A DNA stretch of 64,000 nucleotides from Wolfiporia cocos (Eukaryota > Basidiomycota > Agaricomycetes > Polyporales > Phaeolaceae): assembly GCA_029448655.1 (NCBI GenBank), contig JACCLO010000029.1, positions 1 to 64,000 on the forward strand. The letters run 5' to 3'. This document shows, piece after piece, positions 1-64,000 of the stretch (positions within the stretch are counted from its first letter, which is position 1; each line of letters starts with the position of its first letter). A program made the position numbers and the translations under genes. The notes beneath the pieces were generated by a model. It did no database searches, had not been told where the DNA came from, and was given only the letters and a program-made list of their open reading frames with translations.

Positions 1-1311
1 ACTCCGCCCCTTCCAGGACATAGCTGGCCTCGTGCCTGGATGATGCGGCGGTCTGGGGTCAGGCGGTAGCCGGACGCGACTGGGCTGCCCAGCCGCGTGA
101 CATCGCCGTAGCGGGGTGGGATGAGGCAGGGCGTGCAAAGCCAGGAAAATATGGGACGAGCGTAGCGATCCAGCGAAAAGGAAAAGGCGCGAGACCGAGG
201 GCGTACGACCAAATGACGGCGGGTTTGAGTCCCCGCATGCGATCGATCGACGAGCGGTGCCGAATCTCGGGACATCCTAATAAGGGATCTCAATTGTGCG
301 TACAGGGCAGGTCTGAAACGAATACAATACGAGACTCGAGCAACGGGGAGGACGTACAGGATTGTGAAAGTTAGTTACATGTGTTATCACTGCCCACACC
401 GTCCGCCCTATGCCTTAATTTACTGCTTCTGTGTCCATCTTGTCTTCATCCCGCCGCGGTGACAGCGTTGCGGTGCTCGCTCCTCTCGACGTGGTCCCGC
501 TGAACACGAAGCAGCACGCGGCGCTATCGGGCTGGGACACGCTCCGTGGCCCACGGCGCGTGCTCTACGCCTTGCAGTCAGGTGTCCTGCGTCCCGTTTG
601 CCGCGATCGGTCCCGCATATATAGTAACTCTTCATATGCACTCGCATCAACCCCCTGGAAGCATCCCTCGCACACGTAGTCTCGCCGACCGTCACGACGC
701 TGCCCGCGATACACCTCTCCACGTCCTTCCCCTGCGCCCGGGCGCCACACGACGCAAACGGGCAGGCAGACTGGGAGGAGGACGTATCTGCGCTCTTTCA
801 GTAGGCTGGAATGGCATGCCTACACGCACAGCGGTGAGCTGCGCCATCTCCCTTTCACACGCCGATCTCACCTCACTCACTCGGCCGCGGCAGGCCGCAC
901 GCTGGCGACGCTACCGACCCTTACGTTGCCGTCTACGCGCCGCCCGCGCCGGCGTCCGTCGCAGACGCGGTGCACGTCCGGTGGACCGGCCTCCTCCACA
1001 CGCCGTTTGTGACTGACGTCGCGACCGCGCTCATGTTCATCCCCTTCCCTTCCAATCCCTGCCCTCTCATAGCGGCTCGGTGCTGATTTATTGATATGGT
1101 AACTCCGGGCGCCGGGCGCCGGCCACACTTGCTGCTGTGACCGTGCACGGCGTCCCGACTGTGCCTGCGGCGTATGTTCATGCTGATACTAAGAGGACGG
1201 TGCCGCTCGCGCCGTGGGCGGGGTCAGAGGACACGTGATGCTTGCTCCTTGGGAGGAACGAGGAGGGCCGGGAGGAGGAGGACGTGTGGACGCTGGCGGA
1301 GACTAGTGTGG
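1..1311. other. No gene recognised
   Basis: I see no convincing coding exon, repeat or RNA gene here. The sequence is GC-rich and the open frames are short, overlapping and low in sequence logic. It may be the promoter side of the coding region that follows, or the end of a gene lying outside the window. Confidence 0.4.
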
Positions 1312-2485
1312 GAAAATGGGACGAGCTGGTGGGTGGGTGATCGAATCCTCCTCCGAACCCCGGCCATAGGTTTCGACACTGATCGCAATATTGGTCTCCC
1401 ACTCGAAGCTCAAGCGCTCACTATCCTCGCCAATCGAGACGTCATCCTCGAAGACTTCGAGCAGGTGCGGCACTATTTCACGACGCCCCAGCTTCGCAGG
1501 TACCTCCTCTTCGATCAAATGCTTCGCGCCGGTCCGATCGACCTCGGGGAGTTCGCGCTGCCGGGTGGCTACGAAGCTTTACGGTCGCTATGGGCAGAGG
1601 ATCTACGGTGCCCTCACCAGTTCTCGGAGTATGACTCCACTGCCAACACGACGATCGTTCACGGGCAGCCACTTCCCCCTGGGTTCTTCGATCCGCCGAC
1701 TACCCCTCACGCCGAGGACAGGGACGCACTCACACCAGTGCAGATCGCTACGTGTGCCGGGCCAGCTGTGTTGATTTCTTTTGCACACTCGTCTCGTTGC
1801 TGTCAGAGCTGAAAATAACAACGATTCTCGGAGACCGGCTCGACCCTTCGAGCATCAAGGCTGGTAAGACAACTCCAGGCTCCGACGGCAAAGAAGAGCG
1901 TGTTGTTCGAACACTTGGCAGGCGCGAGATCAGCGCCGAGCTCATTGTACGCATCCTCACTTTTTTGAGAATCAGCATCATGTACTCATGCTATTTTAAG
2001 CTACTTTGCACTGGTCAGAAATCTATTACCGATCTTGTCGCACGGGCAATTTCAGATGCAGTTATACTCGATGGATCGAAGAAAGACTCATACGTGTCAA
2101 GCGAACAATGCAGGTCGCTGTCCCAAGTAATCCCGCTGCGCCCGACATGCTAGTAGATTCTGCCACGGAGGGTGGTGATGAACATTTGCACGTACCACAT
2201 CCGCACTTATTCGCTAGGGATCAAGCAGACTCGTCAAACGACGACTTCGAGCAATTTACGCCTGGCCCTCCGATGATCAAGACTACGCTCTGTCTCGTGA
2301 GCAACCCCCCCTCCCTCCTTTCCTAGTTGCTGTTTGGTGCCTCATAAGACTTCATTTATAGACTAAACAGCTATATGAGGTTGACGGAGAAGTGGGCGCG
2401 AAGATGGATGGGATGCCGGACTTGGAGGCGCATCGGATGTGGCAGTTCTATGGCGTTGAGACCGACGGAGACAAGATGTATGAGT
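1312..2485 (+). CDS. Possible multi-exon coding region, function unknown
   Basis: The best stretch is an open frame from about 1312 to 1760 encoding a protein-like sequence with the segments GFDTDRNIGLPLEAQALTIL, LRRYLLFDQMLRAGPIDLGE and LPPGFFDPPTTP. Further protein-like pieces follow in changing frames at about 1800-1865 (ELKITTILGDRLDPSSIKA), 1890-1970, 2093-2290 (acidic, ending near GPPMIKTTL) and 2369-2485 (a segment containing MWQFYGVETDGDKMYE). Changing frames with GT..AG-like boundaries fit a gene with short introns, but I could not settle exon borders, start or stop. I do not recognise the family. It could be an upstream gene or unrecognised 5' exons of the gene starting at 2858. Confidence 0.3.
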
Positions 2486-2857
2486 GATTGGCTCTCGTAT
2501 GCATTGTTCGGACATTCTTGTCACTCTACGCCAGCTTTGGTTATGCTTCTTTCTTGTCTTGTACCATTATCGCATACCTCGCCCTGAAGACAAACGAGCG
2601 GCAAGGGTGGCTACTTTCTGCTAATGAGAAATATCATATACCATACATATACCAGCTATGTTTGAAGCGTCCGCAGAAGCACAAGCTTGTATTCTGGACA
2701 ACGTCGGCTCGAATCGGCGTCTTAATTCAGAGATGTCTAGTAGCGCGTGCGTTGCGTCGCGTCACGTATTTGTGATGGATGTGACACTACGCGTTTCCGC
2801 GTCGCGCCTTGTTCTTGACAGCCATACTAGTTACTCCTTGTACACCCACCACTTGAA

Positions 2858-5800
2858 ATGTCTGCCTCCGATTCTCCTTTCAAATTGCTGCAGCAGACTA
2901 TCTCAAAATCTCGCGCCAAGAATAGCAAAAGTCTAGCAGAGGCCCTCGAGAAGGTGTCCTCCCACCTCGTCTTACTCGTAAGGCAGCTATTTGGGGCTCA
3001 GTGGATGTCTGTTCATCATCATATAGAATTTATCCACGATATCCGAGCAAGCATCCAAAGTGTTATCTCAGTGTCTGCGCAGGCCCCCTTCCCATATACT
3101 CTGCTTTTCCGCAGCCTGCCCTTGAAGCCGCTGCCGCGATTTTCTACAAGGTCTATCACGAGAAGGTTCTCCCAACTCTTAGAAAGCAGCAGAATGAGCA
3201 ACAGGGGTTATGGGAAGGAGTGCTCAACTCTCTCTTGTCCGGTGTTCTCGTATGCTTTAGTTCGATGTTTACGCTTTGTCCGGGAAGCTGACTATGTCCA
3301 GGATTTTCTCGATGAAAGTGAAAACGGTAATCTCCATCCCCATTCCCTTCTTCAGATGGGCTCATGGGTGCGCTAGACAAAGGCAAAAGTAGCAAAGCAA
3401 AGGACGTCATAGCAGCCACGCTTTTTCCCAATCTATGCGACATATGTTTCTCACCAACTGCTCCGATGATAAGTACTGGTTTACGATGCACTGTACGGTC
3501 TCTTACACCTTTATTTATGCGCCAAACTTACACTCATTTCGACATTACCAGGCATATACTCTTCTCGCCGATTCTGCTGCGATGCATCACGCCAATCAAC
3601 ACACGCTTCGTGACGACCAAATCCTTGGAGGGTGAGCCTGATTCCATTTTACCTTACTATGCCGCATACCATTTCTTGTGCGTAGTCGTCGCCTCGGAGC
3701 CACCATCTGGCGCACCAAAGGTAAGCTCTCTCGAAGCAGCGTCATGTCAGATTCCGATACCATGATCCAGATTTCCTTCCTCTGGAGAGCTTGTTGACGC
3801 TATTTGCGCGTCTATTGCCTTCAACGAAGGGGGCTGCCTCCGGTCGCGCAAACCGTACTGCATTCATCCAGTCTGTGTTCAGCAAGTCGTCTCCCCCGGA
3901 AACCACCAGCATCGGACAAAAAGGTCACGGGGCTGCTTGAGAACGTGCCCTCGGAGGACTGGGACGTGACCTCACGGAAGATTGCCGAAGCACTGGCTGC
4001 TGGCGACCGGACTTTGTGAGTAACTTAAGCTGCCGTATTATCACGCTGACCGGCGCCATATAGCCCGCAGCCTTTTGCGATAGAAGAAGTCTGTGCCTGT
4101 GGGCAAACACAACGATGCGATAGGCTATATGTCGATCCCAAGGCAATACTCGTGAACATGCTCATAGAAGTGTGCCTTTTGACCTTATTCGATGTCCGTC
4201 ATACGGCGAGCTGATTATATGTTCATACATCGATACAGGATAACCAATATGAATCCCTGACAATCTCATACACTTCCATACACAAAATAGATATCCTGCG
4301 CGAGCGTTCTGGCGAGGAGAGGGTCGGCGCGCAGGTGCAAATTGTCATGTGCAGTCCTCCTATTCTCGGAGGAGAACCGATAACCTCTGGCATAGACGAA
4401 AGCGGCCCAGTTGTAACGTTTACTCTTACGAGCGGCGATCTGGACAGATTCGCAAATGCGTTGCGCGACAGAGGTCAAGTAAGAAAGCGTAGCTTATACT
4501 TTCTATCTGGTTTGCGAGTGCTGACACGGTATCGTAATGCAGGGACAGAAGTATAGAGAGATACTCCCACCGAAGCTATCACTAGCGACGTCGCCACTGG
4601 TTTTAGATTTTGACACCCAGGGCAAGCCGATGAAACAACTAAGCCAATCCGAGGTGCGCTAAATTGATCGCATTCTTCCATGACTGATCTCCACTCACTA
4701 GAGGATTGAGAAAGTCCAACAATGTGAGTATCACACAATCCATAGCATCCGCGCTCATCAACACTGTCAACTTTCCGCTAGTCTACAATACCAACCAAAG
4801 CAGTGACGAACTCAGCTGCGGATCAGACCTTGATAACGCGACTAGTTCGAGATCTTCTGCTATCGACGAACGTCAGTCTATGAAATCTACGCCCCATATG
4901 CGTTCGAAAAATGTCCGAAGAGAAGCCTTTGGCGCAAGCGATGAGGAACTATGTGATCCATCTGACGTCGACTCGGTTCTGCTGGCCCCGCCTCAACGTA
5001 GGCAACGGTCGGAAGGCCCTAGAGTAATCTCCACTAGGTCAGCCAAATCGTCCGAATCCCGACTTGCCGGGAAAACCCGCAAGTCGACCAATAACTCTGT
5101 TGCCGCCAAGGCCTACAAGAGAAAGCGAGATTCTACTGAGTGCAGCGAAGACGGTCCTAACTCAGATAAGCTGGCAGAGGACGCTGTTGCCAATAAACGA
5201 TCCAAGACTTCCCCGACAGGTCGTAGCGCTCTTTGCACACCAGATCCTCCAGAGCGCACGGAATCTCAGGTGCTTCAGCCTCGTTCTACAGCGGCGACTA
5301 GGGCAACCAACAGATATCACGGCGAAAAGGAGAAAATATGTTCTCCTACCTCATGCTCCCACATGATTGACTATGGTGCTCTACCCGAATCCGATCCATT
5401 TTCGTCTACTCGGAACACGTTGTCTCCTCTCACAGCTTTGTTTGCTCGTCGCAAGAAGGCCGACAATAAGCCTGCCCTGGAAAGCAAAGCCCCTCAGTCG
5501 AGCACGACCAAAGGTAGACCTCATAAAGCAAAGCTCTGGAAGACAAAACCGTCTCCGCCGGGCCCTATCATCTACCAGGGAGCCTCGGACGACGATCCGT
5601 TATGTGACAGGCATGAGCTATCTGACACGTTCGTCGAGGACGAACCTGTCGAAGAGACTAAGGAAAATCAATCGGAAGTAAAAATCAAGACACACGCAAA
5701 GCATGTGGTCCCTGCTCTCGCAGCCAGTGCTTCGACAACGGACAAAAGGGTATGTTTGTTCTCTTGCGTTCTCGTGATTGATGAGAAAGCCATATCATGG

Positions 5801-7240
5801 TCGTGGACTACAGAGGGTCGAAATGTCGAACCCTGCCTTGCAAGAGAAAGCTCACCCATTGTCAGGTTCTACCAACATTGCTAAGGCGCGTGTACCGTGA
5901 CACTTTCTACGCCATACGCTAATACTAAAACAGTCCACAAGCAAAAAGAGAAAGATTGCGCCATGGGCCAACCTCACTTCTGAAGCCCCTCACAGATCTG
6001 CGACTGTAGACAACAGTACGAGCGGAGTTCCTGGTGTTCACCATGAAGAAACCATACAGCCTACACTGAATACTTTGGGATGCACATCTCTGTCCAAGAA
6101 GTCTATGTCATCATCCGCATCTGAAAGCCTCTTGACGGGATCTGGTAATGTTCATACAGGGCCTCTGCCTGAGGAGCCAGCCACCGCTGAAGATTCTATG
6201 TCAGACATCTCCGAAGTTGCCAACAAGGCGATACATGCGACCATAGCAGATTCCATGCTCGGAACGAATACCACACCAAGATCCGATCGTATACATTCTC
6301 CTGCTCCTCTCGTCATTCCCTCTCCGGAAAAGCTTGAGCAAACTGATTTTGAGTTGACGGAGGTAACATCTACCCCAATTGGCAAGGTTGTTGAGGTCGA
6401 TGATTGTGCAGGAGACTCTGTCTCCACGAGAAAGACCCATCCTAGACATTCCGTTACCTTCGCGCCAGTCGTGGAAGAATGCGAACCGTTGCCGGAGTTG
6501 AACTTTGAGATTGGTTCTCGGAGTCAGCCCACATCGCTGAGCCCATACAAGCGAGAGAGGGCTACTGGTAAACTTATCCATAGATACAACGGCGCACTTC
6601 TGACTTTTGTTGTTAGTGTCACTGGGACTGCTGCTGCAGGATATTGAACACGAGCCTTTCATAGGGCGACGTGAACGTGGCTCATTCCGGAAAACAAATA
6701 TAACGGGTGCTGGGAACCGCTCGCGGTGCAAGGAAGCCACTGCAAATGTCCAAGACATCGAAGATGTTCTGCGGGAGTTGCATCAGGTGCCGTAGAAGCT
6801 GCTAAGGATATTGCGGTATGCTGAGTATGTGCTCGACCCTCGCAGGCTATTTTCGGCAAGATCACGGATCGCTTTGACAGCGTACGTGAAGAAGTGCACA
6901 TTGATCGGAGTGCAATCCTCCGGGAGGCAGCGCAGGATCCTATGCACATGCGTGCGGATAGGTGTGTGCTGACTGCCCATACATACTTCGCATTCTTGCG
7001 GACCTGCTGATCCCTGTGAACGGCCACTGCAGTGTCGCCCACTTCAACCGCCTTATCGACCTCGAGGCCGAATATGCGTCCTCTGGGCGTGCTGTCATTG
7101 ACAGTTTGGAAGAGTTGCTTCGCGCAAATGAAGGGATATGCTGCAAAATAGAAGAGACGATAAAGAGCATCGATCGTACAACACTCGTTGGAAGGATGCC
7201 GGTGGTCCTAGTGGAAATTCCCGCGAGCCTGAGACAGTGA
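2858..7240 (+). CDS. Putative meiotic chromosome-axis protein (Red1/SYCP2-like layout), multi-exon
   Basis: A long plus-strand gene with at least ten exons separated by short introns. Supportable introns are 2978-3026 (GTAAGG..TAG), 3060-3114, 3250-3301 (GTATGC..CAG) and 4722-4780 (GTGAGT..TAG). The start at 2858 gives MSASDSPFKLLQQTISKSRA. Exons to about 4017 are helical and ARM-like (PALEAAAAIFYKVYHEKVLP, LPLESLLTLFARLLPS). Exons at 4065-4652 look like a small beta-rich domain (QYESLTISYTSIHKIDI, VVTFTLTSGDLDRFANAL, PLVLDFDTQGKPM). Exons 4781-5748 and about 5934-6640 form a long Ser/Thr/Pro-rich disordered region with basic KRKR signals. The last exons, to the TGA at 7238-7240, are coiled-coil-like (HFNRLIDLEAEYASSGRAVI). 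ARM-like domain, PH-like domain, disordered linker and C-terminal coiled coil is the layout of Red1/SYCP2 meiotic axis proteins. That identity is inference from layout, not from a recognised motif. Confidence 0.45.
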
Positions 7241-8485
7241 AAGGAATACAACCATGTTATAGTAGAGAACGCGGTGAGTTCGCTCGATATCACAAACGCT
7301 CTAGTACAAATCATTGCATGTTGATCATCACATGCAGCTGTAGCATGAAACAGGAAACAAGACACAGCTGTATACAAGCGATCGGTCCACGCACGCCTCA
7401 GAAGGGATAGTGTTAGTTTACATGACCATTGCAAGCGGAAGGTGATATGTGCAATGCATGTAACTCTCACCTAACTACCGTCATCCGGCATTCGATACTC
7501 AAATAACTTGTTGTTCTAACAATGGTATGCCAATAACCCCGTGCAAAACCACCTAGCATTCCAACGCAGCATGAGGAAGCTAAAGTATTCGCCGTGACAC
7601 CTCGCTACCCAGCTTCCTTTGTTCATACCGTCTCGATACAGAGCACCTTGTGTTATGCATCCATCGGGCTCATCTCGACCACTGTTGGGGCGCGGCCACT
7701 CCTCGCCGGTGTGGCACCCTTCTCTTCCCATCCCGCGCGCCACACTATCTTCCATTTTCCACACTCTCGTTGAATGGTTACTTCTTCCATCATTGCCGAA
7801 CACGCTCTCTGACACCCGTAACATAAGTTTATATCCAATGACGGCGACAGCCTGAGACATTGTTTCACGGCATTGCGGCGGGTCTCTTGGCACGGAAAGA
7901 TTAGGTTTACTTCTCAATAAAATCGGCTATGAGCACAGCTGTGCACGCATCAAAGCACGCATTGGTGAGCCGATTTGCTATCGACCTCCGCCATTATGTG
8001 GGCTGGAACTGCATCAGAATGGTGCCTGTGCGCAGCACACATGAAAGCGTGAAGGGGACTTGCTAGGTGCACCATTCACGAAGGGTTCACGAGCCTAGAC
8101 GATCATTGCGAGATGAACGGGCGTGGTGTCTCACTGTGCCTTGCGAACAAGTGCCTCGCTAGTGCAGATGCATTTGGGTGACGGGGATCGCGAGATGAAC
8201 GGACTTCTCACTCTGAGTGCGAGTCGACTTCGTGATCGCGTACTAGCTTGCCGTGAATTGGAAGGGATTAATATGGATCGTAAACGCCCAGCGCCACCGA
8301 TGCCGCGAGTCGGCACACTGGTTTGTCAGCATGGGACCCTGGACACCATGCATATATGGTCACCGGAGCACTGGTTGCCGTCCAGTGCAGCGTGGTGACT
8401 CTTGCTTACTGATAGGTAGACTCGCATCTCTCCTATTGACTGCCACCACCACAGCCCTCCCCCTCCCAAGCCCAAGCACGGTGTC
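7241..8485. other. Intergenic region
   Basis: No convincing coding segment. It separates two plus-strand genes and probably holds the 3' end of the axis-like gene and the promoter and 5' leader of the kinase-like gene. A pyrimidine-rich stretch at 8440-8480 lies just before the ATG at 8486, as is common ahead of fungal start codons. I see no LTR termini here. Confidence 0.5.
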
Positions 8486-11152
8486 ATGTCATCGGGTTTG
8501 AAACGTCCCAGTGACACCCCATCATCACCACGCAAGAAGCCGCGTCCTCAATACAAAACTCTAAAGAGCTTAGTCGAGGAGGCAGCCAAAAAGGTCAACC
8601 GCTTGATTGAACATGTAAAAAAAGAGATATTGCCGCTTCTGCAGGAGGAGGGTCTTGGTACAGTTGGTGCTAAGCTCGCTATGAGTATTATGGGACTTGT
8701 GGTCAGTGCAGCTTCTGCTCCTGGAGAGAAGGAGTTGGGTGAAATGCAGTACTTGGAAGTACATATCAACATCCCAGATGATTACCCAGATATGGCAAGT
8801 AGGCTTGCTATCTATTCCTGACGTCCCTAGTCCCAAGCTGACATGCACTCAAAAGAGTTACAACTGAATGATTTGAATACACAATATGCGAACCTTGCCT
8901 TTTATTTCAGGGTACTGCTCAACTCCCTCCCTGCACCATCAGAATTTGCCAAGACGGACGTGTGGGCAGACGTACAAAGAACCCGCGCAGCCATCTTATG
9001 TATGCGTCCCGTTGAAAAGAGCGGTGTGCCGATATGCACGCTCCACGATGTCTTTCGTCTTTTCCGAATTCGACTTGGCACAGACCTTTCTTCAGCCACC
9101 GATGACCCTATCGCGGTTGCCTCCATCCGTGCTGCCGCCTTATTGTGCAACGAGATGGGAAACCCGTTCGACGATGAGAACGCACGCACAGCGAAATTTA
9201 ACGAATGTGTTCAAGGACTGCTCCCTAACTTTAGGCTCAACCACAAATTTTTTCCCAAACTCGACCGTGCCGTATGCAAACCGGATGCAACGTTGTTCAT
9301 GGACGAGGAGGAGATCTTCCCAGTTTGCCTGCGTGAGGACAAGCGTGAGGCGGGCGAAACTGACACAGACTAGACTGTGGGACTCACACTATAACCTTAT
9401 AGACGACTTGAAGATGTTGCAGAAGGTTGGTGAGGAGGCTAGTGGGCGCAAGCAGAGATGGTATGTAACTGTGCGAATGCAGAGAACAAATCTAAGGCTT
9501 ATCCGCAGTGATAGCCCTACTTATATACATGTTTTGTTTGGTTACCGGTAAGGGAGCCAAACATGAAGGTGGTCTGTGCGCAGACATAACTAATATGGTT
9601 TAGTCGTAAACTACCATAGACCATGTGCGCCGGTAATGGCCGCACCAGTAAGATCGTTTGTTTGGACCGTAGGTCCATGTTGTGGAAGTGGCTGTAGCTA
9701 CGTTAGTAAGCCATGCATGTGATTATTATATTCCGGGATCGGGATATGAGTAATCGTAAGGTCATTGGCATGTGATAACGAGCGGGCCGCTTATCCAATT
9801 GTACTGACATAGCCCGGTATCGGGATATGAGTAAGGCGCGTGACACCGGAGGTTAGTCCGCTGAGTCATTGACGCGTACAAGCGTGTTATGTACGTGTTG
9901 TTATGACAAGTGGACGTATACCGCGTTGTGTACGTGTTGTTTGGTTGCGTGTACGTGTAGACGGGCGCTTAGCAGCGTAAATGTCTACAAGGTTGTAGAA
10001 ATACCAGATAAATAGGTAAAAATACGGGAAAAATAGTGGCATGTCCCAAATCTGTGACAGAAACTGGCTATGACGTCTACATGCAAGTGGCGCACGACTA
10101 CTCGATTGTGGTCAAAACTCTTCGATGTGCATGAAGGCGGGTGCACCAATGTTTCTCCCATGCTTGTTGGGTATGTACTTTGAACCAAACATACATGTTC
10201 TTGGGCGCCCTTATGATTATCACACAGGACCCCATCTGTCCATGCAGGGCGGTTTTTATGATGGAGAGGATTACATAGTGGAACCACTAAGTGCAATGTA
10301 TTGTATGCTACCAGACGTCACCAAAGAGCGACAGAATCAGCTCGCACGGTTGCTGTATGCGCTCGCTAAAGGAGTAGAGGAGCTGAAGGAGTACGTTGCC
10401 CAACACAATAATGCCACTGTGGGATCAGGTTAATGTCGTCCTACAGGCTGGCTTCATCAACCGCTGAACCACCCTCATTCCCTTGTGGCACCCCTCAAAT
10501 CTACTCATCCTGCACGCTGTATGCCGACACCGCTGCCGACACCGCTGCCGACAAACCAAGCACTGGGACCCTCACATTCAAGAAGCCTCTTGTCGTCGAT
10601 CTCAACAACCGAGTGCTGTTCACAGCAACGTTGTCGACGACCTCTGCACGGGAGAAGTTGCCGGAGCAGACACCTGTGGTTGTCAAGCTTGTCAGCGGTT
10701 CCTATGGCGAAGACATACATCGACTTCTGGCGAAGGAAGGCCTCGTGCCTACCCTCCATGGGTGTGTCTGCTTGGAAGGTGCTCCTGTTGCCTACATCAT
10801 GGACCACTTGGATGGGGATTGGAAGCGCTTACACGACCTCTTACGTGATTTAACCCCTCTGTGCCGTAAGGCTATACGGGAATCATTGGAGAATGTTCTG
10901 AAATTGCTCAAGAAAAAGGGCTTCGTACACGGCGACCTTAGGTCGAGCAATATCATGGCGCGGATCGTTGACGAAGAAAAAGCGGAGATCAAGGTTGTCG
11001 ACTTTGATTGGGCGGGCAAAGCCAGTCAGGTATTCTACCCTGCGATGCGCAACGAGTCCATCGGTTGGCCTGGTCGGCCCTGTGGTCCAATTGAAGCTGA
11101 GGATGACCGCGAACTGCTTGATTCGTGGTGGCCACGAGAAACCCATGTCTGA
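8486..11152 (+). pseudogene. Fungal-type protein kinase-like gene, broken by a solo LTR and a frameshift
   Basis: Exon 1 (8486-8798) encodes a basic N-terminus and a helical segment. Intron 8799-8855 (57 nt) joins it in frame to exon 2, which runs to 9360, is interrupted by an LTR at 9361-10059, and resumes at 10065. Intron 10391-10446 (GTACGT..CAG, 56 nt) leads to the last exon, ending at the TGA of 11150-11152. The C-terminal lobe has HGDLRSSNIM (catalytic-loop-like, HGD for HRD), KVVDFDWAG (DFD in place of DFG) and PVVVKLV (candidate Lys strand). This matches the divergent kinases expanded in mushroom-forming fungi (FunK1-like). Frames differ between about 10118 and 10125, so one base is missing even after the LTR is set aside. 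As read, the gene cannot make a full-length product. A sequencing error at the indel remains possible. Confidence 0.7.
9361..10059 (-). mobile_element. Solo LTR inside the kinase-like gene
   Basis: The plus strand starts TGACACAGAC and ends ATCTGTGACA, so in sense (minus) the LTR runs TGTCACAG..CTGTGTCA. A perfect 5-bp target duplication GAAAC flanks it (9356-9360 and 10060-10064). The sense strand has a TATA-like TATATAAGTAGGG. It is related to the truncated LTR at 26418. Only one LTR is present, with no internal region. Confidence 0.93.
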
Positions 11153-11744
11153 TCGTTGTTTCAAAGAATGCTTCACTCCTCCTTCTCTCGCTACATTTGT
11201 ATGTAGTTTCCATTCTCGATGTGACTATACCAGCAATGCATACAACCAAAAATACTACGGCTGATCATGGTTTCGGTGATTTGCAAGCGATGCATTGTTG
11301 CGCGCTGGACACCATGCAGACAGTCTGAAGTCGCATACGGAGGCATCAGATCAGCCACAGCCCAGTTAAATTAAATCCAGACACTGGCGGTGGTCCGTGC
11401 TTTCCTTTTTTTGCATTAGACATGTATGACTCCCTTGCACCTGTTTTGAATTATGTACCTTTGTCGTGATTATATGGGCAGCAACACTTGCAGATGTTCG
11501 ATGGTGCAACAAGCTGCAAGGCCAGATTGTAATATTGCACATTGAAATCTGACGCTGTGTGCTGCATCGAAAGGCGGTATACACCGGCTTGAGATCCGAG
11601 CAGTCATATGATTGCAACTTGTGTATCACGATGCAAATACAATCTCGAGCAATATGCCACAGTGGTCAGCGGTATGGATTGCATGACCCCAGCTCACATG
11701 TCTCTAAGCATGGTTTTAACGGGTCACCACAGGTTGATGATTCC
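11153..11744. other. Region downstream of the kinase-like gene
   Basis: No recognisable gene. Probably the 3' flank of the kinase-like gene. No LTR ends or inverted-repeat termini were found. Confidence 0.4.
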
Positions 11745-11980
11745 TCATATATTGTATGGATATGTTGGCTCTCTGACAATGTCGAGAACGATTTGCATGT
11801 GGCTTCGCTCATTCTGCGGTCCATTCTTAATATACTTGGCTGTTGCAGATATGGTGACGTGGAAAATGGACGTCTCCCCCAGGTCCTCGCCGTACAGCAT
11901 CTTAGCCAAAGCATAGTGGGGGATATTGTGCTTCTCGAGGTAGGCATTGATCTTGATGTAGTGAACGATTTCATTGATGC
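11745..11980 (-). CDS. Protein-coding fragment, unknown family
   Basis: On the minus strand an open frame ends in TGA at 11745-11747 and reads as a natural protein with segments INEIVHYIKINAYLEKHN, HYALAKMLYGEDLGETSIFH and ERSHMQIVLDIVREPTYPYN. No start codon or splice site could be fixed. It lies just downstream of the last exon of the disrupted minus-strand gene ending at 12140, so it could be a neighbouring gene or a decayed fragment. I do not recognise the family. Confidence 0.35.
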
Positions 11981-12139
11981 ATTTGGTCTATATCACGTGC
12001 TGGTGTGGACCCAATACAATTCTCCAGCCGTAATGCAATAACCATTGCACCAAAAGGGCACAATGCCAACTCTGTTGGCATCGGTGGGTCTCAGTACTTA
12101 AGCTATTATGGCACATGGTCGTGACATGCTCATGACAGT

Positions 12140-12411
12140 CTAGCAATACTGCTCCTTGATAATGATGCGTTTGACTTGGTCCGCACCCGTCCGCTCGGCC
12201 GACACATCCGTCGCACCAGAGTCCTCAACGGCCATGGAAGAGCTGTCAGCGTCATCTCCGCGTGCTTGCCCATGCAGTGTGAGACTCAACGTATAGTTGC
12301 ATGCAGACCCTTTCCTCTTGCACCACGATGAGGGAGGAGTACTGTTAGAATCCCCCTGAGTCAGGTGCCAATTCTCAGGCAGCAGACACCAGTAGATCAG
12401 CAGCCCCTCCC
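12140..12411 (-). pseudogene. C-terminal part of a host gene disrupted by a gypsy element and a MITE
   Basis: The minus-strand frame entering from 12411 encodes LLIYWCLLPENWHLTQG, a Ser-rich linker and a C-terminus ending KRIIIKEQYC before the stop at 12140-12142. The frame breaks exactly at the LTR boundary of the gypsy element. If the gypsy element with one CTCCC copy, and the MITE with one AAGTGGAT copy, are set aside, this frame continues into the coding sequence at 20886-20928 and 22671-23064. Function unknown. The other part of the gene is listed separately. Confidence 0.6.
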
Positions 12412-13119
12412 TGTTACGGTTCGAATACCCGTTCGTATATTCGAGTCGCGAATATAGATCGTTCTTCTGCACGTGGGCGTATAGCCGTATGCAAGGCGAA
12501 ATCTCGTATAGATGCCTTCGAGGTCCTAGGTGAAGATTCCTAGGAGATCGTATAATATCCAATACGCGTTAGAGGATAGAATTGTTCGGTGCGAGTCTAA
12601 TAGAATATAAGACTCGCCAAGTCCGAGAAGTCACTGTGCACTTCGAGGACTTAGTCGTTTGGGTGCTCGAGAGAGAAATACTGAGCGTAGTTTCCTACGT
12701 TTGAGAACGAGTATAAGACTTCTTGTTTATACAACAAGGTCGAGCTGAAGAGCATTCGACAGTAAGTACATGAGCTTTTATACTACGCTGGGTTTTAGGG
12801 GTCAAGTCCATCCCAGATGCCACCGCTACTATCTACGCTATAGTATCAAACGTTTGATAAGTATGTAGTGATGTATCCGAAACGATAGATAGGGATGATG
12901 GTGGTTGAACACCATCTATAAGCTAATAAACGATGAAGGTGAAACGGTGGCAGAGTTGGATCTGCCAAAGGTGAAACGCGCCCTACATGCTAATACAACT
13001 GGGGATGCGCCCAGTAGAGTCACGAGTAGCCAGGGGGTTGGTTGCGCAACAAGTCCCTGTATCGTATTCGCCCGGTGGTGAGTTCTGTCGATATTCGAAA
13101 AATTAAAATAACCGTAACA
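12412..13119 (-). repeat. 3' LTR of the minus-strand gypsy element
   Basis: 708 bp, starting TGTTACGG and ending CCGTAACA on the plus strand; partner of 20164-20880. In sense orientation a TATA-like element precedes AGCTCGACCTT (12736-12746 as its complement), the proposed start of the transcript. Confidence 0.93.
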
Positions 13120-13156
13120 TCAGCCCCTCCCTAGGCATTCGTCGGCCTCGACGAAT
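13120..13156 (-). promoter_or_regulatory. Polypurine tract and adjoining stem-loop
   Basis: In sense orientation GGGAGGGGCTGA abuts the 3' LTR, a polypurine tract for plus-strand DNA priming. Seventeen nt from the LTR lies a perfect 8-bp stem-loop (13137-13144 with 13149-13156; sense loop AGGC). Equivalent stem-loops occur in three other element families in this window. Confidence 0.75.
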
Positions 13157-13275
13157 TTTCCAAGTTCCTCTCTTCAGAGTGCCTCGGCGTCCTGTTCATT
13201 GTAGATGTCGCCGTTCCCGCTGAGGGACGGGGTCGTAGGAGTTCGCCATACGAAGTGTTGGCGGCATTCATTCTG

Positions 13276-14403
13276 TCAATGACCTGGTTGATTGAGCCCA
13301 CAAGCTCTGCAAATATAGTCGGGGCAGTCGAGGATCCAGTGGCTAGCGGATCCGCACTGCCGACAGGGTTGTTCAGGCGAGGGCCTTGCTGGTACCCGTA
13401 GGAAAAGGGATATCTCTGAGATATTCGTTGTGTCGGTATCTCCAGTGGTGAGCGGCGCGGTGGAGGTTCCGTTGCGCCCATGTGGGTAAGGAGGCGGTGT
13501 CTCGTTCGTGCTCCCTCGCACCTCGCTCGAACTCCTCGCGGGTAATGCTCTGCACCGATGGAGATCGTCGAATAGGCGGCGTGCTATTCGCTCTTCGCTG
13601 TCGTTCTGGGGTAGCCCTAGGGCTCGTCGGGCGTGCAGGTGGTTCACGTCTCCCGTTGCCTCCCATACCAGGAATACGTGGCGTCGGGTCTCTAACTCCT
13701 GTTCGGCGGGCTCTCTGAGTCTTGGTAGGCAGTGGAAATAATACTCTATCGCCCTCCATAAAATCAAACGGCCTTGCAACTCGGCGTCGTTCGTCGGGGG
13801 TGAAAAAGCAGGCGGGTCGTGGTGTGTATTCGGGTCGACCGGGAGTAACGTGCTCGCGATCCTCGAAGTCGTTGAGCGCGTGTCGTAGTCGGGCCGTCGT
13901 GGTGGCGGCCAATCTGTCGATAAGTCTGTTGGTGAGTAATTCGAGTCCCTCTCTCTGCGCTCTGATCTGCCCCTCCATTCGGACAAGGTCCTCGGTGATG
14001 TTCTGGTACGAGCTGTAGACGTGTGTGAGGTCCTGCGCGATGTCGAAGAGGGCCGACCAGCCATCGGCTCGGCCAGCAAAAGGTCCCTCGGCCCTGTACC
14101 AGAGGAGGGCGTGTCTACTCTGCAGATGCTGGGGGGAGTACCTTCTTGGTGGCGTACCTCGCGGTCGGCCTTCTCGACGATCTGCATCGCCGGGGGTCGT
14201 GGTTCGGCGGGGGAGCTGGTGGCGAGTCGTCGACATACTATTACTGTCCTGTTTTCGAGTGTCGGGGTTGTCCTGACTCTCGTCCTGTGGTAGTCTTTTA
14301 TCAGCTCCTTGGAGTGCTCCAAGTTCGCCTCGTCTTCCCATGAATTGTCGGCGTGGCATAGCCTTTCCACTTGACGAAGTATTGATGCTTCTTTCCTTTC
14401 CAT
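13276..14403 (-). CDS. C-terminal accessory region with zinc-binding Cys/His motif, after the chromodomain
   Basis: Follows the chromodomain. The frame open over this span starts with the chromodomain end (WEDEANLEHSKELIKDYHR), and its last part looks natural: GRLILWRAIEYYFHCLPRLR, then a Cys/His motif of the CCHC type (CRQCGSASHWILDC followed by CRAC). Between about 14060 and 13795 the neighbouring frame looks more natural, with a helical segment (DLTHVYSSYQNITEDLVRME). One indel near 13795 would join the two. I infer one ancestral product of about 330-370 residues, Arg/Pro-rich at its start, helical in the middle and zinc-binding at its end. No function is claimed; nucleic-acid binding is plausible. 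Confidence 0.55.
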   Translation of the reverse strand: MERKEASILRQVERLCHADNSWEDEANLEHSKELIKDYHRTRVRTTPTLENRTVIVCRRLATSSPAEPRPPAMQIVEKADREVRHQEGTPPSICRVDTPSSGTGPRDLLLAEPMAGRPSSTSRRTSHTSTARTRTSPRTLSEWRGRSERRERDSNYSPTDLSTDWPPPRRPDYDTRSTTSRIASTLLPVDPNTHHDPPAFSPPTNDAELQGRLILWRAIEYYFHCLPRLREPAEQELETRRHVFLVWEATGDVNHLHARRALGLPQNDSEERIARRLFDDLHRCRALPARSSSEVRGSTNETPPPYPHGRNGTSTAPLTTGDTDTTNISEISLFLRVPARPSPEQPCRQCGSASHWILDCPDYICRACGLNQPGH

Positions 14404-17400
14404 CTGTCAGCCAAGATGGCTTCGACTTCGTATTCCTCCTGTCCCTTGATGATATCAGGTGGCGGCCGTAGGTAATTGGGTCCGTGCACCCTTGTTTCTT
14501 TGAATGGTTTTAGTAAGGCAGCATGGAATACCGGATGAATTTTCCAGTTCGCCGGTAACTGCAGCCGGTATGTCGTGGGTCCCATCTTTTCTGTGATGGT
14601 GAAGGGTCCTTCCCTTTTTGGTGCTAGCTTGTTAGATTCGTAGGGGATGGTTAGGTTCTTTGCGTCGAGCCAAACCTTGTCTCCTTTCTCGAGCTTCGGT
14701 AATTCTCGGAGGAAACGTCCCGCCATTCTTTTCTGAGCTAGTTCGTGCGCGATGAATGCCATCTTTCGCGCCTCTTTGATCTTTTTGATCCTGTCAACTG
14801 CTGCCAGGACGTTTCCTACCCTGTCGTAGTCTGGGAATCCCCTTGGAATATAACCCAAGATTATTTCAAGGGGCGCAGGTCAGTTTTCGGTTCGCTTGGT
14901 GTTGTGCGCAAATTCGACGTCGGGTAGTCGTTGTACCCATTGGAAAGGGTCGTTCATGCAATAGATACGAAGGTACACTTCGATTTGTTGATTCATCCTT
15001 TCCGTTTGTCCGTCGGTCTGTGGATGGTACGCCGTACTCATCGCAGATTCCGTTCCCTGCAGCTTGCATAATTCCTTGAACAGTTTCGATGCGAACTGTG
15101 GTCCCCTGTCTGAAATGATCTTTCGGGGAATGCCGTATTGTGAGTATATCTTTCGATGGAATATTTCTGCGGCCCCTTCGCTCGTGATTGTTTTGTCGCA
15201 TGGGGTGAGAGAGATGGCCTTGGATAGGCCATGGTCGACAATCACCATCATGGAGTCATATTTTCCGACTCTTGGCAGGTCGGTGACAAAATCGACCGAG
15301 CACTGTGAGAAGGGAAGGGCGTCCTCCCGTGTCGGTATTGGCTGTAAAGGGGGTTTTAGCGGGTTCCTATCAGGTTTCATCTGTTGACAGATTGCACAGC
15401 CTCGGACGTATTCCGGTATCATTGTTCCCATGTCAGGCCACCAAAAGTGGGTCTTAACCTGTACTGTTGTACCCCAGATCCCAGGGTGTCCGGCCGGGAT
15501 CGTGTCGTGGTATTTTGAAATGACGTCCCGTCGAAGGCCCTCATCTTTTGGCACGTACATCCTGCCCCTGTAGAGCAGTATCCCATCCGTTTGTTGCCAT
15601 TCATCTGCGGTGGTTCTTGCGGGGAATTCGTCTGTGCCCCCTAGAGCACGGATCGCCTGTTCCGCAGATTCATCTCGATCGTTGGCGTTCTTGATTCGAT
15701 CGATGATCGGGATCTGGATTGCGTGGACGACGAGTTCATTTGGAATCATGGTGATTCCCTCGTTGTCTTCGTTGCTTTCGTCTAGGTGATACAACCTGGA
15801 CAATGTGTCGGCCATGACTAGTTTCCTCCCGGGGATGTGTTGTAATTTCAGGTCGAATTGCGAGAGGAATAGATGCCATCTCGCTTGTCGCCGATTTAGG
15901 CGCTGTGCGCTTCTCCAGTACGTCAGGTTCTGATGATCGCTTCGGATCAAGATCCGATGCGGTGCTCCTTCTAACAGGTGCCGCCATTCTTCTAGTGCTC
16001 GGACTATTCCGAGTAGTTCGCGATCATAGATTTCGTAGTTCCGTTCTGTGGATGTCAGGGATTGTGAGAGATATCCCACTGGCCGTTCACGCCCCGTTTC
16101 ATCTGTCTGTTTTAGCACTGCCCCTGTGGCAAACTGAGATGCGTCTGTTTCGAGGATGAATGGTTTCTCCTTGTCTGGCGTTCCTAGTGCGGGCGCCGTT
16201 GTGAATGCCTGCTTCATGAAGTCGAACGCCTTTTGTTCTTTATCCGTCCACTGGAATCCTGTCCCTGTGACCGTTTTCGTGAGATCCACCAGGGTCGGGC
16301 GTGCGTTGAGTAGTGATCGATAAATTTCCGATAGAAGTTTGCAAATCCTAGGAAGGATCTGACTTCCTTGAGATTTCGGGGAGTCGGCCACTCTTTAATC
16401 CTATTGAGTTTCGCTGGGTCCATCTGGATGTTTCCTGGGGTGATGACTAGTCCTAGAAATTCGACTCTGTCGACACCGAAGGCGCATTTCTCGGGTTTCA
16501 CAAAGAGATGGTTATCCACCAATCTCTGAAGGATTCGCCGTTCCCGTTCCTTGTGTGTTTTCTCGTCTTCTGAGAAAATGAGGATATCGTCCATGTAAAC
16601 AAGCACCCATCCTTCGAAGATTTCTTCTTTCAGGATTTCGTTCATCATTGCCTGAAAGGTCCCGGGTGCATTGCACAATCCGAAAAACATAACCGTGGGT
16701 TCGTACAACCTTCGGTTTGTTTTGAAGGCCGCTTTCCATTCGTCTCCTTTCTTGATTCGCACGTTGTTGTACCCCGCTCTAAGGTCCATTTTCGTGAAAA
16801 TCTTTGCTCCTTTTAGCTTTTCCAGGAGCTCCGAGATTAATGGCAAGGGATAGACGTTCTTTATCGTTCCTTCGTTCAGATATCGATAATCTTGACAGGG
16901 TCGTAGGCCGCTGTCTTTCTTTGGGACGAAGAAGAATGGTGACGCCATCGGGGATTTTGAAGGGACTATGAATCCCTTGGCCAGGTTTTCTTTTAGGAAT
17001 TCGTCCAGCGCCTGTTGCTCTTTAGGCAACAGTGCATAGACTTTGCAGTCCTTCGGCACGAAATCGGGTTTTAATTCGATTGCGTGGTCCCATGGTCTCG
17101 ACGGGGGGAACGCCGCTGCGGACTCCTTACTGAACACCTTGGTAAAGTCTAGTAGGTGTTTCGGGACCATTTCCTCAATTGTTCGTTCTGGTTCAGGGGT
17201 TTTCTGTGCGAATTCTTGGGACTTCGTCAGCGCTTTCCTGACAGCATTGATGATTTGTATCTTTGTTCGGAACTTCTTTCGTGTTTCCCCTTTCTCTCCT
17301 ATGATCCTAGGGTTATCTTTTGCAAAGCGTCGGATCGCTTCGTACTCCTCAGGAGTATAGAGCCGCTGTGCTGTTTCTTCTGGCTGGTCCGTAGATCCAA

Positions 17401-18270
17401 ATCCTTTCTCCCCTCGTTCTGTTTCATCTAGGTCCTCGACCTCCAAAATGTCGGGGGTTAGGTGTCGTTCGAAAATTATCTGGGCTATTCGCATGCCCGG
17501 GATAATTCTATGTGCTTTGTCTGAATAGTTGAAGACGATGGCTCCGACGTCTCCTCGGTAGTCCGAGTCTATGATTCCGGCCTGTACTACCAGTCCGTGT
17601 CTGAGGGTGTTGCCTGATCGTCCGGCCAACCTTCCATACGATCCCTTCGGGATCTTCATTTTTACTCCTGTGGAGACGAGTTTCCATCCTCCGGCGGGAA
17701 TCTCGGTTTCTTCTGCAGCGTAAAGGTCATACCCTGCGGCTTCTTGGGTTCCCCTTGTCGGAATTTTCCCTTCTGGAGCAACTACCATTTCCACCGTATC
17801 CATTTGGATCGTGGCTTCCGGTTTCTTTTCTTCTGCCCCTAGTATTGATCGTACATCGACTGTTTGGTCCTTCCAGTCGATTGTGGGGTTTTCGTCTTTT
17901 AGCCATCCATACCCTAGAATCATATTCTCTGTTCCGATCGATCCTACCAAGAATCGGACCTTTCGCGTTTTCTGGGTCTTCGGATATCGTAGTAGTATGG
18001 TGGCTTCTCGGTCTATTCGCCCATCTTTGTTTTCTGTTCCGTCAACATTTTTGACGATAATCGGGTTCTTCAAGGGTTGCGTGGGCACCTTGTATTTTTC
18101 TACCACTCTGCTGTGGATCAGGTTTGACATTGCTCCTGAGTCGATTAGTGCATTGCACTTCACGGGTTTTGCCAGCGTCATGATTACCGGAATGAAGAGG
18201 GATCGATTCTTCTCGAACGAGGTAATTACATGCGCTGCTTTCTCGGAGGGTAAGACCGTGGGCTTCCCTC
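14301..18270 (-). pseudogene. pol: Pol: protease, dUTPase, reverse transcriptase, RNase H, integrase, chromodomain
   Basis: Open from the Gag-Pol overlap near 18270. Protease: [12 protein letters not shown] (Asp-Ser-Gly). dUTPase: 17387-17764. [17 protein letters not shown] and YMDDILIF, the catalytic YxDD. RNase H: ETDASQFATGAVL intact. Integrase: H-H-C-C zinc region ending CAICQQMK, then D-D-E in SVDFVTDLP, IISDRGPQF and QTDGQTERMNQ. Chromodomain: EEYEVEAILADRW..FVKWKGY. Breaks: a one-base shift near 16320 between RT and RNase H, an in-frame TGA at 14880-14882 inside integrase (probably CGA to TGA), and a shift in the chromodomain near 14350. Gag frame relative to Pol fits a -1 frameshift around GATTTTGCCTAG. 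The product would replicate the element through RNA; this copy is not functional as read. Confidence 0.93.
17387..17764 (-). other. dUTPase domain inside Pol, between protease and RT
   Basis: All five trimeric-dUTPase motifs are present in order: AAGYDLYAA (1), YGRLAGRSG (2), [14 protein letters not shown] (3, with the catalytic Asp), GMRIAQIIF (4) and RGEKGFGST (5, with the stacking Phe). These are residues about 140-265 counted from the Met at 18181. The enzyme hydrolyses dUTP to dUMP and limits uracil in newly copied DNA. No stop or shift falls within the domain. From memory, dUTPase-bearing Metaviridae have been reported from the basidiomycete Phanerochaete; this copy fits that group. Confidence 0.92.
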
Positions 18271-20132
18271 CTAGGCAAAATCCTGTTCTTCTACGAGCCG
18301 TGCTAGGAGCTCGGGGTTCTTGGCTTTCAGAGCCCTAATTGCTGTGACCGCTCTGTTAGCGGTGACATATTCAGTCTCTTCTTCGGAGACTTCTTCGATG
18401 CGAGCTTCTTGCTCGGCTTCTTCTTCTTCGGTTTTTCGAGTAGTCCGCCTAGGGCGGGCTGGTTTCCTCGGCCTCTTCGGGCAGTCTCGCGACATATGTC
18501 CTGGCTGATGACAGGTGAAGCATTTTCCTTTCTTGATGTGATCGTCCCTTTCCTGGGTGGTCATTCGATCTACATCCATTGCGTTCGGATCTTTCGGTGC
18601 GGTTGTCTGTGGAGCACTAGTGCGTCCGTTATTCTGGTTCGAGGCTTGCCAAGCCTTTTTCTTGACAAACGGTTTGTCCCGTTTCAAGAATATCTTGTAC
18701 GTATTTTCATAGTACGAGGCAGCGGACTGCCATTCATCAATGGTTGCTGGTAGCGGTCGAACACCGATGATGTATCGGGTCGTGTGTTCGGGTAACCCTT
18801 TCTCAAAGAGGGTTATGAGCAACGCGTTTCCGTCCGCGCTGTATCGATCGTACTGGGCCTTTCCGGCCAAGTTGTTGAACTCGGTGATATAATCATCAAT
18901 GTCCTTCCTGTCCTGGGTTACGTCCAGGATTTTCTTCCGCGCCTTCTGTACCTCTTCGATGGCTCCGAAGGCTTTCTGGAAGTCTGCATCAAACTGTGCA
19001 AGACTAGGTGGGAAGAATCGTTTTCGTCATTGAGGGTTTCGTATCAAGACCCGTGATAAGTTTCTGTTTCCATTGGCCGCTTTTCCCCTTGTTCGAAATA
19101 TAAAGAGAGGATAAAGATCACTCTCTGAACGTCATTTTGGAACGACGTTTCATACATCTAAACCAGGATTGCACTGGTTTATGCAGTTCTGCATGTCGAT
19201 CGTTCCCCATCGAATACATCTCGGGGGGTTGATCTTTATCATCGGGGGTCGGTAGTACGGGTTCGGCGCCGGAGGTTGAGGGCTGCGGCGCATTCGGTGT
19301 GGAGGCCCTCCTGGGGTCTTCCCCTCCCGGGTATCCTCCACCAGGTTCCTGGGTTTCCTCCGGGTTCCCTGGTTTCCTCCAGGGTTTCCTCCTCCGGGGT
19401 TCGTGGGGGGTTCCTCCTCCGAGTCTCCAGGAGGGGGGGCATTTCCTCCTCCGAGTCCGAAGTTTCCTCCCAGTCCTCTCTGCCTGTATCTTGCGGAGGT
19501 TCGTCCAAATAGGCCTGAAGGCCATGTTCCTGGGTTTGTCATTCCCATTCCTCCGCTTGGGCTAGTCCAAGCGGATTTCCTCCCGCTACCCATTCCGGGT
19601 GCGTTCTGTGGGGGGTTTCCAAAGAGGTCTGTTCCTCCAGCCATAGGCCCCAATCCCACTCTGCGCAAAAGCAGATATAAATCCTGGAGGGTCCTGTCCT
19701 CCGGTCTGGCTGTTATCTGTTCCTGTAAAGCTTTCCAGGATTTCTCCCATCATCTCCGATGCGCTCAATTCCTGCCATTCCTGTGGCACCGAAGGCTGAT
19801 TCATATTTCCATCGGCATCGGAGGTTCTGTTGATGGTTTCGTCTTCGGTCAATGTCGTCGGTTGACATCGGAGGGATTTCTCCGAATCAGTTTAAATGCT
19901 TCACGCGTTATTTCCCAAGCGGTCAGTTCCTGCGGAGGGGTATACTTGTACCCACTTTCGATGCCCTATCTTCTCTGGGGATGACAACAATTCCTCCGCG
20001 GTTACGGAAGGCTCCAATGGTGTCAGTCCACTCGTATCGGTTGAGTCTGTAGACTCCCTGAATGTCCTCGGGCAAGAGTTCAATCAGTCGTGCTGGGAAT
20101 TCTGGTCCAAATATCATGTGCCCTTGCACCAT
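18271..20132 (-). pseudogene. gag: Gag polyprotein with CCHC zinc knuckle, frame broken
   Basis: A start at 20132 (MVQGHMIFGPEFPARLIELL) lies 20 bases inside the primer site. Protein-like sequence continues in changing frames: an acidic piece at 19586-19852, a Gly/Pro/Arg-rich piece at 19150-19668, then the capsid-like part from about 19020 to 18271 (KILDVTQDRKDIDDYITEFN, GNALLITLFEKGLPEHTTRY). The zinc knuckle CFTCHQPGHMSRDC fits CX2CX4HX4C and precedes a Lys/Arg then Glu-rich tail ending at 18271. The capsid and nucleocapsid part is one open frame; the N-terminal third has at least two indels. It would package element RNA. Confidence 0.85.
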
Positions 20133-20151
20133 GGTAGGTGAGGGTGTGATA

Positions 20152-20162
20152 AGCTCGACCTT
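20152..20162 (-). promoter_or_regulatory. Primer-binding site, self-priming type
   Basis: One base inside the 5' LTR the plus strand reads AGCTCGACCTT. The reverse complement AAGGTCGAGCT occurs in both LTRs (20489-20499 and 12736-12746), shortly downstream of the sense-strand TATA. An 11-nt complementarity between the RNA 5' end and the site next to the LTR is the hallmark of Tf1/sushi-type self-priming. I found no tRNA-like TGG start. Confidence 0.75.
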
Positions 20163-20163
20163 C

Positions 20164-20880
20164 TGTTACGGGTTCGAATACCAGTTCGTATATTCGAGTC
20201 GAATATAGATCGTTCTTCTGCACGTAGGCACTGTAGCCGTATGCAAGGCAAATACTCGTTAGATGCCTTCAAGGTCCTAGGTGAATTCCTAGGAGATCGT
20301 ATAATATCCAATACGCGTTAGAGATATAATCTGTTCAGAGTGCGAGTCTAATAGAATATAAGACTCGCCTAAGTCCGAGAAGTCAGCTGTGCACTTCGAG
20401 GACTTAGTCGTTCGGTTGCTCGAGCGAGAAATACTGAGCGTAGTTTCCTACGTTTGAGAACGAGTATAAGACTTCTTGTTTGTACAACAAGGTCGAGCTG
20501 AAGAGCCTTCGACAGTAAGTACATGAGTTATATACTACGTTAGGTTTTCGGGGTCAAGTCCATCCCAGATGTCCTGATGCTATCTACGCTATAGTACCAA
20601 ACATTGATAGGTATGTAGTGGTATATTCTGATAACGATAGATAGGAATGATGATGGTGGTTGAACACCAATCCTTATTCAGCTAATGAATGATGAGAGGT
20701 AACACGGTGGCAGAGTTGGATCTGCCAGAGATGAAACACGCTCTGTACACTAGTACAACTGGGGTTGTGCCCAGTAGAGGTCACGAGTGGCCAGGGGGGT
20801 TGGTTACGCAACAAGTCCTGTATCGTATTCGCCCGGTGGTGAGTTCCGTCCACGTTCAAAAAATCGAAATAACCGTAACA
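20164..20880 (-). repeat. 5' LTR of the minus-strand gypsy element
   Basis: 717 bp, TGTTACGG to CCGTAACA, the same family as 12412-13119 with scattered indels. In sense the TATA-like TAGTATATAAC lies about 30 nt before the proposed RNA start. Confidence 0.93.
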
Positions 20881-20928
20881 CTCCCCAACCTGAGTTGCCC
20901 GAGAAAATAGCCACGGACTGAAGTGGAT

Positions 20929-22670
20929 TAGTGATGTGCCAGGCCCAGCCCAGCTCAAAAGCCCCGGCTTCGGCCCGGCTTGGATGGCCCATGGCTTTTC
21001 AAAACCTCAGGCCAGGCCCTCATTGACAGCTCACGGCTTGGCCCGGCCTAGGTCCCAGCTTGGCCGCGGCCTACCACTGCTAAGATAATCGTCACTTTAG
21101 CTTCAGAGCTTGAGATTCACCTTTGCCAAACCTTTCCCAGATGAAATAGAACCTTTAATCCTCCGATCTATAGTAGGATTAAGCATGAAATAATCATTCA
21201 CTAGCGCAGCATTCAGTAGCGTGCCTGCCATATGGGGGATCATATAGGCGCCCAAAAGTGAGTGGCAGGCTTCAACGTTGAGGACTTGACTTTTCTGTAG
21301 TTTAAATAAACAAGATAGGTGCACAATGATTGAGTTGAGCATATAACTGGCCTGTATGGGCTTATATTGTGCCTGCCAGATATTGTAGCCATTAAGATCC
21401 CTAGGCCAGGGCTCAACAGCTTGGCCTGGCCTGGCCTGTATCTCAGGCCGGGCCCTGGGCCGTCTCTGTCACAAGCCAATTTCCAAGCCTAGTAGAACAT
21501 CCTAGGTTGACACCCCACTCACGCCTCTTGCACGCTAAAGCACTCCATCCAAGCCCAGCTGGATACGTACGGCAATGCTAGTAGAAGCCCTCCGATACAC
21601 AAGTCACTACGGGCACTAGCAGACCACCAGCAGTCCGAACCTTACACCAGTCCCAGTCCCCGGCAGTCAGTACAATACTGCCTAGTCCATACAACCTAGT
21701 CATGGGCCACCTCTAGGAACCACCAGCGTGGCTAGCACAGCAGTAACCCCAAGACAATCCAGGTTACAGCCATCGCACATACACTACACACTAACTAGAG
21801 GAATGACCTATATTATGCACGTGACCTAAACACTACGCCCAATGTCTCACATCTTACACCACAGACACTCGCCATTACTGGCATAGACATTCCCCATTAC
21901 AGGCAGGCCCCGACCTGTATAGACTTCTGCCCGTGGGATGGCAGCAATCCCATACAAGCACTAGACCTATGCACCTACAGTCTACGAGTCTACGCCTACG
22001 CCTTCCTTCAGTACCGCAACCTCTGGGAACCCGGGCCGTGAACGATCGACCCTCAGTACCGTAACCTCGGGAACCTAGGCCACCAAAAGCACCTTCAGAC
22101 CACATCTTGTCAAACCACGCCATTGGAATGGTGCACCCCCTGCCTGGGATGGCAGCACATGACCTATGAGGAGCACTGGTCGTATACCCTGATCGACGAA
22201 AACCACCGATCATTACACCCGATCGAAGCACTGATCACCACCGCCATTACTGGTATCACCCGATCGACAAGAACCACTGATCGTAACCCGATCGATTGGC
22301 AACCCCCCTGATCCAATCCCATCACACTACGTTGCTATGGACATCTCGCTACGTACCAGTGCTCCAATGCCATTACCGGCCCCATAGCTTAGACCAATTG
22401 TATACCAGCAAGTAGATGACCCCATAGTCACGCGAGCCCCCACATGTACAAACAGTAGTAATATATAAGCCAGACAGTCTCGAGCATAAACCTCAGACTT
22501 GTCTTGGCCTCTTCTGGCTAGTAGTCCCAAATCAGGAAGGCACCTTTGTGTGAGCCCCCTTCCCCTGGTTGAGTGCTAGTTAGTAGCGTGTGTCAGTCTC
22601 AAGCCGTGCTGTAAAGCCCAGCTTGGCCCGGCCCAGCTCATGGCCCAAAGCTGGGCCTGGCACATCACTA
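20929..22670. mobile_element. hAT-type MITE, copy 1, with a nested LTR
   Basis: Terminal inverted repeats TAGTGATGTGCCAGGCCCAGC..CTGGGCCTGGCACATCACTA are flanked by a perfect 8-bp duplication AAGTGGAT (20921-20928 and 22671-22678), the size typical of hAT transposons. Without the nested LTR the element is about 608 bp and non-coding. It is rich in GGCC/GGCCT runs that make long inverted repeats near both ends. It interrupts the host gene also cut by the gypsy element. Confidence 0.92.
21467..22595 (+). mobile_element. Solo LTR nested in MITE copy 1
   Basis: 1129 bp from TGTCACAAGCC to GCGTGTGTCA, flanked by the 5-bp duplication GTCTC (21462-21466 and 22596-22600). MITE sequence on both sides matches the uninterrupted order in copy 3. 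Short GATCG-containing motifs recur around 22190-22310. No coding content. Confidence 0.88.
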
Positions 22671-23064
22671 AAGTGGATGGGATGAAGGGTTAAGAAATCA
22701 AGAGCTGCTGATGGCAACGTGAGTATACGATTCCAATACAAGTCTTTGTCGATCAATCTGGGGATCCCTAGTCCTTTGACAAAACTCTCCAAAACCATGA
22801 AAGAGAAATTGTCCTGGCCATTCAGGATGACCTGGTTGGAATACAAGGGGCAGAGGAGTTGATAGAAAAACCTCAATATGAACACATGTTCAGTGATGTA
22901 ATTGAAGCGGCATGACATGACAGCAGAGGCATGATTGAAGTGATAAATATGAGTGAAGCTGCCCTGGCCATGTCATGGAGGGCATAAGCATACTGGGTGC
23001 CATGAGCAGAGAGGAGGTTGAGAGTGTCACAGACTGCCTCGGGTAAGGCTCTTATAGATATCAC
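22671..23064 (-). pseudogene. Upstream part of the disrupted host gene
   Basis: The minus-strand coding segment includes EAVCDTLNLLSAHGTQYAYA, then VLESFVKGLGIPRLIDKDLY and AALDFLTLHPIHF, where the MITE interrupts it. The codons continue beyond the MITE at 20886-20928. The frame shifts at a tandem 5-bp repeat (CATGA at 22911-22915 and 22916-22920); reading one copy only keeps a single frame. Function unknown. The upstream end is uncertain because LTR-like sequence starts near 23080. Confidence 0.55.
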
Positions 23065-24344
23065 ATGACTTGTTATTGTTTGTCTTAGGTTTGATAAGGT
23101 TTAGCTAGAATTCCCTGATACCTTAACAGTCATGCGCCCATACTTACAGTAGTGCCACCCATGTGACTCACCTTAGGTAGTGCACAGGCCACCTCTTTAG
23201 GGTAGACACAGTGTGTCCCCCTGTATGTACATATAGCGCGAGCTGAGGTCTTACAACCTCAGTTCTACTATTCTTGGCAACCAGGTCAATCCTCACTACC
23301 TCTGCGTGTGCGCCCGCCTGCGTCTTGGCAACACTACTATTCTATACTCGCTAGTCTGTGGTGCAAGACTGCACATACCGCTGTTGTCAGAAAAATATTT
23401 TCTCTCGGGTTCTCCGGGCAGGTCTGGATGTGCCGAGATAGGCGAGGTGTTCGAGGGGTTGATGTCGAGTAGTTTTACCGGTTGAACGTAGCCTGTAGCG
23501 ATTTAGAACTGCGGCGGTGCGTCGAATAAAGTGGAAATAATAGACATTGACTCGAAAATGTTTGTGACCGATTTCCTAAGTCCTAAGCGTACGCCTCGAG
23601 CGCAGCCCTTCGTCTGACTTCGTCTGGGTGGAATTCGATGATTTGCTCGTATCTACACATCGCCTAAATACATGGAGAGCCACGAAATTTTCTACAACAT
23701 TTTAAGTGTCCTAAAATTTCGAGTGTGCACCCTACAAGCTAGACAATCCAGAGACGAACCCTGAGATGGTGAAGACTGTCCTGAAACACAAGCAAATTAT
23801 TTTATGAGACCGATCACCTGTAGATCTAGGGTGGTGCACCGAGGTTGGAGAGAAAAGACATGGAAAAAGCTATAGGAAGGCAGTTGGGGTTGGGCCAGAC
23901 CTGGCTAGGCTAGAGAGCCTAGGGAAGCGTCAGATGGCACCTGTTTTGACTGGATGAGCAGCCAGATAGTGCCCGCAGGGCTTTTGCGACATTTCAGATT
24001 GTGCATGAGCCAGCGAAGGTTCACTGTACGAGTATGATCGAGGCCGATCATGATCGGTCAAGCTGTGGCTGAACTACCTCAGATGGGCATTCTGCCTACC
24101 AGCTGGCTTTCTGTGGTGTGTTCTGTGTCGTTTTGGTGTGTGTTTGATCGTGCCCTGGTATTCTTACATGTGTCTAAAGTCTATGGCACATTTATATTGC
24201 AGCCGCAGCCACGCGCGAGCTGGAACGGCCAAAGACAATCGAGGCAGGGCACCGGCCGTGCGGGCCGTCTGGTCCCTTGGGGACACCTGTTCCTGGCCGT
24301 GCATGGCATCCCGTGCATGGTCCAGGAGCGCCATCCCTTCAGAT
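23065..24344. other. Non-coding stretch with an LTR-like segment
   Basis: From about 23080 to 23389 the sequence has the layout of the local LTRs: a TATA-like ACATATAGCG, then CCTCAGTTCTACTATTCTTGG, and an end resembling GTTGTCA at 23389. I could not find the left end or a target duplication. Between 23390 and 24344 I see no confident gene; short frames at 24050-24340 look accidental. Confidence 0.4.
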
Positions 24345-24536
24345 ATGAAGCTTATTGAGGAGGAGCTGGACTATAGGTATCAAGTTGCTGAGGATGAAGT
24401 GGACGAGCAGTGTGAAGATGAAGAGGGAAACAGGGCAGAAAATTATAAAGACAAGGATGGGGATTTGGGTCTGGATGAGGACAGAGTTGACAATCTGGAT
24501 GACCTGCTCAGCAAGAATGGCTTTGCACCACTTTGA
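24345..24536 (+). CDS. Acidic C-terminal exon of an unrecognised gene
   Basis: Open frame ending at the TGA of 24534-24536, encoding a strongly acidic tail with EEELDYRYQVAEDEVDEQCE and DGDLGLDEDRVDNLDDLLSK. Asp/Glu-rich tails of this kind are common at the end of fungal transposase-derived proteins, but no catalytic domain is visible upstream. No start could be assigned; probably a fragment. Confidence 0.4.
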   Translation: MKLIEEELDYRYQVAEDEVDEQCEDEEGNRAENYKDKDGDLGLDEDRVDNLDDLLSKNGFAPL

Positions 24537-24809
24537 GCAATATACACAGCTTCTCAGATGTGCTCAGATTTTTGTAGTTTGAGCATTCTCAACATCATGT
24601 ATACCACTTATTTTGTACATTGTGATTCTACATGATGGTTCTGAGGCCTCTAGGTGTGCACCACATTGTGTGGCATATGCCACAGGCTATAGTATATCCA
24701 CATAGGTAAGCTGCAACAGCACTTTGCAATTCATATGCCAGCCTGACTACCAAACAACAATTCTATACCAGTCTGATGATTAGTTTCCCAGTCACACATT
24801 GAATTTGAC

Positions 24810-25436
24810 TAGTGATGTGCAGGCCCAGCCCAGCCCAAAAGCCCTGGCTTTGATGGCCCACCGCTTTTCAAAACCTCAGGCCGGGCCCTCACTGACAGCT
24901 CACAGCTTGGCCCAGCCTGGGCCAGGGCCAAGCTGGGGCCTACCACTGCTAGGATAGTCATCACTATAGCCTTGAAAGTTTGAAATACACCATTTTCAAT
25001 TGTTCCTTGATGAAAAGGAACATTGAGGCCTACAAATTATAGTGGTATTAAGTGTCAAAATAACCTTCCACCAGCATGGCATTCAGTAGTGCACCTGCCA
25101 TATGGGGTATTGTATAGGTGCCCAATGGTGAGTGGCAGGCTTCAACATTAAGGACATGACTTATTGGCTTTTTATGTAGTCTGAAATGAACAGCATATAA
25201 TACTATAGTTTAGTTAAGCATACTACTATCCTGTACAATCTTATATTGTAGTTGCCAGACATTGTAGCCATTAAGGTCACCAGGCTGGGGCTCAACAGCT
25301 CAGCCTGGCTCAGCCTGAGATACAAGCTGGGCCCTGGGCCATCTCAAGCCATGTTGTAAAGCCTAGCTCACCCCAGCCCAAGTAGGGCTTGGCCCAGCTT
25401 GGCTCTGGCCTCAAGCCAGGCCTGGCACATCACCTA
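24810..25436. mobile_element. hAT-type MITE, copy 2
   Basis: About 627 bp between TAGTGATGTGC and GCACATCACCTA, colinear with copies 1 and 3 and without nested insertions. The flanks (AATTTGAC left, AGTTTGAC or GTTTGACT right, depending on the border) match at 7 of 8 positions, consistent with an aged 8-bp duplication. Confidence 0.85.
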
Positions 25437-25693
25437 GTTTGACTGACATTGATAAGATACCTTCAGAGTGGCGATTGAATGCTACTCTGCTGTTGATATT
25501 ATCAGCACTTATCTACAGAGATCAGATCCTTCCTTGATTGGCAAGTACCTCCAGCACTGCTCCAGCACTGGTAAGTCATCTCTGTCAGGAATTAGAACCA
25601 GTTGTAATCACTTCAAATCAGTTCACACCTCATACAGTTCAATCCAAAGACAAACCAGTTCTACCCAAATCCTATAACCACCCCACATTAATG

Positions 25694-26312
25694 TGTCACA
25701 AGAAATTGTGGCGTCATTTTCCCCATTTTTCCATGTTTTTATGCCAAAATGCTGGTTTTTAGCCGCTCGTAGGACAGCACGTGCATAGGTAGATAAATGC
25801 TTTATCTTATCTAGCTACATCACGGTCTTTCGTCATCACTAGGTAACAACGTCACCTTGTATTGTAGCACATGACTTGACTGCACACAGACCACACCTTT
25901 AGGGCAAGGCAGTTAGGTAGTTAGGGAGTTGCTGCATGTATATATACTTGGTGACGTCTGAGGTACTCCTCAGACTTAGTATCTCAGCCTAGGGGGTGTG
26001 TCCCCTGGCAACCTCTCAAAACCCTCTGCTGCCTGGCTTGAGTGTAACAGCGAACTGCATTAGCAACAAGCCCGCTGCTCTCTCCTTGAGGGTGGGGGCC
26101 TCTTTCAATATTATTCTTGCTTCACTCTCTGCTCGCTAGTCTGGGGGCATTGTGGTACACTCATGGGTTGTGACCTCAGGCATTCGGTGAGGCATCTCAA
26201 TAGATGCAGCCTCCTGTTCTCCCCTTACGAGGATGGGGGCCCTGTAGGGCGGATATATAGGATATATAGGGGTTCCCCCGCTTAGGCAGGTAGCATGGTG
26301 GTTACCGTGTCA
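25694..26312 (+). mobile_element. LTR (solo or remnant)
   Basis: TGTCACAAGA at the left, CCGTGTCA at the right, 619 bp. It shares long segments with the LTR at 53709-54313, including the downstream block with CCCTGGCAACCTCTCA and the TATA region TATATATACTTGGTGACGTC. I found no matching 5-bp flank duplication. Confidence 0.75.
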
Positions 26313-26417
26313 TATCACAACATCTCAGAAGCCCAAGAAACTGTTCTAATACTCCCAACAAAACAAAGCTACCACAAGGCAATATCTAAACATAAGGTTT
26401 ATCAAATTCCTGATCTA

Positions 26418-26781
26418 TGTCACAGATCTGGGACATTCTACGAATTTTTCTATATTTTTACCTATTTTTCTGGCATTTCTACGAGCTTATTTACACTTAC
26501 ACTTGTAACCGCCCATAGACACGTCCATGTACACAAACAACACATACATAACATGCATGTCCAAACTAGTTACTCAGCGGACTAGTTCTCCGAAGTCACA
26601 CCCCTTAGTAATATCCCAATACCAGGCTATGTCACTAGGGATGACATGGAATACCGTGTGTATCATGCAATGGGGAATACCCCCCTAATATAACCCTATA
26701 CTCCTGATGAGGAGGAGCAGGCTATGTCCTGCCTATAAGATGCAGGTCACCATGCATGTCATAAGTCTCAGTGGTCGAGTA
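26418..26781 (+). mobile_element. Truncated LTR related to the one in the kinase-like gene
   Basis: Begins TGTCACAGATCTGGGACAT and follows the complement of 9361-10059 for roughly the first 250 bp. The similarity fades before the next element at 26796, so it is incomplete. Confidence 0.65.
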
Positions 26782-26795
26782 TGACACGGATAACT

Positions 26796-27715
26796 TATCA
26801 CAAGACGCGCTGCGGACCCAATGCAACGTGCTTATGAGTGGCATAATAGCCACTCCCCCAAAAGGGCTACGATAACAGCTCATGCTGCTATCGAGGGTCC
26901 AGCTATATCTGCAGTTCATATTCCCACGCTCGGCGCCTATTAGACACTCTATGGTGTAGGCCATGTATGCCGGCGCCACGTACGGGTAATGTACCCTAGT
27001 TATTGCTCCGTAACGTCTATGATATTATGCTTTCGCATTATCTGTGACATTACCCCCACTTCAAGGATTAACCGTCTCTGGTTAAGGAGATAACTTAGGC
27101 TGCATCAAGCCGCCCCCGGTACTAAGTATCACTTCTACTATGCTTTGTCATTGTGCCTGGTGAAGGGTACCCCCAATCCCTTATACCATTTGGCTTATGA
27201 CGTGTGTGCCAACCTCTTGAAGGCCCGACTTACACCCTGGATTTTGGGTGCGGGTTAAGGCTATTTAATAGTAGTTTTTACCACGCAAGCTTTGACCAAT
27301 CTTATCCCCTGATACCTTACGGTTATAGAGGGGCCCCATGATACAGGGGGTCACGTGGTGGGTACTTTTCCCTCAGCCGCCAGTGGTTCGGAAGCGCCCC
27401 AGGCAGTGGAAATATTTGCCACCACCCAGGTTCGAACCGGCGACCGGGTGAGCTGTTATTATATCACAAGACGCGCTGCGGACCCAATGCAACGTGCTTA
27501 TGAGTGGCATAATAGCCACTCCCCCAAAAGGGCTACGATAACAGCTCATGCTGCTATCGAGGGTCCAGCTATATCTGCAGTTCATATTCCCACGCTCGGC
27601 GCCTATTAGACACTCTATGGTGTAGGCCATGTATGCCGGCGCCACGTACGGGTAATGTACCCTAGTTATTGCTCCGTAACGTCTATGATATTATGCTTTC
27701 GCATTATCTGTGACA
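26796..27715 (-). mobile_element. TRIM-like miniature LTR element
   Basis: Two 254-bp direct repeats that look identical by eye (26796-27049 and 27462-27715) flank a 412-bp non-coding interior. In sense (minus) the LTR runs TGTCACAGATAATGC..CTTGTGATA. PPT-like AAGTGGGGGTAA lies against the 3' LTR, and an 11-nt self-priming match (TGAGCTGTTAT at 27449-27459 against ATAACAGCTCA at 27538-27548) lies against the 5' LTR. No target duplication was found, so the outer borders may be altered. It abuts the remnant of the plus-strand gypsy gag. Confidence 0.75.
27068..27085 (-). other. PPT-proximal stem-loop of the TRIM-like element
   Basis: TTAACC, loop GTCTCT, GGTTAA on the plus strand; sense loop AGAGAC. 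It ends 18 nt from the LTR, as in the three other families. Confidence 0.7.
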
Positions 27716-27717
27716 CA

Positions 27718-28107
27718 TGCAAGAGCTGCGGCCGGAAGGACTGCACAAACATGGAGGGGTGATGCAATTGGAGGGTGCCAGCATCCAAGGTGGACAATAA
27801 GGGGGCTCAGAAATCTACTAGCGGCAACCCCCCCACACCTCATGGCAAAGGTCACATGGTCCAGGTCACCACAACAGAGATGTGGATCCCAGATGACAGT
27901 GACAACTCCATGGGCAACTCCACCGCCCATTCATCCGTGCGCATCACGGAGGTAGAGGAACCACTGGCCAGTACACCGGCTCCATCAACAGCCCCAATTG
28001 GTCAGCCACCGAATTGGGGCACTACCATTATCCCATGGCATTCAGTTGCCCAGAAAACTCCTGACCATCCAGCTAGCGAGTCGAATTTTCGCCTTCAGCA
28101 CATGTGA
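27718..28107 (+). pseudogene. gag: Gag C-terminal remnant
   Basis: The frame starts with a Cys-rich piece (CKSCGRKDCTNMEG) cut by an in-frame TGA at 27760. It continues in the same frame from 27763 through a low-complexity Ser/Thr/Pro tail to TGA at 28105-28107. Position just before the protease frame and the Cys motif suggest the nucleocapsid end of Gag. The stop fits a CGA to TGA change. Confidence 0.55.
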
Positions 28108-30039
28108 ATCCTTGCCTATGTGTGCTGTGTACTAGTATAGTTGCCTGTACTGCTGACCTGCTTGTAAAAAATTGTGAAAATTTATATCACTATTACAAGA
28201 ATCATGCATGTGATAAGTCCCGATCTTTCCAGATCTGGGTTGACTTGTGGGTCTATGGTCAGAAAGTGCAAGGCTTGGCTTTAATCGATAGTGGAGCAAC
28301 GTTATCAGTCATCAACTCAGACTTTGTTGACAAACATCGTCTAGTCACCCACGATAAGAAAGACCCTTTTTGGATTCATAATGCAGATGGATCATACAAC
28401 AAAAATGGTCTCATCAATAAGTCAGTTAAAGGATTCATGCAACATGGCGAGCACAAGGAAAAGGTATTCCTTACCATCATGAAAATCCACAACCACGACC
28501 TTATCCTAGGATATGACTGGTTAATTAAACATAACCCCACTATGGACTGGAACTCTGGCAGTCTGGTATATCGATGTGGGTCTGCATGCCCAGAAGCCTC
28601 AGAATCGTCCCCTGATTCGGAAGAAGTTGCACCCGATGACGAAGAGGACAATAATAACATCAGCAACATTTGGGATTCTGCGCTAGACACGATTGGAGAT
28701 GGAAACCCTGATGATCCATTTATCAAGTGGATCGGTACCCTGTCCAATGAGGAATTGGGACTCCTCATGGGAATGGTAGGAGAAATCCACCAGAACAGAC
28801 CAGAAGCTGCAACCGAAAAATGGAAGCAGCTTGTGCCTAAGGAATATTGGGAATTCGGCCCAATGGTATTTTCGCAAAAAGCATCCGAAAGGATGCCAAC
28901 ACGTAAGCCATATGATCATGCCATCAATTTAATCGAAGGCACTCCATTGCCAACACTGGCCAAACCATATTCCCTCTTGCCAAAGGAAGAAAATTCCCTC
29001 CGTGACTGGATCGCTGAAGAAAAGCGAAAAGGCTACATCTGAGATTCAAGCTCCCCTATGGCCAGCCCAGTATTTTTCGTTGCCAAGAAAGATGGAACCT
29101 TGTGCATGGTAATCAATTACAGGAAGCTGAACGAAATAACTGTGGATAACAAGTACCCTATACCCCAGATATCGGACCTTATCAACCAACTCTCAGGTGC
29201 ATCGATCTTTACTAAGATCGACCTGAGATGGGGTTACAACAACGTCCGTATCAAGGAAGGTGATGAATGGAAAACAGCATTCATTACTAAACAGGGGTTG
29301 TACGAAGCCATGGTTATGTATTTCGGTTTCAAGAACGTGCCAGGGACTTTCCAAGCAATGATGAACGACGTCCTAAAGGATTTCATTGCCACCGGAAAAG
29401 TCATAGTCTATCTGGACGACATACTGATCTTTGGCAACGACTTAGCGGAACACCGCAAAATCACCAAGGCAGTCCTGAAAAGGCTGCGGGACAATGATCT
29501 ATATGCCAAACCCGAGAAATGCTTCTTTGAAAAAAGTAGCATCGACTATTTGGGTATGATAATTTCTAAGGGCAGAGTCGAAATGGACCCCTCGAAACTA
29601 TCAGGAGTATTAGATTGGCTGACCCCAACCAAGGTGAAGGAAGTTCAAGCCTTTTTAGGCTTTGCGAACTTCTATCGGCGGTTTATTCAGGACTTCTTGA
29701 AAATTGTGAAACCCCTGACAACACTCATGAAGAAGTCGGAGAAATGGCATTGGGATGAAGCACAGGAAGAAGCTTTCCAAAAGCTCAAGGCGGCCTTTAC
29801 AACTGCCCCCATCTTACATATTCCGGACAAAATTCAGAAATTCCGTATAGAAGCCAACACATCAGACTTTGCGACTGGAGCAGTCCTAACGCAATGGTCA
29901 CCAGATAGTTGGAAATGGAATCCTTGCGCCTTCTATTCCACAGGCATGACTGCCCCGGAACGGAACTACAAAATTTATGACAAAGAGATGCTAGCCATAA
30001 TTCGAGCATTAGAAGAATGGCAACATTATCTCGAAGGTC
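28104..30039 (+). pseudogene. pol: Pol first part: protease, reverse transcriptase, start of RNase H
   Basis: Protease motif GLALIDSGATLSVINSDF, then an acidic linker and the RT N-terminus ending GYI at an in-frame TGA (29040-29042). The same frame continues with SSSPMASPVFFVAKKDG, RT motifs [20 protein letters not shown] and YLDDILIF (YxDD), and the conserved [12 protein letters not shown]. The RNase H start reads EANTSDFATGAVL, where the family has a catalytic Asp at the Asn. The codons AAC and ACA there are what CpG to CpA changes in GAC and GCA would give. The frame is cut at 30040 by the composite element. The ATG at 28104 is probably not the true start. Inactive as read. Confidence 0.9.
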
Positions 30040-30044
30040 ACCCG

Positions 30045-31138
30045 TGACACAGATGGCTCTGTGGGACTCACCAAGCCAGTATCCTGCGATGAACTAGGCG
30101 ACTTAGGTGAGGAAGAGGTTATCAGACGCAGTAGGAGGTAGGAGGTTCTTCTACGGCGTACGCCGAGAAGAATAGAACTGAAGTTAAAGAGCGCTTGGCT
30201 CCTACTTATATACATTGTGTCGGGAGGGCACGTGCTACTAGCTAGCGGTTGCCTTACCGGGTTATGTGGCTTTGCCAAGTGGCGAAGCTTTATCTTATCT
30301 GATGTTTAGTTACTCTATCTAGAATGGCCGTGGAAGGCCCTAATGGCCGACCCAATCGTAATAGAGGGATTATGTCTTATCTGTGATACTAACGCGGGCG
30401 CAGCCCGGGTATAGGTGAAGCCGGTTGCCGGATACCTTGCGGCATAATGGCGATTGGCCGTGCTTCGTTGGATGACCAAGGCGAGACGCCGAGGTCGTTA
30501 TGCCATTGGACGGGTAGTACCGTGGCATGTGTTACAGCCCGGTCCGGATGGTTACCGGGGCATGTATTGGTCTTAGCCGTGAGGCGAGGACCGGTGTTTG
30601 GGCAGCGCCGTGATGGCAGAAGCCCGGGACTTGGAGAACGCCGAGTCCGTGAGATGGCCGAGAAGGCCGAGCCTATAGCGATATTGCCTTGATGCTAATA
30701 TAGTGCTATTTGGCCGTGTTGCCATTATTATGCGAAGGCGTGGCGCGCCTGAGGTGCCATTGTGATCAAGGATCTTATGGCGGTGGGAAGCCGGGAAGGC
30801 CGACCCAATAGTACAAGGCCGCGAGGCACTGTTTGTACATGTGGACATTATTATGCGAGCGTGCCGCGCTCGGCCTATCATTATGATCTACGATCTATGA
30901 CGTGGCTGGTCTTGCTCTGACGGGCGAGACCTTTATGACGTAGCTGTAACTATGCTATTGGACCGGAAGGTGCCGTAGCGTTATGTATGCTGGTCATGTG
31001 GTGATAAGCCCAGTTAAGAGCTTGTCGTGGTGGCAATGGGAGTTAACCCGTAGATAACTTGTAGTTAGACGTATAAATCCCAGGTAAATTGCTATAATCG
31101 TAGGAAAAATGCTGTAAGCCCCAGATAAATCTGTGACA
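30045..31138 (-). repeat. LTR 1 of the composite element (3' terminal in sense)
   Basis: 1094 bp, apparently identical to LTR 4. In sense: TGTCACAGATTTATCTGG, TATATAAGTAGG, CAGTTCTATTCTTCTCGG and an end at CATCTGTGTCA. The open frame at 30447-30692 recurs only in sister LTRs and is not credible as a gene. Confidence 0.93.
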
Positions 31139-31153
31139 TTACCCCCGCTTTAG

Positions 31154-31175
31154 GTTTCATCGTCCCTGATGAAAC
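31154..31175 (-). other. PPT-proximal stem-loop of the composite element
   Basis: GTTTCATC, loop GTCCCT, GATGAAAC: an 8-bp perfect stem, sense loop AGGGAC, 15 nt from the LTR next to the tract AAAGCGGGGGTAA (sense). Confidence 0.75.
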
Positions 31176-31206
31176 TATTCCTCATTGTGTACGTCCCAAG
31201 AGCGGT

Positions 31207-31241
31207 ATAACGCGTGATGACGAAGTGTCAAATGCCGTTAT
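31207..31241. other. Hairpin module H1, copy a
   Basis: Outer stem ATAACG/CGTTAT, internal loop CGTGA versus AATGC, inner stem TGAC/GTCA, loop GAAGT. Confidence 0.75.
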
Positions 31242-31342
31242 GGTGCTGCTTCAATTTGTCAATTGAACAGGGATAAATGGGAGTTTCAGGACTTGTGGTG
31301 GAACCTGAGCGTGGAAGGCGATTTTATTCCTTATAGTGATTT

Positions 31343-31377
31343 GTAACGCGTGATAGCGAAGTGCTAAATGCCGTTAC
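31343..31377. other. Hairpin module H1, copy b
   Basis: Outer stem GTAACG/CGTTAC, the same internal loop CGTGA/AATGC, inner stem TAGC/GCTA, loop GAAGT. Both stems differ from copy a at paired positions. Confidence 0.78.
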
Positions 31378-31387
31378 TAGCGATTAT

Positions 31388-31421
31388 CAACGCGTGATGA
31401 CCGAAAGGTCAAATGCCGTTG
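31388..31421. other. Hairpin module H1, copy c
   Basis: Outer stem CAACG/CGTTG, internal loop CGTGA/AATGC, inner stem TGACC/GGTCA, loop GAAA. Confidence 0.78.
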
Positions 31422-31479
31422 TTAGGGAGATGTAGTCGTGTTACTAGAGTGTGCTGTCATTGTGCATGCGGATCCTAAG

Positions 31480-31538
31480 AGGAGGGACTCTCCTGTTATC
31501 GCTGAAGGTGTTCTAGTGCCTTTTCGCGACCTTGGTCG
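31480..31538. other. Hairpin module H2, copy A (three hairpins)
   Basis: AGGAG-GGACT-CTCCT, then AAGG with loop TGTTCTAGTG and CCTT, then CGAC-CTTG-GTCG. The counterpart in internal domain 3 (41286-41302) has a 6-bp first stem, AGGAAG-GGACT-CTTCCT. Confidence 0.78.
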
Positions 31539-31712
31539 GATTATTGCTTTTGCTTATGACGTTACTCGTAGTAGAAGGCGATATGGAAATGGTCATCATA
31601 TAGTGCCTTTGAATCTACTTGTAATCTGTATCTCCAATAGCTTGCCAAGCGTATTAGAGGGTGCATTGTGTCGTTGTACGTATTTCGGATAGCATTGTGC
31701 GATATTCCTTAG

Positions 31713-31770
31713 AGTGAGGGCTTCACTGTTAGCTCTGGAGATTTTCTAGTGTCTCTTCGAGCCCTTGGGC
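31713..31770. other. Hairpin module H2, copy B (three hairpins)
   Basis: AGTGA-GGGCT-TCACT, then GAGA with loop TTTTCTAGTG and TCTC, then GCC-CTTG-GGC. Loops match copy A; stems do not. Confidence 0.78.
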
Positions 31771-33026
31771 GGATATGTTGCTTATGCGTAGTACCCATTG
31801 AGTGTGACATAGCGGTGCTTTTTCGACGTCTATTGCCTAGCGGTGAATGGGATTGCAAGTTCCTTCGTTCGCGTGGCGGGTGTCTTAGGCTTTGTGCTTG
31901 TACAGGGGTAATCCTACTTTGTACGACTTATGCGGTTTGAACGGTTATTAAAGGGCGTCGCCTTATGAACGTTTATGAGGCGTCGCCTCCCTAGTATCGC
32001 AAGTACTAAGCGTGTGACATTTGTCAATGCCCATTTGTTACAGGGGTTGTGTCCCCTAGTTAGATTGCTTCTACGTAGCGATCTCTTCGGAGTCGTAAGT
32101 TCCGGAATGAAGCTGTGCCTTCGTTGTTGTATGCACTTATTTATTAACGAGTAGGCTTCTCGTGTAAAACCCCATAGTATAAGTACTAATCATTGTGCAT
32201 TATGGTCAATGCTTATGATTGTATTCCCTGATACTGTAGTGTCGTTGCCGTAGTGAGGCCTTATTGGGTAACCGTGAGAACATACATCCTTGTCAGGAGT
32301 TGTCTCGTATAGGTGTATCCCGTAAGGGCTGAAGTCCCATGGTGGCGATGACGGTAGTTTCCAATGTGCTTGTATGTCGTTAAAGTCGTTCTTCGATTGA
32401 GTATGACATTGTAAGCGTGGGAACTGGGATGATCGTTGGGGAAGGGTATATTTCGCTATTGGATAGATAGCTACTATATTCCTATTACAGGGTTGTCGTC
32501 CATATACGAATAGGACAGTACGAGCATGAATGAGGGTAATCGGGCCTCTTAGTGCATGTCGTTTGTTGCTTTAATGACCGTAAGGTTCATTTGTAAGCGT
32601 GGGATAGTGGACTTGTTAAGGTCCTAGGTGCGAAATTAGGGTTTCCACCCCCTCTTTCACGTTTGATCTCCCGATCAAACCTATCCAGATGGTTTTGGTT
32701 TTTAAAGAGGTTAAACCGCCTCTATACCCAGATAAGGGTGGGTGGATGTGGGCCGAAGGTATTCTTGACGTATATCCATATACGGCTGTATCCAGTGTAG
32801 TCGCTCGCATATGCGACCAGATTTTTATACTAAGGTTTCCAAGCCCTAGTTTGTCGGAATCGAAGGGTTTTCCAGGCCCATATTCGATGTAGTGACGAGA
32901 TGTAATCCTTTCTTGACGTAAGGATACAGATCCGGATTTATTTATTACGCGTCTCGACGGCGTAGGTTTCCGTAAACCAAGCAATTAAATGATAACCGAT
33001 TGCCAAATCGGCTTGATTGAATTAAT

Positions 33027-33069
33027 AAGGGGGACTCCCTTGTTATCTCTGGAAGTTTTCGAGTGCTTC
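33027..33069. other. Hairpin module H2, copy C (two clear hairpins)
   Basis: AAGGG-GGACT-CCCTT, then GAAG with loop TTTTCGAGTG and CTTC. The third hairpin is degenerate here. Confidence 0.75.
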
Positions 33070-34990
33070 TTCGAGACCTTTTGCGGACGATCGCATTGAG
33101 TTGCTAAGGTGTATTTTTCGAATTCGGTTATTCTCCCCACAGAGAAAAGTTGAATCGAAGTGAAATCAAAAGTGAGGTAGCTAGCCTCGTGACGAATTTT
33201 GCGATTGGCGTGCGAAATTGTCGACTTCAATACAGGGGGGGACCGGTTGGAAACCGGTGTAGATTCGGCGATTGTGCGAGAATGCCGAATGAAGTGTGAT
33301 TCTAGAAGCCTTGCGGCCTCCGCTACACTTCAAGGGAACGCGTATTAATAGCGTGTGTCCCTTGTTTTCCTTTCCTCTAACCCAGATTGCAAGATTCAAT
33401 GAAGTAATCTTGTTGCGATCTGTTTGTACATGGGTGGCTGGTGGAAACAGCGCTGTACCCAATTATTTATAGACGCTTGTCAGACGTCTCTTCCCAATCG
33501 GATGGTAATTTCCTTGTCAGGAATTCCATTACCAAAAGGGGTGCCCCCGTTCTAAGGTTCTTTGTGACATGTGACCAAATGACAGATGCTCAATAACCCG
33601 AATCCCCTTTTCAGGAGCGAAGACCGAAGTCAAACGGGCGCCGATAGATTAAGAATCTTAATCGACTTGGTACTTAGGCATTCCCATAGTAATAATAGTT
33701 ATAAGCATATGTTTGCCAAGCGTACGCGATCCTACGTCGAGTAAGGTACTAGTATCGTTTTTCGATTGACTTATTGTACCTAAGACGTAAAAGGTTGCTT
33801 TATATGTACATAAGCGACCTTAACCAGGCTAGATAACCTGGGAACCAGCAGGTGACGCAGGATTTCCAGAGGCGAATACAAATGCTATTGGACGGTTTCT
33901 AAGCTACTTTACAAAGTAAGTAAGCTACTAGGAGCCGCCACTAAAACTACATATTTATCTACTTATTGACTGGGATACCAGGGTACCTGAAAGAGAGCTC
34001 ATCATCAGCGATCAACGCTGAGTGGTCATGTCTAACACAAGAAGAACGGGGGCATGGTTAGGGGCGCCCTTGTCAGGACGCCGCGCGGAATTTAGCCGAC
34101 AGGTGTCTTCATCGAAGCGCGCGACTTCCTTCTAGAAAGAGAGTCGGTGACTGCCAGCGCTTGATAAGCTGGGTCACATGGTTGGGAATAGGATACACAG
34201 CCCATTTCCTCGTGGAGATGAGCTGGAAAGTGGTCGCAGTATTACACCGCGACCGGTCCGCGCTTTAGTGGTAAGGCTTGCCATCTATAGCCACCTGGGT
34301 GTCACATCAGGGCTAAAAAACCATCCGTCGATCTAAGATCGCGCATTCACGAGCGCTCCACACATCAAGGATGGTGGGCAACGCCGCATGCTTCCGGTGG
34401 GGCCCCAACTCGGTTTAACCCAGGCTCGCACACCGAGCTGCCCGTAGGACTTACGCTATTGGCTACCGCGAGTGACCTCGGCTGGTTTGGCCTTGCGAGC
34501 CGCACCACCTCACCACTTGGATTCCCCGAAGGAGATCCCAAGCGGGCCCCTTACGCCTGGGGGGCGGCTTTGGAAGATTCCCACACCCAACTAAGGGAAT
34601 ACGCCGAAGCGCATATCCCTATGGGGATCCTACTGGTAGTGTTGGGTCCCTGAACAGGGATTGCCAAGACAGGGGGCTGCGCGCACACAGGCAGACGGTC
34701 CCCTTTTCCCAATAGGCGGGTCTCAACCGCTGGCACCAGCAACCTTGTCAGGAAGCCGGCGCCTCTCCTTAACCCTGGAGTCCGGGTTCGCAGGACGCAT
34801 GCTGCTGATTAGGCAAGCAGCGCCCCACTGGGTGGCAGCAGGCCGCTAAGCCCGCCGCCGATGTATCCCAATCCGCAACCACGGAGCATACATCCCCTTT
34901 GCAGGAGAGTAGCGGCCCCTGCGCTATCTCAGACACCTGTTGGAGGAAAAACCCAGGCGCCACCAGTTAAGGAGGCGCAGGGGGGTAGGT

Positions 34991-35002
34991 AGTTCTATTC
35001 TT
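34991..35002 (-). promoter_or_regulatory. Internal primer-binding site of the composite element, self-priming type
   Basis: AGTTCTATTCTT (plus), one base from the LTR. Its reverse complement AAGAATAGAACT lies in every LTR of the unit (30168-30179, 35127-35138) just after the sense TATA. The same arrangement stands at the junctions 39969/39970 and 44831/44832. Confidence 0.75.
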
Positions 35003-35003
35003 A

Positions 35004-36124
35004 TGACACAGATGGCTCTGTGGGACTCACCAAGCCAGTATCCTGCGATGAACTAGGCGACTTAGGTGAGGAAGAGGTTATCAGACGCAGTAGGAGGTAG
35101 GAGGTTCTTCTACGGCGTACGCCGAGAAGAATAGAACTGAAGTTAAAGAGCGCTTGGCTCCTACTTATATACATGTGTACGGGAAGGTCCACGTGCTACT
35201 AGATAGCTATGTCCTTACCGGGTTATGTGGCTTTGCCCAAGTGGCGAAGCTTTATCTTATCTGATGATTTTTATTACTCTATCTAGAATGGCCCTGTGGA
35301 AGGCCCTAATGGCCGACCCCAATCGGTAATAGAGGGATTATGTCTTTGATTGTGATGGCTAACGCAGGGCAGCAGGCCCGGGTATAGTGTGAGGCCGGTT
35401 GCCGGATACCTTGCGGTATAAATGGCGATTGGCGTAGCCTTCGTTGGATGACCAAGGCGAGGTCGGCCGAGGTCCGTTATGTCTATTGGGCCAGGCAGGC
35501 ACCGTAGCATGTGATATGTCCGGACCGGAGGTTACCGGAACATATGTTTGGTCTTAGCCGTGAGGCGAGGGACCGGTGTTTGGGCAACGCCGTGATGGCA
35601 GAAGCCCGGGACTTGGAGAACGCCGAGTCCGTGGGAGGCCGAGGAAGGCCGTAGCCTATAGCGATATTGCCTTGGTGCTAATATAGTGCTATTTGGCCGT
35701 GTTGCCATTATTATGCGAAGGCGTGGCGCGCCTGAGGTGCCATTGTGATCAAGGATCTTATGGCGGTGGGAAGCCGGGAAGGCCGACCCAATAGTACAAG
35801 GCCGCGAGGCACTGTTTGTACATGTGGACATTATTATGCGAGCGTGCCGCGCTCGGCCTATCATTATGATCTAGGATCTATGACGTGGCTGGTCTTGCTC
35901 TGACGGGCGAGACCTGTATGACGTAGCTGTACTAGTTGCTATTGGACCTGGTAAGGTGCCGTAGCGTTATGTAAGCTGGTCATGTGGTTGACGAGCCCAG
36001 TTAAGAGCTTGTCGTGGTGGCAATGGGAGTTAACCCGTAGATAACTTGTAGGTAGACGTATAAATCCCAGGTAAATTGCTATAATCTAGGAAAAATGCTG
36101 TAAGCCTCAGATAAATCTGTGACA
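35004..36124 (-). repeat. LTR 2 of the composite element (internal)
   Basis: 1121 bp; same ends and layout as LTR 1 but with many small insertions and substitutions. Confidence 0.92.
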
Positions 36125-39100
36125 TTACCCCCGCTTTAGGTTTCATCGTCCCTGATGAAAACTATTCCTCATTATGTACGTCCCAAGAGCGGTATAACGC
36201 GTGATGACGAAGTGTCAAATGCCGTTATGGTGCTGCTTCAATTTGTTAATTGAACAGGGATAAATGGGAGTTTCAGGACTTGGATGGAGCCTGAGCGTGG
36301 AAGGCGATTTTGTTCCTTATGTGATTTGTAACGCGTGATAGCGAAGTGCTAAATGCCGTTACTAGCGATTATCAACGCGTGATGACCGAAAGGTCAAATG
36401 CCGTTGTTAGGGAGATGTAGTCGTGTTACTAGAGTGTATTGTCATTATGCACGCGGATCCTAGAAGGAGGGCTCTCCTGTTATCGCTGAAGGTGTTCTAG
36501 TGCCTTTTCGCGACCTTTGTCGGATTGTTGCTTTGGCTTATGACGTTACTCGTAGTAGAAGGCGATATGGAAAGGGTCATCATATAGTGCCTTTGAGTCT
36601 ACTTGTAATCTGTATCTCCAATAGCTTGCCAAGCGTATTAGAGGGTGCATTGTGTCGTTGTACGTGTTTCGGATAGCATTGTGCGATATTCCTTAGAGTG
36701 AGGGCTTCACTGTTAGCTCTGGAGATTTCTAGTGTCTCTTCGAGCCCTTGGTCGGATATGTTGCTTATGCGTAGTACCCATTGAGTGTGACATAGCGGTG
36801 CTTTTTCGACGTCTATTGCCTAGCGGTGAATGGGATTGCAAGTTCCTTCGTTCGCGTGGCGGGTGTCTTAGGCTTTGTGCTTGTACAGGGGTAATCCTAC
36901 TTTGTACGACTTATGCGGTTTGAAGGTTATTAAAGGGCGTCGCCTTATGAACGTTTATGAGGCGTCGCCTCCCTAGTATCGCAAGTACTAAGCGTGTGAC
37001 ATTTGTCAATGCCCATTTGTTACAGGGGTTGTGTCCCCTAGTTAGATTGCTTCTACGTAGCGATCTCTTCGGAGTCGTAAGTTCCGGAATAAGCTGTGCC
37101 TTCGTTGTTGTATGCACTTATTTATTAACGAGTAGGCTTCTCGTGTAAAACCCCATAGTATAAGTACTAATCATTGTGCATTATGGTCAATGCTTATGAT
37201 GTATTCCTGATACTGTAGTGTCGTTGCCGTAGTGAGGCCTTATTGGGTAACCGTGAGAACATACATCCTTGTCAGGAGTTGTCTCGTATAGGTGTATCCC
37301 GTAAGGGCTGAAGTCCCATGGTGGCGATGACGTAGTTTCCAATGTTGTATGTCGTTAAAGTCGTTCTTCGATTGAGTATGACATTGTAAGCGTGGGAACT
37401 GGGATGATCGTTGGGAAGGGTATATTTCGCTATTGGATAGATAGCTACTATATTCCTATTACAGGGTTGTCGTCCATATACGAATAGGACAGTACGAGCA
37501 TGAATGAGGGTAATCGGGCCTCTTAGTGCATGTCGTTTGTTGCTTTAATGACCGTAAGGTTCATTTGTAGCGTGGGATAGTGGACTTGTTAAGGTCCTAG
37601 GTGCGAAATTAGGGTTTTCCACCCCCTCTTTCACGTTTGATCTCCCATCAAACCTATCCAGATGGTTTTGGTTTTTAAAGAGGTTAAACCGCCTCTATAC
37701 CAGATAAGGGTGGGTGATGTGGGCCGAAGGTATTCTTGACGTATATCCATATACGGCTGTATCCAGTGTAGTCGCTCGCATATGCGACCAGATTTTTATA
37801 CTAAGGTTTCCAAGCCCTAGTTTGTCGGAATCAAAGGGTTTTCCAGGCCCATATTCGATGTAGTGACGAGATGTAATCCTTCTTGACGTAAGGATACAGA
37901 TCCGGATTTATTTATTACGCGTCTCGACGGCGTAGGTTTCCGTAAACCAAGCAATTAAATGATAACCGATTGCCAAATCGGCTTGATTGAATTAATAAGG
38001 GGGACTCCCTTGTTATCTCTGGAAGTTTTCGAGTGCTTCTTCGAGACCTTTTGCGGACGATCGCATTGAGTTGCTAGGTGTATTTTCGAATTCGGTTATT
38101 CTCCCCACAGAGAAAAGTTGAATCGAAGTGAAATCAAAAGTGAGTAGCTAGCCTCGTGACGAATTTTGCGATTGGCGTGCGAAATTGTCGACTTCAATAC
38201 AGGGGGGACCGGTTGGAAACCGGTGTAGATTCGGCGATTGTGCGAGAATGCCGAATGAAGTGTGATTCTAGAAGCCTTGCGGCCTCCGCTACACTTCAAG
38301 GGAACGCGTATTAATAGCGTGTGTCCCTTGTTTTCCTTTCCTCTAACCCAGATTGCAAGATTCAATGAAGTAATCTTGTTGCGATCTGTTTGTACATGGG
38401 TGGCTGGTGGAAACAGCGCTGTACCCAATTATTTATAGACGCTTGTCAGACGTCTCTTCCCAATCGGATGGTAATTTCCTTGTCAGGAATTCCATTACCA
38501 AAAGGGGTGCCCCCGTTCTAAGGTTCTTTGTGACATGTGACCAAATGACAGATGCTCAATAACCCGAATCCCCTTTTCAGGAGCGAAGACCGAAGTCAAA
38601 CGGGCGCCGATAGATTAAGAATCTTAATCGACTTGGTACTTAGGCATTCCCATAGTAATAATAGTTATAAGCATATGTTTGCCAAGCGTACGCGATCCTA
38701 CGTCGAGTAAGGTACTAGTATCGTTTTTCGATTGACTTATTGTACCTAAGACGTAAAAGGTTGCTTTATATGTACATAAGCGACCTTAACCAGGCTAGAT
38801 AACCTGGGAACCAGCAGGTGACGCAGGATTTCCAGAGGCGAATACAAATGCTATTGGACGGTTTCTAAGCTACTTTACAAAGTAAGTAAGCTACTAGGAG
38901 CCGCCACTAAAACTACATATTTATCTACTTATTGACTGGGATACCAGGGTACCTGAAAGAGAGCTCATCATCAGCGATCAACGCTGAGTGGTCATGTCTA
39001 ACACAAGAAGAACGGGGGCATGGTTAGGGGCGCCCTTGTCAGGACGCCGCGCGGAATTTAGCCGACAGGTGTCTTCATCGAAGCGCGCGACTTCCTTCTA

Positions 39101-39969
39101 GAAAGAGAGTCGGTGACTGCCAGCGCTTGATAAGCTGGGTCACATGGTTGGGAATAGGATACACAGCCCATTTCCTCGTGGAGATGAGCTGGAAAGTGGT
39201 CGCAGTATTACACCGCGACCGGTCCGCGCTTTAGTGGTAAGGCTTGCCATCTATAGCCACCTGGGTGTCACATCAGGGCTAAAAAACCATCCGTCGATCT
39301 AAGATCGCGCATTCACGAGCGCTCCACACATCAAGGATGGTGGGCAACGCCGCATGCTTCCGGTGGGGCCCCAACTCGGTTTAACCCAGGCTCGCACACC
39401 GAGCTGCCCGTAGGACTTACGCTATTGGCTACCGCGAGTGACCTCGGCTGGTTTGGCCTTGCGAGCCGCACCACCTCACCACTTGGATTCCCCGAAGGAG
39501 ATCCCAAGCGGGCCCCTTACGCCTGGGGGGCGGCTTTGGAAGATTCCCACACCCAACTAAGGGAATACGCCGAAGCGCATATCCCTATGGGGATCCTACT
39601 GGTAGTGTTGGGTCCCTGAACAGGGATTGCCAAGACAGGGGGCTGCGCGCACACAGGCAGACGGTCCCCTTTTCCCAATAGGCGGGTCTCAACCGCTGGC
39701 ACCAGCAACCTTGTCAGGAAGCCGGCGCCTCTCCTTAACCCTGGAGTCCGGGTTCGCAGGACGCATGCTGCTGATTAGGCAAGCAGCGCCCCACTGGGTG
39801 GCAGCAGGCCGCTAAGCCCGCCGCCGATGTATCCCAATCCGCAACCACGGAGCATACATCCCCTTTGCAGGAGAGTAGCGGCCCCTGCGCTATCTCAGAC
39901 ACCTGTTGGAGGAAAAACCCAGGCGCCACCAGTTAAGGAGGCGCAGGGGGGTAGGTAGTTCTATTCTTA
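36125..39969 (-). other. Internal domain 2
   Basis: 3845 bp, colinear with domain 1. It differs mostly by single-base gaps, many in short runs, in its first half; the final 1.4 kb has the same length as in the other two domains (1439 bp from TGACATGTG to the LTR). Non-coding. Confidence 0.85.
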
Positions 39970-40934
39970 TGACACAGATGGCTCTGTGGGACTCACCAAG
40001 CCAGTATCCTGCGATGAACTAGGCGACTTAGGTGAGGAAGAGGTTATCAGACGCAGTAGGAGGTAGGAGGTTCTTCTACGGCGTACGCCGAGAAGAATAG
40101 AACTGAAGTTAAAGAGCGCTTGGCTCCTACTTATATACATTGTGTCGGGAGGGCACGTGCTACTAGCTAGCGGTTGCCTTACCGGGTTATGTGGCTTTGC
40201 CAAGTGGCGAAGCTTTATCTTATCTGATGTTTAGTTACTCTATCTAGAATGGCCGTGGAAGGCCCTAATGGCCGACCCAATCGTAATAGAGGGATTATGT
40301 CTTATCTGTGATACTAACGCGGGCGCAGCCCGGGTATAGGTGAAGCCGGTTGCCGGATACCTTGCGGCATAATGGCGATTGGCCGTGCTTCGTTGGATGA
40401 CCAAGGCGAGACGCCGAGGTCGTTATGCCATTGGACGGGTAGTACCGTGGCATGTGTTACAGCCCGGTCCGGATGGTTACCGGGGCATGTATTGGTCTTA
40501 GCCGTGAGGCGAGGACCGGTGTTTGGGCAGCGCCGTGATGGCAGAAGCCCGGGACTTGGAGAACGCCGACCGAGTCCGTGGGAAAGCCGAGGAAGGCCGC
40601 CCAAGTAGGACAAGGCCGCGAGGCACTGTTTGTACATGTGGACATTATTATGCGAGCGTGCCGCGCTCGGCCTATCATTATGATCTATGATCTATGACTG
40701 TGGCTGGTCTTGCTCTGACGGGCGAGACCTGTATGACGTATGCTGTGGTGTTGCTATTGGACCGGAAGGTGCCGTAGCGTTACGTAAGCTGGTCATGTGG
40801 TTGATAAGCCAGTTAAGAGCTTGTCGTGGTGGCAATGGGAGTTAACCCGTAGATAACTTGTAGTAGACGTATAAATCCCAGGTAAATTGCTATAATCATA
40901 GGAAAATGCTGTAAGCCCCAGTAAATCTGTGACA
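39970..40934 (-). repeat. LTR 3 of the composite element (internal, with a deletion)
   Basis: 965 bp. It lacks roughly 130 bp present in the other LTRs around 40570-40615 (the segment with GCCTATAGCGATATTGCC) but keeps both ends, TATA and transcript start. Confidence 0.9.
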
Positions 40935-43900
40935 TATACCCCCGCTTTAGGTTTCATCGTCCCTGATGGAAACTATTCATTCATTATGTAAGTCCCAGAG
41001 CGGTGAGACGCGTGATGACGAAGTGTCAAATACCGTTAGCGTTGCTGCTTCAATTTGTCAAGTTGTATGCAGGGATAAGATGGAGTTTCAGGACTTTGTA
41101 GTGGAAGCCTGAGCGTTGGGATAGGCGATTTTATTCCTTATGTGATTTGTAACGCGTGATAGCGAAGTGCTAAATGCCGTTACTAGCGATTATCAACGCG
41201 TGATGACCGAAAGGTCAAATGCCGTTGTTAGGGAGGAGTAGTCTTGTTACTAGAGTGTATTGTCATTGTGCACGCGGATCCTAAGAGGAAGGGACTCTTC
41301 CTGTTATCGCTGAAGGTGTTCTAGTGCCTTTTCGCGACCTTGGTCGGATTGTTGCTTTTGCTTATGACGTTACTCGTAGTAGAAGGCGATATGGAAATGT
41401 TCATCATATAGTGCCTTTGAGTCTACTTGTAATCTGTATCTCCAATAGCTTTGCCAAGCGTATTAGAGGGTGCATTAGTGTCGTTGTACGTATTTCGGAT
41501 AAGCATTGTGCGGATATTCCTGTAGAGTGAGGGGCTTCCTGTTAAGCTCTGGAGATTATTCTAGTGTCTCTTCGAGTCCCTTGGGCGGTTATGGTGGCTT
41601 ATGCGTAGTACCCGTTGAATGTGAACATAGCGGTGCTTTTCGACGTCCTATTGCTGTATATCGGTGAATGGATTAGCATGTTCCTTCATTCGCATAGGCG
41701 GGTGTCTTAGGCTTTGTGCTTGTACAGGGGTAATCCTACCTTTGTACGACTTATGCGGTTGAACGGTTATTAAAGGACGTCGCCTTTATACGTTATGAGG
41801 CGTCGCCTCCCTAGTATCGCAAGTACTAAGCGTGAGACATTTGTCAATGCCCATTTGTTACAGGGGTTGTGTCCCCTAGTTAGATTGCTTTCAATGTAGC
41901 GATCTCTTCGGAGTCGTAAGTTCCGGAATGAAGCTGTGCCTTCGTGGTTGTATGCAGCTATTGTATTAACGAGTAGGCTTCTCGTGTAATAAACCCCATA
42001 GTAAGGTACTAATCATTGTGCATTATGGTCAATGCTTATGATTGTATTCCCTAGACTGTAGTGTCGTTGCCGTAGTGAGGCCTTATTGGGTAACCGTGAG
42101 AACATACATCCTTAGTCAGGAGTTGTCTCGTATAGGTAATATCCCGTAAGGGCTGAAGTCACGTGGTGGCGATGACGGTAGTTTCCAATGTGCTTGTATG
42201 TTCGTTAAAGTCGTTCTTCGATTGAAGTATGGACAATTGTAAGCGTGGGAACTGGGATGATCGTTGGGGAAGGGTATATTTCGCTATTGGATAGATAGCT
42301 ACTATATTCCTATTACAAGGTTGTCGTCCGTATACGAATAGGACAGTACGAGCATGAATGAGGGTAATCAGGCCTCTTAGTGCATGTCGTTTGTTGCTTT
42401 AATGACCGTAAGGTTCATTTGTAAGCGTGGGATAGTGGACTTGTTAAGGTCCTAGGTGCGAAATTAGGGTTTCCACCCCCTCTTTCACGTTTGATCTCCC
42501 GATCAAACCTATCCAGATGGTTTTGGTTTTTAAAGAGGTTAAACCGCCTCTATACCCAGATAAGGGTGGGTGGATGTGGGCCGAAGGTATTCTTGACGTA
42601 TATCCATATACGGCTGTATCCAGTGTAGTCGCTCGCATATGCGACCAGATTTTTATACTAAGGTTTCCAAGCCCTAGTTTGTCGGAATCGAAGGGTTTTC
42701 CAGGCCCATATTCGATGTAGTGACGAGATGTAATCCTTTCTTGACGTAAGGATACAGATCCGGATTTATTTATTACGCGTCTCGACGGCGTAGGTTTCCG
42801 TAAACCAAGCAATTAAATGATAACCGATTGCCAAATCGGCTTGATTGAATTAATAAGGGGGACTCCCTTGTTATCTCTGGAAGTTTTCGAGTGCTTCTTC
42901 GAGACCTTTTGCGGACGATCGCATTGAGTTGCTAAGGTGTATTTTTCGAATTCGGTTATTCTCCCCACAGAGAAAAGTTGAATCGAAGTGAAATCAAAAG
43001 TGAGGTAGCTAGCCTCGTGACGAATTTTGCGATTGGCGTGCGAAATTGTCGACTTCAATACAGGGGGGGACCGGTTGGAAACCGGTGTAGATTCGGCGAT
43101 TGTGCGAGAATGCCGAATGAAGTGTGATTCTAGAAGCCTTGCGGCCTCCGCTACACTTCAAGGGAACGCGTATTAATAGCGTGTGTCCCTTGTTTTCCTT
43201 TCCTCTAACCCAGATTGCAAGATTCAATGAAGTAATCTTGTTGCGATCTGTTTGTACATGGGTGGCTGGTGGAAACAGCGCTGTACCCAATTATTTATAG
43301 ACGCTTGTCAGACGTCTCTTCCCAATCGGATGGTAATTTCCTTGTCAGGAATTCCATTACCAAAAGGGGTGCCCCCGTTCTAAGGTTCTTTGTGACATGT
43401 GACCAAATGACAGATGCTCAATAACCCGAATCCCCTTTTCAGGAGCGAAGACCGAAGTCAAACGGGCGCCGATAGATTAAGAATCTTAATCGACTTGGTA
43501 CTTAGGCATTCCCATAGTAATAATAGTTATAAGCATATGTTTGCCAAGCGTACGCGATCCTACGTCGAGTAAGGTACTAGTATCGTTTTTCGATTGACTT
43601 ATTGTACCTAAGACGTAAAAGGTTGCTTTATATGTACATAAGCGACCTTAACCAGGCTAGATAACCTGGGAACCAGCAGGTGACGCAGGATTTCCAGAGG
43701 CGAATACAAATGCTATTGGACGGTTTCTAAGCTACTTTACAAAGTAAGTAAGCTACTAGGAGCCGCCACTAAAACTACATATTTATCTACTTATTGACTG
43801 GGATACCAGGGTACCTGAAAGAGAGCTCATCATCAGCGATCAACGCTGAGTGGTCATGTCTAACACAAGAAGAACGGGGGCATGGTTAGGGGCGCCCTTG

Positions 43901-44831
43901 TCAGGACGCCGCGCGGAATTTAGCCGACAGGTGTCTTCATCGAAGCGCGCGACTTCCTTCTAGAAAGAGAGTCGGTGACTGCCAGCGCTTGATAAGCTGG
44001 GTCACATGGTTGGGAATAGGATACACAGCCCATTTCCTCGTGGAGATGAGCTGGAAAGTGGTCGCAGTATTACACCGCGACCGGTCCGCGCTTTAGTGGT
44101 AAGGCTTGCCATCTATAGCCACCTGGGTGTCACATCAGGGCTAAAAAACCATCCGTCGATCTAAGATCGCGCATTCACGAGCGCTCCACACATCAAGGAT
44201 GGTGGGCAACGCCGCATGCTTCCGGTGGGGCCCCAACTCGGTTTAACCCAGGCTCGCACACCGAGCTGCCCGTAGGACTTACGCTATTGGCTACCGCGAG
44301 TGACCTCGGCTGGTTTGGCCTTGCGAGCCGCACCACCTCACCACTTGGATTCCCCGAAGGAGATCCCAAGCGGGCCCCTTACGCCTGGGGGGCGGCTTTG
44401 GAAGATTCCCACACCCAACTAAGGGAATACGCCGAAGCGCATATCCCTATGGGGATCCTACTGGTAGTGTTGGGTCCCTGAACAGGGATTGCCAAGACAG
44501 GGGGCTGCGCGCACACAGGCAGACGGTCCCCTTTTCCCAATAGGCGGGTCTCAACCGCTGGCACCAGCAACCTTGTCAGGAAGCCGGCGCCTCTCCTTAA
44601 CCCTGGAGTCCGGGTTCGCAGGACGCATGCTGCTGATTAGGCAAGCAGCGCCCCACTGGGTGGCAGCAGGCCGCTAAGCCCGCCGCCGATGTATCCCAAT
44701 CCGCAACCACGGAGCATACATCCCCTTTGCAGGAGAGTAGCGGCCCCTGCGCTATCTCAGACACCTGTTGGAGGAAAAACCCAGGCGCCACCAGTTAAGG
44801 AGGCGCAGGGGGGTAGGTAGTTCTATTCTTA
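40935..44831 (-). other. Internal domain 3
   Basis: 3897 bp. The first 1.4 kb (to about 42300) is the most diverged of the three, with many short insertions. Beyond about 42430 it appears nearly identical to domain 1. H1 copies b and c and H2 copy A are retained; H1 copy a has a weakened outer stem. Non-coding. Confidence 0.85.
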
Positions 44832-45925
44832 TGACACAGATGGCTCTGTGGGACTCACCAAGCCAGTATCCTGCGATGAACTAGGCGACTTAGGTGAGGA
44901 AGAGGTTATCAGACGCAGTAGGAGGTAGGAGGTTCTTCTACGGCGTACGCCGAGAAGAATAGAACTGAAGTTAAAGAGCGCTTGGCTCCTACTTATATAC
45001 ATTGTGTCGGGAGGGCACGTGCTACTAGCTAGCGGTTGCCTTACCGGGTTATGTGGCTTTGCCAAGTGGCGAAGCTTTATCTTATCTGATGTTTAGTTAC
45101 TCTATCTAGAATGGCCGTGGAAGGCCCTAATGGCCGACCCAATCGTAATAGAGGGATTATGTCTTATCTGTGATACTAACGCGGGCGCAGCCCGGGTATA
45201 GGTGAAGCCGGTTGCCGGATACCTTGCGGCATAATGGCGATTGGCCGTGCTTCGTTGGATGACCAAGGCGAGACGCCGAGGTCGTTATGCCATTGGACGG
45301 GTAGTACCGTGGCATGTGTTACAGCCCGGTCCGGATGGTTACCGGGGCATGTATTGGTCTTAGCCGTGAGGCGAGGACCGGTGTTTGGGCAGCGCCGTGA
45401 TGGCAGAAGCCCGGGACTTGGAGAACGCCGAGTCCGTGAGATGGCCGAGAAGGCCGAGCCTATAGCGATATTGCCTTGATGCTAATATAGTGCTATTTGG
45501 CCGTGTTGCCATTATTATGCGAAGGCGTGGCGCGCCTGAGGTGCCATTGTGATCAAGGATCTTATGGCGGTGGGAAGCCGGGAAGGCCGACCCAATAGTA
45601 CAAGGCCGCGAGGCACTGTTTGTACATGTGGACATTATTATGCGAGCGTGCCGCGCTCGGCCTATCATTATGATCTACGATCTATGACGTGGCTGGTCTT
45701 GCTCTGACGGGCGAGACCTTTATGACGTAGCTGTAACTATGCTATTGGACCGGAAGGTGCCGTAGCGTTATGTATGCTGGTCATGTGGTGATAAGCCCAG
45801 TTAAGAGCTTGTCGTGGTGGCAATGGGAGTTAACCCGTAGATAACTTGTAGTTAGACGTATAAATCCCAGGTAAATTGCTATAATCGTAGGAAAAATGCT
45901 GTAAGCCCCAGATAAATCTGTGACA
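44832..45925 (-). repeat. LTR 4 of the composite element (5' terminal in sense)
   Basis: 1094 bp, apparently identical to LTR 1. In sense orientation this LTR would drive transcription through the whole array. Confidence 0.93.
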
Positions 45926-46013
45926 ACCCGGAAAAATTCGAAGTATGGTCGGATCATCTGAACCTAACCTACTTCAAGACGGCTCAGAAGCTCACCAGGA
46001 GACAGGCAAGATG
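45926..46013 (+). pseudogene. Short RNase H piece of the plus-strand gypsy Pol between two insertions
   Basis: After the ACCCG duplication the reading resumes with [20 protein letters not shown] and RRQAR, the conserved RNase H C-terminal segment. The next insertion starts at 46014 after AGATG. Confidence 0.85.
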
Positions 46014-46933
46014 TGACACAGATCTAACTGTGGGACTCACCGCCTAATCCACAAGGTGAGGGGAATAAGCAGGCAAGCAGTCAGAAGGCGCGCAGAAGAG
46101 AGGTGAAGTTCTTCTAGGGCGCGCAGCGCCTAGAAGAACAGAACTAACGACTAAAGGCGTTAAGCCCTATCTTATATACATGCTTATACTTGATTACGTA
46201 AGTAAGGGAATGGTCCTACCCTAAACGTGTTAGTCATATGCTTGCATAAGGCGATGGTGTCAGTATGGCACCATCCGTATATCATAATGATGCGATAAGG
46301 CATCATGCATAGGTATCTATAGTGACCATGCTAGCCAGTAATGGACTTAGCCAGTAAGATACGAGGGATGGATCAGAAGATCCGCATACATGGTTACCGG
46401 GCCGGAGGCCTGGATCATAATGACGTCATGATTGGAAATGATGATGTCATGGAATGTACTAGACCATGGGTCTGGAATAGTGGATGGCATTATTTTTGTG
46501 TAATTATGGTGTGTGCTATGGATTGGACTGGGCTGAGGGCCTGAGCCAATGGTGTCCTTATTGGTAATGTGATGATGATGGAGTTACATCCATAGTGATG
46601 TCATAGTCTAGGTTGGAACCGGAGGCCAGACCATATGACGTCATGATGATATCAGAAGGATATCATGTGAGGGCGTAGACAAGACCCATAGGGTCTAAGT
46701 CTTTATGACAGAGGTTGGATTGGTAATGGGAACATGTCATGCTTTGATGACTAGCACGTAAGCGCTGTGTCATGTTGCTTAGTAGCGTGTAAGCATCCTT
46801 GGACTTAGGTAATAACTGTTAGGTTACACCGGCATGTTGGCTTGTACTGATAAGGTACAGGATAACTCGTAGGTATGCGTAATAATACCGGATAAATGGC
46901 AATTAATAGCGGAAAAATGTCAGATCTGTGACA
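46014..46933 (-). mobile_element. Solo LTR in the plus-strand gypsy Pol
   Basis: 920 bp, TGACACAGATCT to GATCTGTGACA, flanked by AGATG (46009-46013 and 46934-46938). Same family as the LTR at 49700-50567 in opposite orientation. Confidence 0.93.
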
Positions 46934-46938
46934 AGATG

Positions 46939-48613
46939 GGCATTATATCTGTCAAGATTTAACTTCTCCATGCACCATAAACCAGGAAAAACCATGCTTA
47001 CTGCAGACCCTCTGTCCAGGAGACCAGACCATGAAGAGGGGGTGGAACTCGACAATAGGAACAATATTCTGTTGAAACCGGAATTTTTTGTTAACTTTGC
47101 GCGAGAATTAGCCATCCTTGCGTTCGAGCCCCTCCATCAGTTGGTAATCCCAGATGACGAACTCCAACGAGAAATACACAAAGCATTGCTAGACAACGAG
47201 GTAACCAAGGACTACAAAGGCCTATTGGAGTCAGGACCTCACGAATTCGGCAAGTCTCTCAGAGACTGGAACTACGAGAATGGTCTACTCTTGTACCATA
47301 ACAAGATCTACGTTCCCAAGGCACCAGAAGAGCTTAGAAATAAGGTCTTACAATTACACCATGACCACCCTACTGCAGGGCATATGGGGAGATGGAAGAC
47401 ATACAAACTCATCTCACGTAATTACTGGTGGCCAGGACTAACCAACTCGGTAAAGAAATACATACAGGAATGCGACACATGCCAGCAAATGAAGAATCGC
47501 CCGCAAAAGCCATATGGACCCCTGATACCTAACGAAGTACCAGAAGCCCCATGGGAGATAATAACCATGGATTTCATTATGTACCTACCCAAGTCGAAGA
47601 TAGACAACAAGGTGTATGACGGAATCATGGTTGTAGTCAATTGCTTGACCAAGCGAGCATGCTTCTTCCCCATCTCCAGCAAATTCGGAACAAAGGATCC
47701 CGTAAGAGTCCTATACAGAAGGTTTTACCCAATACATGGGCTACCTAAACGTATCATTTCCGATCACGGAGTGCAGTTTGCATCCAAACTATTCGGCGAA
47801 TGGTGTAAACTGCTAGGGATAGAACATGCCATGACTATGGCATATCACCCACAGGCAGATGGACAGATGGAAAGAATGAATCAGACACTTGAACAATACC
47901 TCAGATGCTATGTAAACTCGTATTGCAAAGACAATTGGTCTCAATTCCTGCCTACGGCGGAATTTGCATACAACAACGCAGCGTCAGAGACTACCAAGAT
48001 GTCACCATTCTACGTCGAGTTGGGAAGGCACCCAAAGGCTGGGCCAGCAGATTTAGCTATTCAGGCAAAAGCAGACCTTAATGAAATTGCAACCGATCGT
48101 TGGAACGCTCAGGAGCAAGCCAAAGCCGCAATGCAGTTAGCAGCTGACAGTATGAAGTGGTATTACAATCAATCGATCCAGAAAGTACCCTTCAAGGTTG
48201 GAGACAAGGTTATGATAGACGTAAGGGATTACCAAACATCCGAAAGAAGTTTGGCCCCCAGGTACATCGGCCCGTTCAAAATAGTCGAACAACTGTCACC
48301 CGTGACTTTCAGACTACACATGGATGGCCAATACCGAGCCTATCACCCGGTCTTCCATGCGTCAAAGCTAACACCATATACCGGCAAGGAAGAAGCTCCA
48401 GAACCAGATAAGTCAGGAGAATACGAAGTGGAGCAAATACTCAACCACAGATTCACACCCTCAGGAAAACTACAATTCCTGGTGCGATGGTTAGGGTACT
48501 CCATGGGAGAAGACACATGGGAATATGAAGATGACTTCGTCAACACTAAGGAGTTGGTAGACGAATACAAGGCAGAACATGCCCTTAACGCACATACCGC
48601 TCCGCGAAGATGA
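46939..48613 (+). pseudogene. pol: Pol second part: RNase H end, integrase, chromodomain
   Basis: Starts with RNase H residues (LSRFNFSMHHKPGKTMLTAD). The integrase zinc region has LHHDHPTAGHMG and CDTCQQMK; the catalytic core has ITMDFIMYLP, IISDHGVQF and QADGQMERMNQ (D, D, E present). The C-terminal part has PRYIGPFKIVEQLSP and YHPVFHASKL. The chromodomain is GEYEVEQILNHRF..LVRWLGYSMGEDTWEYEDD, which in related elements directs integration to chromatin marks. The frame ends in TGA at 48611-48613, but the same frame stays open beyond it into a dUTPase-like domain. No indel is visible within this part. Confidence 0.93.
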
Positions 48614-49162
48614 CACACCCACAATATTCAAGTATTCGAACCAGATGACAACCCAGACTGGAAAGTTGGGGATTGTTATCTATGGCCAGATGATTGGCCA
48701 CTGCAGAGAGGTGAATTTACTCCGGAAGAATGCAAGAAAGTACGGAAGTGGTTAGTACGGGACAAATTCGGCAACTCCGTAGAAGAAGGCACTTGCTTCA
48801 ACGAATATCTCGAATTCGCAGTAGGACCCCAGGGCACATATCCAGAAAGAGGCACTGAACATGCCACCGGATTTGACATCTACTCAGCCGAAGCTACCAG
48901 GATAAACCCTCACACCACCATGCTCGTGAAAACAGACCTAAGAATCCTATTCCCTTATGGATTCAGCGGCAAACTGGAGACACATTCTAGCATGGCGAAG
49001 AAGGGCATACAGGTACAAGGCAGAGTCATAGACTGGGATTACTGTGGAGAAGTGATAGTCATGCTCTACAACTTCACCGGATATCCATACATGGTTAACC
49101 ATAGGGACAAGATAGCACAATTACTTCTGCAACCTGTCCCTCAACCAGAAATCCACCCATAG
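48614..49162 (+). pseudogene. dUTPase-like domain downstream of integrase-chromodomain
   Basis: In the same frame as integrase after one TGA. A linker (DWKVGDCYLWPDDWPLQRGE) is followed by dUTPase-like sequence: motif 1 ATGFDIYSAEA; motif 2 weak, GKLETHSSMAKKG; motif 3 GRVIDWDYCGEVIVMLYN (catalytic Asp kept, the usual Arg is Cys); motif 4 DKIAQLLLQPV; motif 5 absent before the stop at 49160-49162. It therefore looks like a decayed or non-catalytic dUTPase fold. The TGA may be readthrough, the end of Pol, or a CGA to TGA mutation. Confidence 0.75.
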
Positions 49163-49341
49163 TACACCTACATGTACAATCAACAATACTTGAAGGACAC
49201 AGCTCGTGGTGACAAGGCTTTGGTCATACTGTAGACACTTGGGAGAAGTCAAATACTCCCTCATGACTATGAGGTTGGGACCGCCTGATGAGCCCTCAGC
49301 GAGCAAGTGGCAAGATGTCGAACCACCGATCACCGAGTACC

Positions 49342-49373
49342 TTTGCAGGACCGCAAATCTTGAAGAGGGGTAA
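49342..49373 (+). promoter_or_regulatory. Stem-loop and polypurine tract of the plus-strand gypsy element
   Basis: TTTGC (49342-49346), loop AGGACC, GCAAA (49353-49357), then TCTTGAAGAGGGGTAA directly before the 3' LTR. The purine run primes plus-strand DNA. Confidence 0.75.
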
Positions 49374-50750
49374 TGTCACAAATTTCCTATATTTTTCCCT
49401 ATTTTTCATAGACTTGTAGTCCAGTTTGAGCATAGTTAGCGTAGCACGGATACTTGTAGATCACGTGACCCAGTAGAACTAGATGCCGACGGAACCTTCT
49501 AGCAGGTTCCATCCCATTCCACAGATATCACATGTTAATGCTCATATGTGTGACCGCTGACTCATTACACTTGTAGAGTCACCTGCCATCTGACTCATTC
49601 ATAGTCATAGCGCATACGTTATCACTTACGGTCACATGCAACCTGACTCATACCATAGTACCGTAGGTCCTAGTAGTATTAGGGGTCTTGTATTGCATGT
49701 GTCACAGTATTATCTAAACGCCCTATTTTTCCGCTATCCGTAGCCATTTATCCGGTATTTATACGCATAACTACGAGTTATCCAGTACTTATCCCATACG
49801 GCTATAACCTTACGGTTATTATTGCCCTTACGGCTTCTCAACGTACGCTTATGCGCTACTAAGCTAGAATGACACAGCGCTTACACGCTAGTCATGCCCC
49901 ATGACACGTCCGGCTTGCAACCGTACCACGTCATAACCTACGTCATGGACTAGACCTACGGTCTTGTCCAGACTATGATATCATCATGATGTCACCACCA
50001 TCATAGTCTAGGTCCCGACCTATGTATAGACACATGGCACCATACTGCATCATACCCTTCGTCATCAGTCTCGCCCTCGGGCTTACGACCAATGGCACTA
50101 AGGCTCGGCGCTCCGCCTTAGTCATTCCCCGGGATACAGCCTATTGGCAGTTACCCCTCAAGACTCGGCCTTCGGCCTTGTCGTCATACTGGTCTCAACC
50201 GCCCCATGTGAATGTCTACAGGTAATATGATAGGTTCGCCATTACCGGCTTACCACGGTCTATTCTAGCACAATCACACATCTATGCTTAGTGCGATACC
50301 GTAACCAGTATCACATGCTAACCCTTCTATTCGTAGATGGATCTTCCTTCCGTGATGGTTACTCAGCCACAACGCCATACTAGGTACATACTGTATAGTA
50401 GTACCAAACTATGTATATAAGATAGGGACTAAAGCGTCTATACGTCTTAGTTCTATTCTTCTAGGCTATGCGCCTAAGAATCCTCTCACTTAGCTGCACT
50501 AGAATAGTCTACCTTACCTCCCTCCCCACTGGAGGATAATGGTGAGTCCCACAGACTGTTCTGTTCAGCATGTATATATACTGAACAGTCTGAGCGTTAC
50601 AACTCAGTTCTGTTCTCCTCGATATTGAGCTACTGCCTAACAAGCAACCTCATCTCTCATACACTTTACTTGCTATCTCTTCTTGTGTGTGTATACTCTA
50701 AGCCGCCCTCAAGAAACACTATAGTGAGTATTAGGTTTGGGTTTGTGTCA
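49374..50750 (+). repeat. 3' LTR of the plus-strand gypsy element, split by another LTR
   Basis: TGTCACAAATTTCC at the left, GGGTTTGTGTCA at the right. After removing the nested LTR and one duplication copy about 504 bp remain. TATATATACTGAAC, then CTCAGTTCTGTTCTCCTCG, mark the promoter and the likely transcript start. No 5' partner remains in the window. Confidence 0.85.
49700..50567 (+). mobile_element. Solo LTR nested in the gypsy 3' LTR
   Basis: 868 bp, TGTCACAGTATT to CTGTTCA, flanked by GCATG (49695-49699 and 50568-50572). Same family as 46014-46933. Confidence 0.92.
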
Positions 50751-51231
50751 CCGTGATCCGTGATCGGGATTGGGGTTGCCAGCCAATAGCAGTAAAGCCT
50801 GTTGGCTATACTTAGCTATGGTGCCATAGTTGCATGAGCATGGTGTGCTCATGATGTCATAGGCAGTGTGCCTTGATGATGTAGTGGTCTAGCTAGACTG
50901 GCTAGACTGGGTGACGTAGTGGTGACGTGTCTGTCATGGTGACATATGTCGTGACTTGCTTCTGGTGTTATCCATGTGGATTGATCAGGCCGCGTGGTTG
51001 ATAGAAGAGCTTGACTAATAGTCTATGACTAGCGTGTCGCATGTGTCGTATACAGCTTAATAGTGTGTAAGTAACTTGTGTAAGTGATAAGGGTTGGCAT
51101 GGGATAAGTCCCTGATAACTGATAGGTAGACGTATAAATCCTAGATAATTGCTATAAATAGCAGAAAAATGGCCATGGTCCTGTAATACTGTGAATGGCA
51201 CAGGACTAGTCAGTCTTAATGATGCAGCAAG
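50751..51231 (-). mobile_element. Truncated LTR of the composite-element family
   Basis: The segment around 51110-51180 (GATAGGTAGACGTATAAATC, then GCAGAAAAATGG) matches the sense-start region of the composite-element LTRs. The terminal TGTGACA and the far end are lost. The remainder is AT/GT-rich and unassigned. Confidence 0.5.
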
Positions 51232-51670
51232 TGTCACAGATTTTGGGTTCCCTTCAGTAATCAAAACCAAGGCACTAGTGGTACTGAAAGTCACATGATG
51301 GTTTGGCCCTCATCAGGTCGTATAGCGGTATAACATCTAGCATAGCGTGGCACCCTAGAGGCACATGACTTGCTACATATACAGAGGCCTGTGTAGATAG
51401 TGCATGGACCCTTACGTTAGGGTAGGCACTAAGGCCCACCTGCGCTCATCTCATGGATATATAGTTATGTCGTCTGAGGCTTACACCTCAGACTTGTCAA
51501 TCTCGTTGTTGGGGGCGTTTCCCCTCTTAGCTGGCATTCTTAGTCTTGCTGGTCTTGTGTGCCCACCTCGCCTCGCTATGGCCCAAGGCCCCTTAGCAAC
51601 TAGGGTTGTACTCTACCCTATTCGGTATTGGGGTATATTAGATGGTAGTGAGCCTATGCACTTTGTGACA
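51232..51670 (+). mobile_element. LTR (solo)
   Basis: 439 bp, TGTCACAGATTTTGG to CTTTGTGACA, with the promoter block GATATATAGTTATGTCGTCT then ACACCTCAGACTTGTC, shared with the LTR at 59184. The flanks GCAAG and AGCTC do not match, so the duplication has been lost or a border is wrong. Confidence 0.7.
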
Positions 51671-51804
51671 AGCTCCTTGTAATCCTTAGTGACCTTGTTG
51701 TCTAGCAATGCTTTACAAATCTCTCGGAGTATCGGTTCATCCAATTCTGGCACCACATGGGAGGTATCAAGATCCATTGCCATGAACTCTCGCTCGAAAA
51801 ATTC
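51671..51804 (-). pseudogene. Ty3/gypsy Pol fragment
   Basis: The minus strand encodes FFEREFMAMDLDTSHVVPEL and REICKALLDNKVTKDYKEL, closely parallel to the segment before the integrase zinc region of the plus-strand element. It is bounded by LTRs on both sides: a scrap of a second, related element. Confidence 0.75.
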
Positions 51805-52034
51805 TGTCACAAATCTAGGTCACGCTAGATACTAGGACGTTATGGAGCAGTAACTAGGGTATATTCCCCCTAAGGTGGTGACCTGAATACAATAGGCACC
51901 AAGCATGGGAATATGAACTGCAGATATAGCCGGACCCTTGATAACAGCCAAGCTGTTATCATAGCCCTTTGGGGAGTGGCTATATTGCCACTCATGAGCA
52001 CATTGCATTGGGTCCATGGTGCGTCTTGTGATAT
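51805..52034 (+). mobile_element. Solo LTR of the TRIM-like family
   Basis: TGTCACAAATC to CTTGTGATAT, colinear with the 254-bp LTRs of the TRIM-like element (shared ATGAACTGCAGATATAGC and CATTGCATTGGGTCC). Flanks AATTC and CATTC match at four of five bases. Confidence 0.7.
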
Positions 52035-52036
52035 CA

Positions 52037-52370
52037 TTCCTGCACTTCCATAAATTGACATCCAATGTGCTGCTTGACATGCTCACCACACTTGGCATGC
52101 CAAACCAGTACTCACAACCTGATTGGCTAGTGTACATCATCAGGTGATAAGTTAGTTGTAGTAATTGGCACCAAGATTGACAACAGAAAGTGTGCCCAGC
52201 GTCTGCAGACAATTCTCCTTCAGTTGATGGGGGTAGCAGAACAGTGTTGAACTTTGGCACCTTGAGCTTCTCCATTCCCACACCTGGCCTGTGTCCAACC
52301 AGTGCATCTCTGGGATTTGCATACTCAGCCTCACTCTCATTCTCATACACATTCAATGAGGGCTTGTGTG
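52037..52370 (-). pseudogene. Gene fragment, unknown family, downstream part
   Basis: The minus strand reads HKPSLNVYENESEAEYANPR, then KLKVPKFNTVLLPPSTEGEL and GHTFCCQSW, before the similarity fades. An LTR at 52371-53204 separates it from the fragment at 53205-53549, which may belong to the same gene. I do not recognise the family. Confidence 0.45.
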
Positions 52371-53204
52371 TGTCACAGATTCTGAAAATAGGTACCCCCC
52401 CCCTGTCTCAAACCCCACGTTCTTGGGTAGTACCCCATCATGTGTCTTTGTATGGACTTAGCAGTGTAGCGTAATGGTACAGGTCGCCCCACCCATCGAT
52501 GGTCACATGGTCAGTAGCTTAGATACTACAGCACATGACTTAGGTAGCACTCAGCAATACGCACAGACCCTGCCTTTAGGGTGGGTCTCTAGTATACAGT
52601 GACAGTGTTCCTCATGTACTTAGCTGTGACACTCTGGGGCTTACTCCCAGAGTGTCACAGATATATTACTGTTGAATTCACCCTCACTATAGCTTTATGA
52701 GCACTGCTGTACATGCATGTGCCCCTCTACACTATGGTATTCCTCTCCCCTTCGTCCTGTAGTTACTGTAACAACCCTGCACCACTCGTCGATCAGCGCC
52801 CTTAGGTAGGCGCACGTGCCTCTACCCATAACATGGTCACACTTCATTACATACTCATGACTAGTTACTGTTATGCTGACCTCATAGTTACTGCGCACAG
52901 ATCAGCACTTCAGGGTAGACACACTAGCGTACACGCAGATGTATATAAAGTATGACAAATGAGGCCTTATGCCTCATTCTTAGGATTTTCGGCAATTGGC
53001 CTAACCAGCCCCTTTCATTCTCTATGGCTATGGGGCCACTCTGCTGTGCTGCTCATCTGGACTTGACTGGACAAATGCCACAACCCCTAGCTGTCATCCC
53101 TCTAACTGAGCACCCAGAGTCAACGACAATACTAGGACACGCCAGCAGGCATATACGAGATCCCCAGCAGGGCCAGTCCCACGACACAGGGTATGTCTGT
53201 GTCA
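52371..53204 (+). mobile_element. LTR (solo) interrupting a minus-strand gene fragment
   Basis: TGTCACAGATTCTG to GTCTGTGTCA, 834 bp, TATA-like GTATATAAAGTATG followed by CTCATTCTTAGGATTTTCGG. The end CAGGGCCAGTCCCAC matches the LTR at 57835. The flanks do not form a clear 5-bp duplication. Confidence 0.75.
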
Positions 53205-53549
53205 CAGGAGCTGTTATTCTCGATGATGAGGCTTGTCCTCTTCTTTACTCCAAGTCTTATGCATGCTAGTCCAAGGGTTCTGCTCTATGTGAACAACTCT
53301 AGATGACGGTACACCCTTGGCATTTTGTGTCAGTGTGAGCTCACACATGAGAGGGTCTGGCTCATAACTTGAGGTTAATGTCCCAGCGAGTTTGGCATGG
53401 CATTTATAAACTCTGCTGTGGCTGGTGCACTGATGCTGTGGATGGGTGCTTAGTGCACACCACACCATGCACAAGTTAACTACTAGAGGGGCAATGCAGG
53501 TATGCGCACAAGCTTTAGTCTTATTACTAGCATATATACTTGTAACCAA
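53205..53549 (-). pseudogene. Gene fragment, upstream part; member of a dispersed family
   Basis: The minus strand reads CHAKLAGTLTSSYEPDPL, then MCELTLTQNAKGVPSSRVV and HIEQNPWTSMHKTWSKEEDK. Its DNA around 53390-53470 parallels 58865-58935 and 61045-61085 on the plus strand. Function unknown; probably decayed. Confidence 0.5.
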
Positions 53550-53708
53550 TTGTATTTATGGATTGTGTTTTGGCAGCAACCTCGCACATTAGTCACTGGC
53601 ATAGTGTGGTGGCTAACAATGAGCTTCTATGTCCCTCTACCCACTCTATTGTGGAGCACACAACTTGGAGTGCACATCAGATGAAACATGGCTCTGCAAT
53701 TGTCCTCT

Positions 53709-54313
53709 TGTCACCAGAAACTCCACCCTAGGATCTATAACGCTAATGCTAGGCTAGGCCTAGGGAGATGCACATGCATAGGTAGATAAGCATTCACTTA
53801 TCTTATCTCAATATGGTCACATGTCATCACTGAGTAGTTACAGCATTACCTAGTCATGTGAGACACAGTCACAGTATGCACAGGCCACGCCATTAGGTCA
53901 GGCCTTGTAGCTACAGTACGTAGCATCTCCATGTATATAAGTAGGTAGAATCTGAGGATTACTCCTCAGTTCTACTCTTCTCGGCCTAGGGGCATGTCCC
54001 CTGGGAACCTCTCAACCCTCTGCTGCATGTGCGTGTGAGCCACGGGTTTACTGCTCTGCAACAAGCCTGCTGCATCCTACTTGGACATGTGGGTCTCTAT
54101 TTATTGCATCTCCTAGTTTTGTCTTTAGCCTGCTAGTCTGGGGGCATACCGGTACACTCATGGGTCAGTACCTCGGGCTTCATGGCAGGTCGTCTCAATA
54201 GACAAGCCATCCTGTTCTCCCCTACAGGATGGGTAGCCTTTAGGCCTAGGTTAGAAGGTATAGAGGCATCCCACTAGCATGGGTAGCATGGTCACAAGTA
54301 TGTTTCCGTGTCA
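53709..54313 (+). mobile_element. Solo LTR with target duplication
   Basis: 605 bp, TGTCACCAGAAA to TTTCCGTGTCA, flanked by CCTCT (53704-53708 and 54314-54318). Contains TATATAAGTAGGTAG, then CTCAGTTCTACTCTTCTCGG. Confidence 0.92.
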
Positions 54314-54428
54314 CCTCTGCTGCTCAATAATCTCGGCTGCCTGGTGCAACTTGTGTATAGCATATTCTATGTCTGTTGGTCTTGATTGTCAGGCTAGGAT
54401 GTGAAGTGAGTATATCTCTATTTTACTG

Positions 54429-56300
54429 TTATATACATACTGCAAACCCACTGCCCGCTGCCAGCTCATGTGCGCAGCAATCCATCACGACCAGTTGGTG
54501 GGCCCTTTTGAGGCGAGGAGAGTATCTGAAATGTGATAACAAACTGGTGAGTCTCTCACTTTGGCTCAATGATCTGCTGAAGTACTGGCAATGACCACTA
54601 CAGGGGCCTCTTTGGTGTCGGAATCTTGAAGCATGATTGGATCGTCCCAGCTGCCAGATGGTGTCAGCACCAGAACATGGGGCATTCACTCCATCCATGC
54701 ATGATCTCTGGTAGACTCCGGTGGAGGTGCGACTATGCCATTCACCATGACGGTGTAGAATGCTGAACATGGAGCCACTGCACTGTGACCCACCACGATG
54801 ATGGTATAGGTGTGGAAACTTCTTGCACAAGGTGCTTGTAGAGAAGGTACACATGATATTTCTGAGCTCCACAGTTGCATGTCCACGTCATAATGTCTGT
54901 AGTGTAGATGCTGTTAATTGGAGTCTGAGCAAGAGGTTCCCGTGACCTTCTGAAGGCTTCTTGCATATGGGTAGTGATCATGAATGCCCTTCACAATGCT
55001 TTGTAATGATCTGTGCAAGGTCAGTTGATATGGCGGGAGCAACTATTTGTGATGATTGCATGCAGGGTGAGATCAATGGGCAGGTGATTATAGCAGTGCA
55101 GAACTAGCTGCTTGAGATTCTGCCAGAGCACCTCAACCATCATTGTTATACACTTGCATGGTATGCTTGATGTGTACACCACATGCACCCATGAGACCCA
55201 GCAATCATGCGAGTACCAGGAGCTCCAGAGGTAAAGCTCATACCTCATGAAGATTATTGAGTTTATAGTGTTGATACATCTCATCAATAGCATCTTGTCG
55301 AATGTACTTGGATGTTCAGCTCTGCCCATTGCCATTTAGGGAGAAAATGGTGCTGTGATGCATGCTTTGTGAAAGCTAGAGGATAGGCAGTCGGTGTGGT
55401 GTCAGGCAAAAGACATAGCCAGGCTTTGCTTGCTTCATTGTGCGGATTGCTCTGTCATCACAAGGTGAGCTTTCTTGGAGCTCTTCAAGTGCTTCTGCAA
55501 CTCCTCAACCTGATGCTGCAGATCATCTAGGTCTCAATCCCACTCGCATCAATTCCAATTGTCATGTTTATGACCTAATCCAGCCCATTTCTTCATCCCA
55601 CTTTCATCTGCATGTAGATCAGGTGGGAGTATGCCCTGGCCACTCAGGTGTTCAATGTCAAAGTCTTTGGCATCTTCGGTTTCACTCTTCACAGCAGGAT
55701 GGCCTGCGGGATGGGCTTGAGTCTAAGTGGGGGCAGATGACAGGTGATGACGATGGATACCCACAATGAGAAGCCGGATGCGATGGAGAGGCTTCACAGG
55801 GGGGGCAGGTAGCTAGTACATATAATATGGAATTAATGAGAATAAAGTCCCATTCCACAATGTTGGAATAACCAAACGACTGAGCCTGTCTGTTGCAGGT
55901 ATGGTATGAAGTTAGCTTTGATGTAAGAGAACTCATGGCAAGCTTCATTGACATCATAGAATGCAGGTGTCTCCTTGTTCTTTGCTAAGCACTGTTTTCA
56001 CTGCATGGAGTGCATGCCAGAAACATAGCTGATGTTTTGCCTGTGGCCATGTGTTCCTCATTGCATTGATTTCTGACCAATCCTGTCTTGATAATGTATA
56101 TTCTGGGTTGACACCAGGTCCTTCAGCTCACAAGAATCTCTCAAGCACAAACTTGCTTGACACCCTTATCGGCTTCCTTGTTTGGTCGATATCAGTAAGA
56201 ACACAAGTGGAATACCAAACCATGTGCATCTGCACTGCACCAAACAGTCCAAAAATTGGTCCTGTTTGTGTTCTCCCTAGACAGATTCAATCTCAGTAAT
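54429..56300 (-). pseudogene. Decayed transposase-like gene
   Basis: Protein-like sequence recurs on the minus strand in shifting frames. Near 56000-55900: ACHEFSYIKANFIPYLQQTG. Near 55500-55450: a coiled-coil-like LQHQVEELQKHLKSSKKAHL. Near 55200-55030: WVSWVHVVYTSSIPCKC, then MMVEVLWQNLKQLVLHCYNH. Near 54600-54450: further Trp/Cys-rich pieces. The pattern E..W...K...L..YN resembles the region after the catalytic domain of some fungal cut-and-paste transposases, but no catalytic motif could be verified. Many stops and shifts; non-functional. Confidence 0.4.
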
Positions 56301-56446
56301 TTACTTACGTAGCAAGCTTGCATAGCACACACACATGTTGAATCCATTGCAAGCTCCTGTGTATTGGAGGCCCACTACTCAATAAAATCTGTGACTTAGA
56401 AGGCAAATGCCTGAGTGCTGGGCTCACGCTTGCACATCTAGCAGAG

Positions 56447-56700
56447 TGACACAGACTCACCAGTCTGTGGGACCGGCCCACAGGCCGGGGACAATCCCCA
56501 AAGCCAGTGCATCAGTGCACATCCTAAGCAATGGGTATGCAGGCAGGCCCTTGGCTAAGGTACCACACAGACGGGCAAGGTGAGGAGGGAGAGACCCAGG
56601 CAGACTGGCACACACACATATGAGGTTGTGAGATAGGGGCTACAGCCCAGAAATCAATAATCTTAGAGATGGGGAGTAAGCCCCATCTTGACACGGTATT
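56447..56700 (-). mobile_element. Truncated LTR (3' half in sense)
   Basis: The plus strand starts TGACACAGACTCACC. In sense it ends CCCACAGACTGGTGAGTCTGTGTCA-like, and CCCCATCTCTAAGATTATTG stands where the transcript start is in related LTRs. The sense start is missing. Confidence 0.65.
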
Positions 56701-57246
56701 ATACCACAAGATATTGACCCTACATCCCTCGCTTTAGGTCTCTTGGGGTTCCACTGAGCGCACGGTCTCCTCATACATATAGTTACCTCCACGTCAACAA
56801 TCTCACATAGTTACTCACGTTACCTGGTAGATATTGCCTATGATGGGCACACATTCCGTCACCCGCATTATACATCACAGTATGTACATCATATGGTCAT
56901 GGTAGCACATGATCCCTTAGTTATGGCACACAGGCCATTCATTAAGGTAGTCATAGCATACTGATCCATGGTACATAAATACACCGGGATGAGGTTCTTA
57001 CAACCTCATCCTTTAGATTCTCGATGTTGGGCTATGCCCCTTTCTTCATACTGTCTGAGGGTGCACACCAGTCTTACTGCTGAGTTATTCACTTGCTCAT
57101 CTGGGATGCACCATTGGCAACACATGTCGCCACCTCAGCAATGAGGTCACCCTGGTCACCACTGCATTCCTCTGATGGTACCCTTGTGGATGTGTTGGAT
57201 TCCCCGGCAGGGGCTGGTCCCCACAGACCTATGTAAGTCTGTGTCA
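56701..57246 (+). mobile_element. LTR, left end unclear
   Basis: Typical body: TACATAAATACACCGGG, then ACCTCATCCTTTAGATTCTCG, and the end GTAAGTCTGTGTCA at 57246. The left end was not found; CATCCCTCGCTTTAGGT near 56725 resembles the region inside the composite element next to its polypurine tract. Confidence 0.55.
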
Positions 57247-58412
57247 CATCTCTCTACCCTTTAAGTATGTACATGGGAGCGCAACATGTCTACCCTTAAG
57301 TGCTGGCCTGTGTGCAGCACCATCCTAACGGCTGAGGTAAGAGAGTATGTAAGCGAGCATGTAACTACTGTAGTGACAGGGAGTGACCATAATGTGAGTG
57401 ATGCATGGGTGCGCACTACCCCCGGAGTGCCTATCTACGGGGTCAGGTGGTCATTGCCAGAGCGCCATTACTGGCATCTCTATCCCTATGCCACATGACT
57501 CAGCACCATTACTGGTGCCTTGTCATCTATGCTTACCCCTATGCTTACGTTTACGTGCATGGACTCTGGGGCTTTTGGGCAACGCTCTTAGGTACTGGTG
57601 CACCCACATGTACTTATGCACTGGCATGAGGACTTACATCCTCATGTCTAGCATTCCTTGACATTAGGGTAATGACACCCTCTTTCATGCTGTCTACTGG
57701 GCTGCACTCTGCTCTTAGTTCACGACATGCTAGTCTGGGGATGTCAGACCTTGCCAACCCGCCATACTGCCAACAAGACTGCTCGTTGCCCTGCCTTCCT
57801 TGACGCCATGGGGCCTGGGACCTGTCATGGTCTATGTCACAGAATGCCCAGAGGGGCAATTCCTAGGACAATTCACTCCTCGCTATCAACAGTATGGGCA
57901 CTGCTATGTGCACGCGTGCCCCTCTCTGCTAGTTACTTCAACATCATCCCTTGATGCCAGTAGAATCACCTGACCCAGTAGATTAGTGCTAGTCAGGCAG
58001 CACACGTATCAGGTACTCACGTTCATGGTCACCACTGTAGTCACATGTAGCATTACAGTCACCCTTAGTTACGGCGCACAGGCCTGTACTTTAGGGCATC
58101 CCTACATATGCTCCTGTCATGTACTTAAGTAGATGACAGATGGGGCTTATCCCCATCTTTTGGATTTTCAGCAATGGGCTTAGGCCCCTCTCTTGCATCT
58201 TGCTGTGGGTCTGCACCAGTCATACTACTGAGTTCTCTACTCGCTCATCTGGGGGCTTGCCTTCGTAGGCATAAGGTGACTCTGTTTAACCCTGCATAAC
58301 TTGGGTGGCACCTCGATAGGTGTGTAGGGTTCCCAGCAGGGCCAGTCCCACAGACATTTGTGAGTCTGTGTCAGTCTATTGGAGATATTCCCTGGCTATG
58401 GGCCAGTCCCAC
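57242..58412 (+). mobile_element. LTR split by a younger LTR
   Basis: The left part starts TGTCACATCTC at 57242. After the nested LTR the sequence resumes at 58379 and ends GGCCAGTCCCACAGATGG..CTGTATCA at 58412. No outer duplication was found. Confidence 0.55.
57835..58373 (+). mobile_element. Solo LTR with target duplication
   Basis: 539 bp, TGTCACAGAATG to GAGTCTGTGTCA, flanked by GTCTA (57830-57834 and 58374-58378). Same family as 52371-53204. Confidence 0.92.
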
Positions 58413-58859
58413 AGATGGTACATCTGTATCAGCATGCATGCTCCTGATCATCAAGTTGAAGATCATCATCTCCAATGTTGATCTGGGCCTTGAGCTCAAA
58501 TGGCCCTACAATCTTACCCATCACTGTCTCCATAACTCCTTCACAACATAACATCAGTCTCAGCTTTCATCATCTTCCTCTCATTGAGAGCCTTCCACTT
58601 TGTGTGTCTTTGTTTCATTTCCTTGTACATGCACTTCCTAAGCTTTTTTGCATGGCCTTCTAGGCCAGGTCTTAGACATCATGGGTAATGTATGCAGGCA
58701 TGCAGGATGGAAGGAGGTCACTGGCTAATGGTTGCCACAAGTCTTGCCTGCTTACACTTTCCTGCTGATTCATCACTTATAATTTTATCTAAATGTGAGA
58801 AATACTCTGAGCGTGAGAAACAATTATCGCTCTATTACTTTCAGTTAAAGGTCGGCATG
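58413..58859. other. No gene recognised
   Basis: Short frames only; no LTR ends or inverted termini. It leads into the gene fragment at 58860. Confidence 0.35.
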
Positions 58860-59105
58860 GTGCATGCTAAGCGCCCATCTGCAGTGTCGGTGCACCAGCC
58901 ACAGTGGAATATGAAAAGTTCATGCAAACTTGCTGGGACATTAACTCAAGTCTGGCTCATATTGGATGTCAAGGTGCACTTGTGGGTGTGGCCCTTACCC
59001 TTGCTGCCCAATGGGACCAAGAATGGCTGTGGTTGTGGGGGCGGAGACGCGAGAGAAGGTCAAGGAGATGTCTCAGACACTATCCTGTGCAGTGCCAGGC
59101 ACACT
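58860..59105 (+). pseudogene. Gene fragment of the dispersed family
   Basis: DNA shared with 53390-53470 (minus) and 61045-61085. The frame containing MQTCWDINSSLAHIGCQGAL, then GVALTLAAQWDQEWLWLWG, reads best. A conserved start CTAAGCGCCCATC and the piece GGGACATTA..CTCAAGT are common to the copies. Unknown function. Confidence 0.45.
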
Positions 59106-59183
59106 TAATCTTGTTTACAGTGCTGGGTGGAGGTTGGGGGCAGAGGTGAGGTCGGACACAAGGCAGTGCACTCAGTCTCACAG

Positions 59184-59649
59184 TGTCACAAATTTTGAGG
59201 CTAGGCACCTGCTGGGCATTTACTCATGATTTGCCCTCTGCGTGGTCGAACGCATTGACTGATGCACAAGGAAGTCACGTGACATGGAGATTAGATAGGA
59301 GTTCGTTGATTAGGGATTGCGGACCGTCCTCCCCGCCGGGCCGCTCACATGATGTAGTTGTAGATGACACCCTTATGGCATGACGATCGCGACGTCGTGC
59401 ATGGCCCCCCTTTAGGTGGGCCGCGACTCAGTAGTTACGCTCTCTACATGTATATATACTACGTCATCTGGAGGGTTACACCTCAGACTTGTTCTTCTCG
59501 ATGTATGGGTGATAGCCCTCCTCTCTGATCACTACAGCATGCTGCCTGAACTCCGCCTCGCCTTGTCTCAACAACTCGGCGTTGTACCCTGGGTCTTAGT
59601 ACTATAGGGGTAGGACAGGGATAGAGGTATGCCAGTCAAGTTTGTGTCA
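59184..59649 (+). mobile_element. LTR (solo)
   Basis: 466 bp, TGTCACAAATTTTG to AAGTTTGTGTCA, TATA-like TGTATATATACTACGTC and the ACACCTCAGACTTGTTCTTCTCG block shared with 51232-51670. The flanks CACAG and CCAGC are not a duplication. Confidence 0.75.
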
Positions 59650-59995
59650 CCAGCATTTCAGTACAATGTACAATACAATCATACAAATGATAGCATCACT
59701 TCATGAGGATTTGTTTTAGCTGAGCTATATGCAGGTGCAATAGTGATGCAGGCAAGCACCTGGGCATGATAAATTCACTGTGGCAATCCAGTGTGGAACA
59801 TCCAGGCAAGTGCGTATCCGATTGCCGGCTGGGTATACCATGCAGTGACACTAGCATACTTGAACAAGTCAGAAAGATGTGTCCTTAGAGATAAGGGTAC
59901 CCCTTATTATTGTAGAATTTAGGCTGTAACATGCTTTGCATGTTTGCCTCCCGCCCCAAGGATGAGACAAACTCACTGTCCAACATTGTTGTTTC

Positions 59996-60858
59996 TAGTG
60001 ATGTGCCAGGCCCAGCCTGGCTCAAAAGCCCTGGCTTTGGCCTGGCTTGACAGCCCACAGCTTTTCAAAAACCTCAGGCTGGCCCTCATTGACGGCTCAC
60101 GGCTTGGCCAGCCTAGGCCCCGGCTCGACCATGGCCTACTACTGCTAATGATAATCATCACTTTAGCTTCAGAGCTTGAGATTCACCTTTGCCAAACCTT
60201 TCCCAGATGAATAGAACCTTGAATCCTCCTGTCACAGATTAACTTGGCAGTCCCAGACCAGTGTCTGTGGAGACATACGTCTAACAACCCCTTAGCCAAA
60301 AAGGGCCACTATAACAGCTCAGCTGTTATAGGCAGGGACACGCTATATGTGTAGTTCATATTCCCACGCTAGGCACTTATATTGCACCCGTTGAGTATTT
60401 GGCTTAATACATTGGCATGGTTGGCCTTTCTGGTATTATATGTGCCACCTGGGATTCCAACCCCAGATATTCCGGTGACACCTCCAATCTATAGTAGGGA
60501 TTAAGTGTGAAATAATCACTCAACCAGTGCAGCATTCAGTAGCGTGCCTGCCATATGGGGAATCATATAGGCACCCGAAAGTGAGCGGCAGGCTTCAATG
60601 TTGAGGACTTGACTTTTCTGTAGTTTTAAATAACAAGATAGGTGCACAATGATTGAGTTGAGCATATAACTGGCCTGTATGGGCTTATATTGTGCCTGCC
60701 AGATATTGTATCCATTAAGATCCTAGGCCGGGGCTCAACAGCTTGGCCCGGCCTGGCCTGTATCACAGGCCAGGCCCTGGGCCCACAAAAGAAATGCTGT
60801 AAAGCCCCGCGTGGCCCGGCCCGGCTCATGGCCCAAAGCAGGGCCTGGCACATCACTC
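59996..60858. mobile_element. hAT-type MITE, copy 3, with a nested 253-bp LTR
   Basis: TAGTGATGTGCC..GGCACATCACTC, flanked by the 8-bp duplication GTTGTTTC (59988-59995 and 60859-60866). Without the insert it is 605 bp, close to copies 1 and 2. Confidence 0.92.
60230..60482 (+). mobile_element. Short solo LTR nested in MITE copy 3
   Basis: 253 bp, TGTCACAGATTAAC to ATTCCGGTGACA, flanked by CCTCC (60225-60229 and 60483-60487). MITE copy 1 shows the empty site at about 21155 (AATCCTCCGATCTATAG). Part of the interior (GTTCATATTCCCACGCT) is shared with the TRIM-like LTRs; orientation is ambiguous because both ends are TGTCAC/GTGACA. Confidence 0.92.
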
Positions 60859-61044
60859 GTTGTTTCTTGCACCGCTCACTTCGTTCGCTCTCTTTCACCG
60901 CGATCCCGACGCTTGCTTCAACAATCCAGGTCCTAGTGGTGGCACCTGCTAGTGAAGCTTGCACCTATTCCACTCCAATAGAGACTGAGGAGGAGAGAGG
61001 GGGGCAGGGGCGGGGAGGAGGGCTGCTCGAGGACGGGGCGCACG

Positions 61045-61110
61045 GCTAAGCGCCCATCCGCAGTCAGCCACAGCGGAGTTCGAAAAGGCCATGCAAACTC
61101 GAAGTCCCTG
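61045..61110 (+). pseudogene. Gene fragment of the dispersed family (short)
   Basis: CTAAGCGCCCATCCGCAGT..GAGTTCGAAAAGGCCATGCAAACTCG parallels 58867-58933. Decays after about 60 bases. Confidence 0.5.
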
Positions 61111-61200
61111 ATCTCTCGCTCTCGTCTCTCGTGACGACGGGACATTATAAACTCAAGTGTAAGACCCTGCCATCATGTAGCAGGATTAACTACCCTTCAG

Positions 61201-61440
61201 CTAACACTCGTATCAAGTGATAACGATAACGAAGAGGTCGCCACACCGAAATGGATCCGGGATACATATCTGGAGTCACAGTTCACCTGGAGTCCTCTAA
61301 AGCTTATTCGCGAAGTCAAACAGCTGCTGCAGTGCCCGCCATGCGCGGCCGCTGACCAAGAGGAGCTTTGTGATTGGGTGCACACGACTCGATCATTGCA
61401 AGGTGCGCCTCTCACTACCTGGAAACCTGTGTTGCGCTAA
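61201..61440 (+). CDS. Terminal exon of an unrecognised gene
   Basis: An acceptor-like CTTCAG at 61195-61200 precedes an open frame to TAA at 61438-61440. Segments: SSDNDNEEVATPKWIRDTYL, ESQFTWSPLKLIREVKQLL and DQEELCDWVHTTRSLQGAPL. The codons look natural, but the upstream exon is not clear and may have been lost to the fragment mosaic before it. The family is not recognised. Confidence 0.4.
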   Translation, partial: LTLVSSDNDNEEVATPKWIRDTYLESQFTWSPLKLIREVKQLLQCPPCAAADQEELCDWVHTTRSLQGAPLTTWKPVLR

Positions 61441-61752
61441 CAGGCTGTCAAAGAAATCTCTACGACTCGCTTCACTTTAAAGCGCCCCTTCTATCTCCTT
61501 TCGGCACACTGGACCTCTATCACGACTACGTGTCTGTTTGGGATGATGCGTTTGCTCGATGAAATCATCAAACGGCACAGTGCCGGATACCCCTGCACAG
61601 CCCCCCACCGATCGAAGCCACCACCAGTCAGGGTATAACCACCGCTGAGCGCAGGACTAGTCGCTCGGCAGGCCGCGAAAGAAACTCGAAGAGGTGGTTT
61701 ATGACCCCCCATGCGCCAATGCGCTGCAACGCGGCGTGACTGTAGGGCCCTG

Positions 61753-62308
61753 TGTCACAAACTTTCCTTAGAGGATACGTAACATCCCTCGCTGCAGGTA
61801 TTATAGGCGCCGCTAGGTGCGCGCGCGCTTCCATGATCCTCAGCCACCTCCGCGTCTATCCAGGACTCCGTCTAGATCATATGACTGTAGGTTAGCGCTG
61901 TAGGGTAGCGCGCGCCTTAGGTACTCACGTTAGGGTCACACCGTCACATGTCGTTACAGGTAGTTACATTATCATGTGCCCTCTTAGTTACTGCGCACAG
62001 GCCGCGACTTTAGGGCGACATTACTGGTCAGCTCCCATGTATAAGTACGACAAGATGGGGACTTACTTCCCATCTTTAGGATTCTCGACAACTGAGCCTT
62101 AGGCTCCTTTCTCATCTGCGTTGTGTGCGTCTCTGCCCCGGGGGCCCTCCACGACTTGCTTGTCTGTGTGTCTTCCCTCTTGGTCGCCTTAGGAGTTCCC
62201 CCTTGGGGATACAGCCAACTGGCTGCCTTGTGGTTAGCACACCGCCCTGTAGGACGTCTAGGGACTCCCCTGTAGCCAGGGTCCCACAAACCTGTGGAGT
62301 TTGTGTCA
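61753..62308 (+). mobile_element. Solo LTR with target duplication
   Basis: 556 bp, TGTCACAAACTTTCC to GGAGTTTGTGTCA, flanked by CCCTG (61748-61752 and 62309-62313). Contains CCCATCTTTAGGATTCTCG at the transcript-start position. Confidence 0.92.
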
Positions 62309-62313
62309 CCCTG

Positions 62314-63086
62314 ATGTCTCCCCGCATGCATGCTCAAACTGCAGTCTTCTTTGCTTGAGATGTAGTCGGGCAAAAAAAACAAAGTAAACCATATTCTATT
62401 CACTCTGCAATCATATGGTTGACTGTGCCTGCGTTGGCAAATTGTATAGAACGTGCCGGAATCGGTAAAGGTGGGATCGCCGTAACATACGCCTTAGTCG
62501 CAGCGTCATTGTATTGTACGGCGCAATAAGTTTTCGGATGACACCTTCGCATATCTCACTTGGCTATACCTTGCTAAGACCTATGGGTTCGATGCCTGGA
62601 CCCTGCACTGTTCCATCAGTGTCTTTGCAAGATCTTCAAATCAGCCTGTCAATGCAGAGGGGCTTCAGACGAAGCGAAGGTGGTCCCTGTATCAGGGATT
62701 GACTACTTCACGTACGTCCGTACACTGTTAGTTATACCCGAAGTCCTTCTGGCCTATGATCTCCCCAGCTGCTGCTAGAGATCCTCTGCAAGAGCCTTCA
62801 ATAATGCCCCACTGTCTGATGTGACGTTCTGCCGCGCACGCTTGTTCGATTGAGTGCCGGAGTGCAGTACATGGCGCTGATTACGCATATAAGTGAGCGA
62901 TCAGATGCGGAGCTGATGATGACTTCCACCATCAGGGTGGAGATTTGGCGATGGCGCTGGATAGTTGTGAGTGAGTGAGAGGTGATGAGAACGCCATCTA
63001 TATTCCGACGGCCGATAGTGACTACGGTGAGTAATGTGCGTAGTTGAGCTTTTGATGGTGCGGTCACTGACCGAGACCGTCTACAC
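62314..63086. other. No gene recognised
   Basis: Short frames only. It lies where the C-terminal half of the aldolase-like gene would be expected, but I could not find its motifs here. Confidence 0.35.
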
Positions 63087-63621
63087 TCAAGGTCTCGTCG
63101 ATGCTCTGTACGGCCTCAAGTCGTTCGCAGATGCGAGGTATTCTGACGCCATCAGTCCCCATGTGCTCTGTGTAAATGGACTGCCGAATCCACGGATACC
63201 TGGACCCCTTGGGGGAAGCGCGCCGCAGCAACGATCGACTTGGCTTGAGCGGCGGTGATACCTATCAGATTGACGTATATGTACCACGACCGACTAGCCC
63301 AGCGTGTTCTACATACCATTGGAACCAGCACTCCCCGGGCGCCGGCATCAAGCCCATACTGATTTGCCACCGACACTACCGTCTGCACACGCCCCTGTTG
63401 CAGGTATTCTGACAATAGTGCTGGGCGCCGAGCTTCCGAGCCCCGATATTGTTTGGATGGATTCGGCAGCGTCCTGGCTGAAGAGATGTCATGCCATGCT
63501 CACAATCAATGAGCAGCCATGAGAGATGGGGCGAGGCGAGCGCAGCAGTGCGCGCTTTCAAAGCACCTGGCAGCGTGATCCATGCGCCGAACGCTGGCTT
63601 CGATGCGCGAAAGGGCTTCAA
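63087..63621 (-). pseudogene. HpcH/HpaI aldolase-like gene remnant
   Basis: Minus-strand segments match the family in order: KPAFGAWITLPGALKARTAA, then HLSWLLIDCEHGMTSL (substrate/metal region), then GLGSSAPSTIVRIPATG, then GLDAGARGVLVPM (the Gly-rich DAGARGV signature), then AAQAKSIVAAARFP, then GFGSPFTQSTWGL. These aldolases cleave 4-hydroxy-2-oxo acids or related substrates. The pieces lie in different frames: WQIS, IPATG and DAGARGV occupy three frames within 100 bases, and not every change has a believable intron. The C-terminal half (metal-binding Glu region) is not visible downstream. Probably a pseudogene; a real gene with sequence errors is the alternative. Confidence 0.65.
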
Positions 63622-64000
63622 GAAGACGGTGCATTATACTCCGCTGTGGAATTGTTGCGATGACAATACATTACATTCATTGACTTGGTGCTTGTGGAAG
63701 ATCCTCGCCGAACACAGACTCCGACCGTTGCATCTTGGCCTGCTCGCACGTGGGCAAGCAAGATTAGATGCGAGAAATCCCTGGTAGAAATAATAACCAG
63801 AAAGCACCCCCGTCACTGGTGCGCAGACACCAGCGGCATCCGAGCCACCGCTGCCTCGTTGCAGCACGCTCACCGACGCCACACACAACTGTGGTGTTCC
63901 TGTTGAATCGGAATAGTTTGTTGCCCAGAATAGCTAGGGTGAATAGTACAGCAATGGACCATGCGTATACGCGAAGTTACTAACCACCTGCCAATGCAGC
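63622..64000. other. Window end, no gene recognised
   Basis: Possible 5' flank of the aldolase-like remnant. Overlapping short frames only. Confidence 0.35.

Follow-up and report, generated by a model that had tools for sequence, protein, structure and literature searches.

How LTR elements that encode no proteins enter the particles of another element is the question addressed here. It is raised by a stretch of 64,000 nucleotides (the window) at the start of a 150-kb contig (C22) in a 64.4-Mb genome. An initial annotation of the window had noticed a hairpin module that recurs in the non-coding internal domain of a retroelement with compensatory base changes, and had read this as the signature of selection on structure.

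Anatomy and setting of the non-coding element

The element interrupts the coding region of a Ty3/gypsy element, of which open frames at 28104-30047 and 46928-48613 lie on either side. The insertion contains four LTRs and three internal domains, the ACCCG target duplication flanks both of its ends, and the repeat unit (LTR plus internal domain) measures 4.96 kb. The features are as follows.

30045..45925, minus strand (inferred): LTR-internal-LTR-internal-LTR-internal-LTR insertion in the Ty3/gypsy coding region, target duplication ACCCG
30045..31138, minus strand: LTR 1, sense TGTCACAGATTT...ATCTGTGTCA
35004-36124, 39970-40934 and 44832-45925, minus strand: LTRs 2, 3 (deletion-bearing) and 4
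30168..30179, minus strand: inferred R start, sense AGTTCTATTCTT, 12 nt able to pair with the primer-binding site
from 30212, minus strand: TATA box TATATAAG, its start preceding the inferred R start by 33 bases
34991..35002, minus strand: primer-binding site, putatively self-priming, sense AAGAATAGAACT, separated from the LTR by one base
31139..31177, minus strand: polypurine tract, sense AAAGCGGGGGTAA, with the adjoining hairpin GTTTCATC/GATGAAAC, similar to one in a coding chromovirus

Judging from this anatomy, the RNA of the element (sense) very likely corresponds to the minus strand of the window, that is, to the complement of the strand first read, mainly because of the TATA box, the self-priming site and the polypurine tract. 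Stop-to-stop frames reach at most 126 aa in internal domain 1, and frames at a dispersed locus, L054, at most 117 aa. The element has two LTRs with TG...CA ends and the target duplication ACCCG, exceeds 4 kb without gag or pol (4.96 kb; judged by frame lengths), and its internal domain has a conserved RNA secondary structure as computed here. On these tested features it is a protein-less LTR retroelement of the LARD kind, and it was filed as a LARD variant.

The window and C22:76994-150238 form part of a giant, retroelement-rich tandem segmental array that is present in dozens of contigs. Distances between flank copies within one contig gave array units of about 67-78 kb, and unit size differs by about 4.96 kb, which equals the tandem element. 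A 2.4-kb flank was found in at least 40 copies at about 100% (scored among 1052 candidates), and the module region had 40 perfect matches in the genome, spread over 32 contigs. Since at least 24 of these 32 contigs also carry the array flank, the 40 matches are very probably array copies and not independent insertions.

Internal domains 1-3 differ in their first 2.2 kb or so, with patchy small differences and indels, and are identical over about the last 1.7 kb. In a comparison of both array units present in the contig, indel-dominated stretches stand beside kilobases without any difference, which looks like uneven consensus quality; substitution-dominated differences elsewhere, as at 14000-18500, look like genuine divergence. 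The differences at 49000-62000 from the other array unit are mainly small indels adjoining long difference-free stretches, and are likely to be consensus errors, while 35000-36100 and 40578-42300 show substitutions and indels mixed, again adjoining long difference-free stretches. A related, palindrome-rich solo LTR was observed at 46015-46934 (target duplication AGATG by eye; 91% identical to the array version), and several of its palindromes lengthen or shorten on both arms jointly relative to the array version, for example GACCCATAGGGTC and GACCATAGGTC.

Fold and covariation of the repeated module

Three copies of the module were located in each internal domain, those of domains 2 and 3 by profile model search.

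31476..31541, minus strand: module A, hairpin AGGAG/CTCCT and hairpin TCGC-AAGG/CCTT-GCGA (plus-strand letters)
31709..31774, minus strand: module B, hairpin AGTGA/TCACT and hairpin GCTC-GAGA/TCTC-GAGC (plus-strand letters)
33023..33088, minus strand: module C, hairpin AAGGG/CCCTT and hairpin TCTC-GAAG/CTTC-GAGA (plus-strand letters)
36461-36525, 36693-36757 and 37993-38058, minus strand: modules A, B and C of domain 2
41282-41349, 41522-41590 and 42851-42916, minus strand: modules A, B and C of domain 3, with A and B within an unreliable patch

The copies of domain 1 aligned over 66 columns with zero gaps, and all three copies that had been described, with their stems and loops, were found in the sequence. 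The module folds into a 5-bp hairpin (hairpin 1) and a second hairpin of 4+4 bp (hairpin 2). As written on the window strand, the five pairs of hairpin 1 enclose GGACT or GGGCT, and hairpin 2 has four outer pairs, an internal loop TG/TTC, four inner pairs and a 10-base loop TKTTCKAGTG; in sense, hairpin 2 thus presents an A-rich 10-base loop and a GAA/CA internal loop. The inner stem of hairpin 2 had been recognized before, and its outer 4-bp helix (TCGC/GCGA, GCTC/GAGC and TCTC/GAGA) had been missed. The third hairpin proposed at that time, CGAC-CTTG-GTCG or GCC-CTTG-GGC, competes with this outer helix and was abandoned: in the larger set described below, only 56.3% of its 112 cells were paired and one of its four pairs was double-changed.

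Pairing is complete in the three paralogues of domain 1 (39 of 39 cells), and 9 of the 13 pairs have changed on both sides. None of 500 shuffles equalled the observed pairing, and no covarying pairs were left when the partner was slid by 1-3 columns. A scan of the 4.96-kb unit for hairpin pairs gave scores of 13-26 for pairs of module copies, compared with best scores of 7-10 in four 5-kb control segments elsewhere in the window, and of 6-8 in three shuffles.

All counts exclude the six modules of domains 2 and 3 on account of consensus quality. The lengthened first stem reported for domain 3, AGGAAG/CTTCCT at 41286-41302, is indeed present, but it lies in a patch of scattered differences and indels where consensus errors are possible; by reading, the first stem of domain 3 copy B is broken in the same patch. 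In domain 2, copy A has a shortened loop. Copies C of both domains reached the same model score as copy C of domain 1. The model also matched weakly at 55458 (16.6 bits), where the stems are broken; this match is probably due to chance. Searches for further module families with patterns that barred the known stems gave 6 matches compared with 11 and 12 in the control, and another pattern gave none.

Dispersed copies were sought with a pattern of LTR end plus primer site from which the array was barred, and 21 places were obtained (control, 0). Twelve of the 14 places examined carry modules; the other two, L055 and L057, are without a full module. L057 is a shorter relative in which hairpin 1 is kept with a different stem, AGAGG/CCTCT (a weak match, 14.6 bits). 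Together with the array copy, these gave 13 element copies with 38 modules, 28 of them distinct; there are 38 and not 39 since one A module lies beyond the sequence piece examined. The persistence of covariation in such a larger alignment had been set beforehand as a test, and it was borne out: over the 28 distinct modules, 361 of 364 distinct pair cells were standard, 11 of the 13 pairs were double-changed and 87 double-change cells were counted. Shuffling this set does not take out relatedness, and several near-identical copies bring the 38 modules down to 28 distinct ones; the significance of covariation was judged by sliding and all-pairs controls. Sliding the partner left 0-3 double-changed pairs. 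In the all-pairs test, 13 of 2211 column pairs were at least 90% Watson-Crick with a double change, and 11 of these 13 are structural.

The same holds at single copies. All three helices of copy C at locus L061 have been replaced, and its loops and flanks are near those of the other copies. The element at L054 has identical LTRs (933/933) and intact modules, and its internal domain shares 85% identity with domain 1; the stems are thus kept in a young copy, which had been the other part of the test. A pattern of the unpaired bases only, with the common array version barred, gave 49 places on 20 contigs (control, 0), of which 15 are, by coordinates, modules already in the large set; 384 of the 392 cells of the two helices at these places were Watson-Crick and 8 were not. 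Across A, B and C (32 modules), 23 of 26 paired columns were variable compared with 14 of 35 unpaired columns. Within A copies alone, stems vary less than unpaired bases (3 of 26 compared with 9 of 35 columns); within B and within C they vary more, in C largely owing to one copy. Covariation and intact stems thus lend good support to the earlier claim of selection on structure in a protein-less retroelement.

Structure appears to extend over the internal domain as a whole and is clearest in the modules. In six long copies (91-96% identical), 27 double-changed pairs were counted in sense, compared with 3-8 in eight column shuffles. Twelve of 53 hairpins detected in individual element copies show a double change, and the majority of changes outside the modules are uncompensated, as judged from 110 changes of single or other type compared with 27 cells of double change. 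Compensated hairpins include GTTTCATC/GATGAAAC, which became GTTTCACC/GGTGAAAC, as well as TACGC/GCGTA to TGCGC/GCGCA and TTCAATT/AATTGAA to TACACTT/AAGTGTA. Near the 3' end of domain 1, a second hairpin family has covarying stems.

31205..31424, minus strand: second repeated hairpin family, copies from 31205, 31341 and 31383

Three of its 11 pairs covary, and support for it is modest since 18 of 500 shuffles equalled that. Fold z-scores of the internal domain were mildly below those of most flanks, with both strands alike, and perfect hairpins in the internal domains were about twofold over shuffled sequence, with a similar excess elsewhere in the window, for example in a minus-strand Ty3 element. 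Neither the window nor C22:64001-94000 contains an Rfam family at gathering score, and at E up to 1 over 30045-36124 the single match was the bacterial groES element (E 0.61).

Several other hairpins were observed. At 30720-30910, two LTR repeats ATTATTATGCGA have stems AGGCG/CGCCT and GAGCG/CGCTC enclosing TGGCG and TGCCG (scan score 4-6, within controls), and hairpins at 31250, 32287 and 33510 share a common TGTC loop on differing stems (scores 4-7, within the control range). Hairpins with a TTAC or TTAT loop and perfect stems of 7-10 bp, all different, gave 17 matches in 77 kb compared with 1 in one shuffle. Eight were selected, at 51472, 52958, 53952, 56987, 57625, 58138 (plus strand), 23243 (plus strand) and 56688 (minus strand). 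Three of these hairpins follow TATATA or TATAAA; by eye, two more follow a TATA-like word and several lie in LTRs. They are possibly a structured RNA 5' end.

The folding strand and the origin of the paired changes

RNAalifold on the sense alignment, with no structure supplied, returned all 13 pairs and, closing the outer helix, an invariant G-U. Folded singly, 33 of 38 modules recovered the full set of pairs in sense, compared with 21 of 38 in antisense; the antisense modules reached a lower mean energy in other folds (-18.1 vs -12.7 for sense). Wobble cells give no strand preference, either in the 38 modules (2 U-G vs 3 A-C and 2 C-C on the sense strand) or in the 49-place set (4 G-T, 2 A-C and 2 G-G on the window strand). 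For the whole domain, RNAalifold of the six long copies gave the lower energy for the plus strand (-978 vs -817; shuffles were made on the sense strand only), maybe because of composition, as the plus strand is G- and T-rich at 30001-34000.

These data make it probable, in our judgement, that the module is an RNA structure under selection in this element. Hairpins acting as DNA, either as a cruciform or as folded single-stranded cDNA that serves for instance as a recombination or protein-binding site, would account for pairs that are almost all Watson-Crick, with G-U and A-C cells both rare, and the tandem units that share LTRs do suggest recombination. The sense strand, however, adopts the fold more often, and the invariant G-U extends the sense helix. 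A cruciform would have to form from stems of 4-5 bp, which is short. The conservation of unpaired bases across A, B and C, together with the more frequent correct folding of the sense strand, makes a DNA cruciform less likely than RNA structure; we hold the DNA reading as a whole to be quite unlikely. G-U pairs are scarcer here than expected for RNA, which could reflect concerted change at the DNA level.

One such process is template switching between hairpin arms during DNA or cDNA synthesis, which rewrites both arms and as a pure mutation bias would need no selection on RNA. The stems frequently change block-wise with few intermediates, and a mechanism of this type that retains the loop is described in the available portion of PMC8794818. 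Template switching nevertheless leaves unexplained the likeness of loops, internal loops and spacing between A, B and C (variable columns 23/26 paired vs 14/35 unpaired), and as the entire explanation we find it unlikely; it may be the source of the double changes alongside selection. With its scarce G-U intermediates, the module lends itself well to studying, in a natural setting, how the two arms of a hairpin come to change jointly. A pattern generated by assembly or sequencing, from array copies and polishing errors, might be suspected from the 100% genome matches, which are very probably array copies, and from the patches of differences and indels in domains 2 and 3. It is contradicted by the 12 dispersed copies with compensated changes, and errors would break stems, making an artefact highly improbable.

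As an RNA structure under selection, the module would act in cis in the genomic RNA of the non-coding LTR (LARD-type) retroelement, and its two-hairpin unit, with kept loops on drifting stems, would on the simplest reading be a protein-binding site present three times per RNA. Its most likely role, which we put forward tentatively, would be to boost the capture of parasite RNA into helper particles, on top of a shared leader; the next candidate, also no better than possible, would be binding of a host factor that acts in export or stability. A broader proposal, speculative and on the unlikely side, is that the 3' 3 kb constitute a mobile structured non-coding RNA with protein-docking modules, freely drifting stems and chromovirus-type LTRs and leader, which competes for helper particles or for a host factor.

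A possible helper and relation to known elements

A coding chromovirus with LTRs 98.6% identical to each other is located at C22:130106-140102. Its 683-aa Gag-like frame has a CCHC motif by reading, with no Pfam match in the first 387 residues, and its 1528-aa Pol frame matches protease, RT, RNase H, integrase, chromodomain and dUTPase. The non-coding element resembles it at both ends of the internal domain.

34140..34788, minus strand: leader region, matching the chromovirus untranslated leader at C22:131018-131626 with 72.8% identity and an equal offset

In sense, nt 216-864 of the internal domain align with nt 213-821 of the chromovirus leader at 73%, and long invariant blocks run across the three leaders compared. 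The hairpins on the polypurine side are similar as well (31139-31177 and C22:139360-139402), with the loop AGGGAC conserved in both. The module is absent from the chromovirus at the sensitivity of profile model R1. A kissing interaction between the hairpin-1 loop and a leader loop was considered and rejected, as hairpin-1 loops vary between copies and the leader loop is constant in the three leaders compared.

The non-coding element would probably be mobilised by a chromovirus, and from its sequence the one in C22 is a possible helper or, since the primer sites of the two elements differ, perhaps a cousin of the actual one. The shared leader is a natural candidate for helper recognition, again from sequence likeness. 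The possible helper shares the 5' leader and not the modules; packaging through the modules, or their recognition by the Gag of another element as suggested in the initial annotation, would be a proposal. Packaging signals are conserved in structure only and hence hard to identify, and few helper pairs have been proposed, according to the accessible part of PMC4558846. Since a compact module, triplicated and strongly covarying, occurs together with a shared leader and a possible helper, the question of RNA entry is experimentally tractable.

For Postia, the available text of PMC2864245 reports dUTPase in basidiomycete Ty3 elements, either as the last part of Pol or between protease and RT. The dUTPase positions in the elements here fit that report as far as it could be consulted, and it is on these elements that the genome is called fungal. 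By eye, the translation of a minus-strand Ty3 element at 13276-18870 has a dUTPase-like stretch between protease and RT.

The 12 nt of its primer-binding site could pair with the start of the RNA as placed after the TATA box, so that the non-coding element may be self-priming like chromoviruses of, presumably, the Tf1/sushi type. It differs from these in having no proteins, and its coding relative in C22 has another primer-site sequence. Self-priming is described in the part of PMC2864245 at hand. Like a retrozyme (PMC4918200, in its available portion), it is a non-autonomous retrotransposon with a probably functional RNA; Rfam gave no ribozyme family, hammerhead included, in the window, nor at E up to 1 in 30045-36124. 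The tandem LTR-internal-LTR-internal layout is shared with the Cassandra TRIM, as far as this is covered by the accessible text of PMC7215508. Cassandra LTRs, however, hold 5S rRNA sequence, whereas none was detected by Rfam at gathering score in the window, and the element here is far larger.

In titles and abstract openings, with most subscription papers outside the scope of the search, no such fungal element was encountered. LARDs and TRIMs are LTR elements without gag, pol and env that specify well-conserved RNA structures (PMC7215508, available part), and the definition of LARDs used here follows the portion of PMC4558846 at our disposal. The closest likeness in these sources, as far as available, is to the LARDs of plants, with which the present element shares LTRs, a length of more than 4 kb, a non-coding internal domain and conserved RNA structure. 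It differs from them in its fungal-type genome, in the apparent self-priming layout of a chromovirus, in the triplicated two-hairpin module with its kept loops and in a leader that points to a possible helper.
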